Positions 1-64,000 of a stretch of DNA of 64,000 bases are shown in pieces. Each line of letters starts with the position of its first letter. Position 1 is the stretch's first letter. This DNA is from Stictocephala bisonia (taxonomy: Eukaryota > Arthropoda > Insecta > Hemiptera > Membracidae), in NCBI GenBank assembly GCA_035578905.1, contig JAQJVL010000705.1, positions 236,501 to 300,500 on the forward strand, in the 5' to 3' direction. The notes beneath the pieces are model-generated. The model had not been told where the DNA came from and did not search any database. It was given only the letters and a program-made list of their open reading frames with translations. The translations under genes and the position numbers were made by a program.

Positions 1-1204
1 ACTTGCATAATATAATTGATATTATTTAAAAACATAACTATATTTACAGTGGCTTTAAAATTATTTAATATAGTTAACAATAATATTTACTTCAAACTAC
101 AAATATAGTACAGTAAAATAATTATTTGTTTAAAAGGAAATGAACTCGTATTTGAATATTTAGAGTGATCTTTGAATTTTATGACTAAATTAAAGAGATA
201 TTTACAATAATGTACAAAATACAAATTTAATTTAAAAATACTAAAATTACTAGCATAAAATATATGATCACATTAGAAAATATAGCAATATTTGCAGGGC
301 CTTTTTAACTGTCTAATCTAGTTAACAATAATATTTAAAACAATGAGCAAAATAAAGAGAGCGATCAAAAAGTTAAAAATATTACGTACTTAAATATACA
401 GGAATTTGCTTTCAGACTTTTCGTGTTAGCCCCGTCACTCACTAAGCACGTGGTGGAAGCTCTGGATAAATATAAAATATGTATTCTAAATTTGGATAGT
501 AAATTCTTTGATTATTTTCATATTTTTCATACAAAACACGTAGTAAAAACTGAATTATCACTCCTACTATTTTATTGAATAGCTAAAAATATAAATAAGA
601 CCATTGAAAACTACTGTTACAGTAGGTTTTTCATTAAAAAAAGATGATTTCATAGGACTACCTACTTTTAATTTAAATACTTTTGTAGTTAACGTTGATA
701 CAGTTAAAAACATATCCTTTTTTGTGTAACTTCTGGAAGATTGTGATCAGCTTTTCAAAACCTTTCATCAATGAGGATTTTGTGCCTCTTCATAATGAGA
801 CATAATCTTATAGAGATTGGGGCCTAGAAGCCAACTCGATTGCTACATATTCTTTTAATTAACGAGGACTATCACAATTGCACAATATTCTATTGTACAT
901 TTTTGTTGAGGATTTAGAGCATTTTGTTTGAACCTGGCTGTTACTTTTTTTAACTCTATGTAGTCTTAACCATGTACTATGTTTCAATTTCAAGCGTCCA
1001 AAATTCTCTCCTTTTGTTTTTGCGTGGTTTTATGCCAACTCTTCATAAGAAATGTCACAATTTACTGATTTGTTAGATATATAACAAGTTAATAACTATA
1101 TATAAGTACCCTGTTGTCTATATTGAACGGGTTGTGTTCGTTTAGCCACAATGTGAACTCCACAAGGTCTCCTGAGCCTTGACAACAATCATGATATTAT
1201 GTAA
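1..1204. other. AT-rich sequence without recognisable genes
   Basis: No open frame of note and no recognised repeat. The stretch is strongly AT-rich up to the point where LINE-like coding similarity begins near 1205. Confidence 0.6.
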
Positions 1205-2925
1205 AGCTAAAAAATAACTATTAAGAAAGAGATTTATAAGGCCAAGCTTAATTTTAAAGATGTACTGATTGATAAAGCTTCTAATAAGAGTAAGGTTGCT
1301 TGGAGTATAATTAATCAAAATGCGAAACCGAATAGTAAAATAACAAATTCACCAATAGTTTCAATGATCTTTTTGTCTCTTCAGTTGTACACACTCGTAA
1401 TAATATACCTCCTCATAAGAATAACTACTTTTCTTATCTATAAATGTACTCTACTACAAGCCATTTACCTGTTGTGTTTATTTTTAAAGAACTTAAAGTA
1501 TATTATTTAATGAGTGTATAAAATCCTGTATTTTCCCTGATTCATTAAAGCTTAGTAAAGTAATTCCAGTACACAAGAGAGGAGCTAAGGATCAGAATTG
1601 TAATTATAGGCATATACCAATAATTTCGGTCGTGTCGAAGGCATTCGAAAGATTGCTTCATAAGCAGTACGTTTTGTATCTTGAATCCAACAAATTAATT
1701 AGTAACTGTCAATTTGGGTTTCGGCACAAACGGAGTACCTTCGGTGCGGTACAGTTGTTTGTAAACGATGGTCTGGATGGTGTAGAACTTAAAAAAAGTG
1801 TCAATCTAAGATCGTATGACCTTTCTAAAACTTTCGACATGGTCGATCATGGAATTCTGGTAAATAAATTAACATTTTATGGTTTTAGTCATAGAGCTGT
1901 GGATTTAGTTAGCTCATACCTTACCAATAGACGCCAGTATGTTTATTATAATGGCGCTATGTCAGGCGTCCAACCTGTACTTTTTGGTGCTCCCCAAGGC
2001 TCCATTTTCGGGCCTAGATTTTTCATTTTATATAATGACTTGCGTTCTGCTCTTCTAGATGATTGTGTAAATACTTATTTGTTTGCTGATGACCTCGGGA
2101 TTAAAGTGAATGCTCAGTCATTTCTTCAATGTATTAAGAAGCTTAGCTCTTTGACAAGTATTGTTAATGACTGGTGTGCAGCAAATAAATTGTGTCTCAA
2201 TGAGAAAACAAACACAATATTTACATCTTTCTTTGTCAAATAGGTCTTGTGAAAATGAAGATTTTAGTCATAAGTTCCTTGGCATTTTTATCTAGCCTAA
2301 CTTAAAGTGGCAAACCCATGTAGATTATGTATCTGCTCGAGGCATTTTCTTCTCAGATCCCTAAATGGCACAATTTCTACTGAACACCTGCTGTGGATAT
2401 ACTATGCTTTTACACATAAGTTTTTAATATATGGTGTTACTTTCTGAGGTAGTTCGCCTCGAGCAAATAAATTATTTTTACTGAAAAAAAGCAATTAAGC
2501 TAATATACAATGTGGATAGACGAAATTATTGCAGATCAAAACACTGCCATCCATATATGTATTAAATGTTTTGTTATATGTCAGAGGTAACAATGGCTCT
2601 TTTGTAGCCAAAGTGATGTCCATAGTTAAGTTACTACAATCGTAACAGAAATTACTTAGTTTTAAGTAAATGTAACTTCTGTAGTACCAAGCTAGTTTCA
2701 AGTATCAGGATATTAATTTTTTTTCTTACCTATGCGTATAAAGTTAATGAACATATGTAATTTTAAAAATTCTGTCTAAAATGTACTAGTACAATCTTCT
2801 TTATATAGTGTTGACGAATCCTCTAGTTTACTATAGAATAATGTTTGTTAAAATATACCTAAAATTATATTTGACGTTGTTATATGCTGTATTGTATGAT
2901 GACAATAAATTATTTGAATTTTAAT
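1205..2925 (+). mobile_element. Non-LTR retrotransposon (LINE), 5'-truncated, RT domain
   Basis: The longest open piece (1632-2243, 203 codons) is a reverse transcriptase palm. It shows a fingers block with FGFRHKRST, motif A as DLSKTFDMVDH, motif B as APQGSIFGP and the catalytic LFADD box near 2085. Weaker LINE coding in broken frames runs upstream to about 1205 and downstream to about 2480. No endonuclease domain is present, so the copy is 5'-truncated, as is usual for target-primed reverse transcription. A tail with AATAAATTATTTGAATTTT near 2900-2925 is taken as the 3' end. Stops and frameshifts make it a dead copy. Placement in a CR1/Jockey-like group is inferred from motif style only. 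Confidence 0.8.
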
Positions 2926-5900
2926 TATATTATAAAAATAACTGAGTAGTAAAAGACACTAAATGGCTCAATTTAGACAAGAACGAAATCGATTTTAAAT
3001 TTGAGCATTTATTTATATTTATTCAAGTCATATTTATATAAGTCTCATAAGGTCTATAAGTATAGTTATAAACATATTTAGGACATTATTAATAAACCTT
3101 TGAGACTACTATTTCATATCTTTACAGTTTCATTATAACATTTTATAGGTAAACATAAAATATTGTTTTTACCGTCTATCATGTTAAAGGTAAAACGTTT
3201 TTACATTTAACTTGTTTATAATACATATATTTTTATGTTTTAACTTATTTAATATTTGTCACTGCAATTTATGAACAAGCAAGTTAATTAAAATTAATTG
3301 AAAACAAATATTCAATAAGGTTGGGCTACTCACACAGAGCCTTAAAGAAACAAATGTAGTTTAGCTTGTTTCTTTAAGTCTCAAAGAAACTTAAAAAATT
3401 AATATGTGTGCTAAATGATTTTTCTATAAATTATGCTAAATAAAACAAAATAATCCCTATAAGGTGAGGATAGCAGGTCTTACTTTTGTGTTTACTTGAA
3501 CAGTTATTCATTGTATAGTAATGGAACTAAAACACACCATTAGTCTAAATTGTTTTTACTTTATTATGACACTTGAATCTGTTAGTGTGTATGATACTTT
3601 GCGTTTTTTCAGTTAGTTGAGAAGAGACCGTCTTAAATATTGACAAGTGGCGCAAGGTGCGGTTTATAGTACATCGCTCGATTATTACAGAAAATAATGC
3701 CGGAATGGGAATCTACCCGACCGATAAATTCAGTGATAAAAAGTCAAATATTACAAGAGCACATAATAACATGATACGATACGGATAAAAAGGTGAAAAT
3801 TTTCACACCATGAAAAATATGAGAAAATACATGATATCCAAATTAGAAGATTGATAGAAGGATGCAGAGCAAATGCTGGATACTGCACATGTAGAGGTGA
3901 GGTGTCGTGAAGATCTAGAGTAAAGAAGGCTTAACAGCTAGGGGAGGGGGGGAGATGGAAGAAGGCGCCTTCTGTTGTGGGGCTCAATGTATAGTTGGTG
4001 TTGTGTAGAGATGAAAATGAGCTGTAGATTGTAAATTTAAAAATTAATAATGCTCTTCTACATGAAAAGAACGAAAAAACACTCATATCTTGAGGTGAAA
4101 TCATAACTCGTTTTTATATTATTAAAACTAAACAACTAAACAAATAAACATGTAGCATTCTCATTATGTCTTACAGTAAAGTAAAATGATAAAGTAGTTT
4201 AAATTTAATATTTAATAGGCCTTTTTTAGTGCTTGAAAACTCTTGATGTTTCTCGAACTGGCTTGAATTATTGATTCGAAAAAGATAGCAAAGAGGAATT
4301 TAGTTGAAATTTAATGTAAGTTTTGTGATAACATTTGAGCACTGAGATATGGTAAAAGTAAAAAGAAGACATTGAATTAAGTGTAATTATAATCGGTAAA
4401 AAAACACGTGACAATGAGAAACAGCGAGACCCGTGAGTCGCCACCGGTAAGTCAGATGCGGAACTGAAAATGTTTCGTAACAAGAACATAGCGTCCCTTT
4501 CCCCACTCGTCAATATTTATAACTGACCAATCAGAGATAGTTGCACTGTCACAAAACCATTCTGGATGAATGTTCAATAAACCTGCTCGCTTGACATGTA
4601 GAAACTAGAAAGAATACTGTCAAAATGTGCCCATAATTTTGTACAGATAAAAAGGCTCACTCAGCCACTATGGGTTAGTTAATCGTTGATTTAATTTTCT
4701 GCATAATTGTACATTGACATTTATTCTTGTGTTAAACCGATTTTTAAAATGTTTGCACAGAGTTTTATCATCCAAATATCCGCACAATAATTGAATAACC
4801 ACTGTGGGATGGACTTACCCAAGGCTTAAATACAAGAGGTTACCTCAGACAAGTGCGCATTCATAGCGCGCAGGTAGTATTTTACTTCATAGGCCGACCA
4901 CAGCCTACCTTCTCTGATGTAAGCAAAAAGAACCGTAACATGAAAACATCTGATATATGTACTCTCAATGACACTACAGTCTGCGTTGAAAAATTAAGAA
5001 TGTGATTTTTTGAAGTTATACTTCTTTGCGCCCGTTAGACACTTTGGGATGGGATGTTGGTCGAGAAACCGCGTCACGCTGAAAAGTAAGAACAAATTTT
5101 TAAGAACTATCGATTAATCGATTGTTAATCGAAGAAATTTAATCGAAGAAATTACTGATAATGATAATATAGGTGTATAATATAATAATGAAGTCACGTA
5201 TAATATATTGAAGATAAATATATTGAATAATATTGAAAAATGTCTTATATTTCATTTATATATCCTGTCTGTTTGTGTGCGTGAGTGGGTGTATGAGAAT
5301 GGCCAAAGAAGTATAACTTCCACCGTGTGGTCCGACGCACACCCAATTTTTTTTAAAACATTAACTTTATTTTATATAATGTAAGTGACTGATTTTAATA
5401 CTGATATTATTTACTAAGTAAATGTAACTCCCGAACACATGAAAAGCATATTCACCGGTTAAACAGCATTAAAATACCAGACATTTAATTAATTCAAAAA
5501 TACTGTTGAAGACAACAAGCAATGTGTTTTAGTATTGTAAGTTTTCTTGTAGAAATATTTTGATTTGTTTGATCCTGTGAAAATCTATTAGCAAAAATTT
5601 ATTAATAACCTAAGTTAACGTAAGGAAAGTTTACGTTTGACCTTTCCCTGGGACTTAAGGCCTTAGCATAGTGAGAAAAGGTACTCCCAATTAATTTAAA
5701 ATATCAAGCAGAATGTCTGTTTATTTTGACATGCGTACTTAATTTAACATTTTTAAATCTGAAAATTTATTTTTCTGCAAGTTGTTGTCTTTCAAGAATA
5801 GTAGCAGAATAACTTTTTTTTTTCCTTTTAAACAAGACCTTTACATAATCATTTACACAATCCATTTCAAATTAAAAATTCTCATTCAATTTAATAAGCT

Positions 5901-7887
5901 AATCAAACATTTGACACGAGTTAATTACTTTTAGACTGCCTAAAATTAGTTACATACTTAAATTCAAATTACATAAATTTAGAGATTTATTCTTGAGAAG
6001 ACTACAATTTACAAGTTAATTATTATTAGAACAATTTATGAGAAACTATTTCCATCGGAGTATCAATCCATTCCTCGGGCAGACAACGAAATTGGAAATA
6101 ATCAAAAAATCAAACTACATTACATTACTAATTAGATTACAAATTATTAAATATTTTTGTATACGTCATCAATCAAACATTAACGAATTTAGATACAAAT
6201 TTATAAAACTTTATAACATTATCAAATCATACAATTGTTGCCAATATCTTAAAATATAGAATATACCAATACACGGTCTTACATGTTACGTTCAATTGAC
6301 TTCCTACTCCGGTCGGCACTTCCATGCTAGTAGTTCTTTTCACCTGCCGAAACTAACTTGGACTGTCCACATCGCTTCCGTATCGTCACCGACCTCTCGT
6401 AACTTGCCACCCGCGTCGGTTTGCGATTGGTTGACCCCGTTTTAATTGGCGTTTTTTTACCATATATGGTAAAAATGCACGCACCACGTCACGCCTCGAA
6501 CATTTGGAGGGCCACGTTTACTTCCACTTTTTATGATTTAAATTTGTATTTTTAATTTCTTTTGTTGTATATAATTTCTGTCTTACAGTATGTATTAACT
6601 GTGTTGGAGGTCGCCTTCAGACGTCACAACTCGGCTAAGCGCTGGCTTATGTAGACATTATGAGAGTGAGACAACCTCTAATGTATTATAAGAGCCTTGG
6701 GATGTACCTACAGGAGGGCGAAGAGAAAGTCTTACGACTGAGTAGCATTATCATGTACTGTATCATAGAAAAGACGTTATTTCAATATTTTTCAACTGAA
6801 GTTAAGTGAACGATGTTTAACCTAGAACGCCTCGAGTGGTTTCATTACAATACAGTACTTTCAATTCAGTTTGAGATAGTTTCCATCAATGGCGATAACA
6901 CTCCACACTCCCACTTCACAACAGCAGCCTTTTAAAGTCAAAGCGGATCTAGTTAAGTGGCTGAGTCAACTCGAGTTTGGTGGCCCCTCGAGTGCGACTC
7001 CGCTTATCCGATGTCGCACCTATAGCCAGATCGCATCAACAGTAAAGACAACACTTCAATTATAAAAATTCTCAGTAAAAGGAGTATAATTTGTAGATCG
7101 CAGTTTCCATCTAACTATTTATTTAAAGACTTTTTGTCAGCTTTTCCACAGTGAACACTTATTTTTGAAACTGGTTTGTAGAAAATCAATTCAAGTTTAC
7201 ATCTTAAACCAATAACGATATTCAAATAATGTGGTATTTTTATCATCAACTATATAAGTTTTTAATAATAGTTTATACCATTTACAAAATAAATATATAT
7301 TTATTCCTTATCAGATTCACCAAACCAACATAATAATTATTTAAAAACTGTTCTGATCTTATATGTCTTTGTAGCAATAAGCAACCATTCATGCTTTTAA
7401 ATACCCCGGGGCATTCTTGTTGGCAAAAATATTCAAAAGTATACTAACCATTTCTGGACAAAGAGATAAATGACACATGTATACATAGCGACAATATTGT
7501 CTTTAGTTCGTTTTAGCATTTCATTACCTGTAGATGCATTTCAGCATCTACAAGTTTTTAGGTAAATATGTGGTCAAATAAATACACAGTTTTGTAATTT
7601 TAATTTTAAATAAAATATTTTATTTTACATATAAACATCTTCATATTCAAATCATGGGAGAGCAGAGAAGGTCAGTTTGCCCTGAATCAACAATGATGTA
7701 CAAGAATGTATATCATTGTTACACCTGATTTAAGATTCATTTGTTTGGACAATATGAACTATTACAGTGTTCTTAGCAAGTCATAATACAAAAATAATAT
7801 CATAAATCAACAAGATAAAACAATACAAAAATAACATCATAAGTCAATTAATACTAAGACAATTTTTTATTATGGCCTACACTTAAT
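2926..7887. other. Long AT-rich interval, no supported gene
   Basis: About 5 kb with no ORF showing protein-family motifs. The open frames (for example 6038-6259 +) have low-complexity AT-driven composition. A less AT-rich stretch at about 6290-7040 has more CpG but no recognisable coding or RNA gene. It contains a perfect 22-bp palindrome centred on CCATATATGG at 6454-6475. Small repeats are listed separately. Confidence 0.5.
5014..5331. repeat. Short inverted-repeat element (MITE-like candidate)
   Basis: GAAGTTATACTTCTTTG near 5018 recurs as its reverse complement CAAAGAAGTATAACTTC near 5308, enclosing about 300 bp of AT-rich DNA that includes repeated AATCGAAGAAATT. A 17-bp perfect inverted repeat at this spacing suggests a small non-autonomous DNA element. 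No clear target duplication is visible, so the identity is tentative. Confidence 0.3.
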
Positions 7888-9031
7888 GATAGATTGTACA
7901 GCGTTCTGCCAGAAGGACTTTGCGTACTTCCACGAGGCCCAGATTTAATGTTGAATATGAGTATTTTCTGTCCTGACAGCAGGAATCCAGCCTAGACTAA
8001 ATGAAAGGGTAAGAAATGTTGAGTTAGTGCAAAAATATCGTGTTGGTTGCTCCATATGTTCAAATATAATGACCAAACTCAGAAAGGGCGACTGCTTGTT
8101 CATTTTAGAGATGTATTTCGACGCACTCAATAGTTACAACTCCTGGAGTAACAGTAAATATGGTAAAAACTATAGTGCCACTAAATATTTTGGAACATTA
8201 AAATTAATTTCAGGATGTTTGGTGACGGTAACTAGGGATGTTGACGATTGCACGACGAGAATTCGAATAGAAAACATTCAAGTGGCGTCTACTTCATTGT
8301 GCCAACCTTTTTTATATAATCACTTATTTAGGACTTACTTTTTTACACACAAAAAGGAATACTTGTTTTTCGTTTTTCTAACAGATATTTGTAAGCTGAG
8401 AATTTGCAAGAGCAATTTTAATATCATAAAGACACATCTCCAAGGAAAACATATATTTTTTTTAACTTTGTTCAAAATTTTAATATTGTCTTAATTTTCC
8501 ATACGTCCAGAATTCTATAACATAAATGTTTCTATTAGACCTATACACTATTTTATATGTTTCTCTTCTTACAGTAAATAACATTTCGTATTTATATTTT
8601 TTCTAAACATGGCCATTCAGTGAAATGTAATCTTTTCCTAATTTTAATAGTCTTTTTATTGATTATTGAACAATGTTGGTGATATACAGTCATATATGAA
8701 TTTTGAAAATTTAAATGTGATGTTGTCCAAGAAAGCCTATTTTACCTAAATATTTCTCAAACGAGAAGTTACGAATAAATATGTTTCTCTTTTAAATTAG
8801 TGTATTGAGTTAAACTAGTAACTGCACAAGTACTTTATGTGTCATTTTTGATTCGAAACAAGTCCTCAAAACAAGCGTACTGCCAGAAGGTATGAGTGCT
8901 TCTGGAAGGACCAGTGATGTAAGAACAACCAAATACGTGTGTCCTCCTAGCAGGACGTCTTGATCAGAGTTGCCTTGTACAAAAGTCCTTCCGGCAGCGC
9001 TTCCAGCAGGACGCAAGCCTGTACAATCTAT
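7888..9031. mobile_element. Candidate non-autonomous DNA transposon with inverted ends
   Basis: GATAGATTGTACAG at 7888-7901 is matched by its exact reverse complement at 9018-9031. The next 30-40 bp inward remain similar in inverted orientation (CTGCCAGAAGGACTT against CTGCCGGAAGGACTT). Inside is a 155-codon open frame (8027-8494 +) with no family motif I recognise, and I do not call it a gene. No transposase domain and no convincing target duplication were seen, so this could also be two diverged copies of a smaller repeat in opposite orientation. Confidence 0.35.
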
Positions 9032-9039
9032 CCTGGGAT

Positions 9040-9937
9040 TTAGTTTATTTATTAGCTGTTACAATAAGAAAAATGATTTAATGTAGTTTAATGAAAATCC
9101 ACTTAAGGCTGCATAAGAGCTTCATCGATAGTATATAAAGCTCACCCGACCAAACGGCTCCTCAAATGGTTTTTCAGCAGAGCTAAACTATTGATTGTTT
9201 TTATATTTTGAGGGAAAAGATTAAAATATTTAGAGCCAAAATTGAAAACTAATTAAAAAAAAAATCCAGATTGCACTTTTCAATGGTAAATTTGTTTTTA
9301 CATCTAGTATTGTACTTATGATTAAGGATTGGGAATTCGATTTCATTTTTCAAGGATATACCACAACCTCATATATTAAAATGCTGGGTAGTGAGAGAAT
9401 ACCACTGGCTCAAAAGAGCTCCCTAAAGCTGGCCCGGTGATCCAGACCCCAGATGATCCTAAGCGCCCTCTTCTGAAGAATAAATAAAGTAGGACTACAG
9501 AAACCCCATGAATGAATTCCGTATCTCAATCGACTTTCAATAAGGCCATAATAGCGAGGTTGAAGACCTTACTAGAGGCGAACGAAGACAAACACCTCAG
9601 GGCAAATATAGCAGAGTTCAGCTGGCTTCATAACTTAGAAATATGAGTTCCCATTATAAATTATAATCTAGATGGATTCCAAGGAATTTAGTTGACAGAG
9701 TGGTATCCAAAATAGTGTCGCCCATACAAACTATGTTTGGAATATTATAGGTACGTTGAGGATAAAATTCAATAATACTGGTTTTGGCTACATTGACGTA
9801 CAATTTATTTGATAAAAACCACTGAATAAGTAGAGAGAAAGTGCGATTAAAAATATCGACTATAATAAACAAACTATTCAGATTTAAAATGAGACATGTA
9901 TCGTCAGCAAATAAAGAAACAGAGAGTGGTGAATTAT
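9040..9937 (-). mobile_element. Old LINE, 3' half (RT palm to 3' end)
   Basis: Minus-strand frame 9654-9937 encodes the catalytic box SLFADDTCLI followed by QWFLSNKLYVN and STKFLGIHLD, the standard RT palm-to-thumb order. Broken LINE C-terminal coding continues to about 9040. The fragment begins abruptly at the RT box because a Penelope-like element is inserted there. The preceding part of the same RT (ending FNLYINDLPKYV) lies at 16676-17035 on the same strand. The 14-bp sequence at 9924-9937 recurs with one mismatch at 16676-16689, as expected for a target-site duplication. Confidence 0.75.
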
Positions 9938-10041
9938 TAAGAACTAGTTCTTCCGGTATCAACCGCGTCAAAGGACTATTTACAATATGTACAGTTCCAG
10001 ACGTTTCGCCCATGCTACGATGTGGCATCCTCAGTGGTTAG
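9938..10041 (-). mobile_element. Penelope-like element, outer part of the inverted left arm
   Basis: This stretch is the reverse complement of 16536-16640, apart from scattered substitutions, and forms the outer end of the inverted terminal arm of the Penelope-like element. It carries a hammerhead-like core on the minus strand (9997-10037): CCA, CTGAGGA, a potential hairpin, GAAACGTC, TGG. The inner part of the same arm continues at 11945 after a LINE insertion. A palindromic AAGAACTAGTTCTT marks the outer tip at both ends of the element. Confidence 0.65.
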
Positions 10042-11944
10042 TCTGGCGAGAATAGGCCTGGTAAGTCTACCAAACGGTTTAGTAGGATTCTTATTGAAAA
10101 TGAGAAGAATGAAGTTCTCGAAGATCCACAAAAAGTTGCCAATTTCTTTAACACCTTTTTTACAGACGTAAGGTCACGCCTACAGAATGGCCAACCTACC
10201 CCTGACTGTTTGTCTGCCTCGTTGAAACAAATACCATCAACTTTTGGTCTGTTCCCCACTGACGAACGAGAGGTAATGTCCGTAATAACATCACTAAAAA
10301 CCAGCAACTCATCAAGCAAAGACCAAAATGTCATCTAAATTACTCAAATCGTGCTCTGTTTCTCTCGTACCACCACTTACTCATCTTATTAATGAATCAT
10401 TCAAATCTGGTAAATTCCCTTCATTCTTAAAATTTGGCATAGTTAAACCTATACCAAAATTCAAAAGTTCTAAAAAACCAGATGATTTTAGGCCTATTAC
10501 TATTTTATCAACCTACTCAAAAGTTTTTGAAAAAATTTTTCTAAACCGATTATTATCTTTCCTGTATCAAACAACATTATTTCTTCTAAACAATACGGAT
10601 TCCAAAAAAATATGTCCACTCTCAATGCAATGTTTGACTTTATAAGATATGTCTCTGCCTCCATGGATAACCATCTCCATACTGTGGGTATATTTCTCGA
10701 CCTAAGAAAGGCTTTCGACGTTGTTAATCATACACTACTGTTGAATAAGTTGGAATATCTCGGATATAGGGGGAAAACCTTTGACTGGATATCTTCTTAT
10801 TTGCTGAACAGAAAGCAAATTGTTGAGGTACCCTACATTGACTGTTCTGGTTGTCTTCGGGTCTTTGAATCTAATGTGTCATTTGTTCAAACAGGGTTGC
10901 TCAGGGTTCCATTCTGGGCCCTATACTGTTTATCCTGTTTATCAACGATATTACTAGTAGTGTTTCGTCCACAAACCTGCGTCTATTTGCTGATGATACC
11001 TCCATCACTGTAGCAAATAAATCTTTAGATCAACTAGAGGTCGACGCGTTCACAAAAGGAAATTCTCTTGTTCAGTGTATGGTCGACAACCTTTCGTTTG
11101 TAAATGAAGACAAGACAAAGATAATTAATTTTTCCAAATCTAGTTCTGTTGCTCAAAATATCAACTATTTACTCTTAGGAGACACTTTCATTGAATCTAG
11201 TGCTAGTACTAATTTTCTGGGAATAGTTTTCGACGCTAAACTTAAATTCCAGGAGCATATTATTAAAGTATCAAAAACATTAAATAGTTGTCTATTCCTC
11301 CTTCACAGACTATCTTTTTATTCCAATAGTAGAATGCTGCTGCTTGCTTATCATGGGTGTTTCATACCTCACCTGTCCTAGAGTATTCCAATTTGGGGAT
11401 ATGAAAGCTCTCACACAAAGAAATTGTTTGTAATTCAGAAGAAAGCAATAAGAATCATTCTGGGGATGGGAAGTTCATCAACTTGCAGAGACATCTTTCG
11501 AGCGAATGACCTCTTAACGTTTTCTAGCATTTATATATATATATATGAATCACTAATATTTCTAAAGAAAAATATAAACCTTTTTCCTTTGCCCTCACCA
11601 ACCAACCATATGCTTAGAAGTACACAGTCATGCTCATTAGCTATTCCTGGCCATTCATCTTCTCATTTTGAAAAACAGGTTTACTATTCATACATCAAAT
11701 TATTTAATAAACTGCCAACAGGATTAAAAGGAGATCCAAATTTACCCAAATTTAATAAGAATCTCAAGGCACTTCTTATTGAAAAAGAATACTACAGTCT
11801 AGTGGAATATTTTAATGACAATATGTAGTTTGGTAACCAATTGTTTTTAATTATTAAATGTATTCATAAGCTCATTTATTCCAATTTAATGTAATGACGT
11901 TTGTTATGCAATTATATTGTCAACAACAATAAAGATATTTGATT
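10042..11944 (+). mobile_element. LINE copy inserted in the Penelope left arm
   Basis: A 5'-truncated non-LTR element. Broken frames give LTHLINESFKSGKFPS and FRPITILSTYSKVFEK (10328-10645), then a shift to motif A FLDLRKAFDVVNHTLL (10612-11013). The RLFADD box follows near 10980 in another frame, and the thumb and C-terminal region (11079-11381, 11424-11828) includes KKAIRIILGM. A 3' UTR with AATAAAGATATTTGATTT ends at 11944. The joins at both ends fall inside sequence that is continuous in the right Penelope arm, so this LINE inserted after the Penelope did. At least three frameshifts; inactive. Confidence 0.8.
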
Positions 11945-12195
11945 TGATTTGGGTGAAGGTCAGCAGTCGCTCTGCCCAATATATGGCGATGGCGCAGCTG
12001 TCATGTGTCACGTAGGCCAACTTAACCCGAGTCTCAGGTCACGTACGCACTTCCGCGTAAGCTATGATATCGTAAACTTCTTAAGAACTGGTCCCCATGT
12101 TCCTGGCAACTTCATGCTATCTTCTTTGTTAAAATTATCCCCTCTTTTGTATATTTCAATGGCTTCCCTAACTCTTCTCGGATAATAAAACGGAT
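11945..12195 (-). mobile_element. Penelope-like element, inner part of the inverted left arm
   Basis: Near-exact reverse complement of 16300-16535. It includes the last codons of the GIY-YIG protein in antisense (PRRVREA read on the minus strand) and the untranslated tail. Penelope-like elements are known to carry such terminal copies (pseudo-LTRs) in direct or inverted orientation. The arm reaches into coding sequence, which shows it is a copy of the 3' end of the element and not a simple terminal repeat. Confidence 0.75.
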
Positions 12196-13502
12196 AATAT
12201 AAAGCGGAAAGCAGAAAGGGTGTTTCAGATAACAACTGAGAAACATAAAAATATGTTTAAAACTCTGCAGAATCAAGATAGGCATACATCACAACCGGGC
12301 CAATTGGATCCTGAAAGAGTCATTGTGAACTAAACTTGACTGATCAGCCTATTGATGAAGCTACGTCGTCCCTTCTGATGAAAGGCCTCTATTACGCTGT
12401 AGCGCCTAAGAAAATTCCCGTTGAGGAAATAATTTGTGCGGTGGAAACAGCTGTCAAGGAGTTAGAGGTGGAGAAGGCTGAAGAAATAAGGCAGGAAGTT
12501 GCTGTTTTAATAAGAAAATTTAGGCCTCCTAAGTCTAACTTGTCAAGAAAAGAGAAATCTGCACTGAGAGCCTTAAAAAGAAGACGAGTCTCGAATTATT
12601 TTTCCTGCAGATAAAGGAAATGCTTCAGTTGTTATGAACATTGACAAGTATAAGGAGAAGATGAAAGAAATGTTACAAGAAGGGCCCTATAAAAACATTA
12701 GAAATCCTACTAGAAGAATAGGTACGGCAGTAACAAATGCAATCAAATCGGCAGTTCATTTAGAAGACAACATCAAGAGTAGTTTAATCACATCAGATCC
12801 GAGGCCTCCTTTGTTATACGGACTACCGAAGATTCACAAGGATAACATACCTATGCGTCCTATCATCAGTTCAATAGGATCACCCACTTACAAGACTGCC
12901 AAATTTATAACGAAGCACTTAAGTGAATACGTTGGGAAGACTGAATCATTTGTGAAGGATTCCAGACATTTTTCATCAGCATCTTAAGAGGGATTACACA
13001 ATATGAAGATGACATCCTTGTAAGTTTCGATGTAGAGTCGCTTTTCACCAAGGTGCCGATTTCTGAAACCGTAGAGTTTATCAAGGACATCCTAAGCCCT
13101 GAACTAGCTGAACTTGCGGACCTATGCCTACGATCAACTTTTTGCTACCTCGACGGCAAGTTCTATGAACAAGGATATATGGAGCAGCAATGGGTTCACC
13201 TTTATCACCAGTAGCAGCTAACATGTACATGGAACACTTCGAGAAGATGGCTCTACAATCAGCTAAACATAAACCTAGGAAGTGGCTTCGTTACGTGGAT
13301 GACGTTTGGGCGGTCTGGCCCCATGGAAGGGATGCTCTGGATGGGTTTTTACTTCATCTGAATTCAGTCCATCCCAACATAAAGTTCACCATGGATATCG
13401 AGAGGGGAAAACAACTGGCGTTCAAGATTCACGATGTTTTATATCTGAATTTGGTACAGGTTGGTACATCTCAGAAGTCAATTACTAAGACTAACTTATA
13501 AC
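12196..13502 (+). pseudogene. Penelope-like reverse transcriptase (N-terminal and RT part)
   Basis: Three frames (12336-12614, 12634-12987, 13190-13501) give a Penelope-type RT. The N-terminal helical region has a KGLYYAVAPKKIP block. The finger region has PADKGNASVVMN (across a frameshift), PPLLYGLPKIHK and MRPIISS. A motif A-like SFDVESLFTKVP follows near 13026, then GSPLSPVAANMYME and the catalytic YVDD near 13294. This order and the LPKIHK signature are typical of Penelope and unlike LINE RTs. Frameshifts near 12612, 12975 and 13180 inactivate it. The protein stops at 13502 where a LINE is inserted and resumes at about 15561. Confidence 0.85.
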
Positions 13503-15560
13503 TACAGAATAACAAAGTTAAAATCTAATTACAATTCTGCCTTAATGTACTCAGCTACACTATAAAATTCCTTGTCCAATAGAAATGATTTTAATTTCTT
13601 TAATAACAACTTGTTATTACAACATTTAATTTCTTGTGGAAGGTTGTTATAGAGTACTATTCCTGCAAAAGACGCTTCGCTCTCCATTAATGCTAGTCGA
13701 TGCTTGGGAGTACGTAGCTCATGACCGTGCCTAGTAGGAAATCTGTGACCCTCACCCACAGTTCTGAGGTTCTGCAAGTCTCTGACTGTGATTGAAATTA
13801 ATTTGTAAATGTACAGTGAGGCTAATGTGAGAATTTTTAATGATTGAAACACCCCTCTACACGAGGTTCGTGGGACCATTCCATTGACTATTCGAACTGC
13901 TCTTTTTTGCTCTAAAAAAACTCGCACGGCGTGAGGCGACCCTCCCCAAGCTTCAATTCCATATGTCATTACTGCTGAAAAATAGCCATGGTAGACCAAC
14001 ATCAAAGCTGCAGAAGTGGATATAAAGTTCTTAAGGTAAAACTAATTCTACTTAATTTATTGCACAATAATGATATATGGGGACTCCAGGATAGTGTATT
14101 GTCGATACTATACCCAGATACTTTACTGTGGAACACTCATGAATGCCAAAGTCACTCAGTGTGATTGATTGAGGGTTTTTATTTTTTTCAAAAATTGCAT
14201 AACAAAAGTTTTCTCTGTATTTAGTGACATATTGTTCAAAGCCAACCATTCTATAAATGTTTCTGTGATCAGCGAGACCATGGCTTGCAGGCCATCCTTA
14301 GGACCACCAAACAACCATGCAACATCATCTACATAGATTTCACGTATTACAAGGGGGTTGCACCTATCAATTTATCTCATTGATATAAATTACAAAAAGA
14401 ATGGGTGCCAGGATACTACCTTGGAGAAGACCAACAATGCTTTCCACTAGGTTTGAAATAAATCCAGACACATCTAGATACTGCCAGCGATCCGACAGGT
14501 ATGAGTCAAACCAATCCAGAGCCACAACTCTTACCCCATACATTATAAGTTTTTCTCTAAGTATAAAACGATCAATCTTACCAAAAGCACTCCTAAGGTC
14601 ATCAAATACTGCTAGAGCTGATTCATTATTTTCCAGGTTAGTTATTATATGCTTAACAAAATCCAATATTGCCTTGGTTGTGGAAACTTTAGCTTTGAAA
14701 CAATATTGTTCTGGCACTATGATATTATATTTATTTAAGTGGTCCAAGAGTCTAACATACATAGGCTTCTCCAAAACTTTAGAAAAAGTGCATTGAATGG
14801 AAATCGGGCGATAATTGTTTACATCACTTTTTTACCTTTTTTAAATACTGGTATTATTTTTGTTATCTTAAAAACGCTTGGAAATGTCCCTGATGTAAAG
14901 GATTCATTAATAAGATAAGTCAATGGTTCTAGAATTGTTTTGTAAATTCTCTTTAGGACCAAGCTGGAAATTTCATCTGTACCAGAAGGACGCTTAGATT
15001 TAAGAGATAGAATAGCTCCTTCAACCTCAGCCGGAGTAGCTGGGAATAAAAATAATGAACCAATAGGAGAAGTGCCACCTACCGGACCAGAATAAGTAGA
15101 TTTGGAGGAAGGTGGTAATGGTTCAGTATTCCCAAATTGGGAGCTGAAAATGTTTGCCGCCTGAAGAGGGGACTGAACTAGCGCTCCTTCGCTGCTTAAA
15201 AGGGGAAAAGAGATATCTGATGGCTCCCTTGTCTCTCTTCTGACCACCCCCCACACTGCCTTTTGTAAACAATCTGCACTCTGTATTTCCTTCATGACAT
15301 GAGCCTTCCTTTCCTCAATTATCAGTTTGCGAAAATGTTTTTTTCTTTCTAAATAAAGAGTTTTTAGCTGATGGTCATTTGTTTCTCTAACTAAAATTCC
15401 CAAATCTATATTTTTATCTGCCATTTTCTTTAAGTCTTTGCTAAGTTTATATTTTCTGTACAACGGCTTTTTCTTAAACCTTTTTTTAGGAAACGAATTT
15501 TGAAAAGCATTTGAGAGAGTGTTGCAAAACCACTCAAACTTATAATTAACATTTTCAATG
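13503..15560 (-). mobile_element. LINE copy inserted in the Penelope RT
   Basis: Minus-strand coding runs from a linker region upstream of the RT (14819-15463, 214 codons, including LIEERKAHVMKEI and SLKSKRPSGTDEISS) through RT fingers and palm (14367-14774: VFDDLRSAFGKIDR, then VGLLQGSILAPILF). It reaches a thumb and C-terminal region (13529-14005, including FLEQKRAVRIVNGM). The endonuclease is absent, so it is 5'-truncated. The catalytic FADD box is not in the open pieces, and the palm is broken near 14250-14367. Penelope coding is contiguous on either side, so this insertion is younger than the Penelope. Confidence 0.8.
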
Positions 15561-16330
15561 CTATATACTGGGGCCCAAACAGTTCCATGATGTTCTTACT
15601 ACACGGAAGATAGATGGATCAATAGGCCATGCAGTATACCGCAAACCAACCCATACGAACAGATATCTGAATGCCGCCTCACATCACCATCCATCCCAGA
15701 AAAATTTCGTCATAAATACCCTTATAAACAGAGCAATCCACATATCGGACAAAGAAAGCTAGAATGGAGAAAACACCTGCTAAAAACTACGTTGAATTGT
15801 AATGGATATAACAAGATGGACATCAACAGGGCCTTTAAGAAACAAATATCTAAATCAAATAAAGAAGCTCAACTAATAGGAAACCAGCAGACCAATAATA
15901 GTTCAGCCAATCAAGATGGAGGGCAGCAATCGACCAATGAAAGACAACCAATGGCGTATTTACCATATATCAAAGGAACAACAGACAAAATTGGAAGAAT
16001 TTTAAAGAAGAATGACATCAAGACGATATGTAGGCCACCGAATAGACTACAAGATTTACTTCCACCTTATAAATATAAGATACCTCTATCTACGCCTGGT
16101 GTCTATGAAATACCATATGACTGCGGTTCAGTCTATATAGGAGAAACGAAGAGACTAGTATCAACAAGACTAAAGAAGCATATGAGACATACTAAGAACA
16201 AAGATGTCGATAAGTCAGCAGTAGCAGAACATAGTGCCCTTACTAAACATGGCATTTTATTTGACAAGACCAAAGTATTGGCCAACATCCCGTTTTATTA
16301 TCCGAGAAGAGTTAGGGAAGCCATTTAAAT
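15561..16330 (+). pseudogene. Penelope-like C-terminal part with GIY-YIG endonuclease
   Basis: Continuation of the Penelope protein after the LINE. The linker has AVYRKPTHTNRYLN (about 15630, RT thumb side), then an open frame at 15792-16328 with 178 codons. Its C-terminal half is a GIY-YIG nuclease: PGVYEIPYDCGSVYIGETKR near 16096-16155 supplies the GVY and YIG strands, TRLKKHMRH the catalytic arginine region, and SAVAEH the glutamate region. GIY-YIG plus this RT defines canonical Penelope-like elements. A TAA codon follows at 16326-16328, and sense-like coding (RGDTFNKEDSMKLPRTWEPV) continues in frame to about 16420. Confidence 0.85.
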
Positions 16331-16675
16331 ATACAAAAGAGGGGATACTTTTAACAAAGAAGATAGCATGAAGTTGCCAAGAACATGGGAACCAGTTCTT
16401 AAGAAGTTAAAGATATCATAGCTTACGCGAAAGTGCGTACGTGACCTCAGACTCGGGTTAAGTTGGCCTACGTGACTCATGACAGCTGCGCCATCGCCAT
16501 ATATTGGGCAGAGCGACTACTAACCTTCACTCTCGGACTAACCACTGAGGATGCTATATCGTAGCATGGGCGAAACGTCTGGAACTGTACATATTGTAAA
16601 TAGTCCTTTGACGCGGTTGATACCGGAAGAACTAGTTCTTAATAATGACTCCAGCCGCTTAAGCTTATGAAATAG
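16331..16675 (+). mobile_element. Penelope-like element, right terminal arm
   Basis: Contains the C-terminal coding remnant, then untranslated sequence matching the left arm in reverse complement. It ends at the palindrome AAGAACTAGTTCTT (16626-16639) followed by 36 bases of unexplained filler, and then the right copy of the target duplication (16676-16689). This is the more intact of the two arms and carries the hammerhead-like core listed separately. Confidence 0.7.
16542..16582 (+). ncRNA. Hammerhead-ribozyme-like core in the Penelope terminal arm
   Basis: In order: CCA (possible stem I strand), CTGAGGA matching the conserved CUGANGA box, then ATGCTA-TATCG-TAGCAT as a perfect 6-bp hairpin. 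Next come GGGC and GAAACGTC, matching GAAA plus a short palindromic ACGT stem and the C cleavage position, and then TGG pairing with the first CCA. The mirror copy is at 9997-10037 on the minus strand. Penelope-like elements are known to carry minimal hammerheads with very short stem III. Against it: an extra T sits where stem II should start, so stem II geometry is imperfect. Candidate only. Confidence 0.4.
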
Positions 16676-17035
16676 GAGTGGTAAATTATCTAAACCAGAG
16701 TTAACGTATTTAGGAAGATCATTGATATAGAGGTTAAAAAAGGAAAGGCCACCAGACAGAGCCCTGAGGCACACCTGCTTTAACAGTGGAACATTCAGAC
16801 GTGTGGGTTTCGCCAAAGCTAGAAATCTGCACACATTGAACTCGACCAAGCAAATAGGACCTGAATCAGTTTAGAGGAAAACCTCTGACATCGTATCCAG
16901 CCAGTTTCTGTAAGAGAATGACATGATCAACAAGGTCAAAGACCTTACTAAGATCACAAAAAAGGCCTACAGTTTGTCGCCAGACTCAAGAGAGGTCAGT
17001 ACACGCTTTAAAGCTAATGATACTGCAGAAGATAA
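16676..17035 (-). mobile_element. Old LINE, 5' half (RT fingers to palm)
   Basis: Minus-strand frames give CDLSKVFDLVDHVILLQKL (motif A region near 16950), SYLLGRVQCVQIS, GVPQGSV-like sequence and FNLYINDLPKYVNSGLDNLPL before stopping at the Penelope junction. The next expected residues of an RT (SLFADDT) begin at the other side of the Penelope at 9937. The two pieces therefore belong to one LINE copy. The 5' edge at about 17035 is overrun by the tail of the next LINE. Confidence 0.75.
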
Positions 17036-18684
17036 TCAAATCAAATAAGTTTAATCCTCCAATTTACATACAAAAAGAAATAATTATAATGCACTTCTAT
17101 TTACAAACAATAAATTCATAGCTTAAGAAATAAATTTAACACTCCAGAACAAAATAATGGCCAATAGATAAAAATCTGTGCGTGGGCATGAGTGGTCATT
17201 TTAAAAGTTTATTTAATATGAATAAGGTGAGGATAATTATTTAAATCATATATAATTGCCAATTCAAATTCTTTATTACGCAAATTGATAATATATACAA
17301 TTATATTACATTCGTCACTTATACTAAGAAATAAAATTAATAATAATGATTAAATAAAACATAATATTCCAATTGACATTTATGGTGGATTTAGGAAGAA
17401 CTCGTCAAGAGAACAACAGGCTCTGTTTAATAGATAACTTTTTAGTTTTTTTTTAAATTTATGTTGATTTGACTCCAGACGCATATTTCTGGGTAAGTTA
17501 TTAAATAATTTTTGTCCCATATTTTGAGGTAGAGCAGACGCAAGTTGTAATCTGTGGGGGGTCTGTCTATGCAAATCGCGGGCTCTAGTGTTGTACGTGT
17601 GAACATCTGAGCCGGTTTGAATAGAATCAACCTTAGTTATGTAGTATACTAACATTTCATAAATGTACAACGAAGGAAGAGTTAAAATTTGGAAAGATTT
17701 AAAGTATTTTTTACATGATATTCGTGTATGCACACCTGCCATTATACGTATAGCCCTCTTCTGGAGTCGAAATAGTCGTAGGAGCTCAGTACAGGAAGCT
17801 GAGCCCCACAGCACTATTCCGTACCTCAGTCTCAACTCTATGAGAGATGTATAAGTAAGCCGGGAAAGAGAGTAGTTGTGGTATTTCGAATATCTGCCTA
17901 GTAAAAATAATTGTGTAGATACTCTTGAACATAGTGTATTAATGTAGTTTGACCATGAAAAGTTCTTGTCAATAATTAGTCCTAAGTATTTAACGTTAGT
18001 TTTGGAGGGCAATTCGAAATCATTTATAATAAGTAAAGGGTCGGTCTCAAAAGTGTTGTTACGGCTAGAGAAAATAATGGTCTTAGTTTTATTAGGATTT
18101 ACGTGCAAATTATATTTATTTAAATACTGATACAGATTAGACAGTTCTAAAAAGCTATTAAATTCTAGGTTTTCCATTGTTGTGTTTTTAAAAAGTAGTG
18201 CTATATCGTCCGCATACATAGTGATTTGTGAATTTGGAAAATTTGACGTTAGACTGTTTGTATATACTGTAAAAAGTATTGGCCCTAATACTGAGCCTTG
18301 AGGAATTCCAAATTCTAGTTTTAAATAGTTTGATTTCGTATTTTTAATGTTCACGCATTGTTGTCTACTATGTAAATAGGACTTGATCCATTCTAGAGCT
18401 ACTCCCCGAACTCCAAGATTGTGGAGTCTATCAAAAAGCACCTTATGTTCGAGACAATCAAATGCCTTTTACATGTCCAAGAATACTCCTACTGTTTTGA
18501 GGTTTTTATCAAGTGCTGTGATAGCGTTTGTTGCGATATCTACCATAGCGTCAGTGGTATTTTCCCCCTCACAAAGCCGTACTGTTCCTTACATAATAAT
18601 TTATGGTAAAACATAAAATTAATTAATCTACTGGCAAATACATGCTCGTATATTTTAGAAAATGTTGAAACTCTGTGCGAGAAG
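17036..18684 (-). mobile_element. LINE copy with a long uninterrupted RT frame
   Basis: The minus-strand open frame 17380-18441 (353 codons) is the best preserved RT of the small LINEs: GVRGVALEWIKSYL, GIPQGSVLGPILF (motif B), MYADDIAL (catalytic YADD), NPNKTKTIIFS, VKYLGLIIDKN, then the C-terminal domain with LQKRAIRIMAGV. Upstream, motif A (VGVFLDM then a stop, KAFDCLEH) lies across a stop near 18470, and coding similarity ends at about 18684. The 3' tail on the minus strand reads ATTTGATTTGATT near 17040, like the LINE ending at 11944, so both may belong to one family. Confidence 0.8.
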
Positions 18685-18779
18685 GTGTTTTTATTTTATT
18701 TTTCAATTTTATTTATTTATTTTTTATACAACAGTTTCTTATTTACAAATATACAACTTAAAAATAAACTGTCCTGACT

Positions 18780-19019
18780 CTACTTCGAACCAATATGTCT
18801 TCCCAGCAGGACGTAAGTAGTAGACGTCAACTGAATCTTTTTATTTTCAGCAATATATGCAATCTCAGCCATACGTTGAAATTTTCGTTCAGAGTCTCTA
18901 CTCCAGGTGGATTTTAAAAATGTTAGATGAAGCATAGTTGTTCCCAAATCGGTATCCATTGTCCTTTGGGTTGTTACCTGTGCAGGTTCAGAGCGGTGTG
19001 TGCTAAAGTCGATGTCCAC
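18780..19019 (-). CDS. Polinton accessory protein, shorter tandem paralogue
   Basis: A 79-codon ORF sharing a pattern with its upstream neighbour (19121-19528): TTMLHLTFLKS against TIMLYLRLSKT, then spaced residues leading to AENKKIQL against VENKKYEL. It ends soon after this block and lacks the Cys-rich tail of the larger copy, so it is a truncated paralogue. A TATA-like CTATCTATAAAG lies just upstream of the start. Function unknown. The position at the far 3' end of the element, away from the virion genes, suggests an accessory role, by inference only. Confidence 0.5.
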   Translation of the reverse strand: MDIDFSTHRSEPAQVTTQRTMDTDLGTTMLHLTFLKSTWSRDSERKFQRMAEIAYIAENKKIQLTSTTYVLLGRHIGSK

Positions 19020-19120
19020 CTCCTCCTTTATAGATAGTCAAAGAGTGGTAGGGTGAATTTTGTTTACTACAGTATGTATAGAATATTTCCAACTTAAACT
19101 AAAATTTTCAAACAGTACTA

Positions 19121-19528
19121 TTAATTCCCCTTTAATTTATCCATTAGTCTTGTGTACAATTCTTTTCCACACTCATCTTCTCCTATGCTTTCCAATAGCC
19201 TCGTAAATTCATATTCGTGACGTTTAATATGACAACAAATGCAACAATTCGAACGAACATTTACATCAGGATTTGCCCACGCACACTCTATAAAATGTGT
19301 ACCAAACATTGTAGTCCTTGTATTTCTAGAATTTAACTCATACTTTTTATTTTCAACAATCTTTGCAATTTTACTCATAATATTAAGTTTCATTTCGGTG
19401 TCCGAAGTTTCTGTTTTTGAAAGTCTCAGATAAAGCATAATAGTTTCAAGTCTGTATTCATTTGCCTGGTTGTTAACTGTGTGCGTGTTGGGAACAAAAT
19501 GTGCTAAAGTGAGTATGCACCTCTTCAT
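19121..19528 (-). CDS. Polinton accessory protein with CCxCC motif
   Basis: A 135-codon intact ORF starting right after a TATA-like TATTTATAG, so the start is well placed. The middle holds the block shared with 18780-19019. The C-terminal third has SNCCICCHIKRHEYEF, a cluster of cysteines and histidine that could bind zinc, followed by an acidic helix-like tail. I do not recognise the family. It is one of few uninterrupted ORFs in this element, which hints at recent duplication or less decay. No signal peptide or membrane segment is evident. Confidence 0.55.
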   Translation of the reverse strand: MKRCILTLAHFVPNTHTVNNQANEYRLETIMLYLRLSKTETSDTEMKLNIMSKIAKIVENKKYELNSRNTRTTMFGTHFIECAWANPDVNVRSNCCICCHIKRHEYEFTRLLESIGEDECGKELYTRLMDKLKGN

Positions 19529-19680
19529 CTATAAATAGTTTAAACTGTGGTGGGGGTCATACATGGTGTAGGGTAAAACAGATTTACAATTAGTTAAAAT
19601 ATCTAAATTATTTTCTCTCTTCTTCCAAATTCGAATTTTGAATCGTCCTTCTCCAGTATTTTGTAATAAAGTATTTCATC

Positions 19681-20559
19681 CTAATCTAAGAAGTTTTCCC
19701 CTGTTGTAGCAGTTTCAGCGGCTCTTCCTGTAGAACGATGAATGTAATTAAATATCGCTGATGATAACCGTTCCAATTGACTCTTGTTTTGCGTAATCCA
19801 CTTATCAAAATATTTTCTTAAATAATTCAAATTAACAGCGTCACCATTTTCTTGACATTGACCGACATTTATAACTTTAAATCCTTTGGCGTTATAATGC
19901 ATACCCTCTCCAACTCCTTTGGTTAAACTCAATAACTGTAATGTTTTTAAGTTGACAGCTTCTCCATCATAAGTAGGGTCTTGCACTTGCTTAATCTTTT
20001 ACCACCAAACATCACATAATCGGGGTACATTTTTGGAGTGTTTTTCGTAAACAAATCCATGTTTACAGCATCTTTAGGTAAAACAGGCTCTACGATATTT
20101 TGGATTAGTTTACCATCAAAGTCGAAATCACCATCTGGATAAGTTATTTTTAAACTGCATTTATTGACAAAATCTAAAGTTGTTAATAAATGTAAAAGGT
20201 AAAACAGGCTCACGCAGGTCTCTTATATATTTGTATTTAACAGTGTAATGCATATCATCAGTTCTTCCTAAACCATAATTTTTTACATATTCAATATTAG
20301 CTTCATCGCTGGGTAATAATAGTAGTGAAACATTTCTAATACATCTTCTTTTTGCATCTTAATGATGATTTTTGTTTAATAATTGTAGAAAATTGTTCGT
20401 TACAAAATCAAAACTTGCTAAATTTTGTATATCCGTTGGTGAACAAGTAATAGTTTGTTCATATTGACCGAACTTGTCCACACTCATGGTGATCCTAACA
20501 CCTCCGTTCATATAACAGCGGTATTTTATAAGTTTGTAAAGCAGGTCAAGGTCACCCAA
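19681..20559 (-). pseudogene. Fibre-like protein with DAVN repeats (element 1)
   Basis: Three open pieces (20359-20559, 19947-20213, 19681-19986) plus intervening frames encode repeats of about 30 residues. Each ends with an acidic-proline turn and a D/E-AVN box: LPKDAVNMDLF, TYDGEAVNLKTLQL, ENGDAVNLNYLRKYF, and a diverged SDEANIEYV. Preceding strands carry KRLS, GKLIQNIVEP and FKVINVG. Repeats of the type NV..P.DAVNK.YVD are a hallmark of trimeric phage tail fibres, so a trimeric surface fibre is the inferred role. The N-terminal part (NGGVRITMSVDKFG) is unassigned. At least three frame breaks. The homologous gene in element 2 is at 61448-62228. Confidence 0.6.
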
Positions 20560-21050
20560 AAAGGTTTTTAAAAAATATTTAACTAAACTACTATAACTTA
20601 AACTTAAATGAAGCTGAACTCACATGAATCGTGAGTTCGGTAGAGTTGTTGCCACTCACTCCATGTGACATTAGGTAAAGTGTGCCGGCTTATATATTCC
20701 TCATATCTTCATTTTGAAGGAGATGCACAAATCGTTTAGGCAGAAATACTTGAAATTTTGCTACATCACCTGGAGTGTAAGGAGCGTCACTTAGTGACTA
20801 AAATCACACATCCCACAGTAGTATTCATCTTCCCTATACTGTGAATTATGTATATTCTTTGCTCTTTCAGCTCGGAACACTTCTTTGGGACTAGAACGGT
20901 TGATTTCGATTGAGCATTAAACTGTTCAACCAACTATTGTAGAAACTGTTGTGACACCATCTTCAATAATGCTGCTGCTACTGCTGCTGCTGCTGCTTCT
21001 ACAGGTGTCTTCTCCTTTGAGCTCGGAGTAATACTGGTGCATGGTTAGTG
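20560..21050 (-). pseudogene. Accessory Polinton protein, VFLPKRF/LVSHG-type, with Ala/Ser codon run
   Basis: Minus-strand coding in shifted frames. A CAG-rich run near 20971-20997 gives poly-Ala or poly-Ser depending on frame. Then come QFLQ-LVEQFNAQS, ELKEQRIYIIHSIGKMN, APYTPGDVAKFQVFLPKRF and TLYLMSHGVSGNNSTELTI. From memory, arthropod genomes carry many similar ORFs with a VFLPKRF strand and a YLVSHG...STELTI ending. I cannot name the family and only suggest a small beta-rich, possibly nucleic-acid-binding protein. A frameshift and an in-frame TAG (after QFLQ) make it a pseudogene. It lies directly upstream of the fibre gene on the same strand. Confidence 0.4.
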
Positions 21051-21072
21051 GTGCACTCTCGTATTTATATCC

Positions 21073-21642
21073 TCAATTATCCCCACCATTCTTATATTCC
21101 AGAGTTTTTTCTAAAAAAGCAGCTAGACGGTGAGCTTCTTGTAATGCACAGTGTGGATAACTATGTTTTAGGTTTTGTACACAAACGCAAACACCATCGT
21201 AACTCCCCTTAAAACCTTTTTCAATACATGTATTGTAAACATTTATGGTTGTATATAATTGAATCCAGTATCGTTTCTCACACCCAGTTGTATAAATTTT
21301 GTAAATTTTTTAACAAAAATGGTACATGATGCATTCAAGATCTTTATAACTTGTAAAACCTTCTGCCCATCTAATATAGTGATCCTTATTTATCAACCAG
21401 TTGTTTGTTCTTTTAGCTTTTTAAGATAAAATTTTAAATGGAAATTGAGGTTTAAACAAATATAAATATACAACTCCTGTATTAATATTTAAAAAAGTTA
21501 ATTCCTTAATAATGTACTCAGTAAAGTACAAAGTAATGTATCATATCCAAAAAAGCTTGAAATTCTACAACATAATCCTTTTCCTCAATATGTGTACAAC
21601 ATCTTTAAAAGATACTGAAGGAGTGTTTAGTGTGTGACTCAT
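21073..21642 (-). pseudogene. Accessory Polinton protein (CALQEAHRL type), decayed
   Basis: Starts with MSHTLNTPSVSFKDV and has a TATA-like TTTTATATTTA about 40 bases upstream. Broken frames then give FQAFLDMI, KELTFLNINTGVVYLYLF, KPQFPFKIL, RTNNWLINKDHYIRWAEGF, EKRYWIQLY and HCALQEAHRLAAFLE. This order (FKPP.PF, then NNW, then W..G, then KG.EKR, then CALQ...L) resembles an uncharacterised protein I recall as widespread in arthropod genomes and often beside Polinton genes. The fold could be nuclease-like, but I see no certain catalytic set. Several stops and one frameshift. Confidence 0.4.
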
Positions 21643-21845
21643 TGCTGTGTGCGAGTTAACTGGTGTGCACAACACGATAGGGGTAAATATAAAACATAGC
21701 CTATATATTGAACTGGTTTCCTCACCACGGTAGGTTTAGATATACCAAGCCATACAGTTCCCAGCACGTTGGTATATATTTAACGTGGGCACCATCCCTG
21801 GTAGGCCTACCCCACAAAGTTAAGAAAGTTTACTCTGTTTATCCT

Positions 21846-22223
21846 TTTACGTTCTCTTCTGCTTCTGTATTATTTTCTGTTTGAGTTTCTTTATTTTCAC
21901 CAAAAATTTTATAATCTCTTAGACGTCTCCAAACTTCCACTTTGTAAGGGATTCTATTAAATATTGATGTATCTATAGGACTATAAGTAAAGAATAGGTG
22001 CATCAGGTTGTGTTTCCATCGTATGTATCAAGTAATCTTGAAGTATCGGTCCTGGAAACGCCAACTGTTTTACATATCTGGTAACGGGTGAAGCGTTAGA
22101 GGTTAAAATAAAAAATTCCTCACGTGTAACTAGCACATTTTCATCATGTTTGCTTACATTTCTAATCCGTACCAGTTGTTCACCACGCTGTTTAACAATA
22201 TCAATCTTGATGTCACTATCCAT
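21846..22223 (-). CDS. Small Polinton accessory protein (possible regulator)
   Basis: An open frame of 80 codons (MDSDIKIDIVKQRGEQLVRI, VTREEFFILTSNASPV, PGPILQDYLIHTM) continues after a single frameshift near 21990. The continuation is YSPIDTSIFNRIPYKVEVW and RRLRDYKIFGENKE with an acidic tail, ending near 21846. The sequence is well preserved on both sides of the shift. It sits between the major capsid gene and the accessory cluster, all on one strand. Family not recognised. The VTREEF block is only vaguely like small DNA-binding coactivator domains, and I do not rely on that. Confidence 0.45.
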
Positions 22224-22685
22224 TAATCTTATATGAGTTTTTCTACCAACTATATTGTTTGTTAGGTAACATTCGATTAGATGTAGATGTTTAACAAATG
22301 AATCTCAATCAGTCTCTGTAAAGTGTCCCATTTTAGATCCATGATATAAAATAACAGTAGGTGAATAATTCAAAGATTCAAGTAACCCTATTGATAAACA
22401 TTTACTCAGACAGTTATATAAAGGGTACATAACCCAAAGCAAAAATTCTGCTAGCAATGTTATGGATGGTTCTTAACTTTTTCCTTTACATTTTACCATT
22501 GTTCTTGCGTGTTGATTTATCCTGTTCATTATTTTGAAACTCTCCTTCCTCATTACTTAATAGCGGTGTATCTGAAGAGATACTAATGGTGTGACTATGA
22601 TGTTGACTCGTCCGCACTTTGTGGTTAACTGATCTTGCTGAACGTTGCCCGCTTTTATAATTTTATGATTGTGGAGGGGGGATAT

Positions 22686-23915
22686 TTAATTCCAATATAC
22701 CAGTTTAACAACTCGTGAGAGTGGAGTATACGTGACAATCTTATCATGAAGAATTAAACAGTACGCATTTGTATTGTCTGAAACGTTGGCTTCAAACTCT
22801 AACTCTAATTTAATATCAATAGTAGAAGATTTTACCCATTCATTTTTTTTTTAACAGTCGATGACTACAATCGGTGCTTCGATGCTAAATTATGCTGGTG
22901 ATAATAGCGGGGTGTTTACTTTCCCATAATATGAGTTCTGAAATTGGGCGTACATATCATACAAAACACTATACCTTTTCTTATTAAATGAAATGTGTAA
23001 GTTGTCATATGAGGAAAACTGTGAATTTAGGTACAGTTTGCAATGTGTTAGTTTACAATCGTTAAATTGTGCAGCGTTGGCAGTATTGTTATTTCTTCTT
23101 CTGGTTTGCATGCCGAATATTACATATCGAGGTTTCTCCAGATGTGTTGAAGTCTTTACAGTTCACGTGTGTCGCTGTGTAGTTGGAAGAATTGGGTTTT
23201 CGTGCAATTCCTAGCTTCTGAAAGGTAATGCCATTCACGATCGGATGTCAACTATTTCAACAAAGTAATTCAATGTGCATCCGACACTCTTAGGTGAGGA
23301 ACCCTCCAAACAACCTTTTTTAAACTTACGTTCCATTCTAACTTTTCAGTTGTCTCTTCAGGTGCTAAAATTGTATCTTTATCATTAGATGATCGTTAAA
23401 GTGCCAATTCCTGTTTAACATTTATAATTATGCGTTTGTAATCCTCTGCGAAACCTAACAATAATTTCAAGGAAATATAAAGTCAAAGTTCCCTTTAAAT
23501 CGGGTGTTATTGTGTCATTTTGCGGTGCTACCCAACCTGCAACTTCTAAGAATTGCCTTTCGTTAGGTGTTAAAGACACTAATCCTTTCAACGTTGTAGC
23601 GATTCCGGTCTTTTTGGTTGAATCAACAGTAACTCCTGATAGTTCATACCTAACTTCGTCAAATAAATACACAATAGGATTATTAATAAATGGCACAGTG
23701 CTTTCAGGTGTTTTTCCATCTTCATTTGTTATTCTTCCTTCAATGTAGAGATAACTCTCCGATGGTAGAGTGTAAATGTCCTGCTGTTGTATCGGAATAT
23801 GAATTTCATCATTATTGTTTATTTTCGATGAAGCGTAAGGGTTTTGGGTGTGATACTCCTTCTCCCACAGGTTTTCGTCGAATGTCGGTCCGTGTGTTAT
23901 AACCAGAATCTCCAT
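22686..23915 (-). pseudogene. Polinton major capsid protein (double jelly-roll)
   Basis: The N-terminal 166 codons (23415-23915) contain HTQNPYASSKINNNDEIHIP, QQQDIYTLPSESYLYIEG, YLFDEVRYELSGV and GWVAPQNDT. This is the standard N-terminal signature of Polinton/adintovirus hexon-like capsid proteins. A middle piece (22890-23111) gives YDNLHISFNKKRYSVLYDMY. The C-terminal end near 22690-22860 gives PIVVIDC, STIDIKLELEFEAN and AYCLILHDKIVTY. A frameshift near 23430 and stops further on disrupt it. The gene is about 1.2 kb. It would form the icosahedral shell. The start MEILVITHGP at 23915 fits the family. Confidence 0.8.
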
Positions 23916-24107
23916 ACTAATTAATCTTAAAACCCAAGTTTTCCAGAAACTGACGATTATTACTTGTTAACTCGTCAGCTGCTAATGAGCTACTAAGCTC
24001 CTTACTACTTGGTTCTTTCTTTTTAAAAGATAATCCCTTTACACACTGGTTTTCAAATGGATCCTAACTGTGATAGTTTCTCCTATGAAATTGATAGGGG
24101 TCCCGTC

Positions 24108-24700
24108 TTAATCCAATATGTCTAACACTATGTCTGACACGTAACTGGTGTTCAGCGGTAAATACAATAGGTTATTAGGGTTTACAATTATTTTAAATCC
24201 AGGTGGTACTGATAGATAAAATGTATGCAATATGTGGCTATTTTCTCCATTTCTATAAGATCCATGCACAATGTTGCATGTAACGTTTATAGTGTTTACT
24301 TTTAAAATGTTCGCAGTGTTTTCATCAGAGTGAGTTTCATTAGTTTTCAATATATTCATTGTTTTATGAAAACCAAAAATATCACCTATCGAAACAGGTT
24401 TGCTAAAATCTATGTAATATTTAGATTTTATCTCAGTTTTTAAAGTGTTGTTGTTACTTTTGATAAGTATATTGTCTTATCTCACATATTACTGTATCAT
24501 TCTTTTTATATTATCTATTTCATATGAAACTGTTAGTAGAGTTATTTGATCTTCATCTAATAATTTTCCATTTTTATCAACATTTTTGGCATAATGAAGT
24601 TTATTATTAACGTTTTCAGTTATATTTGGAATTAAATTGTATGTTGTTAAATCTAACAGTGCTGCTTACCACAGTTTTTACTTTTGCAATCTTAATGCTG
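24108..24700 (-). pseudogene. Polinton minor capsid (penton-like) protein, element 1
   Basis: The open part (24108-24359) reads NTINVTCNIVHGSYRNGENS and HILHTFYLSVPPGFKI, then LLYLPLNTSYVSDI. It aligns with the better copy in element 2 (63250-63935: IIRITCNLVRGSYRDGIEGH, VLHEFHPTVVSGS, VKYLPINRQLSLSE). The N-terminal part upstream to about 24700 is in broken frames (FSKPVSIGDIF, NNTLKTEIKS). This is the single jelly-roll vertex protein of Polintons by position and similarity. It lies between the protease and the major capsid gene, the usual Polinton order. Confidence 0.65.
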
Positions 24701-24769
24701 GAAATAGCACACTCCGTAATGTGGATGAGTTTTTAGTATAGTAAACTGTATACAAAGACATCTCTCAGT

Positions 24770-25170
24770 CGACTAACACTTGTAGCCCAAAATTCTAAAC
24801 ATAAATGTCTGCATATTGATGTATCCGAAGGCTGTTGTCGTTTATAGTGGTAAAATATGTGATCGACTTAATTAAAATAACGTAGAAGTTTTTTAGGCGT
24901 AGTGAGATTCCCGAAACTATCAAAATAGAACACTGTTTTATTAAGTTTTTTATAATATATCCAATGCGTTCCAGGTCCATCAATATTATCCAAGTTTACA
25001 ACACCAGTTTCGTTACGTCTAATATGTTTTGGGAGATTATCTTTCATGAAAACAACTCAAAAAATTGGTTATTTTTAGACAAGCAGCAAATTGCAGAAGA
25101 TCCATGTTGGTTAATGCTTTGTTTGATAATATATGTTTATTTTCCTTGTTTAGTACACACGGTTAGGTTT
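24770..25170 (-). pseudogene. Adenain-like maturation cysteine protease, element 1
   Basis: Minus-strand coding with GVVNLDNIDGPGTHWIYYKK supplying the catalytic histidine, VFYFDSFGNLTTPKKLLRYF supplying the aspartate, and after a stop and frame change SICRHLCLEFWA supplying the catalytic cysteine region. Adenovirus-type proteases use this His-Asp-Cys arrangement with CG after the cysteine strand. Here the glycine following that cysteine is arginine, unlike NCGHLCLDFL in element 2. It would cleave capsid precursors during virion maturation. Stops and a frame change interrupt it. Confidence 0.65.
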
Positions 25171-25193
25171 TAGGTACAACTCTTGCCCCTTTT

Positions 25194-25480
25194 TTAATAT
25201 TGACCATAATGTAGTTTTTTGAGTATTTCTGTTTTCTTATTTTGATATTTTAATCCTCTTTTCAATCCTTTTCCTATTTTCTTACGTGGATGTTGTCGTC
25301 TTCTCCTTTTACCACCTCCGACTGCTGTTTTACCTTTCATTGCTGTCGTAACCGCTAAAGCCGCTGATCTTTCACCAACACTTGCGTCAATGGATTTTAC
25401 TCTGTTCCACGCCTTTTTAGCTAGAATTTTATCAGCCACCAATCTGTTAGCAGAATCACTATATTTTGAGTACACTGATT
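25194..25480 (-). pseudogene. Basic C-terminal tail of the PLA2-type virion protein; N-terminal domain deleted
   Basis: The 93-codon frame begins YSKYSDSANRLVADKILAKK and continues SVGERSAALAVTTAMKGKT, then a run of Arg/Lys (GGGKRRRRQHPRKK). It matches the part of the element 2 gene (62253-62807) that follows its PLA2 catalytic core: YDKYKDS, RKLAERAWERL, SLGEKAAAWLVTNVMKAK, basic tail. Everything before YSKYSDS, including the Ca-binding loop and HD catalytic pair, is missing. The sequence upstream belongs to a different gene. The basic tail probably contacts DNA in the virion, by analogy with viral core proteins. Confidence 0.65.
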
Positions 25481-25499
25481 GTATAGATTTTACAAGAGT

Positions 25500-25890
25500 G
25501 CTGGAAATAGGCGCGCTTGCCTCTTATGTGATGTCCTGATCTTTTTCACCAATAGTTGTTTCAGAAACATCTAAATCTTCCGATACTTCTTGACTTTCAG
25601 TAGGACTATCACCACCATCTTCTTGCGTTTTAAATTTAGCCACCGGCAAAATTAGATCATTTCTGTAGGAGGGAGAAATCTATTCACCGTTTGCACCATC
25701 TCCTTTAACGGTTCTATAACAGGTTTAAACGTTGTTTCCAAATATTTGCTAATACCTAATTGTATCACTTTCGCTAATACCTAATTTTAAAGCTCTGTTT
25801 TTCCTTCGTATAGAGTCACTTAATGACTTTATCTCCTTTAACAACCTTTTTTGTTTACCCAAGTTGACAGCAGGATTATTCGGTTGCAAA
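25500..25890 (-). pseudogene. N-terminal remnant of a Polinton protein (DUF8207-type gene)
   Basis: Broken minus-strand frames give NLGKQKRLLKEIKSLSDSIR, RKNRALKLGISESD, KYLETTFKPVIEPLKEMVQ and an acidic stretch (TEVSEDLDVSETTIGEKD-like). The corresponding gene in element 2 starts at 60132, also has a LKPIAKPLKNIAEEG block and acidic region, and then a conserved C-terminal domain. That C-terminal domain is absent here. The remnant runs within about 20 bases into the PLA2-gene tail, consistent with one deletion. A short duplication of TTAGGTATTAGC also lies in this region. Confidence 0.45.
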
Positions 25891-25910
25891 TGGATAACTA
25901 TAACGCATCC

Positions 25911-26746
25911 TCAATGTATTATTGCAAAACGATCAAATCCGAGACGGTATCGTCCATTGTTGAGTTCACTATCCTTATCTATTACCACAAACCAATAACT
26001 TTGTTCCCATGCCTGTGCACATAATGATTTAAAATTTCTATAAAGCAAGTCTACACCAATATGATCATTGTATACATGTTTTAGGTTGGTATCATTTTGT
26101 TTAAACAATATCAGAAGATTAACATTATCACAGATAAGCTTTATAGGTATTTTGCTATATGTTTGGCCGATGTAAATGCTATCTATTTGATTATATCTAC
26201 CCATAGGGAAGTAATTTCTAATTGTATCATGATTTTCACAAGACACATCATCAAATATAAAAACTGAGTAAGGTTGCGCTTGAGTGGGTTGCATTATTTT
26301 TTTCGTTTTCATCATACTGAAAAAAACTTACTTCAGGTATTTCAGAAATTATTTTACGCAATAGTTGGTATTATACCATAGTACATTATGGCTGGGCGAG
26401 TGGGTCAGTACCACAGTACGTTTATGGGAGGGTGGGTGGGTCAATACCAGAGTACATGTATGGTTGGGCGGGCGGGTAAGTACCACAGTACGTGTATGGG
26501 AGGGCGGGTGGGTTGGTGTAAGGACTTAGAGAAAACATATAAATTATTAAATCTAATCCCGTTAGGGTTTGTAATCAGGTTAAACACAACATTGGTCTCA
26601 CCACAATTGGATGGTCCCCTGACTATGTATCTCACTGTATCCAGTAGCAGTGCACCATACTTTCCATCTACACTTCGTACCTTATCTACTCTTAAATTGT
26701 ATATGTTATTTATATTAAAACGATCTTTGAAATGAACTATCTCCAT
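25911..26746 (-). pseudogene. Polinton packaging ATPase (FtsK/HerA type), element 1
   Basis: The N-terminal part (from 26746) has VRYIVRGPSNCGETNVVFN, a Walker A in which the invariant lysine is replaced by glutamate (GET for GKT). RFNNLYVFSKSLHQ follows. Coding resumes near 26365 with YQLLRKIISEI, then PYSVFIFDDVSC (Walker B, 26260-26230), MGRYNQIDSIYIGQTYSKIP, LLILFKQND and FVVIDKDSE, and stops at 25911. Between the Walker boxes lies a 36-bp minisatellite (26371-26521). The enzyme would pump DNA into capsids. The Walker A change, the array and a frameshift make it inactive. Compare 59354-60050. Confidence 0.8.
26371..26521. repeat. 36-bp minisatellite inside the ATPase gene
   Basis: About four copies of a 36-bp unit built from GGGTGGGTCAGTACCACAG followed by TACGTGTATGGGAGGGC. 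The unit length is divisible by three, and the host reading frame stays open through most of it. The same unit family occurs at 54690-54860 and 55335-55640 inside a LINE. The G-rich strand has several GGG runs per unit. Confidence 0.85.
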
Positions 26747-26781
26747 CCTTCAACAATTCATATTAGACTGGTGTTTATATG

Positions 26782-27690
26782 CTACATCAGATCCTTTTTA
26801 TCTATCCAAGATTCCTCATTTTTATTAGATCCTAACCAATGAACGAGTACTTTATCTTTTTCCTTTTTTAACACACTTTGAACTAAGTAAACTTCGCCAA
26901 CGAAAGACTTCATCAATTCATGTCCATAGAAACCTCCTTGTAAGCGTTCATTCTTGTTGTCCTTTGAAATATACGTTTCAGGAACGGTAGGTTGTACTCT
27001 ATAAACTGTAAACACTTCATTTGTCTAATTCGGTAAATACTTCTTGCTGAATACATCTTTGTATTTGCTAATACGAACTTTATCTCCCACATTAAATACA
27101 TTAGGTTTTCTTTTCAACTTAGGTCTTGTATTCTTTAAAATTTGTTGCAGTACTAATTTTTCATTATTTCTCCTCACTTCAACTGGTTTCATACCAATAC
27201 TACTGTGAAACCTGTTATTATATTCTTTGATTAATTGCGGTCGTATATCAAACCGAACGTGTGTGCCTTTGTTTGAAAACGCTTTATACATTGCTCCTTT
27301 TAACTTTCTATTAAACCTTTCAATAATTGCATCCTTTTTTCTGATTGGGTGGAATAATGGTTTATATTGTACCTTTTCATCAAGTCTGAGAACAACTTGT
27401 TAAATTATTCTTTACCTTCATCGGTCTGTAAATGTTTTATCAAAAGATTACCTCTTTTAATTATCAACTCCATAGCTGTGACAACAGTTTTACCAGTTTT
27501 ATCTTTTAAAGGGATTGCATCAGCAACGTTTAAAAAATAGTTTATAACAACTAGTATGTATCTAAAACCTTTGTTTATTTTGCTATAGGGTTGCATTTAT
27601 ATTATATCATCTTGATATAGATCGTTTACACCTTTAAAAATTGACTGACTTCTAGGAAAGTTTATTCTAGCTGGTTTGTGAAGTTCATAG
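26782..27690 (-). pseudogene. Polinton integrase with chromodomain, element 1
   Basis: A retroviral-type DDE integrase in pieces. VNDLYQDDI near 27625 is the first Asp; LIKHLQTDEGKE at 27405-27440 is the second Asp, followed by a stop. AIIERFNRKLKG near 27320 carries the catalytic Glu. Then come YNNRFHSSIGMKPVEVRRNN and NVFNVGDKVRISKYKDVF (SH3-like beta domain), and finally a chromodomain with VLVHWLGSNKNEESWIDKKD at 26782-26860. The same domain order is intact at 58434-59351. It would join element ends to host DNA. Stops at 27600 and 27405 and later frame changes inactivate it. Confidence 0.85.
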
Positions 27691-27834
27691 ACGATTTTGT
27701 TTTTTTGGACTCATTTTCACATTTCATGCACCTTCTTAGTACTACAAAATATAACTGCTCAACGTATTATCCATGCAGGTTTATATATATTAAAAGGATT
27801 ATGAATATATATATCATTATATATATAAAGGATA

Positions 27835-27837
<3 letters not shown>

Positions 27838-27886
<49 letters not shown>
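27838..27886. repeat. (AT)n microsatellite between polymerase and integrase genes
   Basis: About 24 AT dinucleotides, flanked by AT-rich sequence with shorter ATAT tracts from 27785. The flanks GGATTATG and GGATAATATG / TTATCCTTTT are partly inverted, so the tract could form a cruciform. Confidence 0.9.
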
Positions 27887-27889
<3 letters not shown>

Positions 27890-27912
27890 CCTTTTAACCA
27901 AACTGTCGGGTG

Positions 27913-30900
27913 TCAATCTATTCTAACTGTGGAGTAGTGTCCAAATGGTAAAGTGTGAACTTTATCATCAAGAATATATATTTTATCATCATCACCTGAT
28001 ATAGCTTTCTTTGTTTCTGTTATACTGTACACCTGATGATTAAAACTTTTTATATTGTTAAATATTGCTGAACATGTTTCTAGTTCAAACAAGCATATCT
28101 TGTAGTTGTCAAATTAAAGTTTCATTTTCAAATAAAGGTTCTTTACACCTTTGGCTTTTTTAATAATACAGTTGTTATCACAGTTTGTTACTTTTCCTTT
28201 CTTAACTGCATACAATTTCACCATTAGAGCTACAATTTCTTTTATCACTACGCTGTTGGTTTCATCCTTAAACTTTTCAAGAATTTTTTGTTTTTACCTC
28301 CATCGTATTTGGAATGGTTTACCGGGTAGTCTGAAAAGTCAGAGTCGTTATTATATGGGAAAGTTCGCAAATCTTCATACATATCAGTTGTTTTAATCCA
28401 ATAAATAAACGCATCAGTATCCATGTATGATATTCCAATGCGATCTCTTCCATAAAACTCTTCCATTTTATTGTAATGAAAAGCGTACATATGAGTCTTT
28501 CATGTATCCAAGATCGCCATACCTACATACAGTGGTATATCCATTACTATTTTGATTTTATTCATGCAAACCGCAACAAGGTTTTCGTTAATAATTATCG
28601 AAGTCCTAAAGTTGGGTTGTTTTACTAACTCTTCTAACTTAGCTGCGTTTCTTATCAACTTTACATTCTTGTGTTTTCTTTTTTCTAACGTTTTACCGAA
28701 AATCGCATTATTCATTAATTTTTAAAAACTCCTTTTGAAAATCAGATTTATCAGCAGCTCTTAGTTTTGTGTTATAATCAATGTACGGTTTGAGCCAGCA
28801 TGATTGTGAAAGCTGAATCACTCTATGTACTTTAGTTACGCGTAAATCTAACTGTATAGCTTGTTGCACAACCCAGAAATGTGCAACATACCTCTCTTAA
28901 TGTTTTAGAGTCATCATCAATTTAGGATGTTTACCATTGGATGGAATTTCCGATTTAGCGAGGAGAGGGAGGTCATAGTGATAATCACGCACTTCTTCAG
29001 GGTACTCAAAGTCACAATCTAAAATGTATCCAACATCACCTTGTTTTGGAATCTCAGCTATATTCTCTAATAAATCAGGATTTATCCATGCAAAGTTGGC
29101 ATGCGGTAGAGGGAGGCTCATGGCTCACCCATACAGGTTGTTGGCGTCAAAGTAATTTAAATAGATCCTGGACTCTTTGCAGGATCGTAATCGGGTACAT
29201 CTTTATTGTTTGCTTTCACATATCTTCTCACGCTTTGCGTTAATCCTCATCTAACTCCTGATTCCACCGTTAACAACATATCAATATCTGTTAATAAATA
29301 TAGTATACACCCAGTCTCCTTTTATATCACCTGCCATGCATATCCCGGAGAGGTGTAGGAATGTAATGGATCCAAACTGCATGCTTCAATGCAGGTATTA
29401 CAAAATTCTTCCATTACACCGCATAGTAGCGTCTTATCAAGTTTTACATAAAAGTCACTGTATTCCCCTAAGGTTTTCATGTCGAGTTCTTTTCATACCA
29501 AACACGCATGTTGATAATAGTTAGGTTCAATGTGTTCTTCAGTTACATTACTGTAAAAATTTTCAATTGGTGATAGACAGGTTTCGTTGAATTTAACCCG
29601 GTTATCCTTGTAGTCATATGGAAAAACTCCCTTTTTCAACACAAGATCCAATTTATTTGAAGGTACAATTTTAGATGTTTCTACAAGGTCTTGCTTTTGC
29701 AGGTTTCTAACTAACTTGCTTAAACTCGATGCCATAAACCTCAATGAGTCTATAAATGAGGGAGACAAAGGTAGTTGGACATTTGCCATCATTACGTGAA
29801 AATTAACAATCACGACGTTCGATTTGGTAAAACCCAAATCTTTTTCAATTGCTAAAAACTAAATTACATCTACACAAACATGTTATAAAACTACGTTCTT
29901 AAACTAACAAACTTATCTACTTTAATCATTATCTACATTTTAATCTAATCCTAGAATGGGGTACAACAAAATGAACTTCTACTAAATATAAAAAATATTA
30001 ACAGGGTTAAATTAATATAACCAATTAGGCGCTGTCAAAGTCACGATATCAACGGAAAATTTCAAAACACAATTAAAATTAATATTTAAATCAGACTGAA
30101 ATAAGATTACATTAACTTCACAGGGAACCGCATTTTTAAACGTAAATTCATCGAAGGTGCCTTTATGAAACTAAATAATGAACAAGTAATCAGTCAAAGT
30201 AGCATAGAAGTTAGACCCATGTGGGTTCCTTTACTTAAAAACACACTTGATAAAAAGTTCAATACACTCATGACATCATCTAACCAGAACCCTAAACCAC
30301 CTGCACCTACAACAATTAAACACGCCATGAGTCTACGTCCCCGTACCTGAGTCACCGCATTTTTGGCGATCTCGGAGCGTATGTCCCTGACCTCGTCAGT
30401 CTGTGTAGGGTTGTTGTGAAGTGTAGTGTGTATGTTTGTCTTGTCCCCGTGTCTTATTACCTTGGAGGGAACTTCGTAGACACTGCATTTGGATTATATC
30501 ATCCTCACTTCGTGCCTGGGACGTCTGGACGCCATCGTCACTGCGAGTCGTAAGACTTCATCATTTTTGTAATATTTGATTATTGTATTGTTTTATTCCT
30601 AATAATTGTTGTTTTTCAGGTTAAAATGTAATTGTAATAGTATTCTCAGTCCATCCGAATCATATATATAATTTTTTGTGCATGTTGAAGGTTATTTTAA
30701 ATTAATAGTGTTTTTCAGGTACCATATAGTTATGATTATTTAATGTAATCTTATTTCAGTCTAATTTGAATATTAATTTTAATTGTGTTTTGACATTTCC
30801 CGTTGATATCGTGACTTTGACAGCGCCTAATTGGTTATATTAATGTAACCCTGTTAATATTTTTTATATTTAGTAGAAGTTCATTTTGTTGTACCCTATT

Positions 30901-32868
30901 CTGGGATCTAGGTTAAAATGTAGATAATTATTAAAGTAGATAAGTTTGTTAGTTTTAGAACGTAGTTTAATAACATGTTTGTGTAGATGTAATTTAGTTT
31001 TTAGCACTTGAAAAAGGTTTGGGTTTTACCAAATCGAAACGTCGTGATTGTTAATTTTCACGTAATGATGGCAAATGTTCAACTACCTTTGTCTCCCTCG
31101 TCTGATACTCCATCATTAACAAATTTCAAAAACACACAATAAATCTTAGTTTAATTTTACCAACCTGTTTAGAAAAACTTTTCCATGGTGGTTGCAAGAA
31201 AATCAATGTTTCCTTCATCTCGTCCTAATTGAGGAACTATAAAGTGAGATCTGTATCTACTCAGATTATGTAAAACAATTGGAATAAAACGAGGCAACTT
31301 ATAGTTGACATTACATGCGTTGCAAGCAGGTTCTCTGTAAAGACTCTGTCAAATGGTCATGATCTCTTACTTTTCCATTTACAGATGTAAAGCTCTTTTT
31401 ACATAAATAACACATTGTTGCAGAATTATACGTCTCCAGTTGGTAGTCTGATAGCGGTGTCATTGGTTTTATACCGCTATATAGTACTTCAACTTTGTGC
31501 GCGATGTAGTACAGTTCACCAAAAAGGATTTTAGCAGCATTTTCACCTCTATATACATGTGGAACAGATGTTAAACCGTAGTGTTGCAGATGTGTTTCTG
31601 AAAGTGTAGTCTTTATTAACAAACAATAGCTGTTCAGTTCATGTAGTTGGTATTTGATTCTTCTAGTCGGATCTTGGTTACTAACGTCTACAGGTAAAAG
31701 TGATGATTCAAAGTCTGCATACACTAAAACTGGTATATTATACTGCTGAGCAACCTTAGCAAATTCAACTCTGCACTGTTTCTGGGTTGGTAAGAATATT
31801 CGTACACCTTCTTTCTCATTGCAAAGACGTTGATGTTCGAGTAGCCAAACGTTTCCTCTTCGATGTTCACGTGTTAAACAGAAACAACGTTTAGAAACTG
31901 TTATTCAATGCTCCGATTTTGATACTTGTTTAGCAACTACTTTATTAAAATCTCTGATATATACATAATGTGAAATATCACCTTGCTTTATTAGCAATAA
32001 ATCTGTATGACCAATTCGTTCAAAAGCTGTCAACTGAAGAGGGTAAACATTATTAGATTGGTCTAAACCAAAAACATCCACAGGAACTACAGGATTTTAT
32101 TTTTCAAAACGTTTAATATCAGATAGAAGAACAGGATACTTTATATTCTTAAAGTTATATTTGTTGATTACTTCCTTATATCTGCGATTAGGTCTATCAA
32201 CGTGTGCACCATCTACATACTTAGCGAGCATAGCGTATTTAAAACACTCATTATCTTCGTTTTTTACGTTTATGCATGATTTGATTGTTTCAATTCTTTT
32301 AGGCAAAGGTATATAGCTACTACCTCTGTTTCCGTAACCATGTTTGTGCACTCTTACATCCATTCCTTCAATTGATTGATTGGCTCCAGCCGGATCCTCT
32401 TCCTTCATGTTCAGTAACTTTCAACTTCAATTCTTCAAATAGATCTTCTACTACCTCTTCAACATTTTTAGCAGCTAGAATTGACTTGTTCTTGGTGATA
32501 AATCCTCTTTGAGAAAATTCATTCTGCACGTTTGTAAATACAGCATCAAGAATAATACCAAACATTATAAAGTTTAATCTTTCAAGTTCCTTTCTCACTG
32601 TTTATGTTACTAAATGTTTGGTTTGATACAAAAAACGTTGTAGATCACACTTTTTAGTGTTTTTAATTTTAAAATGCCTAACTGCAGATCTCTCTAGAGC
32701 CTCTGATAGAATTTCTACTCTAAGGTCTGCAGGGGGTGCGTATTTAATTACACTTTGTCTATTTTGCTCTTGGTTCCCCTTTCCGTCTTGATTGTGGTAA
32801 ATCTCATGATGAATAAGCAAAAGTATTTCATCAGTAAACTGTTCCGAGCAAATATTACAAATATACAT
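27913..32868 (-). pseudogene. Protein-primed DNA polymerase B (Polinton 1), interrupted
   Basis: The N-terminus starts MYICNICSEQF with a C2H2-like finger, then GRGSGWSQ and SCINVKNEDNECFKYAML (32097-32598). The exonuclease region has VYADFESSLLP (Exo I, 31724), CYLCKKSF and KVRDHDHLT (zinc knot), and VLHNLSRY (Exo II). A 1.34-kb Penelope lies at 29758-31099. Coding resumes with SFIDSLRFMASSLSKL and motif A YFDANNLYG near 29135 (followed by a stop). Motif B is NNAIFGKTLEK at 28715, motif C YMDTDAFIY near 28420, and the C-terminal end HTLPFGHYSTVRID is at 27915. All three polymerase motifs survive but many stops and frameshifts intervene. It would replicate the element using a protein primer. 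Confidence 0.85.
29758..31099 (+). mobile_element. Second Penelope-like element, 5'-truncated, inverted arms
   Basis: Two arms of roughly 340-360 bp (about 29758-30115 and 30745-31099) are inverted copies. GAGGGAGACAAAGGTAGTTG at the left tip matches AACTACCTTTGTCTCCCTC at the right tip. Between them a 61-codon frame (30165-30350) preceded by KRKFIEGAF reads MKLNNEQVISQSSIEVRPMW. This resembles the short C-terminal tail that follows the GIY-YIG domain in some Penelope-like elements. The right arm has ATCGAAACGTCGTG, similar to the GAAACGTC box of the first Penelope. It interrupts the polymerase between exonuclease motifs. No target duplication was recognised. Confidence 0.6.
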
Positions 32869-33044
32869 GGTAGCTGTTACCTTAAAAAAGTCTAAAGCAA
32901 TACTTATGAAAAGCAGCCATTCCCCCTCTTTTATAATAAGCATGACGAAACGATATTTCCCCAATCAGAGCACAGCAAGTTTTATGTAATGTCATAAAAG
33001 AGATGGACGAGTGTTTCACCCTCAGAACCTTGCAATGGCTCCTG

Positions 33045-33218
33045 TGGAAATCATCTACACTCGTGTAAGAGAGTTCCAAAATTGCAACGATTTGTTTTCA
33101 ACAGATGAATACGAATCTGATGAAACAGCATTGGAAACAGAGGATGAAGAGGAGTTAGATAATTCCAATATCGGAGTCTTCACAGTCACCGTTGAGCAAC
33201 GATGATGGCAATACTTAA
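33045..33218 (+). CDS. Small acidic ORF, divergent from polymerase
   Basis: A short plus-strand ORF starting at ATG 33045 (MAPVEIIYTRVREFQNC), then a strongly acidic block with STDEYESDETALETEDEEEL, ending at a TGA. Further acidic coding (FSDEDYDDDRE) follows in another frame near 33315-33350, so the original protein was probably longer with a frameshift. It points away from the polymerase and toward the ORF at 33580-33870, with a perfect hairpin between their 3' ends. Function unknown. Confidence 0.4.
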
Positions 33219-33376
33219 AACTTTTCAATCTCCACATCATCTCTGTCACCCAACACCATTGAAATGGGTGGTTCAATGGTTTGCCGCAGGCTTCTCTTCG
33301 TTAGAAGACGGTTATTCTCTGACGAAGATTATGATGATGATAGGGAAAATTAAACTTTTTTAAAAACAATATCACA

Positions 33377-33388
33377 TGACCTTGACCT
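33377..33388 (+). promoter_or_regulatory. TGACCTTGACCT element next to TATA
   Basis: A perfect TGACCTTGACCT (AGGTCAAGGTCA on the other strand) immediately followed by ATATAA. The core TCAAGGTCA matches the known monomer site of FTZ-F1/ERR-class nuclear receptors, and AGGTCA repeats are generic nuclear-receptor half-sites. The same 12-mer occurs at 20543-20554, 36473-36484 and 39623-39634. Confidence 0.4.
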
Positions 33389-33499
33389 ATATAATTTTAA
33401 CCATTTTGTAAACTAAACATCTAAATGACTTGCATTTTCACTTCACAGCTGATATTTTCAAGGTACTGAAAGTGGGTCAATGTCACATTCATTTAAGCA

Positions 33500-33537
33500 C
33501 AATAATCACGCATGACTTGCACCATGCGTGATTATTG
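33500..33537. terminator. Perfect 15-bp hairpin between convergent ORFs
   Basis: CAATAATCACGCATG at 33500-33514, an 8-base loop, and the exact complement CATGCGTGATTATTG at 33523-33537. It lies between the 3' ends of the acidic ORF (+) and the 33580-33870 ORF (-), which is where shared 3'-end signals would be placed. A role in transcription termination or RNA 3' processing is inference. Confidence 0.4.
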
Positions 33538-33579
33538 CTGAAGGAGGGTGCTACCTAAAAGAATTAGTGTTTAAAAAAT

Positions 33580-33870
33580 TTAGATATCTTGTTCGTCACT
33601 TTCGCCGGTCTTCGGATTGATCAATAATTGAACATGTAAACACATGTCATATCTACTTGCCCAATTATCTACACGTGGTACAAAGAGAGTCATCCAACCA
33701 TTAGGGACTCAACGCATTTCGTCGTTTCCAAACTCAGTCGTGGTTACCTCCGTACAATAAATATAAACAGTCTTGTTTCTAAACGGCATGGTTGTAAAAA
33801 TGTCTTGATGAAACTTTCGTCGATCCTCCTTGTTCTTCAAAACTCTGTTAATAATTATTGTAGCACCCAT
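33580..33870 (-). pseudogene. Small Polinton-edge ORF with one in-frame stop
   Basis: Reads MGATIIINRVLKNKEDRRKF, QDIFTTMPFRNKTVYIYCTE, then a single TGA, VPNGWMTLFVPRVDNWASRY, DMCLHVQLLINPKTGESDEQ and DI, with a proper TAA. Apart from the one stop, the frame is clean over 96 codons. A TATA box (TTATATAAAG on the minus strand, about 33920-33930) stands some 50 bases upstream of the ATG, supporting the start. Family not recognised. Its place beyond the polymerase suggests it is the outermost gene on this side of element 1. Confidence 0.5.
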
Positions 33871-33879
33871 TTTAAAGAC

Positions 33880-34680
33880 AAGTGTCGAATGATGCTCTTA
33901 ACCGATCCAGGCATGCACTTTATATAACCTGATACTCCCACCCATTTTACCCTGATACTCTTACCCTTTTTGCTCGCAAATAAATCTGGTTTAAATGAAT
34001 CACACGGGTTACATTTTCATATTACAGTTGTAATTTTATTTGCAATTTTACTAAGTCTTGTATATTGGACAAGGATACCGATTGTTTAAAATATAAAACA
34101 TAAAACCTTTTGTAAGTGGGTAAAGGTCATTGAACAATTATAAAGAAAAATAAAAAAAATCATGTATTACAAATATTGCAAGTTTATTGTGAGGTAAAAC
34201 ATATATACCAATCCTACACTGACAACAAACCAATGTAGCATAGTTTACATCTTTGCTATACCTTTTAAAACTTACAATGTTTGTGTAAGTGTGGTGCTGA
34301 TACGACAGACTCCTCAACATCACAATCGTGCACTATTGGAGCCTGCACTATACCAGTGAGGATGTCCAACGATATACGTGTGTATGTAATTGTCTTGTCA
34401 GTTTTTGTGATAAATAAAAAAAAGTAAAATAAAAATAATTCTTATGTGCAATAACAATTAACTTACTTCTAACAATGCATAACTACAGGTAATAGAAGAA
34501 GCAATCATGCAACTAACTACAACATATGTAAGCAAAGCATGCGTCAAGAATATATAAAACGTAACAGCGAAAGCAGTGACGCAGAGTATATGATAAAACG
34601 GATAAAAATCTCAACTAAACTGAACATTTCTGTCGAGATATTAAATAATTTGCAAGAGAAAGGTTGGGAAAAATAATTTG
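33880..34680. other. AT-rich spacer at the edge of Polinton 1
   Basis: Contains the TATA-bearing promoter of the preceding ORF and two GATACTCxxACCC repeats near 33940. Past about 34020 I see nothing recognisable. If a terminal inverted repeat of element 1 exists on this side it should lie here, but I found no match to 18690-19100. Confidence 0.4.
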
Positions 34681-34682
34681 AG

Positions 34683-35420
34683 TTGGTTTGGAGTCCGTAA
34701 ACAAAATGATTTTGGGAACGTGTTTTTGGATGAGGTCGGTATTGTAAGGTATTGTAGTGTGGAGAAAATACACGCTGTTGGATGGTTTGCAGGCCATAGA
34801 ACAGCAGTGCGCTAAGGATAAACCACTTTGAATCGGATTGCAGGCCGTAAAAAAAAGTGATTCAGGAAAAGGTAAAGGAAGTGCAATTCATCTCTTGGGT
34901 GGAGCTGGAAAGACTGGTAGATGTTGGCTGCTAGCTGCCGCTCGAGATGATATCAAGGCGGAGAACAGCGACTCCCCCTTTCACTCTTCTCAAGACAAAT
35001 CACTTGTATTGAGGAGAGAATATGCACTGATGGATGGTTTGCAGGCCATAGAACAACAAAGCGCTTAGTATAAACCACATTTAATCGGTTTGCAGGCCGT
35101 AAAAAAAATGATTCAGGAAAAGGTAAAGGAAGTGCAATTCATCTCTTGGGTGGAGCTGGGAAGACTGGTAGATGTTGGCTGCTAGCTGCCGCTCGAGATG
35201 ATATCAAGGCGGAGAACAGCGACTCCCCCTTTCACTCTTCTCAAGACAAATCACTTGTATTGAGGAGAGAATATGCACTGTTGGATGGTTTGCAGGCCAT
35301 AGAACAACAAAGCGCTTAGTATAACCACATTTAATCGGTTTGCAGGCCGTAAACAAAATGATTCAGGAAAAGTATAGGAAGTGCGATTCGTCTCTTGGGT
35401 GAAGCTGGGAAGACTGGACG
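34683..35420. repeat. 251-252 bp tandem repeat array
   Basis: GATGGTTTGCAGGCCATAGA recurs at 34781, 35033 and 35284, giving periods of 252 and 251 bp. A diverged first copy begins near 34683 and a partial last copy fades after about 35400. Each unit also contains a second TTTGCAGGCCGTAAA half about 50 bases on. The long frames across the array simply follow the repeat and are not taken as genes. Confidence 0.85.
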
Positions 35421-35592
35421 GTGTTTCATCCACAGATTGCTGGAGGATGTTGGCTGGTAGCTGCTCCGCCTTCAGAAGCTGGGAAGACTGGTAGATTTTG
35501 GCTGGTAGACGCCTCTTGCAGAAGTGGTATCGAGTCTAAGACGTTGCCATTTTTGTTAACTCATGCACGTCTCTTGTTGACTCTACTGTTAC

Positions 35593-35600
35593 AGCCAATC
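35593..35600 (+). promoter_or_regulatory. CCAAT box ahead of the 35709 gene
   Basis: GCCAATCAGAGG about 110 bases before the ATG at 35709. The same kind of CCAAT element, in one or both orientations, stands ahead of the ORFs at 37192 and 38571. Confidence 0.4.
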
Positions 35601-35708
35601 AGAGGCTAGCTGCAGGTAACAAAACGGAGCGCGACCATACCAAGAACATATGATATTCTGGTGCTCTCTTGTCAACAAATTCTCTTCCTCCAGCTAAACT
35701 GCTTTCAA

Positions 35709-36389
35709 TGGATCCTTGCCAAAGGAAGCGCACTATTCCTGCTAAAGTTTCAACATCACATCATCTGCTTACTAAAATGTCTTCACCCAGTACTGTCACT
35801 ACGCAGCCTTCGCCTTCTTCTCTATTTACTTCTCCTCGTCCTCCTTCACCAACAATTATCATGTTGGAGATGGGGATTCTGGCAGCTTGACACATCCTTA
35901 CCACCAATTTCACCACTGCCTGCTTTTCTGTCGCCGCTGCCTCGATTACAATCTCTGTCACCGCTGCCACGATCACCATCTGCGAAGTGTCGGAAGCTAC
36001 AAGAGCTCCGGCGAAGCTGCCACAAGTACCGCACTCCCAGCACATACACCTACATCAAGGGAAAAAGGAAAGGTGAGAGATGTGGCAAACCGATCGTATT
36101 TTGCGAAGAGGTGTGTCCACTTAATTTGCAAAAACTCAGCGAGCTACATCTCCAGCCCCCACTGTAACTCTGGGAAGATTGTGGATCAACCGTCTTAGAA
36201 GAGGGGAAGCGCTACTTTTTCTTGAAGATTCGCAACCAGACAATAGTAATTGTAAGATGCGGCGAACGAGGTTACATCTTAAAATTACCTTGTGGGATGG
36301 AGCATTCGAACCCGCCAACAGAAAGGAACTACCTATACCACAATAGCTCCGGAGTAACAGTGTGGAAACTTGCCCCGAGATGTTTATAA
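35709..36389 (+). pseudogene. Pro/Ser-rich protein with GKRKGERCGK motif and histone-type 3' end
   Basis: ATG at 35709 opens MDPCQRKRTIPAKVSTSHHL, followed by a Ser/Thr/Pro-rich stretch. After a frameshift near 35870 the low-complexity region continues as SPLPAFLSPLPRLQSLSPLP. Then comes YTYIKGKRKGERCGKPIVFC, a spaced Cys/Gly/Lys pattern like zinc-binding C...KKG..C motifs I recall from large DNA virus proteins. After another break the C-terminal coding is GKRYFFLKIRNQTIVIVRCG, YILKLPCGMEHSN, VTVWKLAPRCL and TAA. A histone-like stem-loop follows 46 bases later at 36436. Function unknown; the viral link is speculative. Confidence 0.4.
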
Positions 36390-36435
36390 CTCCTAACCAT
36401 CTTCCTTCTTTCCTCCCCATTCCTTCCCACCAAAC

Positions 36436-36451
36436 GGTCTTTATTAAGGCC
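36436..36451 (+). terminator. Histone-mRNA-type stem-loop, copy 1 (diverged)
   Basis: GGTCTT-TATT-AAGGCC with one T-G wobble pair, flanked by ACCAAAC and ACCAC. The histone 3' processing signal has a 6-bp stem, a 4-base loop and A/C-rich flanks. This copy has loop TATT where the consensus is TTTC. Confidence 0.5.
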
Positions 36452-37124
36452 ACCACATTTTTACCTGTTTGATGACCTTGACCTACATTGGAAACTTTAT
36501 TTTATCAGGGAAAAATTTGAAAACATGTGTGAGAATTGTAGGTGATTTTGAGCCATGGAGTCCGTGATTCTAGCATGATGCAAGTTTCAAAACGGCCTTT
36601 TTAAAAGCAACCAAGGACAAGGAATAACTCCAACAAGAAGTTAAGGGAAGCATTTTAACCCGACTCCTATTGAACCAACGCTTATTGGGGAAGGACCGTG
36701 CGGGGTGGCGGTTCTCACCCGGCTATCTGCTGCCCAGCCGAAGTGGGCTGGGGCCTCCTTGTCCGCTCAACCGCTCAAGCCGAAGCGAGACGGAGCATCC
36801 AAAGGCCCTCGTAGAATCACCTATACCTACCGTCATACCTACCTATCGTTTTCCACACCGTTTGCTCTATAGGCTTCCTTGAAGTTCTCCGCACACAGCT
36901 CTCAACCAAGTCCACTCATCCACCGATAACTCTCCAGCCCCCAGGATTGAGGCTTGAACGCTCCACTGCTGCCCTGCGCCAGTAGAGAGGTCTTACAACC
37001 TTCACAGCACTGAGTAGAGAGGTTTGAGGCAGGCAAGCTTGCATCATCTTTACCGGAGTTCTCGATGGATTTACCGCTTGAACTGATTTTATGTGTTATA
37101 CTTATAAATACCATCTGATCTCCT

Positions 37125-37142
37125 ATTGGTCCGCTATAAAAG
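37125..37142 (+). promoter_or_regulatory. Inverted CCAAT and TATA box, unit 1
   Basis: CTATTGGTCCGCTATAAAAG: an inverted CCAAT followed by a consensus TATAAAA at 37135-37141, about 55 bases before the ATG at 37192. A second TATA-like TATTTATAAG on the minus strand near 37100 makes the region potentially bidirectional. Confidence 0.55.
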
Positions 37143-37191
37143 TGCCGACCATTCTAGGTTTATCCATTATAGCTTAGACAAGCAGCCCGAT

Positions 37192-37540
37192 ATGAACGTC
37201 CAGGTGGAGCAGATTGACTCTTCGGATGGAGATAGGTACGAGCCGGACACGCCAACTCCGACTCTGCAACTCCAATCCTATCCAGCAGCGGTCTACCCGA
37301 GAACTACGTGGACTTTTCCACCGTCTAAGCAGGGAAATCCGACTAGTAGAATACGGGTAGGATTTAAGCAACCAGGCTGCCTGGGATGATTTGTCACTGT
37401 TCGCGGAGAGTGATTTAGACCCATAATCGGAGGAGGATCTCTCGTCGGAGGAGGTTGGCGATGAAGAGAGCGAGATGTCGCGTGAAGACATCTCAAACGC
37501 TCCGCTGGAGATGTCGGATGGGGCTTCTGACTTGGAGTAG
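37192..37540 (+). pseudogene. Short acidic protein with histone-type 3' end, unit 1
   Basis: Begins MNVQVEQIDSSDGDRYEPDT and proceeds in one frame to about 37350. After a one-frame shift it continues WDDLSLFAESDLDP, a TAA, SEEDLSSEEVGDEESEMSRE, then ISNAPLEMSDGASDLE and TAG at 37538-37540. The C-terminal half is highly acidic. The related copy in unit 2 keeps the same frame throughout. There are 27 bases between the stop codon and the stem-loop at 37568, the spacing typical of histone mRNAs. The antisense strand is also open here (37174-37548, Ser-rich), but the promoter and stem-loop favour the sense reading. No histone-fold similarity is seen. Function unknown. Confidence 0.45.
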
Positions 37541-37567
37541 GCGAGCAATGTCCTCGCTAAACCAAAC

Positions 37568-37583
37568 GGCCTTTTTCAAGGCC
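37568..37583 (+). terminator. Histone-mRNA-type stem-loop, unit 1
   Basis: GGCCTT-TTTC-AAGGCC preceded by ACCAAAC and followed by ACTAAA. Stem length, TTTC loop and both flanks agree with the conserved histone pre-mRNA 3' stem-loop recognised by SLBP. It lies 28 bases after a stop codon. Confidence 0.7.
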
Positions 37584-37859
37584 ACTAAATCTTCAAGTAT
37601 GTCACTACACTTGTCAACAAGCTTCAAACCAGGCTAGGCTCCAGCGTCTTCATCGCACTGTCCAGCGGGCTTCGACGAGGGAGGCGAGGCGAGGAGAGTC
37701 GAGGCTTGCGAACTCCCAGTCACTCAGACTACTCCTCATCCAGCACTAACCTGCTGGCAAGTGCGGTAAAAATGCTGGTAGCCGACCTCATTGACGACTC
37801 TGGCGAAGGGCAGTGGTGTAGCGTTAAAGCTCCAATCCCGCTAAACTAGAAAATTTTGT

Positions 37860-37914
37860 GTTCTTGAAAAAGAACCTTTTGGTTTAGTGAAATTTTGTGG
37901 CCTTGATAAAGGCC
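37860..37914 (-). terminator. Two histone-type stem-loops on the minus strand, unit 1
   Basis: On the minus strand, GGCCTT-TATC-AAGGCC (37899-37914) with 5' flank AATCAAAAC and 3' flank ACAAAA. Then GTTCTT-TTTC-AAGAAC (37860-37875) with 5' flank AACCAAAAG. Both have 6-bp stems and 4-base loops. They would end a transcript coming from the right, that is, from the GC-rich block of the next unit. Confidence 0.55.
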
Positions 37915-38457
37915 GTTTTGATTTAGCTGGGAAGCCCACTGGTCAATGTAATGTGGACCCTGGAGATGACTCTGATTTTAGCCCGACTTGTATTGCACCA
38001 ACGCTTACTGGGAAAGGACCGTGTGGGTGGTGGTTCTCACCCGGCTATCTGCTGCTCAGCCGAAGTGGGCCGGGGCCTCCTTGAACGCTTAACCGCTCAA
38101 GCCGAAGCGAGCAGAAGCGTCCAAGGAGCCCTCTCAGAGTCACCCATACTTACCGTCATACTTACCTGCCGTCTTCCACCGCACTTGCTCGGTGGGCTCC
38201 CCTAAAGTTTTCCGCAGGCAGCTATCCACCCGTCCAATCAGCCAGGTCCAGGCTCCGACGAGGTGAGGCGAGGCGGGCCGGGGTCTGCATCTTCACCGCA
38301 CCACAGGCAGCTCTCCATCCAATCCAGCAAGCTAGCCAGGCCCAGGCTCCGACGAGGCGAGGCGAGGTAATCTTGCAACATCTTTACCTGAGTTCTCGAT
38401 GGATTTACCACTTGAACTGATTTTATGTGTTATATTTTTGACTTCCAGCTGCTCTTC

Positions 38458-38490
38458 TATTGGCCCGTTGCAAATGACCAATCAGATTAC
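38458..38490. promoter_or_regulatory. CCAAT pair in a possible bidirectional promoter, unit 2
   Basis: CTATTGGCCCGTTGC and GACCAATCAG lie 20 bases apart in opposite orientation. The shared downstream element CATTCTAGGTTTATCCATT (also at 37150 in unit 1) leads to the ATG at 38571. The TATA seen in unit 1 is replaced by ACAAAAAGGGG. Confidence 0.45.
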
Positions 38491-38570
38491 ACTAGGATTG
38501 CACAAAAAGGGGTAACCATTCTAGGTTTATCCATTCCAGCTTAGACAAGCAACCAGACATAGACGTCTAG

Positions 38571-38909
38571 ATGAACCAAATCGACTCTTCGGATGGTGAA
38601 AGGTACATGACGGACATGCCAACTCTGGGTCTGCCGCTCCAGTCCCCCTAGATTGGCAGAAGTGGACTACCTGAAAACTACGAGGGTTTCTTCTCACGTC
38701 TGAATAAAGAGAACCGATGGGTAGACTACTGCTGGGATTTCAACAACCGGCCTGTAGAATACGGTGATCTCTCCTCACTCTTCGAGGAGAGTGATTTAGA
38801 TCCGTCATCGGAAGAGGATCCATCGTCGAAGGAGGAGGTTGGGGATGAAGAGAGCGAGATGTCCCTTGAAGACTTCTCCGACGCTCCGCTTCGGACTTGG
38901 TGTAGGTGA
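38571..38909 (+). pseudogene. Short acidic protein with histone-type 3' end, unit 2
   Basis: A single frame of 112 codons from ATG 38571 to TGA 38907-38909, broken only by one TAG at codon 28. It reads MNQIDSSDGERYMTDMPTLG, then LPENYEGFFSRLNKENRWVD, YCWDFNNRPVEYGDLSSLFE, ESDLDPSSEEDPSSKEEVGD and EESEMSLEDFSDAPL. The conserved core against unit 1 is the N-terminal IDSSDG and the acidic SDLDP..EED block. The Trp/Asn-rich middle could be a small folded domain. No histone or other family is recognised. A histone-type stem-loop follows at 38933. Confidence 0.5.
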
Positions 38910-38932
38910 TCGATATCCTCGTTAAACCAAAC

Positions 38933-38948
38933 GGCCTTTTTCAAGGCC
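38933..38948 (+). terminator. Histone-mRNA-type stem-loop, unit 2
   Basis: GGCCTT-TTTC-AAGGCC, 5' flank ACCAAAC, 3' flank ACCAAG, 23 bases after the TGA stop. Identical stem and loop to unit 1 and a better 3' flank. Confidence 0.7.
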
Positions 38949-39080
38949 ACCAAGATCTTTCATTTATCACTACAGCTGACGAAAAGCTTCAAATCAGGGT
39001 AGGCTCCAGTGTCTTCATCGCACTTTCCAGCGGGCTTTGACGAGGGCTGACCGACGGGGCTTTCCAGCTAAACCAAAAAC

Positions 39081-39096
39081 GGCCTTTTTCAAGGCC
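39081..39096 (+). terminator. Extra histone-type stem-loop, unit 2
   Basis: GGCCTT-TTTC-AAGGCC with 5' flank AACCAAAAAC and 3' flank CCAAAAT, about 130 bases after the previous one. No clear ORF ends just before it, so it may be a duplicated end left from a deleted gene. Confidence 0.6.
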
Positions 39097-39348
39097 CCAA
39101 AATTTCACAGCACTTGCCAGCAGGGTTAAAACCAGGCTAGCATCCAGCGTCTTCATCGCACTGTCCAGTGGGCTTCGACGAGGGAGGCGAGGCTTGCGAA
39201 CTCTCAGTCACTCAGGCTAGTCCTCATCCAGCACTAACCTGCTGACAAGTGCGGTAAAACTGCTAGTAGCCGACCTCATCAACAAATCTGGTGCAGGGCA
39301 GCGATGTAGCGTTAAAGCTCCAATCCCCACTAAACTGGAAATTGTTGT

Positions 39349-39402
39349 GTTCTTGAAAAAGGCCGTTTTGGTTTATTGAAATTTTCTGGCCTTAAAAAGG
39401 CC
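39349..39402 (-). terminator. Minus-strand stem-loop pair, unit 2 (decayed)
   Basis: On the minus strand GGCCTT-TTT-AAGGCC (39388-39402, loop shortened to three bases), then GGCCTTTTTCAAGAAC (39349-39364), in which the two stem sides no longer match. They correspond to the pair at 37860-37914 in unit 1. Confidence 0.45.
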
Positions 39403-39704
39403 GGTTTTGTTTAGCTGGGAAGCCTACTGGTCAATGCAATGAAGACTGCTGGAGACGACTCTGATTTTAGCCCAACTCCCATGCTAGACTTCAGCGTCTT
39501 AATCACACTGTCCAGCGGGCTTCGACGAGGAAGGCGAGGTGAAGTGAGCCGAGGCTTGCGAACTTCCAGTCACTCAGGCTAGTCCTCATAGGATGGATGA
39601 AATTTTTATAAGTATGGAATATAGGTCAAGGTCATTCAAACGGAAAACATGCAACTAACTGCAGGGTTAAAGTGATAGAGAAAGAAGGCATCGATAGACA
39701 TATA

Positions 39705-39785
39705 TGTGATACAAACGAAATATATCACAGTACGTATGTGATAAAACGAAATATATCACAATACGTATGTGAAAACGAAGTATAA
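39705..39785. repeat. Short tandem repeat of about 32 bp
   Basis: ACGAAATATATCACAGTACG followed by TATGTGATAAA is repeated about two and a half times, with single-base changes. It separates array unit 2 from the partial third unit. Confidence 0.7.
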
Positions 39786-40538
39786 ACTGTGCCCAGTAAA
39801 GAGAGAATGATTTTAGTCCGACTCCTATTGCACCAACGCTTATTGGGGAAGAACCAGCCGATGTGGGCAGGGGCCCGAGGGCCCTCGCAGAATCACCCAT
39901 ACCTACCTGCTGTCTTCCGCCGCACTTGCTTGGCGGGCTTCCCTGAAGTTCTCCGAAGGCAGCTCTCCGCCCAGTCCAGCCAGCCAGGTCCAGGCTCCGA
40001 CGAGGCGAGGCGAGGCGGGCCGGGGTGTGCATCTTCACCACTCTTGCCAGCGGACGCCCAGGCAGCCAGGCAGGTACGCAGACAGGCAGGCATGCTCCGT
40101 CTTCATCCCATTGGTCCCTGCAGCAGTATGAAGTGTAACCAGACAACTCCGGTCATATTTATACTATATTTCTCCCACATTGCGGGGTATTTCTCCCACA
40201 TTACCCCATAAAAATTCCCACAACTACCCAAAGTTTTCCCACAACCAATTTTTGTTAGTTTGTTTTTTTTTCCACATGTAGGAAAAATTCCCGGAATTCC
40301 CAGGTTTTTGGGAATTTTAAGGGAGGAATCTCCCTACTTTAGTTTTTCTTTGTTTACACAGTTATTTACACTCCTATTTGGACGGGAGAAGTTGCATTTT
40401 ATTCGTATTTTAACGCTTTATCTATTTCACTTCTTCTACTCATAGGGTCATACAGCAACGTGTTGGTGGGGAAAAACATCCTATAGATAAAGCCTTGCGC
40501 ATTTACGAACTTGTCAGAACCGTCTCAACTCTTCTCTA

Positions 40539-40723
40539 TGGAGGCTAACACTTATGAAAATATTCAACATCTAACTGTTTCCTCTACAACACGTACCACA
40601 TCACAGGAAAATGATGTTAGTCAAGGTCAATTGCCGCAGAATATACCAGTACAAGTAATGGAAGTTAGCAGTACCGTCAAGACAGATGTTGAAGCTGTTA
40701 TTAGATCTTTGGTGGGTTTTTAA
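40539..40723 (+). CDS. Possible host protein N-terminus or first exon
   Basis: ATG at 40539 opens MEANTYENIQHLTVSSTTRT, then TSQENDVSQGQLPQNIPVQV, SSTVKTDVEAVIRSL and a stop at 40723. Composition is balanced and Ser/Thr/Gln-rich, unlike the transposon remnants. Near the end TTGGTGGGT could be a splice donor, leaving an open first exon. A TATA-like CTATAGATAAAG lies about 60 bases upstream. I recognise no domain. It could equally be a chance frame. Confidence 0.3.
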
Positions 40724-41098
40724 CTGTTTGGAACTGTGCAGGTTTATTCATAATCGAATTGAGCTTTATGTATTAGATTTCTGTTTTATGTTTGTAAAAT
40801 CTTCATGAGGTAAAGTGAGGTCAAGTCTGTAGAAAAATCAAAAATTGGTAAATACGTTGAAGAAAATAATTTTGAGCCAAAGTGTGTAAATACAATATGT
40901 TAGCTTTTAAAGTAAAGATTTCCACACTCAAATAGAATAATAATAAGCTACATGAAGTGATGCATAATAGTAAATCAAGCGATTATTTGGAGAGAAAGCC
41001 CAGTTTTTAATAGTTCAAAGATAACATAAATTCCCGAACAAGTTGTACTTAAAATAAATGAAATTATGGCATATTACAACTGAAAAAAAAACTTGTAA

Positions 41099-41744
41099 CT
41101 AATATTGAATAAAAATGACAATTCTGAGTACTGCTCCAGCAAACATTTCACAAGAGGTTTTCTTCTTAATTCAAGTTTCACTTAGCAAGTTTATGAAAAA
41201 TGGGCAAATAATGTGAGTCCAACATATTACTTTAAAACTTTTAAGCTAATCCTAGGAATAATAAATAGAGAATAAAGTTTCTTTCCACGTCTCAGGTAAT
41301 GAATGAAAAATGTTGTAATTAATACCATTTCATTATGATTGTGTAAATATTAAAATATTCATCGTTCATCACAAAGCATTCGTAAAATGACAAAGGGCTA
41401 AGTTTAAATATTTGCAATCTAACTTCTTCATTACATACTCATTTATACATTTATTTAATCTAAATTTATAATAAATCTTGTTTACCAAATAACTAGGTAT
41501 TGCATTTTTTAAGTAGCTGTAAAATTAAAGGGTTAAATATCCCGGCATGAAATTGAATTGTTTAAGTTCCTTGTCGGCTTAGTGTCCTGGGATAATTAAC
41601 CGACACGTACACTCTTTATGTTGGACTCACATTATTTGCCCATTTTTCATAAACTTGCTAAGTGAAACTTGAATTAAGAAGAAAACCTCTTGTGAAATGT
41701 TTGCTGGAGCAGTACTCAGAATTGTCATTTTTATTCAATATTAG
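41099..41744. mobile_element. 646-bp foldback element with 127-bp inverted arms
   Basis: The arm 41099-41225 (starting CTAATATTGAATAAAAATGA) is almost exactly the reverse complement of 41618-41744 (ending TTATTCAATATTAG). The 390-bp centre has no coding. No transposase and no clear target duplication. Near-identity of the arms suggests a recent or conversion-maintained foldback transposon. Confidence 0.6.
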
Positions 41745-44700
41745 CTTTTATCTTACTTGATATTGACATAGTAAGCAAAAATAATAAATAAATTGTTCTT
41801 CCTCAAACAACATAATGCATGATAGTTAAACACTTTTTTCGAGATTTTAACGCATGTGTATATATAAAACAAACATAACGTTTCGACAAGAATAAAACTC
41901 ATGCCATCTTTAGGTGTTTAGTTACTATCTTAACCTATATTTAAAAATAATTTATATTCCAACTAACTACCTTTATCAATTTAAGAAAACCTTTAAACAC
42001 ACAAAAGGTAATTAATGTTTACTGTGGAATATGAATATTGAATTTTTATTCCTGATATATCGAAAGTCACTCCTTCTTATAAACTATCATACATAATGTA
42101 CACAATAATGACAAAATATACAATGCAAAGAAAAAATTATCATACAATTATCAAAATAAAACTCACAGACAATATTATTAAATAGATTATTCGTCTTTGA
42201 TGTTCGTGGTAAATCCAACCGTAGTAGGGTAGGTGGTTCCCTGTCCACATGGAGTTAAATCATACCCTGTTGGGTAAGTTGAAAATTGTATTGTTTAATT
42301 ATTTTAGCAGTGTATCATTGATTTATATCGTTTCATATTTTGTTCTTTTTATTGTACAGGGTAGAGAAAAATATGGAAACGCTTTCAAAACAATGTTATT
42401 TTTTCCATAGGTAATTTGAGAATTTGATTTGTTTTATAATCGTGTTCCATAAAGTATAATTGTTTATCAGAATAATTTAGTTAAAATCATTCAATAGGGG
42501 AGAAATAATATTGTTTAAATTTGTTGAAATTCAAATGACCACCACTTTAGAAACGATTAACCTTTTCGCAGTCCGGTTTGCGGCAATTAATTTCTATTAA
42601 ATAGACATTTCGTTTGATACCAAACTCGACCTAGGCTTAGGTTGAAGATTTTCGTTCAATTTCTCGTGGGCAGTGCCTCTGAAAAGATGAAATGTCGCTA
42701 ATGGCTTCAAAAAGTATGTTCTTTGTAACCATGATCATGTACAAGATTTCACTTTTACAAGTGAAGTCATACAAAAGCTGTGACAGCCTTTCCATATTTT
42801 TCCACCCTGTATATTTGGTATTCTGATAGTCTAAAATCAGAAAAGACTTTTTAAAGAGTCCAATGTAACTTATAGGCATTTATTTTTCTAACGGTTTTCT
42901 CAATCATAGACTCTCATTGATATGGGTTAGTTAAACGAGAATATACATATAGTTTTAAATGTAGGATAATATAGTAAGTAAACCCCGAAAACGACGGGAG
43001 TTTTATACCTGTCATAATATTGTGTTTGTTTGATAAAAGACTTGAAGCTTTTGATATATACATTTTTATCCTTCACTTTTACTTATTTAATTATTTGGGT
43101 AGACAGGTAAACAATATTCACTAACAGATACAACTTCAGATTTCGATTGAAGTATGTGCTTTTTAAAATGGTAACGTTTCATTGGTACTCTAATTATATT
43201 TTTAAATTTTTCTGTTTCTTTCAATTGTTTATTTTTTCTTTCTCGTTTAGGTTTTAGTTAATTGATCATTAATTAATTAAAAGTATGTACATGTTTATAA
43301 TTGGTTCTCCTGGGAGATAGAACTATTTCTTTGCTTTAGCCTTAGGCACTCTAATACTTGGGCTATTAGGCTTGTTGGAGTTGCCTTTCTTTTAGATAAT
43401 TTACTTATTAATTTACTTTTATATAATGTTTTCTTTATTTGATACTGTATTACCAAGTATGATAAATTAATATTATTACTGTTAAAATTGTTCCTCAAAT
43501 AGTTGTTATTTGCTCTATCAGGTAATTAATTTACATCAAACAATAAACTATCTTCTATTAGTTGCTTCGAATTTGACTGATATTCGTATAACATCAAACT
43601 GTCATACTGATTTTATAATTATAACAAGTTTCAAAGAATCAAATGTAATTCGGCATTTGGTAGGGGAAATGTCACTGCATTATATGGATAAAAGTTTACA
43701 AACACTGCTTCGGTGGAAAGTAACATTTTTAGTATATTGTAACAAATTTTAGGGTGTAAGTGGAATCTATAGATGTGGTATAATGGGTAAGGCTACAAAT
43801 GTTAGACGAATTAGGAATCTTCTATTGTAAGAAGGGAAATGTTTCAGTGTCACAGGGTGAATAGTGTGTTTACTAATTGTAAATGGAAAGATAAGTTATT
43901 ATGGATTAGCAATTGACTATAAAATTGTATGTGTTATGGAAAAAATATAATTGAAATGTAAACAGAAGCTGTATATTGAGTTCACAGAGAGAAAGCTATA
44001 ATTTTCTAAGCAATGCTAAAATTAGTATTGTTGAAGGGTTGAGTAATTTAAAATAATTAAATTGGCAATTGGAAATCAAGAAATTGAGTTTTATTAAACT
44101 GATTTAGAAATACGTTCGATGACTTATTCTTTAGTTTAGAACGAAGTTAACCCATAATTCAAGTAAATTAGTGGACTATATCATGTTAAATTAAAATAAT
44201 TTCCCACTTTACTTCGCACTTCTTATTAAGGACCCAACAAATGTGATGTGTTAATAGGTGCACGGGATCATTAAAATTCGATTACATATGTTGTGTGTGG
44301 GTGAGTCAAGACAGATTGTAGTCCAATGGTTAGCAAATATGAACTACTACTGTAGGCACAGAAATTATGTGCAATCGAGTTTGAAGGTTGTATAAGAAAA
44401 AAAATCAAGAGGCCTATGAAAAATACAAGCACACCATTGTTTTACTTAATTCATTTTACGTTATGAAATATGCATTTTTAAATTGTATCATAAGTTTTGA
44501 TAATTTTCATCCTAGTTGGATCAGAATCAGCAACACTTGAACAAACGTGAATGTGTTCTGTCCAACATAGGCCTACTCCTAAAAGTTGGCTCAGAAATTA
44601 GATGTACCCGAATTTAAACAAGTTTACTAAGAAACTAAGAGTACTATGACAAATCATATCACACCATTGCTTCCGTCGTTTAATTTTATGTTATAACATT

Positions 44701-45064
44701 TTAATTTTTTAATTTGATTAAAAGTTATAATAACTGTTATGCTAGTTGGAGCAAAAAAGTAACGTAATTTTAACTAGTTTTCACTGTGCATCATCTGTAC
44801 TCTTGTATTACAAATAAACCGATATTTTATTGCATTTATATTTTAATGTGTGGTTGACTGGAGTGTTTTCTATAAATTTTATATTTTTCATAATTTTAAC
44901 TTTTCCAAAAAAATTCTTATCAATTTTCTGAAACGTTTTCTTTGCTTCCATAAGTAGTAAAATTAATTACTTAGTCACGTTGTTATCCTTATGAAATGTA
45001 TAGATGAGTACAATGTATTTCTTATTTATGTGTAAGTAAATGCAGTAATTTAATTTACTTAAAG
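41745..45064. other. AT-rich interval, no supported gene
   Basis: Open frames here (42637-42879, 43295-43498, 43510-43752) lack any family motif and have AT-driven composition. I see no repeat or RNA gene. Confidence 0.5.
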
Positions 45065-45135
45065 CCTGTCTGTCTGTTGACGGGCTGGTTTGGCGATGCA
45101 ATCCTTGTGTCAGTGAGAGAAGAAAGAGCCTAAGA

Positions 45136-45864
45136 ATGGATGCTAATCTTTTATCTGGTGAGTTAACTTTACAAGATATTATGAGAGAATTAAAAGAAAT
45201 GAAAGAAGAACATAAGACATCTATGAATGATTTTAATTATTCATATGAGAAACTAGATGCAAAGTTAACTGAAAATACTGAACTGTTAAAAAAACAATCT
45301 GAAGATTTGCTAATGTATATGGAAGAGATAGAAAATCTGAAGAAGGAAAATGCTATACTGAAAAGGAATAATAAAGAATTAGAGATTCGGCTTATGGACT
45401 GTGAGCAATACTCTAGGAAAAATTGTATTGAAATTCATGGAATACCCACTAGTGCAAATGAGAATGTGGTGGAGATTGTTAAGAAGGTGGGTGTGGCTTT
45501 GGATGTTAATATTCAAGAAACCATGATAGACAATTGTCACAGACTTGGAAGGAGGAATGATGGTGGAGCATCGGGTATTATTGTTAAGTTTGTGTGAAGA
45601 CTAGATGTGGAAGAGGTGTTAAAAAAACGTCGTGTTAAAAGGAATTTGTCTACACGGCACATGGGGATGACTTCTGATTGCCCTGTATACATAAATGAAT
45701 CGCTTTGTCCTATGAAGAGAACGCTTTATGGTCGAGTTCGAGCTCCAAAAAGAGAAAAGGGGTTTAAGTATCTTTGGCTACGTGGAGGTAAAATTATCAT
45801 TCGAAAGGAGGAAGGTGCACCAGTGATTGAAATTAATTGTCACGAAGATTTGGATAAACTATAA
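45136..45864 (+). pseudogene. LINE ORF1: coiled-coil RNA-binding protein with one stop
   Basis: The frame is open from ATG 45136 (MDANLLSGELTLQDIMRELK) to the stop after HEDLDKL at 45864, except for one TGA at 45595-45597. The two halves are in the same frame. Residues about 15-100 are a Lys/Glu/Leu coiled coil (for trimer or oligomer formation). CEQYSRKNCIEIHGIP then starts an RRM-like domain, with NCHRLGRR and a C-terminal RKEEGAPVIEIN. ORF1 proteins of this kind coat LINE RNA and act as chaperones. The TGA could derive from CGA by CpG loss. Confidence 0.75.
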
Positions 45865-46019
45865 TGGTAATTTTTTATTTTTTTGTTTATTTGTCTACTT
45901 CTTTGATTATGTGTAGGCCTAAGTATATACAAAAATATAATAAGTTAACAATAAATTGGTAGGTTACTTAGTTAAATATGAATAATACAAACAAATTATC
46001 TGGCTTATTAAATATTGGT

Positions 46020-48870
46020 AAAATGAATTCTTTTTTAATAGTAAACCAAAATATTAGAAGTCTCCAAAAAATTTTGATTATTTGGTTGTTGAGCTTTCAG
46101 TCTGTGTAAAGCCCCCTGATATCATTGTTCTCACGGAGATATGGATTACAAAAAGTGAATCAGATTTATTTAAGTTAGAAAATCATAACTTAATAAATCA
46201 TTGCAATGATAATAATAGAGGTAAAGGTGTTGCTATATATTTATTAAAAGACAAGATAAAATTAGATAATTTTGTAATTGAAAATGTTGCCACATCGGAT
46301 ACTCTAAGGTTAAATATTGTTTCAAATAGATGTGAATTTAGTATTCTTGTTGTGTACAGATATCACCTTACCAATAAAAGTGATTTTATTAGTGAATTAA
46401 AATTGTATTTAGAAAATGATAATAGTTTTAAAGTATCTAGAAACTGCTTTATAGTGGGTGATTTTAATATAGATCTGTTGGATTTAAATTTGGTAGCTGA
46501 CAAATATAAGACATGCTTAGCTAGCAGTGGATTTGAGTCATTGATAAATGAACCTACAAGAATTACAAACAAAACTGCAACATGTTTGGATCATGTGTTT
46601 GCCAGATTAAGAGACAAAAGCCTTGTCAATGTAGGTTCTACTGTGGTAGATCTAGGTATTACTGATCACTGTATGTCTGTAGTCTGGTTAGAGTTTAAAT
46701 ATAGTAATACATGCAAGAATGTTAACACTGTCAGTAACTATATAGAATATGATAATTTAAATAATTTATTAAATAAGCAAGATTGGAATGATGTAATGCT
46801 ATGTGAAGATCCAAATACAGCATTTGATAAATTTCTTTCAATTTTAAATAATCACATAAGTTGCAGTAGAGTATTCAATAACAAGCCAATCACTAATTTG
46901 AATAAATTAAAACCATGGATTAATGACTTGATTTGTATGAAGATAAGGAAAAGAGATCAATTATTTAAAAAATTTACACGTAAATAACTTAAGTCTTCAG
47001 AAATATTATAAAAAGTATAGAAATGATTTCAATTCTTTAATAAGAGGTACAAAAGAAGCTTACTATAGAAGATTATTTGACAAATGTGTAGATGATTCTA
47101 AGAAAACTTGGAGTGTAATTAACAAAGTTACAGGTAAAAATAACAATAAAGAATCTTTATATTCAGTAGTGTATAATGACATAGTGGTTAATGAGGAAAA
47201 ACTTGTTGCAGAGGTATTCAATAGGCATTTCATATCAATAGTGGAGAGCTTACATATATATGAGCTAAAACCAAGCAATTATTATAATTTAAATTCAGGA
47301 AACATTTTTAAAAGTAAGAAGCAAGTTTCTTCTATCTTTCTTAGCTATGTTTTTGAATATGAGGTAGTAAGTATTATTAAAAACTTAAAAAACAGTAATT
47401 CAAATGGCATTGATGGCATTAGTTCTAAATTACTAAAGGAAATTTGCTTCAGTATAGCAAAGGTCCTAACTTTTATTATAAATTTAAGTTTTTCAACTGG
47501 GATTTTTCCAGATAAGCTTAAGATTGCAACTGTAGTGCCAGTCTACAAAAAGGGCTCTAAAAGTGATTGCAATAACTATCGCCCCATTTCTTAACATTCT
47601 CTAAGATAGTTGAGAAATGTATGAAAAAACGACTTTTAGATTATTAAGTTAAAACAAATTTTTTTAGTTCAAATCAATATGGATTTAGATCGGGAATGAG
47701 TACTGAGACTGCGTTAATACACTTTATGAAAGATATTTCTGATCATATAAATGTGGGTGAGAAGGTTAGTGCCCTATTCTTGAACATAAAAAAAGCATTT
47801 GATACAGTAGATCATAGTATCTTATTTGCTAAACTCTATAATTGTGGAGTTCGAGGAAATGCTTATGAATGGTTTGATAGTTATTTATCTTGTCGTGTAC
47901 AATGTGTTAAAATAAATAATTCCATTAGTGAGCTTGGTCAGTTGAAATATGGTGTTCCGCAGGGATCAGTTTTGGGTCCAATCCTATTTTTAATATTTAT
48001 TAATGATGATCTATGTTCTGCAAAGTTAAGAGGCCATTTAACGTCATTCGCTGATGACACTGCCCTTACTTATCATGGCAATAGTTGGAACACAGTTAGA
48101 GTTAACATGAATCATGATTTAAGAAGGTTAAAGTGGTGGTTTGTAGAAAATAAGTTAGCTCTAAGTCCAGAAAAAACAATATATGTAAACTTTTCCCTGC
48201 GTAAAAGCAATATAGTTATACCAAATAATTTGTTTTATCCTTGTTTAGGGTGCCTCTGTGATTTTAAATACTGTAATAACTGTGTAAAAATTTTATGTAG
48301 TGATAATATTAAATACTTAGGTTTATTTATAGACAAGAAATAATTTGAATAATGTATTGTGGATAACATATTTCTTAAGGGATTTTTGTCATGTGGACAC
48401 TAAGGTTAATATATTTCTCACTTGTGCAAAGTAGGTTGGAATATGGTTTGGCAATTTGGGGGGGGGGGGGTACTTATATCAGTAATAGTTTGCCATTGAT
48501 GAAACAACAAAAATGTTTTTTAAAGGTTATTGCTAGGAAGAAGCTCTCTGATAGATCTTGGCCTCTGTACTTAGAGCTTAATATATTGCCCCTTAGACAT
48601 CTTTATGTATATAAGGTACTAGTTATTTTCTTTAAAAGATGTGGAAATATACCTGGTGTTGAAGGATTGTATAGAGAGAGATTAAGAAATAGAAAAAATA
48701 TGAGATTCCTAGACATTTGCTGACATACTATAAAAAAAACATATGAATATATTGGTCCTAAACTTTTTAATTCATTGCCTGATAAAATTAAAGAAATTAA
48801 AAATTATGGTAAATTTAAAAGAGAGATTAGGAAATGGTTATTTGAAATAGATGATGTAGGATTATTGTTC
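46020..48870 (+). pseudogene. LINE ORF2: AP-type endonuclease plus reverse transcriptase
   Basis: Endonuclease: VNQNIRSLQ near 46045 (slightly before the main frame, across a frameshift), VLTEIWITKS, FIVGDFNIDL near 46455, CLDHVF and ITDHCMSV, the metal-binding and catalytic order of APE-like nucleases. RT: NGIDGISSKLLKE, VVPVYKKGSKSDCNNYRPIS, a frameshift at 47590, FRSGMSTETALIHF, FLNIKKAFDTVDH (motif A), YGVPQGSVLGPILF (motif B) and SFADDTAL (motif C) near 48050. The C-terminal domain starts near 48391 and includes a run of 13 G at 48458-48470. Frameshifts near 46080, 46985, 47590 and 48345 break it. Confidence 0.8.
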
Positions 48871-49460
48871 TGATTATATTTTTAAATTGTTTGTTACATT
48901 ATTATCTCAGCTTTTGGTGGTACTGTGATTCAGTTGTAGCATATTTGTATTAAAATTCAATTGTTTATCTTTTTGTGTTATATTGTCTATGTTACTTTCT
49001 GTTGCCCTTATCCATTTGTATTTGGAATTCGGTACTGTAATTGTAGTGAGTTTATCTTGTTAATATTGTTATGCTTTCTTGTTAATATTGTTGTTCTGAT
49101 TAGATTTATATTGTTTTGTTATTGTTGAATTTTTTTTAATTTAGACACAGCCTGAAACTGTTATTTAAGAATGTAGTGTATATTATTTGAATTTGTTATT
49201 AATATTTATTATAATCTGGGAGAGATTTTTTTTAGAAGAAAAATTCGGCAATAGCAGGAACTATAGTATATGATGGAGCCCCAAATCAGGCTTGCCTTTG
49301 GAATCCTATTTGTTTCCTCTTTATATATTTGCTATGGAAATATTGATTTATGTAAAATTATTTATTTGTTATTGTGAAACAGGTTAAATGTAATGAAAAT
49401 CTTTATTATTGTAATCTATGTAAAAATTTTTTGGAGGAAATAAACATTATTATTATTATA

Positions 49461-50677
49461 ATTTGATTTTAATTAATTTAAAGTCACATTAAATGGATTA
49501 ATTTTACATTTTTTGGTTCCAACTGGGATAACAATTAATAAAACTTAAGAATACAAATTGTGTAACGTACAATTAAATGATAAAATCAATTGTGTGATTG
49601 GATTTATCATAGGCTTTCTTAGTAAAGTAACTTCCAACTCATGTACAAATAATTTCTGCGACGAAAGTTAGCCTATATCTCGAGTTCAAGATAGAAATAC
49701 GAATTCGGGAATTTAACTGTCAAGAATATACTTTACCTTGAAATACAGTAGCTGACGAAACTATACGGCGGTGATGTGACGTGGTGAATACACTTTTTAT
49801 TAAGAAAGTGTATGTATATGTTATGCTAAGTGGCTTGCGGCAACAAGCGGCAGTTATCTTGCTTCCCTGCAGATTGCTGCTGACATGTTAGATTCTTCGA
49901 GTATCGTGAATACTTTTGTTCAGTAATAACAATTAATTTAAATACACCACATATAACCATATGATTGATAATGCTATGTGTAGTTACATATTTTATAAAC
50001 AAGCAATAATATATATTTTGAATAAGATCCAAAAGTGTTGTTATTTATTGTTAGAAATAATAAAATGTATCTCCTGTCACAAGGTAAATACAATCCATGT
50101 GATACCAGTCAATACCTTCCTCACAAATTCTATTTACGGAAGCTAATCCCTCCGCAAAAGACCGCAGGGGGCACTCTATAACTATTTGATCCATTGTCTG
50201 TATAGGCTCCTCGAAATCACATGACTAATATATTGTCAATTCCCATTTGAATTTCCAGTTACATCTGTCCACGCCAGTTTAGAGGCGATTCAACAGTGTT
50301 CATTCCCTACAAGGAAGGTTTATCCCACCTATATTCGTATTGACGGATCATTAATCGGACTGATAATAGTTATGATATTATATGACTGATAACCGCCTAA
50401 TTAAATAACGTATTAATTAGATTAATTTAAGATGTTTTTAAAATAAATACATCCAATAGTCAATTATGAATATATTATTAAAAATTAATGAATGATCAAT
50501 AGTAGGTAATTTCTGATGGTACAAGGCTCACTTTTCTGCGGTTTTCCAAGATGGCGGGGGTCACATGACTCAGTCCTACCAACCCTGTGGGAATTTTCAC
50601 TCCAAAAATTTTCATCTTCATTCCCTTTTTATACTTTAACAAATGCATTATTTTATACATATACTATAACAAATGCA

Positions 50678-50733
<56 letters not shown>

Positions 50734-51130
50734 TATAACACATTTATACTCTATGTGTCATATTTGGTTCTTATTGAGAATTTAGCAAGAATATATTACT
50801 GACTATTCATAATGATTTTATGAAACAGCTGCACAGACAAGATGTTAGTGGTTTTTCTGTTGCAACAGGCGTGGCTGACACTCGTGATTGACCTTATCAC
50901 GCATGCGCACGACTATTTTCAAATGCTACGCTGTGATTGGTCCTCCCCCTTCCTCTTTTTCCTTCTTCTTCTTATTATTTCCTACCAGTCCCGTAATTCT
51001 CTCACTAGCGCTCAATCTAAAACGAACGTGGACTATTTTTGCTCTTACGGTTTGATTTAACTGGCTAGAGTTTGAAATTTGCCTATATACTGAACTATAT
51101 ACCACAAATAACAATTACTTCTTTTTAAAA
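49461..51130. other. AT-rich interval with (TA)n tract
   Basis: No gene recognised. A (TA)n microsatellite of about 45 bases lies at 50679-50725. From about 50860 the sequence becomes richer in GC and runs into the promoter side of Polinton 2, with TATATACTGAACTATATACC at 51082-51101 upstream of the polymerase start. No terminal inverted repeat could be tested because the far end of Polinton 2 is outside the window. Confidence 0.5.
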
Positions 51131-51158
51131 CCAAATTAAATAGTATCCTAGCCTAACC

Positions 51159-53520
51159 ATGGAATCCTACTCATCCGCTTTTAACAATAACCTTGTTACC
51201 ATTTGCCGTAAGTTTAGCACTTGCGGCAAAGACGTTCTAATAGTTTTAACTGAAAATAAGCATACATTCCTTTCTGTAGTATCCCTTCAACATAACAGCT
51301 CGGGGGAATTAAATGGTATATTTCTGTTCAAATAAAATTCACCAAAATTGTAAATAACAAAGAAATATCCACTTCTCCTTTCTTCCACGGTAAAACTAGA
51401 CCTCTGCTACCTTCAGATTCTATCGATAGTCAATATTCAGAAGCACTTAAAAAATTTTAGAAAGCGTGGGTGAACGGTTAAGTCAAGGTAGTGGGTGGGT
51501 ACTTGAAAATGACTCACGTTTAGATCTTTGCATTGTTAAACATCAACCTTTATACGCTTTTTCTTACATACCCACTCCTAAAAACTTGCCAATTGTAAAT
51601 ATAAAAAATGATAATAATAAATGCTTTCTCTACTCTGTACTTGCTCAGTTATACTACGACAAAAATAGGAGAGTTAGTTATTAGATAAAACTTGAAAATA
51701 AATTAAATATGTCTAGTATTAGCTATCCTGTAAAATTAACTGATTTCGATTGATTGAAAAATTAAATCCTTCTATTTCTGTAAATATATTTGGTTATGAA
51801 AAAGATGAAGTCAATCCAATTAGAATCACTAAATAACAGTTCAGGATTCATCATGTAAACTTGTTACTTTTGGCTAATAACACGACTACTCACTACTGGT
51901 TGATCACAAGCTTGTCCCGACTGCTATCTCACTTGACTAAATACGCAAATGCTTCTTACTACTGTAACTATTGTTTACACTTATTTTCGACTAAAAACTT
52001 ACTTACTAATCACTTACCTTTGTGCTCACCACACAGAGCACAAAAGACCAGACTACCTACTGAGGACGAAAAGGTTAGGGACTTTAAAAACTATTCTCTC
52101 ACACAAAGTCCCATTTACCATTTACTGTGACTTTAAAAGTGTTGTACAACCTTTGGTGACTTTTCCTATAACGCCGAGTACAGTAAACCATTCCCTTCAC
52201 ATTCCATCAGGCTTTTGCTACGTAATTATTGACATTAATGGCAAAGCTATCAAACCACCTGTTGTTTACAGTGGTGCAGAATTTGTTTATACTTTTCTAA
52301 ATTGTTTGATGAACGAGTCTAAAGAACTCATACCTATTATTAAAAAGTACATCCCAATTAAAATGACTTCACGAGACAAAATTTGTTCCCAAAACGTTAA
52401 CAATTGCCACCTTTGCATTAAACAAAGTGGCTAAGCACACTTATTTTAACGGGTCAGTTCTTGGAAGCTGCCCATAATTCTTTCAATTTAAATTATAAAA
52501 TTCCCGATCACATTACGGTGTTTTTCCATAACCTCAAAGGTTATGATTGCCACTATTTGATTCAAGGGCTAGGTAAATTCAAAAAATAAAAACTGTCATG
52601 TATCGCTACAACTAGTGAGTGGTACATTTCAGTCACCTTTGAATCTCTACGTTTCCTAGATTCGCTTTAATTTTTTAGTACACCTTTGGACGAACTTGTG
52701 AAACCCCTAAAGTCCGATAATATTTCAAACTTTAAAATTTTGAAACAATGTATGGGTGATTCACTTGGACTTACTACTACGTAAAGTTGTGTTTCTCTAC
52801 ACTTACATGACAGACGAACCTAAATTCCACTAGACAGAACTTCCTCCCAAAGAGGCTTTCTTTAACGACTTGACTGAAACACCTATATCTGACAAAGACT
52901 ATGCACATGCACATACTTTGTGAAATACTTTTGGCATGACTTCAATGAAACAGTACCACGACTTGTACTTACAGACAGACGTTTTACTACTAGCGGACAT
53001 TTTTGAAAATTTCAGAATGACTAGCATGACAAACTTATGTATTGACCCATATAAAGTTCACTCACTTCCAGATTTGGCATGGTATGCTATGTTGAAAATG
53101 ACCGACGTAAGACTCCACTTACTCACAGACATAGACCAACACTTGTTTGTTGAGTCTGGAATCCGAGGCGGTGTCTCCATGATACCCTAACGCTTTAACC
53201 AGGATAACAATCCTTACCTACCCGACTTTGACTCCACTAAACGTACAAATTACTTGATTTACCTTGACTGTAATAATTTATACGGTACATCGATGATCCA
53301 ACATTTGCCGAGGTCTGATTTTACTAGACAAACTGAACAGGAGATAGAATCTTTAGAATTTACCAAAGTACCGGATGACTCTGAGACTGATTACATACTC
53401 GACGTGGACTTGCACTATCCACAGCACCTACACGACTTACACTCAGACTATCTACTAGCTCCTGAATGGAAAATTGTTACTAAAGACATGTTATTCACAT
53501 ACTCAAATTCAAATTGTTTT
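51159..53520 (+). pseudogene. Protein-primed DNA polymerase B (Polinton 2), N-terminal part
   Basis: ATG 51159 (MESYSSAFNNNLVTICRKFS) follows a TATA-rich leader. Then come LSQGSGWVLENDSRLDL and LPIVNIKNDNNKCFLYSVLA (51466-51684), a finger YCNYCLHLFSTKNLLTNHLP, and TIYCDFKSVVQPL (Exo I near 52120, with Lys in place of Glu after Phe). FFHNLKGYDCHYLI (Exo II, about 52525) follows, then MTSMKQYHDLYLQTDVLLLA (52936) and motif A IYLDCNNLYGTSM at 53254-53295. DYILDVDLHYPQHLHDLHSD is the family signature after motif A. Several stops and frameshifts. Coding is cut at 53505-53520 by a LINE and resumes at 57897. Confidence 0.85.
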
Positions 53521-53596
53521 ATTGCATAGAAGACAATTACATGAGTTGTATCACAATAGTCAATATTCAATAACCTATCCCATACATTCTTAAAAC

Positions 53597-53814
53597 GGTG
53601 CATACAAACATACAAGCTGTCTTACATTCATTCTCTCATTTATACTAGGTTAAAATTCTAAAACTAAATAAATATATAATAAATACATACATAACTAAAT
53701 AAATAGGTGCATACAAACACACAATATGTCTTAAGTTCACTCTCTAATTTATACTAGATTAAAATTACAAAACTAAATAAACAAATATATACATAACTAA
53801 ATAAATAGTTAGCG
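53597..53814. repeat. Tandem duplication of about 109 bp in the LINE 3' UTR
   Basis: GGTGCATACAAACATACAAG at 53597 recurs at 53706 as GGTGCATACAAACACACAAT. Both copies continue through CTAAATAAATAATA-like AT-rich sequence. Confidence 0.8.
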
Positions 53815-54150
53815 ACCACTCCACATCCCTGTGCTATGCCTATTTTTGAGGGTCATTTGACATTACTAGATCTTCCAGTTATGTGCAAGGAACTCTTCCA
53901 CGCTGTAGAAAGCGTTTGATATAAGCACGTTTTTAAGACGAGCCTTAAATGCCTTGGGCACCTGTGCCTATTTTAATTCATTGGGTGAACTGTTGATTAA
54001 ACGAACACCGGCCTGAGAAGGTATATGATCGAAAACTACCGTCCTGTGTTGCCCAGTTCGGTAGGTTTCCTTGCCTCTGGTGTTGTGTCCGTGTATGTCG
54101 GTGCCTCTAATTAGAGTAAATTTGGTCATGCAGTAACTGATTGTTTCTAT

Positions 54151-54154
<4 letters not shown>

Positions 54155-54188
<34 letters not shown>
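54155..54188. repeat. (AT)n microsatellite inside the LINE
   Basis: About 15 AT dinucleotides within the LINE C-terminal coding remnant, which explains the long run of alternating Ile/Tyr in the antisense frame. Confidence 0.9.
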
Positions 54189-54192
<4 letters not shown>

Positions 54193-54689
54193 TATGCAGA
54201 GCAGGGTCAACAGGTGTAAGTTCTGCTTTTTAATTTTGAAATAATTCGTACTGCTTTTTTTCTGCAGCCCAAATATTCGCAAAAATTCTCTATTTGAGCA
54301 TCCACCTACAGTATCACCCCATATGATATATGTGGGTATATTATCCCATAATACGCCATCATGATAATTTCAATCGGGCAGTATTTGGACAAATATCTCA
54401 AACAATATATTCAGTACCTGACGATAATTTAGAACAAATCATGTTTGTGTTCCAAGAAATTTAGTGGATTGGACTTCTTCCAGTTCGGTTTCTGATAACA
54501 TAAGGGTTAGAATACGTCTAAATCAGATTGGCGTAAGTTAAAACTGATGTAGTTCGATTTTTTTAGATTTAATTTTAGATTTGTATTATTAAAATACTGC
54601 ATTACATCATTTAAGTCAGTTAATTTTTGAATTTCTAAGTCTAATTTTGATTTATCACTGAAGCAGAGATTCGTATCATCAGTGAACAT

Positions 54690-54860
54690 GAATGGGTGGG
54701 TGGGTGGGTCAGTAAGACTGTGCGTGAATGGGTGGATCAGTACCACTGAACGTGATTGGGTGGGTGAGTGGGTCAGTATGGCTGTACGTGAATGGGTGGG
54801 TAGGTGGGTCAGTACCACTATACGTGAATAGGTGGCTCGGTGGGTCAATACCACTGTAAG
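54690..54860. repeat. Minisatellite of the 36-bp family, first LINE block
   Basis: About four to five units of GGTGGGTCAGTACCACTGTA followed by CGTGAATGGGTGGGT, more diverged than at 26371. It abuts the LINE RT catalytic box. Confidence 0.8.
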
Positions 54861-55334
54861 GTTTCCCTTCGTTGATGAAACTTTATGTGAGCAAAATTTA
54901 ACCCGCAAGTCACTTTCCACCTGGCCCAATCATAGTTTGTTTATTTTGATTTCCTTGTTTTTATTTTGTTTATTATCTTATAGTTTGTTTATTAATTGTT
55001 TATTAATTACCGTTAAAATTCTGAATTGTTTGAAACTTACATTAACTTCCACGTTGCTTACCACTTGGACCAAACAATTTTTTTCTTAATTTGTTTTTCG
55101 CCAAGAGATCATTGATGTTTGTTATACATTCTGCAAGGTTTTCTGTTATTTAATTTTAATCATTCTGTAGCAAGTCTTTGTTACTGTAACCATATATTGA
55201 TAAAAGGACTTGATGTTACATTCATTGTTGTATTAATATTAAATTGTTATCATTTTCAATAATGATGAGTAATGCAAATTAGCACCTGCTGTTTTGTAGT
55301 TTAATTATTATATTACGTAGATCTGCCATCAATA
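54861..55334. other. AT-rich filler between two minisatellite blocks
   Basis: No coding and no match to other parts of the window that I can see. It occupies the place where the LINE RT motifs A and B should be. Confidence 0.5.
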
Positions 55335-55640
55335 CCACTGCACGTATGTATGGGGGGGGGGTGGGTCAATACCACTGTACGTGTAGGGGTGGGCCGTTGG
55401 ATCAATAACACAGTACGTGTATTGGTGGGTGGGTGGGCCAATACTACAGTATGTGTAGTGGTGGGCGGGTAGGCCAATACCACAGTACGTGTAGGGGTGG
55501 GCGGGTGGGTCAATACCACAGTACGTGTATGGGTGAGCCACTACCACCGTACGTATATGGGTGAGCGGTTGGGCCAATATCACTGTACGTGTAGGGATGG
55601 GTGGGTGGAAAATTACCACTGTACATGTAGGGCTGGGTGG
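55335..55640. repeat. Minisatellite of the 36-bp family, second LINE block
   Basis: Eight to nine units with the core GGGTCAATACCACAGTACGT and a G-rich spacer, including a nine-G run near 55353. It is the longest array of this family in the window. Open frames in several phases are a by-product of the 36-base period. Confidence 0.85.
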
Positions 55641-57896
55641 GTGGTCTATAACAGAACAGTTAAATTATTGATGTGGCAGAGGTGTAACAGAATGACCTTT
55701 AAGTAGTAAATCTGTAAGGTGAAGCCAATCCATAACGCCCATAATTGAATTGTAACGTTTCGCCCATACTGCGTGAGTTTCACGTGTCGTAGTGCTGAAG
55801 CTAAATCGTTTATGTGAACTAAGAAAAGAAGAGGAAAACCATTCCTGTAATTTTGTTTTGAAAATAAGTATCAACTTGGCTAATTTAAGCCTTGATGGGA
55901 AGTAGCCTGCTGAGAAAGAAAGATTGATAACGTGTGTTAGAGGCTTCAGTAAGTATTTGGATACTTTCTTGATGAGCCATATAGAAATGAGATTTATGTC
56001 ATTAGTTTTTTTAGGGTAGACTCTTAAGTACTTTGTGCAGTTACTCTTCCGTAGCCGGCCTCAACACCATTGATGACGTCGGCCTGTTGCCACGCAGAGG
56101 AGACATATGCTCGGGACCCTGAAGGGGCTGAGCAACTTAGGAAAAGAAGTCATTAAAAACATTCGCCACAAGCTTGGCTTCTGTGATTAAATCCTTATTG
56201 ATTTTTAATTCAATCATTTCTTGTTCTTTTTATTGTCTTCGTGAAATTATGTTATCCCACGAAGTTTTGAAAACGTTTTGGACTTTTTTTCGAACGTCAT
56301 AGACCTTTGCTCCAACTATGACTTTTTTGTATATTTTTTTATAATCTTTATAACAGTTTTTAAATTCAAAATCGACAGAAGTTTTTGAAATTTTCAAAAA
56401 AAAAAAAAACTCATTTCTTGTCTGGAATTTAAAATTCCTTTTGTGATCCAATAGCCAATCTTTTTAGTTAGCTTGTCTTGTTTATTTCTTATGGGGTAAC
56501 AAGTATTAACGTAGAAATTGAAAGCATCCTCGAATTTATAATTTTGACTATCGTAGTCTCCATCGGCATTTAAAATTTCCAATCTTCCTTTGACAGCAGT
56601 GAGTTAAGATGCCTGGTATTGGAAGACCTTGTGTCTCTTATCTCCAGGGGGCAGGACTATTACCTTGATAATAATGACGCAAAATAGTAGCGAGTTGGCC
56701 GCAATGGTCCGCTAATGCGGTGTTGACCACAGACACCACAATGTCAGGTATGTTCGTGATTACATTATCTTTTAAAGTAGTTGCAGTAATTCTCGAAAGA
56801 GAGTTTATTAGCCACTTTATACTCTTTAAGCAAAGGGCTTTAAGCAATCTGAGACTTGTTTTGTCAGATAATTGTTAGAATCAAGTATATCTATATTAAA
56901 GTCCTCCATTAAAACAAAAGGTGAATTTTTTGTTGTCAATTCGTCCAGAAGTGACTCAAAATTTAGAAAAAAGTTGTTTACATTCTCACTGGAAGACCTA
57001 AAAATGCCAATGACTGATATATATATATGTGTTCAGAGGGCAGTTTATTGCCAACTGTTTCAAAATCATTGTCTAAAAATAGTTTTAATTTGATATAACA
57101 ATAACTAGCTAGATTATAGTTGTTAAGTTTATATTAGGAGATGCTGTCATTGTTAAAGCCATATTTGGTTACAATGAAAACGTGGGGATGCAGTTCATCA
57201 CACATAATAGAAAGCTCATGTAGTTTTTTGGTCACCCATTGTGAATTTTGATGCAAAATGTTTAGTAAACTCACTAGGTGCTTCACATGATCTAATTTTG
57301 ATTGTTTGTTGAAGTGAACTTGTCTAAAAAAAACATTAATACAATTTTTTTAATAACTTGGTGTTATACTTTGATGGTTGCTAGCAAGGTTGAGAGTGCT
57401 GAATGGTCGTGTGGCGGCCTTTGCATATGTCGCATGGGGTAGAGTGATGGGGCTAGCAAATGAGCGTTGTAGGGGGTTTCCAATGGGCTGTGGACCGGTG
57501 ATATTTTCCATTTCTCGTTTCGATGTATAAATAGTATCGTCATAAGTGTCGGCGGGTGGGACCGTGGCGTTTTCCCAATTCTAGGAGCTGTCCACCTCGT
57601 TACTGGGTTGTAGTGCGTTGATGGCGGTGACATGTTAGCCAGTCTCTTTGCCACGAGTTTAGCCAGTTCACTTTTCCCATTCCCATTGAATTGAAGACCG
57701 TATGAGGTGTGGTGGTGTCTGTGGATGCTGCCAGAATCCAGAAAATCAACTCTCTAGTGACGGAAGCTCAGCTCAGCAATGATTCCGTTTCGACATCGAC
57801 TGCTTCATTGACGGGGCTGCTACGATGGAGGTCGTATCTTGTCGGAAAAGGCACCAGGACAAAACTCCTTACATGTTTGGAGGACTTTTTTCAGGT

Positions 57897-58318
57897 GTAA
57901 AAAACTGAACTATAGGGACTTACTAGACGAACTTAACTTCAAACCTTCCAAGAAAGAAAAAGCACTAACTACGCTTTGTGACAACACCAAGTACGTGTTG
58001 CATTAAAAAAACTTAAAACTTTACTTACAACTCGGACTTGTACTCACAAAGGTTCAAATAGTTCTTCCTTTTAAACACTCTGCCTGTCTACCCTCATTTA
58101 TTAACTTTAACAATGAACAGAGGACAAATGATAAAAATGACTTTGAAAAAGATTTATTTAAACTAATAAACAATTATATTAATGGTAAACCAATTGAAAA
58201 TGTAAGATATAGAATCAATTTCAAGTTTTGGCTAATAATAAAAAACATTTTGTTAAATGGACAGCCAGTCCCAGACTTAAAAAATTCTTTTCATACAACC
58301 ATTTTTGTTGTTGTATGA
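57897..58318 (+). pseudogene. DNA polymerase B (Polinton 2), motif B part, motif C deleted
   Basis: Coding resumes with LNYRDLLDELNFKPSKKEKA, NTKYVLH (then a stop), KNLKLYLQLGLVLTKVQIVL, FINFNNEQRTNDKNDFEKDL and the motif B region FKLINNYINGKPIENVRYR. It matches the standard Polinton order after motif A. Soon after, coding ends at TGA 58316-58318. The palm with motif C (DTD) and the thumb are absent, and the integrase follows within 30-115 bases. A 13-bp inverted repeat (58287-58299 / 58310-58322) lies exactly at the end of coding. The polymerase is therefore catalytically dead by deletion as well as by insertion. Confidence 0.8.
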
Positions 58319-58322
58319 AAAG
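58287..58322. repeat. Perfect hairpin at the truncated polymerase end
   Basis: CTTTTCATACAAC, a 10-base loop, GTTGTATGAAAAG. It could be a transcription end signal before the integrase gene or a scar of the deletion that removed the polymerase C-terminus. Confidence 0.6.
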
Positions 58323-58433
58323 AAGAACATTTAAAAGCATCACCTTTTTGTGAACTCGTTAAAATGTAAATATATATATGTTTGTATCTTAAACATCTGT
58401 TTCATTTTGCTATCACCTATTCACCTGGTAACA

Positions 58434-59351
58434 ATGAACAATGTACGAGCAGGTATTGCAAAAGAATTACATAGACAAGCAAGACGTTTCTATCCTACAC
58501 GTTATGTAGAACTTAAAGGAATCAATGACTTACATCAAGCAGATTTAGTCGAAATGATTCCTTTTTCAAAATCTAACAAAGGTTTTTATTATATTATGAC
58601 TGTAATTAATTGTTTTAGTAAATTTGCTTTAGCAGTACTAATAAAGTCGAGAAGTGCTAATTATATAGTAATCGCACTTGAACCTATATTGAAAATACAT
58701 CCTATGAAAAATTTTCATACTGATCAAGGTACAGAATGGTTTAATTCTAAAGTTAAGTTCTTGTTAAATAAATATAATATCAGTTATTATTTTACTTTTT
58801 CTGATAAAAAAGCTTCAATTGTTGAAAGATTAGATCGTACTTTGAAAAGTAATATGTGGAGACACTTTAGTCAGCAGGGTAATTTCAAGTGGTTAGATTT
58901 ACTGCCAAAATTATTGAAAATCTATAATAATACCATTCATCGAACTATTGGTGTTATGCCTATTCAGGTTAATATTGAAAATGAAGAAGAAATATTAGTA
59001 CAAATAGTTAAAAATAGAAAGAAATACAATAGTCATTCCAAATTTGATACTGGTGATCGAGTTAGAATAAGTACATTAACTAAACAATTCAATAAAGGTT
59101 ATTGGCCTAGATGGAGTATTGAGATTTACACAGTATGGAAAATACAGCCAACTAGACCAGTTACGTACATACTAAAAGACGACAAAGGTGATGTAATAAA
59201 AGGTGGGTTTTATCAAGAAGAGTTATGTAAAACACGTTTTGGTGATACTTACTTGATTGAAAAAAAACGAAAAGGCGATATATTATTAGTGCGTTGGTTG
59301 GGATTTGATGAATCGCATGACTCTTGGATTGATAAAAAGGATTTACGATAG
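58434..59351 (+). CDS. Polinton integrase with chromodomain, element 2 (intact frame)
   Basis: The frame is open from 58350, but ATG 58434 (MNNVRAGIAKELHRQARRFY) is the likelier start because the earlier codons are a hydrophobic AT-derived leader. The catalytic core has INDLHQADLVEM (first Asp), NFHTDQGTEWFNSKVKF (second Asp) and KASIVERLDRTLKSNMW (Glu). The Asp-Glu spacing of 33 residues matches what I recall for Polinton integrases. Then come NNTIHRTIGVMPIQVN, FDTGDRVRISTLTKQFNKGY (SH3-like) and a C-terminal chromodomain with LLVRWLGFDESHDSWIDKKD. The enzyme joins element ends to target DNA, and chromodomains can steer targeting to modified histones. This is the only full-length Polinton gene in the window without a stop. 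Confidence 0.9.
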   Translation: MNNVRAGIAKELHRQARRFYPTRYVELKGINDLHQADLVEMIPFSKSNKGFYYIMTVINCFSKFALAVLIKSRSANYIVIALEPILKIHPMKNFHTDQGTEWFNSKVKFLLNKYNISYYFTFSDKKASIVERLDRTLKSNMWRHFSQQGNFKWLDLLPKLLKIYNNTIHRTIGVMPIQVNIENEEEILVQIVKNRKKYNSHSKFDTGDRVRISTLTKQFNKGYWPRWSIEIYTVWKIQPTRPVTYILKDDKGDVIKGGFYQEELCKTRFGDTYLIEKKRKGDILLVRWLGFDESHDSWIDKKDLR

Positions 59352-59353
59352 TA

Positions 59354-60050
59354 ATGAAGTTTCTTAAACAATCTGTAAGACTGCCAATCGTCAATTTTAA
59401 CATGTTAGTTGATAAGATGAAAGAGAAGAGTATGAAAAGACTCGGACATTTATTACCAAACACAATCAGATGTTTAATAGTGGGTCCATCATATTGTGGG
59501 AAAACCAAATTACTTTTAAACTTATTATCCTCACCTTAGGGTTTGATTTTAACAATGTGTACATTTTTTCAAAATCACTGTATCAAAAGAAGTATACATT
59601 CCTAGGGTGTGTACCGTCAAATCTAGATGGAATAGGATATCATCCTTATTCAGACAACGAGGAAGTACCTCACCCATGTGAGATTGAAGCAAATTCTGTA
59701 ATGATATTTGATGATATCGCTTGTTGGAAACAGAATAATATTAAAAACTATTTTTCGATGGGACGTCATAACAATATTGATACTTTTTACGTGTGTTAAA
59801 CTTACAGTTTCATACCCAATAGTTAGTTAGAGACAATGCGAATCTTCTAGTTATATTTAAACAAGATGATCGCAATTTGAATCACATTTATCAAGACCAT
59901 GTCAGTCCTGATATGAGTTTTAGTCAGTACAAGCACATGTGTTCAAATGTTTGGGATGTGACGAAAAATGGGTTTGTTGTAATAGACAAGGATAGTGATA
60001 TAAACAAAGGTCGGTATCGTAGAGGAATTGATATTTTCGTAAGATTATAA
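59354..60050 (+). pseudogene. Polinton packaging ATPase (FtsK/HerA type), element 2
   Basis: Begins MKFLKQSVRLPIVNFNML two bases after the integrase stop. Walker A is IVGPSYCGKTKLLLNLL near 59480-59530 with the catalytic Lys present. A frameshift follows near 59535. LGFDFNNVYIFSKSLYQKKY and NSVMIFDDIACW (Walker B near 59705) come next, then YFSMGRHNNIDTFYVC and a TAA. Coding continues in another frame with ANLLVIFKQDDRNLNHIYQD, FVVIDKDSDINKGRYRRG, and ends at TAA 60048-60050. It is the direct homologue of 25911-26746 without the minisatellite. It would drive genome packaging. Confidence 0.85.
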
Positions 60051-60131
60051 ATGTGATGGTGGGGGTAATTTAACGTCCTATATTTTTTCTTTCAATCATT
60101 TATATTGTACTCATTATCCGTGTTAGACATA

Positions 60132-61345
60132 ATGACCTCCTCTTACACACTTTCAATTGACGAGGTGTTAGCCGATAAAGTAAAGAGGAGGTTATAAAGG
60201 AAATTATTCAAATAAGAAAAAATATTAAGCAAAACATTGATCTATGAAAAGAGAAATGTTGGATAGTGAAGAGATGTGGAAAAACAGCTAAAACCCATTG
60301 CAAAGCCGCTTAAAAATATTGCTGAAGAAGGAGAAAAGTTATAAGATTAACAACAACAAGTTAAAGAAGAAAAAACGGAACAATGAATCAATAAACTTAA
60401 AAGAAAAGGTCAGTTAGAGGATTTTAAAACGCCCGTAAAACGTTACATACGTACACCTCCACAAAGAGTGAAAAGAAAACAACGTCTGAATGAGGAAAAT
60501 ACAGAAGATACACTTCCGACCTCAAAAAGCTTCGCAATACCTGGTTTCAACATGGATCAACAAGATGGTGAAAATGCTGATGATGACATTATGGAACCCG
60601 ATTCAAGTCCACAACATGAAGAAGAAGATATGATTGTTGAAGAAACGTACGTTTAACCGGCTGTGGTACCGGGTAAAGACCTGTTGAAAACACCTTAAGA
60701 AAAAAATTTAGCCAGGGAATACGTACTACGTGAGTTTAAGGGATGACTAGCAAAGGAGTACTTTTTAAAATTACTTAAAGGTGATTAAGAAGTAGATCAT
60801 AATTATGGTATAAGAGTCAAAGGCAATCAATGGATGATTGGTGATAAGCTATTAGAAATTGATATAGATGATTTTATAATAAATGGTAAAAGATATGAGG
60901 GTACATGTGGTTTATACGAACTTTTATTTATGAATATACCTAACCACTAATTTATGAATATGTGTATAGTGAAGAAGATCTCAATAGTTACGCTATGATT
61001 CTCAGAGATACTAATGCTAACAAGATAAACTATTCACCTAGAGGAAAAGTGAAGTCTAATAGGGGGAATATATATAAAAACATCATATCCTTAATTGCTA
61101 CACTAGAAAATGTATTAACAAATGAAATGAGCACATATTCAGAATTGGTGCAACAAACCGTGAGTGGAAGTGGCATTGTCTTGACTGATGCCAAACCAAA
61201 CTTCATATATTACGATGATCCCAATGAACTGATCGACCACCTGAGGATTTCGAATGCTTCGGAAGATATTGGTCACACTGGACACCAAAATAAAATAAAC
61301 TCTATAATAGAAGAACTAAAGGAACTAGATGAGAAATCTGTCTGA
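60132..61345 (+). pseudogene. DUF8207-like Polinton protein
   Basis: ATG 60132 starts MTSSYTLSIDEVLADKVKRR, followed by broken Lys/Glu-rich coding with LKPIAKPLKNIAEEGEK. A frame at 60468-60656 ends in a strongly acidic block. The conserved domain follows: NYGIRVKGNQWMIGDKLLEI, DDFIINGKRYEGTCGLYELL, a break, then an open 127 codons (60962-61345) with EEDLNSYAMILRDTNANKIN, NFIYYDDPNELIDHLRI and GHTGHQNKINSIIEELKELD. From memory this is the domain called DUF8207, common in arachnid and other invertebrate Polintons. Role unknown; the constant association with virion genes suggests a structural or packaging function. Four or more frame breaks. Confidence 0.55.
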
Positions 61346-61447
61346 TTAACTGGTAAAAGTATTGTATATTGAGGCATAAATAAATAATATTCCATTTTAT
61401 TTTACTGCATAATTTTATTTTCACCAACTATTACAGTTTAGTTATAT

Positions 61448-62228
61448 CTAGCATTTTTTATTTTCGCATATATGAAAAATGGGTCGACAATTGTCTTTCT
61501 TTAATGTTCTGATTGGGTCGTCACTTGGAGCCAATAATCCGTATAGTTCATATAAAATATTACTAAGTGATCTATCTAAATAGTTAAGCGTAACACCGTC
61601 TTGCATATGAGTAGGGTCGGGCACATTCGTTAGTCTTTTATTCACAAAGTCCCACGAAGATGGTTTGGACCTACGTGTTTTACTGAAGAAATACTTTAAA
61701 TTGATAACATCGTACATGTTTATTGGATCACTGACATTAACTAATCGCTTGTTTTTAAAATTCCAATAAGTTTCAGTCATGGGTGGGCACATTATGTCTA
61801 CATACAATTTATTTGCAGGGTCTCAAGATTTTTTCGGATCTAACACATTGCTAAATATATGATATTTTGCATTAATTTCTGTATTATCAAATATCACACA
61901 GTGGTCTTTGATAAACTTATAGTTCACAGCATCGGTCGGATTAGACGGAATACCTACATGACAAACTGTTGATCCTTTAGCATCATACTTTTTATCATCA
62001 TTTAGTTTAAACATTTATTAAATGACGATTTATGTTGTTTTAAATTTACTGCGTCTCCATCATCTTCGGGTTCCATTACATTACGCAACCTTTTGCGACG
62101 AATGTAATAATCACCTTCCTTAGTTAATTCAAACCTTAGGTCATTTAAGGTCCTCCGTTTCCTTTAGGTCCTCTAAGACCTTTGTTACTGCTACTAACAT
62201 TTTTACGTCCAACATTATCGACGCTCAT
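61448..62228 (-). pseudogene. Fibre-like protein with collagen-like start and DAVN repeats (element 2)
   Basis: The minus-strand start at 62228 reads MSVDNVGRKNV, then GLRGPKGNGGP, a short collagen-like Gly-X-Y stretch. After a frame change there are five repeats of about 35 residues: RKRLRNVMEPEDDGDAVNLK, VGIPSNPTDAVNYKFIKD, SNVLDPKK then DPANKLYVD, KNKRLVNVSDPINMYDVINL, and VNKRLTNVPDPTHMQDGVTL. The pattern KRL.NV.DP...DAVN..Y is that of phage tail-fibre repeats that make trimeric beta-stems. It ends with LLAPSDDPIRTLKKDN. Inferred role: trimeric receptor-binding fibre. It starts 24 bases from the divergent PLA2 gene. Two to three frame breaks. Confidence 0.65.
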
Positions 62229-62252
62229 AATTATACTGACATTATAAAACCG
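62229..62252. promoter_or_regulatory. 24-bp divergent promoter region between fibre and PLA2 genes
   Basis: Only 24 bases separate the two divergent ATGs. They contain ATTATAAAAC (TATAAAA at 62243-62249 on the plus strand) close to the PLA2 start, so transcription of that gene must begin very near or inside its first codons, or a later ATG is used. Confidence 0.4.
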
Positions 62253-62807
62253 ATGCACACGATGAACATACGTGTTAGTTCTTATCGTCGCGCAGGACTG
62301 ATAAGTGAATTAGGGAGTGTGGCTGGTAGTGTCATCAATAGAGTTATAGATATTTTACCCGCAGAACTACATTTACCAGGTTACCAGTGGTGTGATCCTG
62401 GTTCTAACGTAAAACAGAGATTAGCCTGAGGTAATAGAGGAATTAATAAATTAGATTCAGCTTGTAAAGATCACGACATCACTTACGATAAGTATAAGGA
62501 CAGTGAGTGAAAATCAGCAACTGATAGAAAATTGGCTGAACGAGCTTGGGAAAGATTGAGGTCATCAGATTCTAGTTTAGGTGAAAAGGCGGCTGCTTGG
62601 TTAGTTACAAACGTAATGAAAGCTAAAAGTAAACTCAGTAGTGGCTGTTATAACAGAAAACAAAAACGTAAGAGTAAAAAGCCTCGAAGGAAACAACCTA
62701 AAAATATCAACAATAGGAAAAGAAAAAGACATTCTATAAACAAGAAGATGCGTAAAGGTTTGTACCTAAAACCATACAGAGGATCCGGATCAGTTAAAAA
62801 AAACTAA
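62253..62807 (+). pseudogene. PLA2-domain virion protein with basic tail (element 2)
   Basis: One frame of 184 codons from ATG 62253 to 62807, interrupted by two TGA codons. Residues about 35-80 form a parvovirus-type phospholipase A2 core: LPGYQWCDPGSN (Ca-binding loop), a stop, GNRGINKLDSACKDHDITYD (catalytic His-Asp pair) and KYKDS. Then come RKLAERAWERLRSSD, SLGEKAAAWLVTNVMKAK and a Lys/Arg-rich tail (KQKRKSKKPRRKQPKN and more). Such domains help non-enveloped virions cross endosomal membranes, and adintoviruses are known to encode them. The basic tail probably binds packaged DNA. The homologue at 25194-25480 has lost the catalytic part. Confidence 0.75.
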
Positions 62808-62825
62808 TATACTCATCACCACTCA

Positions 62826-63199
62826 TAGACAGTATACCGAATGTTCCACTAACAAATAAAGATATAATCAAATATGCAAAACTATTGAAAATACCACATT
62901 TCAGAGGTGTATTTATGAGAGATTTTCTTCCATCAAGTATTAACGAAAAGGAATCTAGTGTTGTAAATCTAGACAGTATTACAGGATGGGTTACACATTG
63001 GGTATGTTACTATAAGCGTGGTTTTAACGTTGATTATTTTGATAGTTTTGGTAATTTGAGACCACTTTTAGAACTTCACAGGTATTTTAATAGCGGACCA
63101 TATCGAGTGGTGATTAGATATAATTACTTTTCTAAACAAGAATTTAATACTGTAAATTGTGGTCATTTGTGTTTAGACTTTCTCGTAAGAAGGAGATGA
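62826..63199 (+). CDS. Adenain-like maturation cysteine protease, element 2
   Basis: A clean frame: IPNVPLTNKDIIKYAKLLKI, HFRGVFMRDFLPSSINEKES, VVNLDSITGWVTHWVCYYKR (catalytic His), FNVDYFDSFGNLRPLLELH (Asp), then KQEFNTVNCGHLCLDFLVRR with the Gln-x(5)-Asn-Cys-Gly active site. This is the full His-Asp-Gln-Cys set of adenovirus-type (Ulp1-like) proteases. The exact start is uncertain; no ATG lies just before the conserved N-terminus, and 62826 is the start of recognisable similarity. It would process capsid and core precursors. It lies between the PLA2 and minor capsid genes, as in element 1. Confidence 0.75.
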
Positions 63200-63249
63200 T
63201 TTGTAATACAGGTAGAAGTTCAAGCCTCAAGTACAAACTTTTACCAGCT

Positions 63250-63935
63250 ATGGATCTTTCATCGTCGGATGAATGGGAGATGGGTTTTATTGATCTCATG
63301 ACTTACAATTCAATTCCTAATATTGAAGAGAATGTAAATAATACATCGGCAAAGATATAGAAATAAGTATAGCTACTGGTGCATATGAAATAGATGATAT
63401 AAATAATTTTGTGATTGAGGAATTAAACATAAAGTATCTTACAACGCATTTTAAACTCGAGGCTAATAACAATACACTAAAAATTAACTTAAGTTGTTCT
63501 TTAGAGATCGATTTAACCAAAGAGAATACCATTGCGTCCTTATTAGGATTTGAAAAGGGTGTGAAATTAGAGGTGAATAAAAAGCACAAGTCACCTAATC
63601 AAGTGTCCATTAATAAAAAAGCCATCATACGAATCACATGTAATTTAGTCAGAGGGTCTTATAGAGACGGGATTGAAGGTCACGTACTGCACGAATTCCA
63701 TCCAACTGTGGTGTCGGGATCTAAAAATGCAGATATCCCAAATACAGTTAAATATCTACCAATAAACAGGCAATTGAGTTTGAGCGAATTTTATATTAAT
63801 TTAGAAGATCAATTTGGTAATTTTACTAATTTTAGAGAAGAATATAATAATATAAGAGTAGATATTAGACCGATAAGGAAATCATGGCTGTTCGATTTGA
63901 TGGTCAAGACTGTAATGATTAGTTTAATAAAATAA
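63250..63935 (+). pseudogene. Polinton minor capsid (penton-like) protein, element 2
   Basis: ATG 63250 reads MDLSSSDEWEMGFIDLMTYN, and after one frameshift near 63345 the protein continues KDIEISIATGAYEIDDINNF. Next come LTTHFKLEANNNTLKINLSC, NTIASLLGFEKGV, AIIRITCNLVRGSYRDGIEG, TVKYLPINRQLSLSEFYINL and EYNNIRVDIRPIRKSW, with a stop at 63935. Order and position (after protease, before the expected major capsid) match Polinton single jelly-roll penton proteins. The C-terminal residues after RPIRK are shifted from the usual ending, suggesting a late frameshift. Homologue: 24108-24700. Confidence 0.7.
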
Positions 63936-64000
63936 TTAGTTTGATATAATCTGTGGTGGGGGTGTACAAAAATAACAATTCTTTCTTTTCGGGTTGGGTC
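63936..64000. other. Intergenic start before the next Polinton gene
   Basis: Contains CTGTGGTGGGGGTGT at 63951-63965, the same G-rich word found at 19544 (GTGGTGGGGGTCAT) and 60056 (GATGGTGGGGGTAA), each in a Polinton intergenic gap. The major capsid gene is expected beyond the window. Confidence 0.35.

Follow-up and report, generated by a model that had tools for sequence, protein, structure and literature searches.

To our knowledge, an mRNA that ends in a hairpin is described as special to histone genes. The element considered here resembles adenoviruses in its protein-primed-type PolB and adenovirus-like virion genes, and adenovirus mRNAs are polyadenylated. According to the portion of PMC11071296 at hand, adintoviruses are delimited by a PolB with an N-terminal OTU-like domain, by an rve integrase with a C-terminal chromodomain, and by a Hexon and a PolB that BLASTp can recognise against named references. 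In this study, a stretch of 64,000 nucleotides of Stictocephala bisonia DNA (hereafter the window) was compared with these systems. The block of PolB, rve integrase, double-jelly-roll (DJR) capsid and PLA2-like genes is shared with the adintoviruses and Mavericks (Polintons) treated in that portion of PMC11071296, and the ATPase, protease and penton are also shared, as judged by eye.

Judging from its sequence, the region at about 21-40 kb of the window appears to be a decayed endogenous adintovirus/Maverick, in which the genes carrying stem-loops lie upstream of the polymerase (Table 1). Its gene set includes PolB, integrase, ATPase, PLA2, protease, penton and DJR capsid, and a related capsid protein matched the DJR family PF21738 with an E value of 1.1e-118. 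In Pfam, PolB showed DNA_pol_B_2 (E 8.8e-20) and Endonuclease_7 with no OTU match, and the integrase showed rve (E 1.1e-11) and a weak C-terminal Chromo match (E 0.0067, under its cut-off). The window copy is a fossil, and no inverted-repeat pair of at least 40 nt, of the terminal kind that marks Mavericks/Polintons, encloses it. Related copies are numerous in the 1.68-Gb genome, where 42 PolB copies were scored and 32 proved free of stops, and many of the PolB relatives that carry names are from insects. Searches of IMG/VR gave 0 confirmed matches with PolB alone, 0 with the pattern of stem-loop plus flanks, and one distant relative with the PolB alignment (L040, 35% identity, without stem-loop). 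The gene family, left as "cellular or viral" in the original prediction, turned out to be viral. A same-strand match of the GKRYF family was found 2.4-3.9 kb upstream of PolB in 33/42 PolB copies, and a host gene family was ruled out by this linkage. The loops do sit in a dispersed repeated element, a case that had been named as speaking against the prediction if no ORF went with them, but this element carries genes, and ORFs precede those loops that are linked to genes.

Table 1. Positions in the window of the element's gene remnants, stem-loops (SL) and upstream boxes.
Feature	Position	Strand	Remark
ORF145 and ORF204 remnants	21007..22286	-	
DJR major capsid protein, three pieces	22698..23915	-	PF21738, E 6.8e-13 for 23418-23915
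Penton (label by eye), remnant	24042..24779	-	
Adenain-like protease (label by eye), remnant	24766..25207	-	
PLA2-like protein remnant	25153..25472	-	family named from L035
ORF345 remnant	25527..25862	-	
Packaging-type ATPase in three pieces (label by eye)	25914..26746	-	
Retrovirus-like integrase, two pieces	26785..27704	-	
PolB, at least eight pieces	27916..32613	-	TIR-bearing insertion inside
MSAT-related remnant	33583..33870	-	40% identity, E 1.6e-16
3' part of a GKRYF-family gene, broken across frames	35913..36389	+	tblastn, L010/L016 proteins, 38.5%/34.6% identity
Strict SL GGTCTT-TATT-AAGGCC	36436..36451	+	46 nt past end of GKRYF remnant (frame 36168-36389); 20.6 bits
ATTGG/CCAAT box	37125..37129		
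TATAAAAG	37135..37142		
Acidic gene copy 1, broken by an internal stop and a change of frame	37192..37540	+	
Strict SL GGCCTT-TTTC-AAGGCC	37568..37583	+	27 nt past stop of acidic gene copy 1; 32.4 bits
Strict SL GGCCTT-TATC-AAGGCC	37899..37914	-	ORF not recognised; 33.0 bits
ATTGG/CCAAT box	38459..38463		
ATTGG/CCAAT box	38478..38482		
Acidic gene copy 2, broken	38559..38909	+	
Strict SL GGCCTT-TTTC-AAGGCC	38933..38948	+	23 nt past stop of acidic gene copy 2; 32.3 bits
Strict SL GGCCTT-TTTC-AAGGCC	39081..39096	+	132 nt past preceding SL; own ORF not recognised; 26.1 bits
Degenerate SL	39349..39364	-	2 mismatches

We observed six exact matches at five window sites to GGYYYTHHTHARRRCC, which we take to be the histone 3' stem-loop consensus with a 6-bp stem and a 4-nt loop; in 100 shuffles that preserved the dinucleotides, such matches averaged 0.02. 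The site at 36436 fits on both strands. Chance hairpins were ruled out by these counts together with the compensatory stem changes. The four plus-strand stem-loops reported from the sequence are genuine, and of the "at least three" on the minus strand one proved strict, the others being degenerate or looser. Two still looser minus-strand loops were seen by eye near 37870 and 39390. In the general layout, a hairpin of 16 nt with A-rich flanking sequence stands some tens of nucleotides past the stop of an intronless ORF. With the Rfam Histone3 model, the window loops did not score like shuffled sequence, which was the outcome that the original prediction had called for. The gathering cut-off of this model (RF00032, 34 bits) lies above all window stem-loops (20.6-33.0 bits) and also above the hairpins of the host H2A and H2B genes (33.2 and 32.7 bits), which score like the best three of the window, and it was passed by stem-loops of related elements (L037, 36.0 bits; L010, 34.1 bits). 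The 16-mer hairpin of the window is identical in host H1, H2A, H2B and H3, with a different loop in H4, in agreement with the proposal that non-histone genes here bear histone-type 3' stem-loops.

The window genes with stem-loops are all broken copies, drawn from two or more gene families. In place of the single tandem family first supposed, there are one gene of the GKRYF family and an acidic gene present twice, as part of a repeat about 1.37 kb long (GKRYF and MSAT are labels coined in this analysis). Short ORFs do precede the stem-loops, at the 23-46 nt originally given, but they are what is left of longer genes broken by internal stops or changes of frame; the CCAAT boxes said to lie upstream were located, as was TATAAAAG (Table 1). 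The GKRYF family displays a zinc-ligand-like C/H pattern, KG..KGE.CG, and a conserved C-terminal region. Elsewhere, a stem-loop follows an acidic gene of 87 aa at 19 nt, the 100-aa MSAT protein of L018 at 23 nt, and at 31 nt an ORF whose BIR match (E 0.0075) is under its cut-off. No stem-loop was seen after the MSAT-related remnant of the window. The GKRYF, MSAT and acidic proteins matched no Pfam family apart from one weak low-complexity match, and no histone is encoded; Pfam, NCBIfam and PHROGs assigned no family to the stem-loop genes, and nothing was found for them in phage records. The GKRYF profile reached a best E of 0.29 against solved structures, the L016 protein alone as query gave 0 of 6,273 candidates, and the A2 profile search returned only the relatives P0121 (88%) and P0122 (57%), known as proteins alone. 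Histone pseudogenes were rejected, as there is no histone similarity and viral genes are linked.

A stem-loop with at most one mismatch and at least 5/6 pairs was kept in 38 of 40 GKRYF copies, which are related copies chosen from 150 matches and not a random sample, and all six pairs were intact in 35 of the 40, compared with 1/484 control windows, a set that includes L011, itself holding a histone-type stem-loop. The remaining two copies have no good stem-loop. The distance from stop to stem-loop was 17-46 nt in the 35 copies where both could be placed; in two copies, L098 and L111, the frame runs through the stem-loop. Stem changes between copies appear to be compensatory: 18 double-change cells were counted against 6.9 +/- 1.7 in shuffles, a number reached in 0/500 of these, and 96.0% of stem cells were paired versus 88.7%, in a test on 34 related and chosen rows, some of them chosen by pairing. 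Of the five measures, two were not above shuffles, those for doubly changed pairs and for further pair types. AATAAA was found within about 200 nt in 0/40 GKRYF copies, compared with 248 of the 1,414 element-DNA windows; by itself this absence says little because most late genes are also unmarked, AATAAA being present at 4 of 13 late-gene ends. The stem-loop genes lie upstream of PolB and not among the capsid genes examined, and no stem-loop occurs in L035 and L036 (16 kb, integrase-to-capsid genes). Losses were also recorded: the truncated GKRYF gene of the sister sub-family L039 has no stem-loop in 6.4 kb, and the acidic gene of L037 has lost 12 nt of its stem-loop.

We consider it likely that these stem-loops serve as 3'-end signals for genes in the early region of an endogenous adintovirus/Maverick that copies the host histone 3' signal, and we infer that the SLBP pathway is used in S phase. 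This reading draws on what can be read in the DNA, namely the host-identical hairpin, its placement after ORFs, its compensatory conservation, the lack of AATAAA and the position upstream of PolB; SLBP binding, cleavage, S-phase expression and a benefit to the virus would follow as the functional side of it. Most likely, the host SLBP, U7 snRNP and histone cleavage complex would cut viral pre-mRNAs just past the hairpin, and the resulting mRNAs, without a poly(A) tail, would be exported without introns, translated through SLBP, and would build up during S phase, the time at which the cell supplies what the viral PolB needs. Early-region mRNAs would in this way be tied to S phase.

The tandem arrays could have another purpose, as non-coding RNAs or 3' ends with multiple stem-loops that titrate SLBP or the U7 complex, by which host histone supply would be slowed or viral mRNAs freed from S-phase decay. 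Arrays with a spacing of about 67 nt (four in L037; also L055-L057, L069, L073, L075, L076 and L078) are in line with this, as are the promoter-like stretch (CCAAT, TATATAAG, TCAGTTTG) before the L037 array and the roughly 600 nt of GC-rich repeats, with no obvious ORF, that lead into it; many of the tandem arrays come after GC-rich sequence lacking a clear ORF, and some arrays outside the window follow no recognisable ORF. Two to five stem-loops, exceeding the need of one cleavage, occur in 18/40 GKRYF copies, but a single perfect stem-loop after the stop is the rule in 20/40, and the arrays could be simple repeat expansion. We think titration possible but rather unlikely.

A role in DNA, with the palindromes serving replication, integration or recombination and resembling the histone stem-loop only in hairpin shape, would suit their repetition, the many tandem and dispersed copies, and the outer inverted repeat, ACACTGGTT/AACCAGTGT (z -6.2), by which array units are enclosed. 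Nevertheless, a palindrome needs neither the A-rich 5' flank, the T-rich loop nor the ACC past the stem, which are strand-specific histone features, and the fixed sense-strand place after stops, the identity with the host stem-loop and the TTCGTT after some of them make such a role very improbable. That a histone gene 3' end was gained by recombination and merely spread with the element, without function, would explain why the sequence equals that of the host, whose histone array is tandem and multi-copy, and why the window copies are decayed; it is scarcely to be expected where both stem sides change between copies, the stem-loop is kept in 38/40 of them and several unrelated gene families of the element carry it.

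Returning to the reading as 3'-end signals, if viral genes use the hairpin ending, the rule that reserves it for histone genes has an exception, in a virus. An integrating DNA virus would then read the cell cycle of its host without needing its own promoter, and its divergent hairpins and downstream motifs would be natural material for SLBP/U7 study in arthropods. Hairpin endings could also explain early genes possibly absent from poly(A)-selected transcriptomes. The wider notion that a family of animal DNA viruses takes over the histone 3'-end pathway, both for timing its early genes to S phase, with the hairpin and downstream signal that the host itself uses, and through hairpin-array RNAs that soak up SLBP and throttle host histone supply during viral DNA synthesis, is offered tentatively, as a doubtful extension.

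Compared with adenoviruses, the window element possesses an integrase. Compared with published adintoviruses and Mavericks, it has early-region genes with histone-type stem-loops, which are not mentioned in the portion of PMC11071296 at hand; "stem-loop" has 0 occurrences in the text of that paper, and our literature search found no report of viral genes with histone-type mRNA ends. A U7 family search detected neither U7 nor a control, and TTCGTTATWTCAC and TTCGTTTATTCAC are candidate sequences for U7 pairing. In contrast to histone genes, the element encodes non-histone proteins, its stem-loops are often tandem, and several families have no TTCGTT, this motif being absent after the GKRYF, MSAT and BIR-like stem-loops and every window stem-loop in the stretches examined. 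The distance from stop to stem-loop is 17-46 nt in GKRYF genes versus 38-56 nt in host histone genes. TTCGTT was present within 30 nt after 38 of 94 non-histone stem-loops (19/53 distinct ones), compared with 308 of 54,860 background windows, and after the stem-loop in 6/6 host histone genes examined, lying 8 nt past the stem in 37 of the 38 viral cases versus 12-14 nt in the host. The likeness to replication-dependent metazoan histone genes (RF00032) consists in the 16-nt hairpin, the intronless ORFs and the TTCGTT that follows some of the stem-loops.

The original prediction placed histone-type 3' stem-loops (SLs) behind short non-histone ORFs at 36.4-39.4 kb of the window, and these are indeed present: five sites yielded six exact matches to the metazoan SL consensus, whereas 100 shuffles averaged 0.02. 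In the Rfam Histone3 search the window SLs recorded E values from 1.3e-6 to 0.05, all scoring below the curated cut-off of 34 bits; this cut-off is uninformative here because the hairpins of the host's own H2A and H2B genes (33.2 and 32.7 bits) also fall under it. The 1.68 Gb host genome harbors intact genes for H2A and H2B (locus L012) and for H1, H3 and H4 (locus L041), with the SL located 38-56 nt past the stop. The SL of H1, H2A, H2B and H3 is GGCCTTTTTCAAGGCC, and the same 16-mer is found in the window; the H4 SL differs from it in the loop.

The link between SL and gene was investigated at the 3' ends of 40 copies of the GKRYF gene family, picked for divergence from 150 matches scored among 436 candidates in the host genome. 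When no more than one mismatch was allowed and 5/6 pairs or better were required, an SL was detected in 38 of the 40 (6/6 pairs in 35), with one SL in 20 copies, two to five in 18 and none by this rule in 2. The stop could be placed in 35 of those 38 copies, giving a stop-to-SL distance of 17-46 nt; in L098 and L111 the reading frame continues through the SL, and L117 was left out of the distances, its frame having been wrongly chosen. AATAAA was noticed within about 200 nt in none of the 40 copies, compared with element DNA, where 248 of 1,414 windows contain it. The late genes provide no clean contrast, because only 4 of 13 of their ends carry AATAAA within 200 nt.

The stems were compared in an alignment of 34 SLs (25 distinct), comprising 23 from GKRYF copies, five from the window and six others. 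Among these mutually related SLs, whose rows were picked partly by pairing, standard pairs occupy 96.0% of the pair cells (88.7% in shuffles) and double-sided changes 18 cells (6.9 +/- 1.7 in shuffles), neither value being reached in any of 500 shuffles; two further covariation measures showed no excess over shuffles in the same 34. One array unit illustrates compensation clearly: the L037 version is GGCCTTTTTCAAGGCC, while the sister locus L076 has GGTCTTTTTCAAGACC.

The GKRYF, acidic, MSAT and BIR-like genes obtained no firm family assignment, and the BIR-like ORF is possibly an apoptosis inhibitor, judging from its sequence match. Open copies of the acidic gene (87 and 89 aa) are found in L009 and L037, to which the window copies appear related by eye and by position; a tblastn search with the L009 protein did not return the window among its matches. 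On contigs C2572 and C4363 of the host genome, GKRYF copies lie head to tail with a spacing of about 6.35 kb, as if parts of the element formed a tandem array.

Locations of the SL-bearing genes, arrays and neighboring elements
Feature	Location	Strand	Remarks
Non-LTR-type reverse-transcriptase and endonuclease fragments	window 17380-18441; 46082-48340	-; +	
Viral gene set, broken pieces	window 21.0-32.6 kb	-	
Inverted repeats, ~360 nt	window 29758-31099		flank insertion within PolB
Three direct repeats, ~251 nt	window 34752-35425		just ahead of GKRYF remnant
GKRYF remnant	window 35913-36389		family 250-300 aa; C/H pattern KG..KGE.CG; conserved C-terminal region
Short acidic protein	window 37192-37540; 38559-38909		
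16-mer shared with host histone SLs	window 37568; 38933; 39081		
Second broken adintovirus-like element	window 51472-63869 (51.5-63.9 kb)	+	by tblastn; no strict SL inside window
MSAT	L017, L018, L048		100 aa; SL at 23 nt
BIR-like ORF	L062:281-673	-	weak BIR match, E 0.0075, under cut-off; SL at 31 nt
Acidic gene	L037:614-1101	-	SL 12 nt shorter than that of L009 (comparison of two translations)
Promoter-like boxes, then GC-rich repeats without clear ORF	L037:1160-2111		end in four SLs at 67-nt intervals

The GC-rich stretch of L037 begins near the promoter-like boxes CCAAT, TATATAAG and TCAGTTTG, and it may represent a non-coding RNA with histone-type ends. Each array unit can be folded into a longer hairpin around its SL (z of -6.2 and -4.4 for two units), and this folding, together with the array layout, is the basis of the tentative idea that the arrays titrate SLBP or the U7 complex. 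TTCGTT lies 12-14 nt past the stem in all six host SLs examined, mostly within TTCGTTATWTCAC. Among 94 non-histone SLs gathered by a strict stem and 5'-flank rule, 38 carry TTCGTT within 30 nt (19 of 53 without identical ones; background, 308 of 54,860 windows), at 8 nt in 37 of the 38, a shorter spacing than the host's. These are array SLs plus one acidic-gene SL (L009), and TTCGTT is absent after the GKRYF, MSAT, BIR-like and window SLs. We infer that TTCGTT is a U7 site; a U7 search yielded no match, and no control responded in it either.

With Histone3, 75 of 360,039 candidates in the own genome were scored and 69 matches listed. The 37 short loci around listed matches include four with a histone frame by the frame test applied, two more resembling H2A and H1, one without a strict SL, and 30 non-histone loci (21 of array type, seven of MSAT/BIR type and two window-like). 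Elsewhere in the genome, the SLs found in the window recur beside a protein-primed-type DNA polymerase (PolB). The PolB copies scored number 42, possibly including haplotype duplicates, and 32 have no stop; identity to the query over the matched part is 97-100% in 28 rows, 75% in 13, and 92-93% in two pieces for copy C905, which is partial with many stops. A same-strand GKRYF match lies 2.4-3.9 kb upstream of 33 of the 42, with 92 of the 150 GKRYF rows used. Outside this genome, GKRYF has the protein relatives P0121 and P0122, and PolB has 3,678 with E <= 1e-20 among 7,990 scored; the sole IMG/VR relative, L040, lacks an SL.

Past the polymerase, loci L035 and L036 encode an integrase of the rve type, whose C-terminus weakly matches a chromodomain, together with a PLA2-like protein and a capsid protein of the double-jelly-roll type (E 1.1e-118 in L036), as well as an ATPase, protease and penton named by eye; no SL was detected in these two capsid-side stretches. 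Just outside the window, L013 carries related inverted gene copies, with integrase and ATPase in both directions. By tblastn with the proteins of this viral gene set, the whole set was found in the window directly beside the SL region, so that the SL region is the early side of an endogenous virus that has decayed. Judged from sequence, these are almost certainly viral, non-histone genes with histone-type SLs, and the best reading is that the virus probably uses SLBP processing and S-phase control. No report of viral histone-type SL genes was found in the literature searched, which includes parts of PMC11071296 and PMC6303110. The gene set of PolB, integrase, PLA2-like protein, capsid protein, ATPase, protease and penton corresponds to the adintovirus/Maverick set, as defined in PMC11071296.
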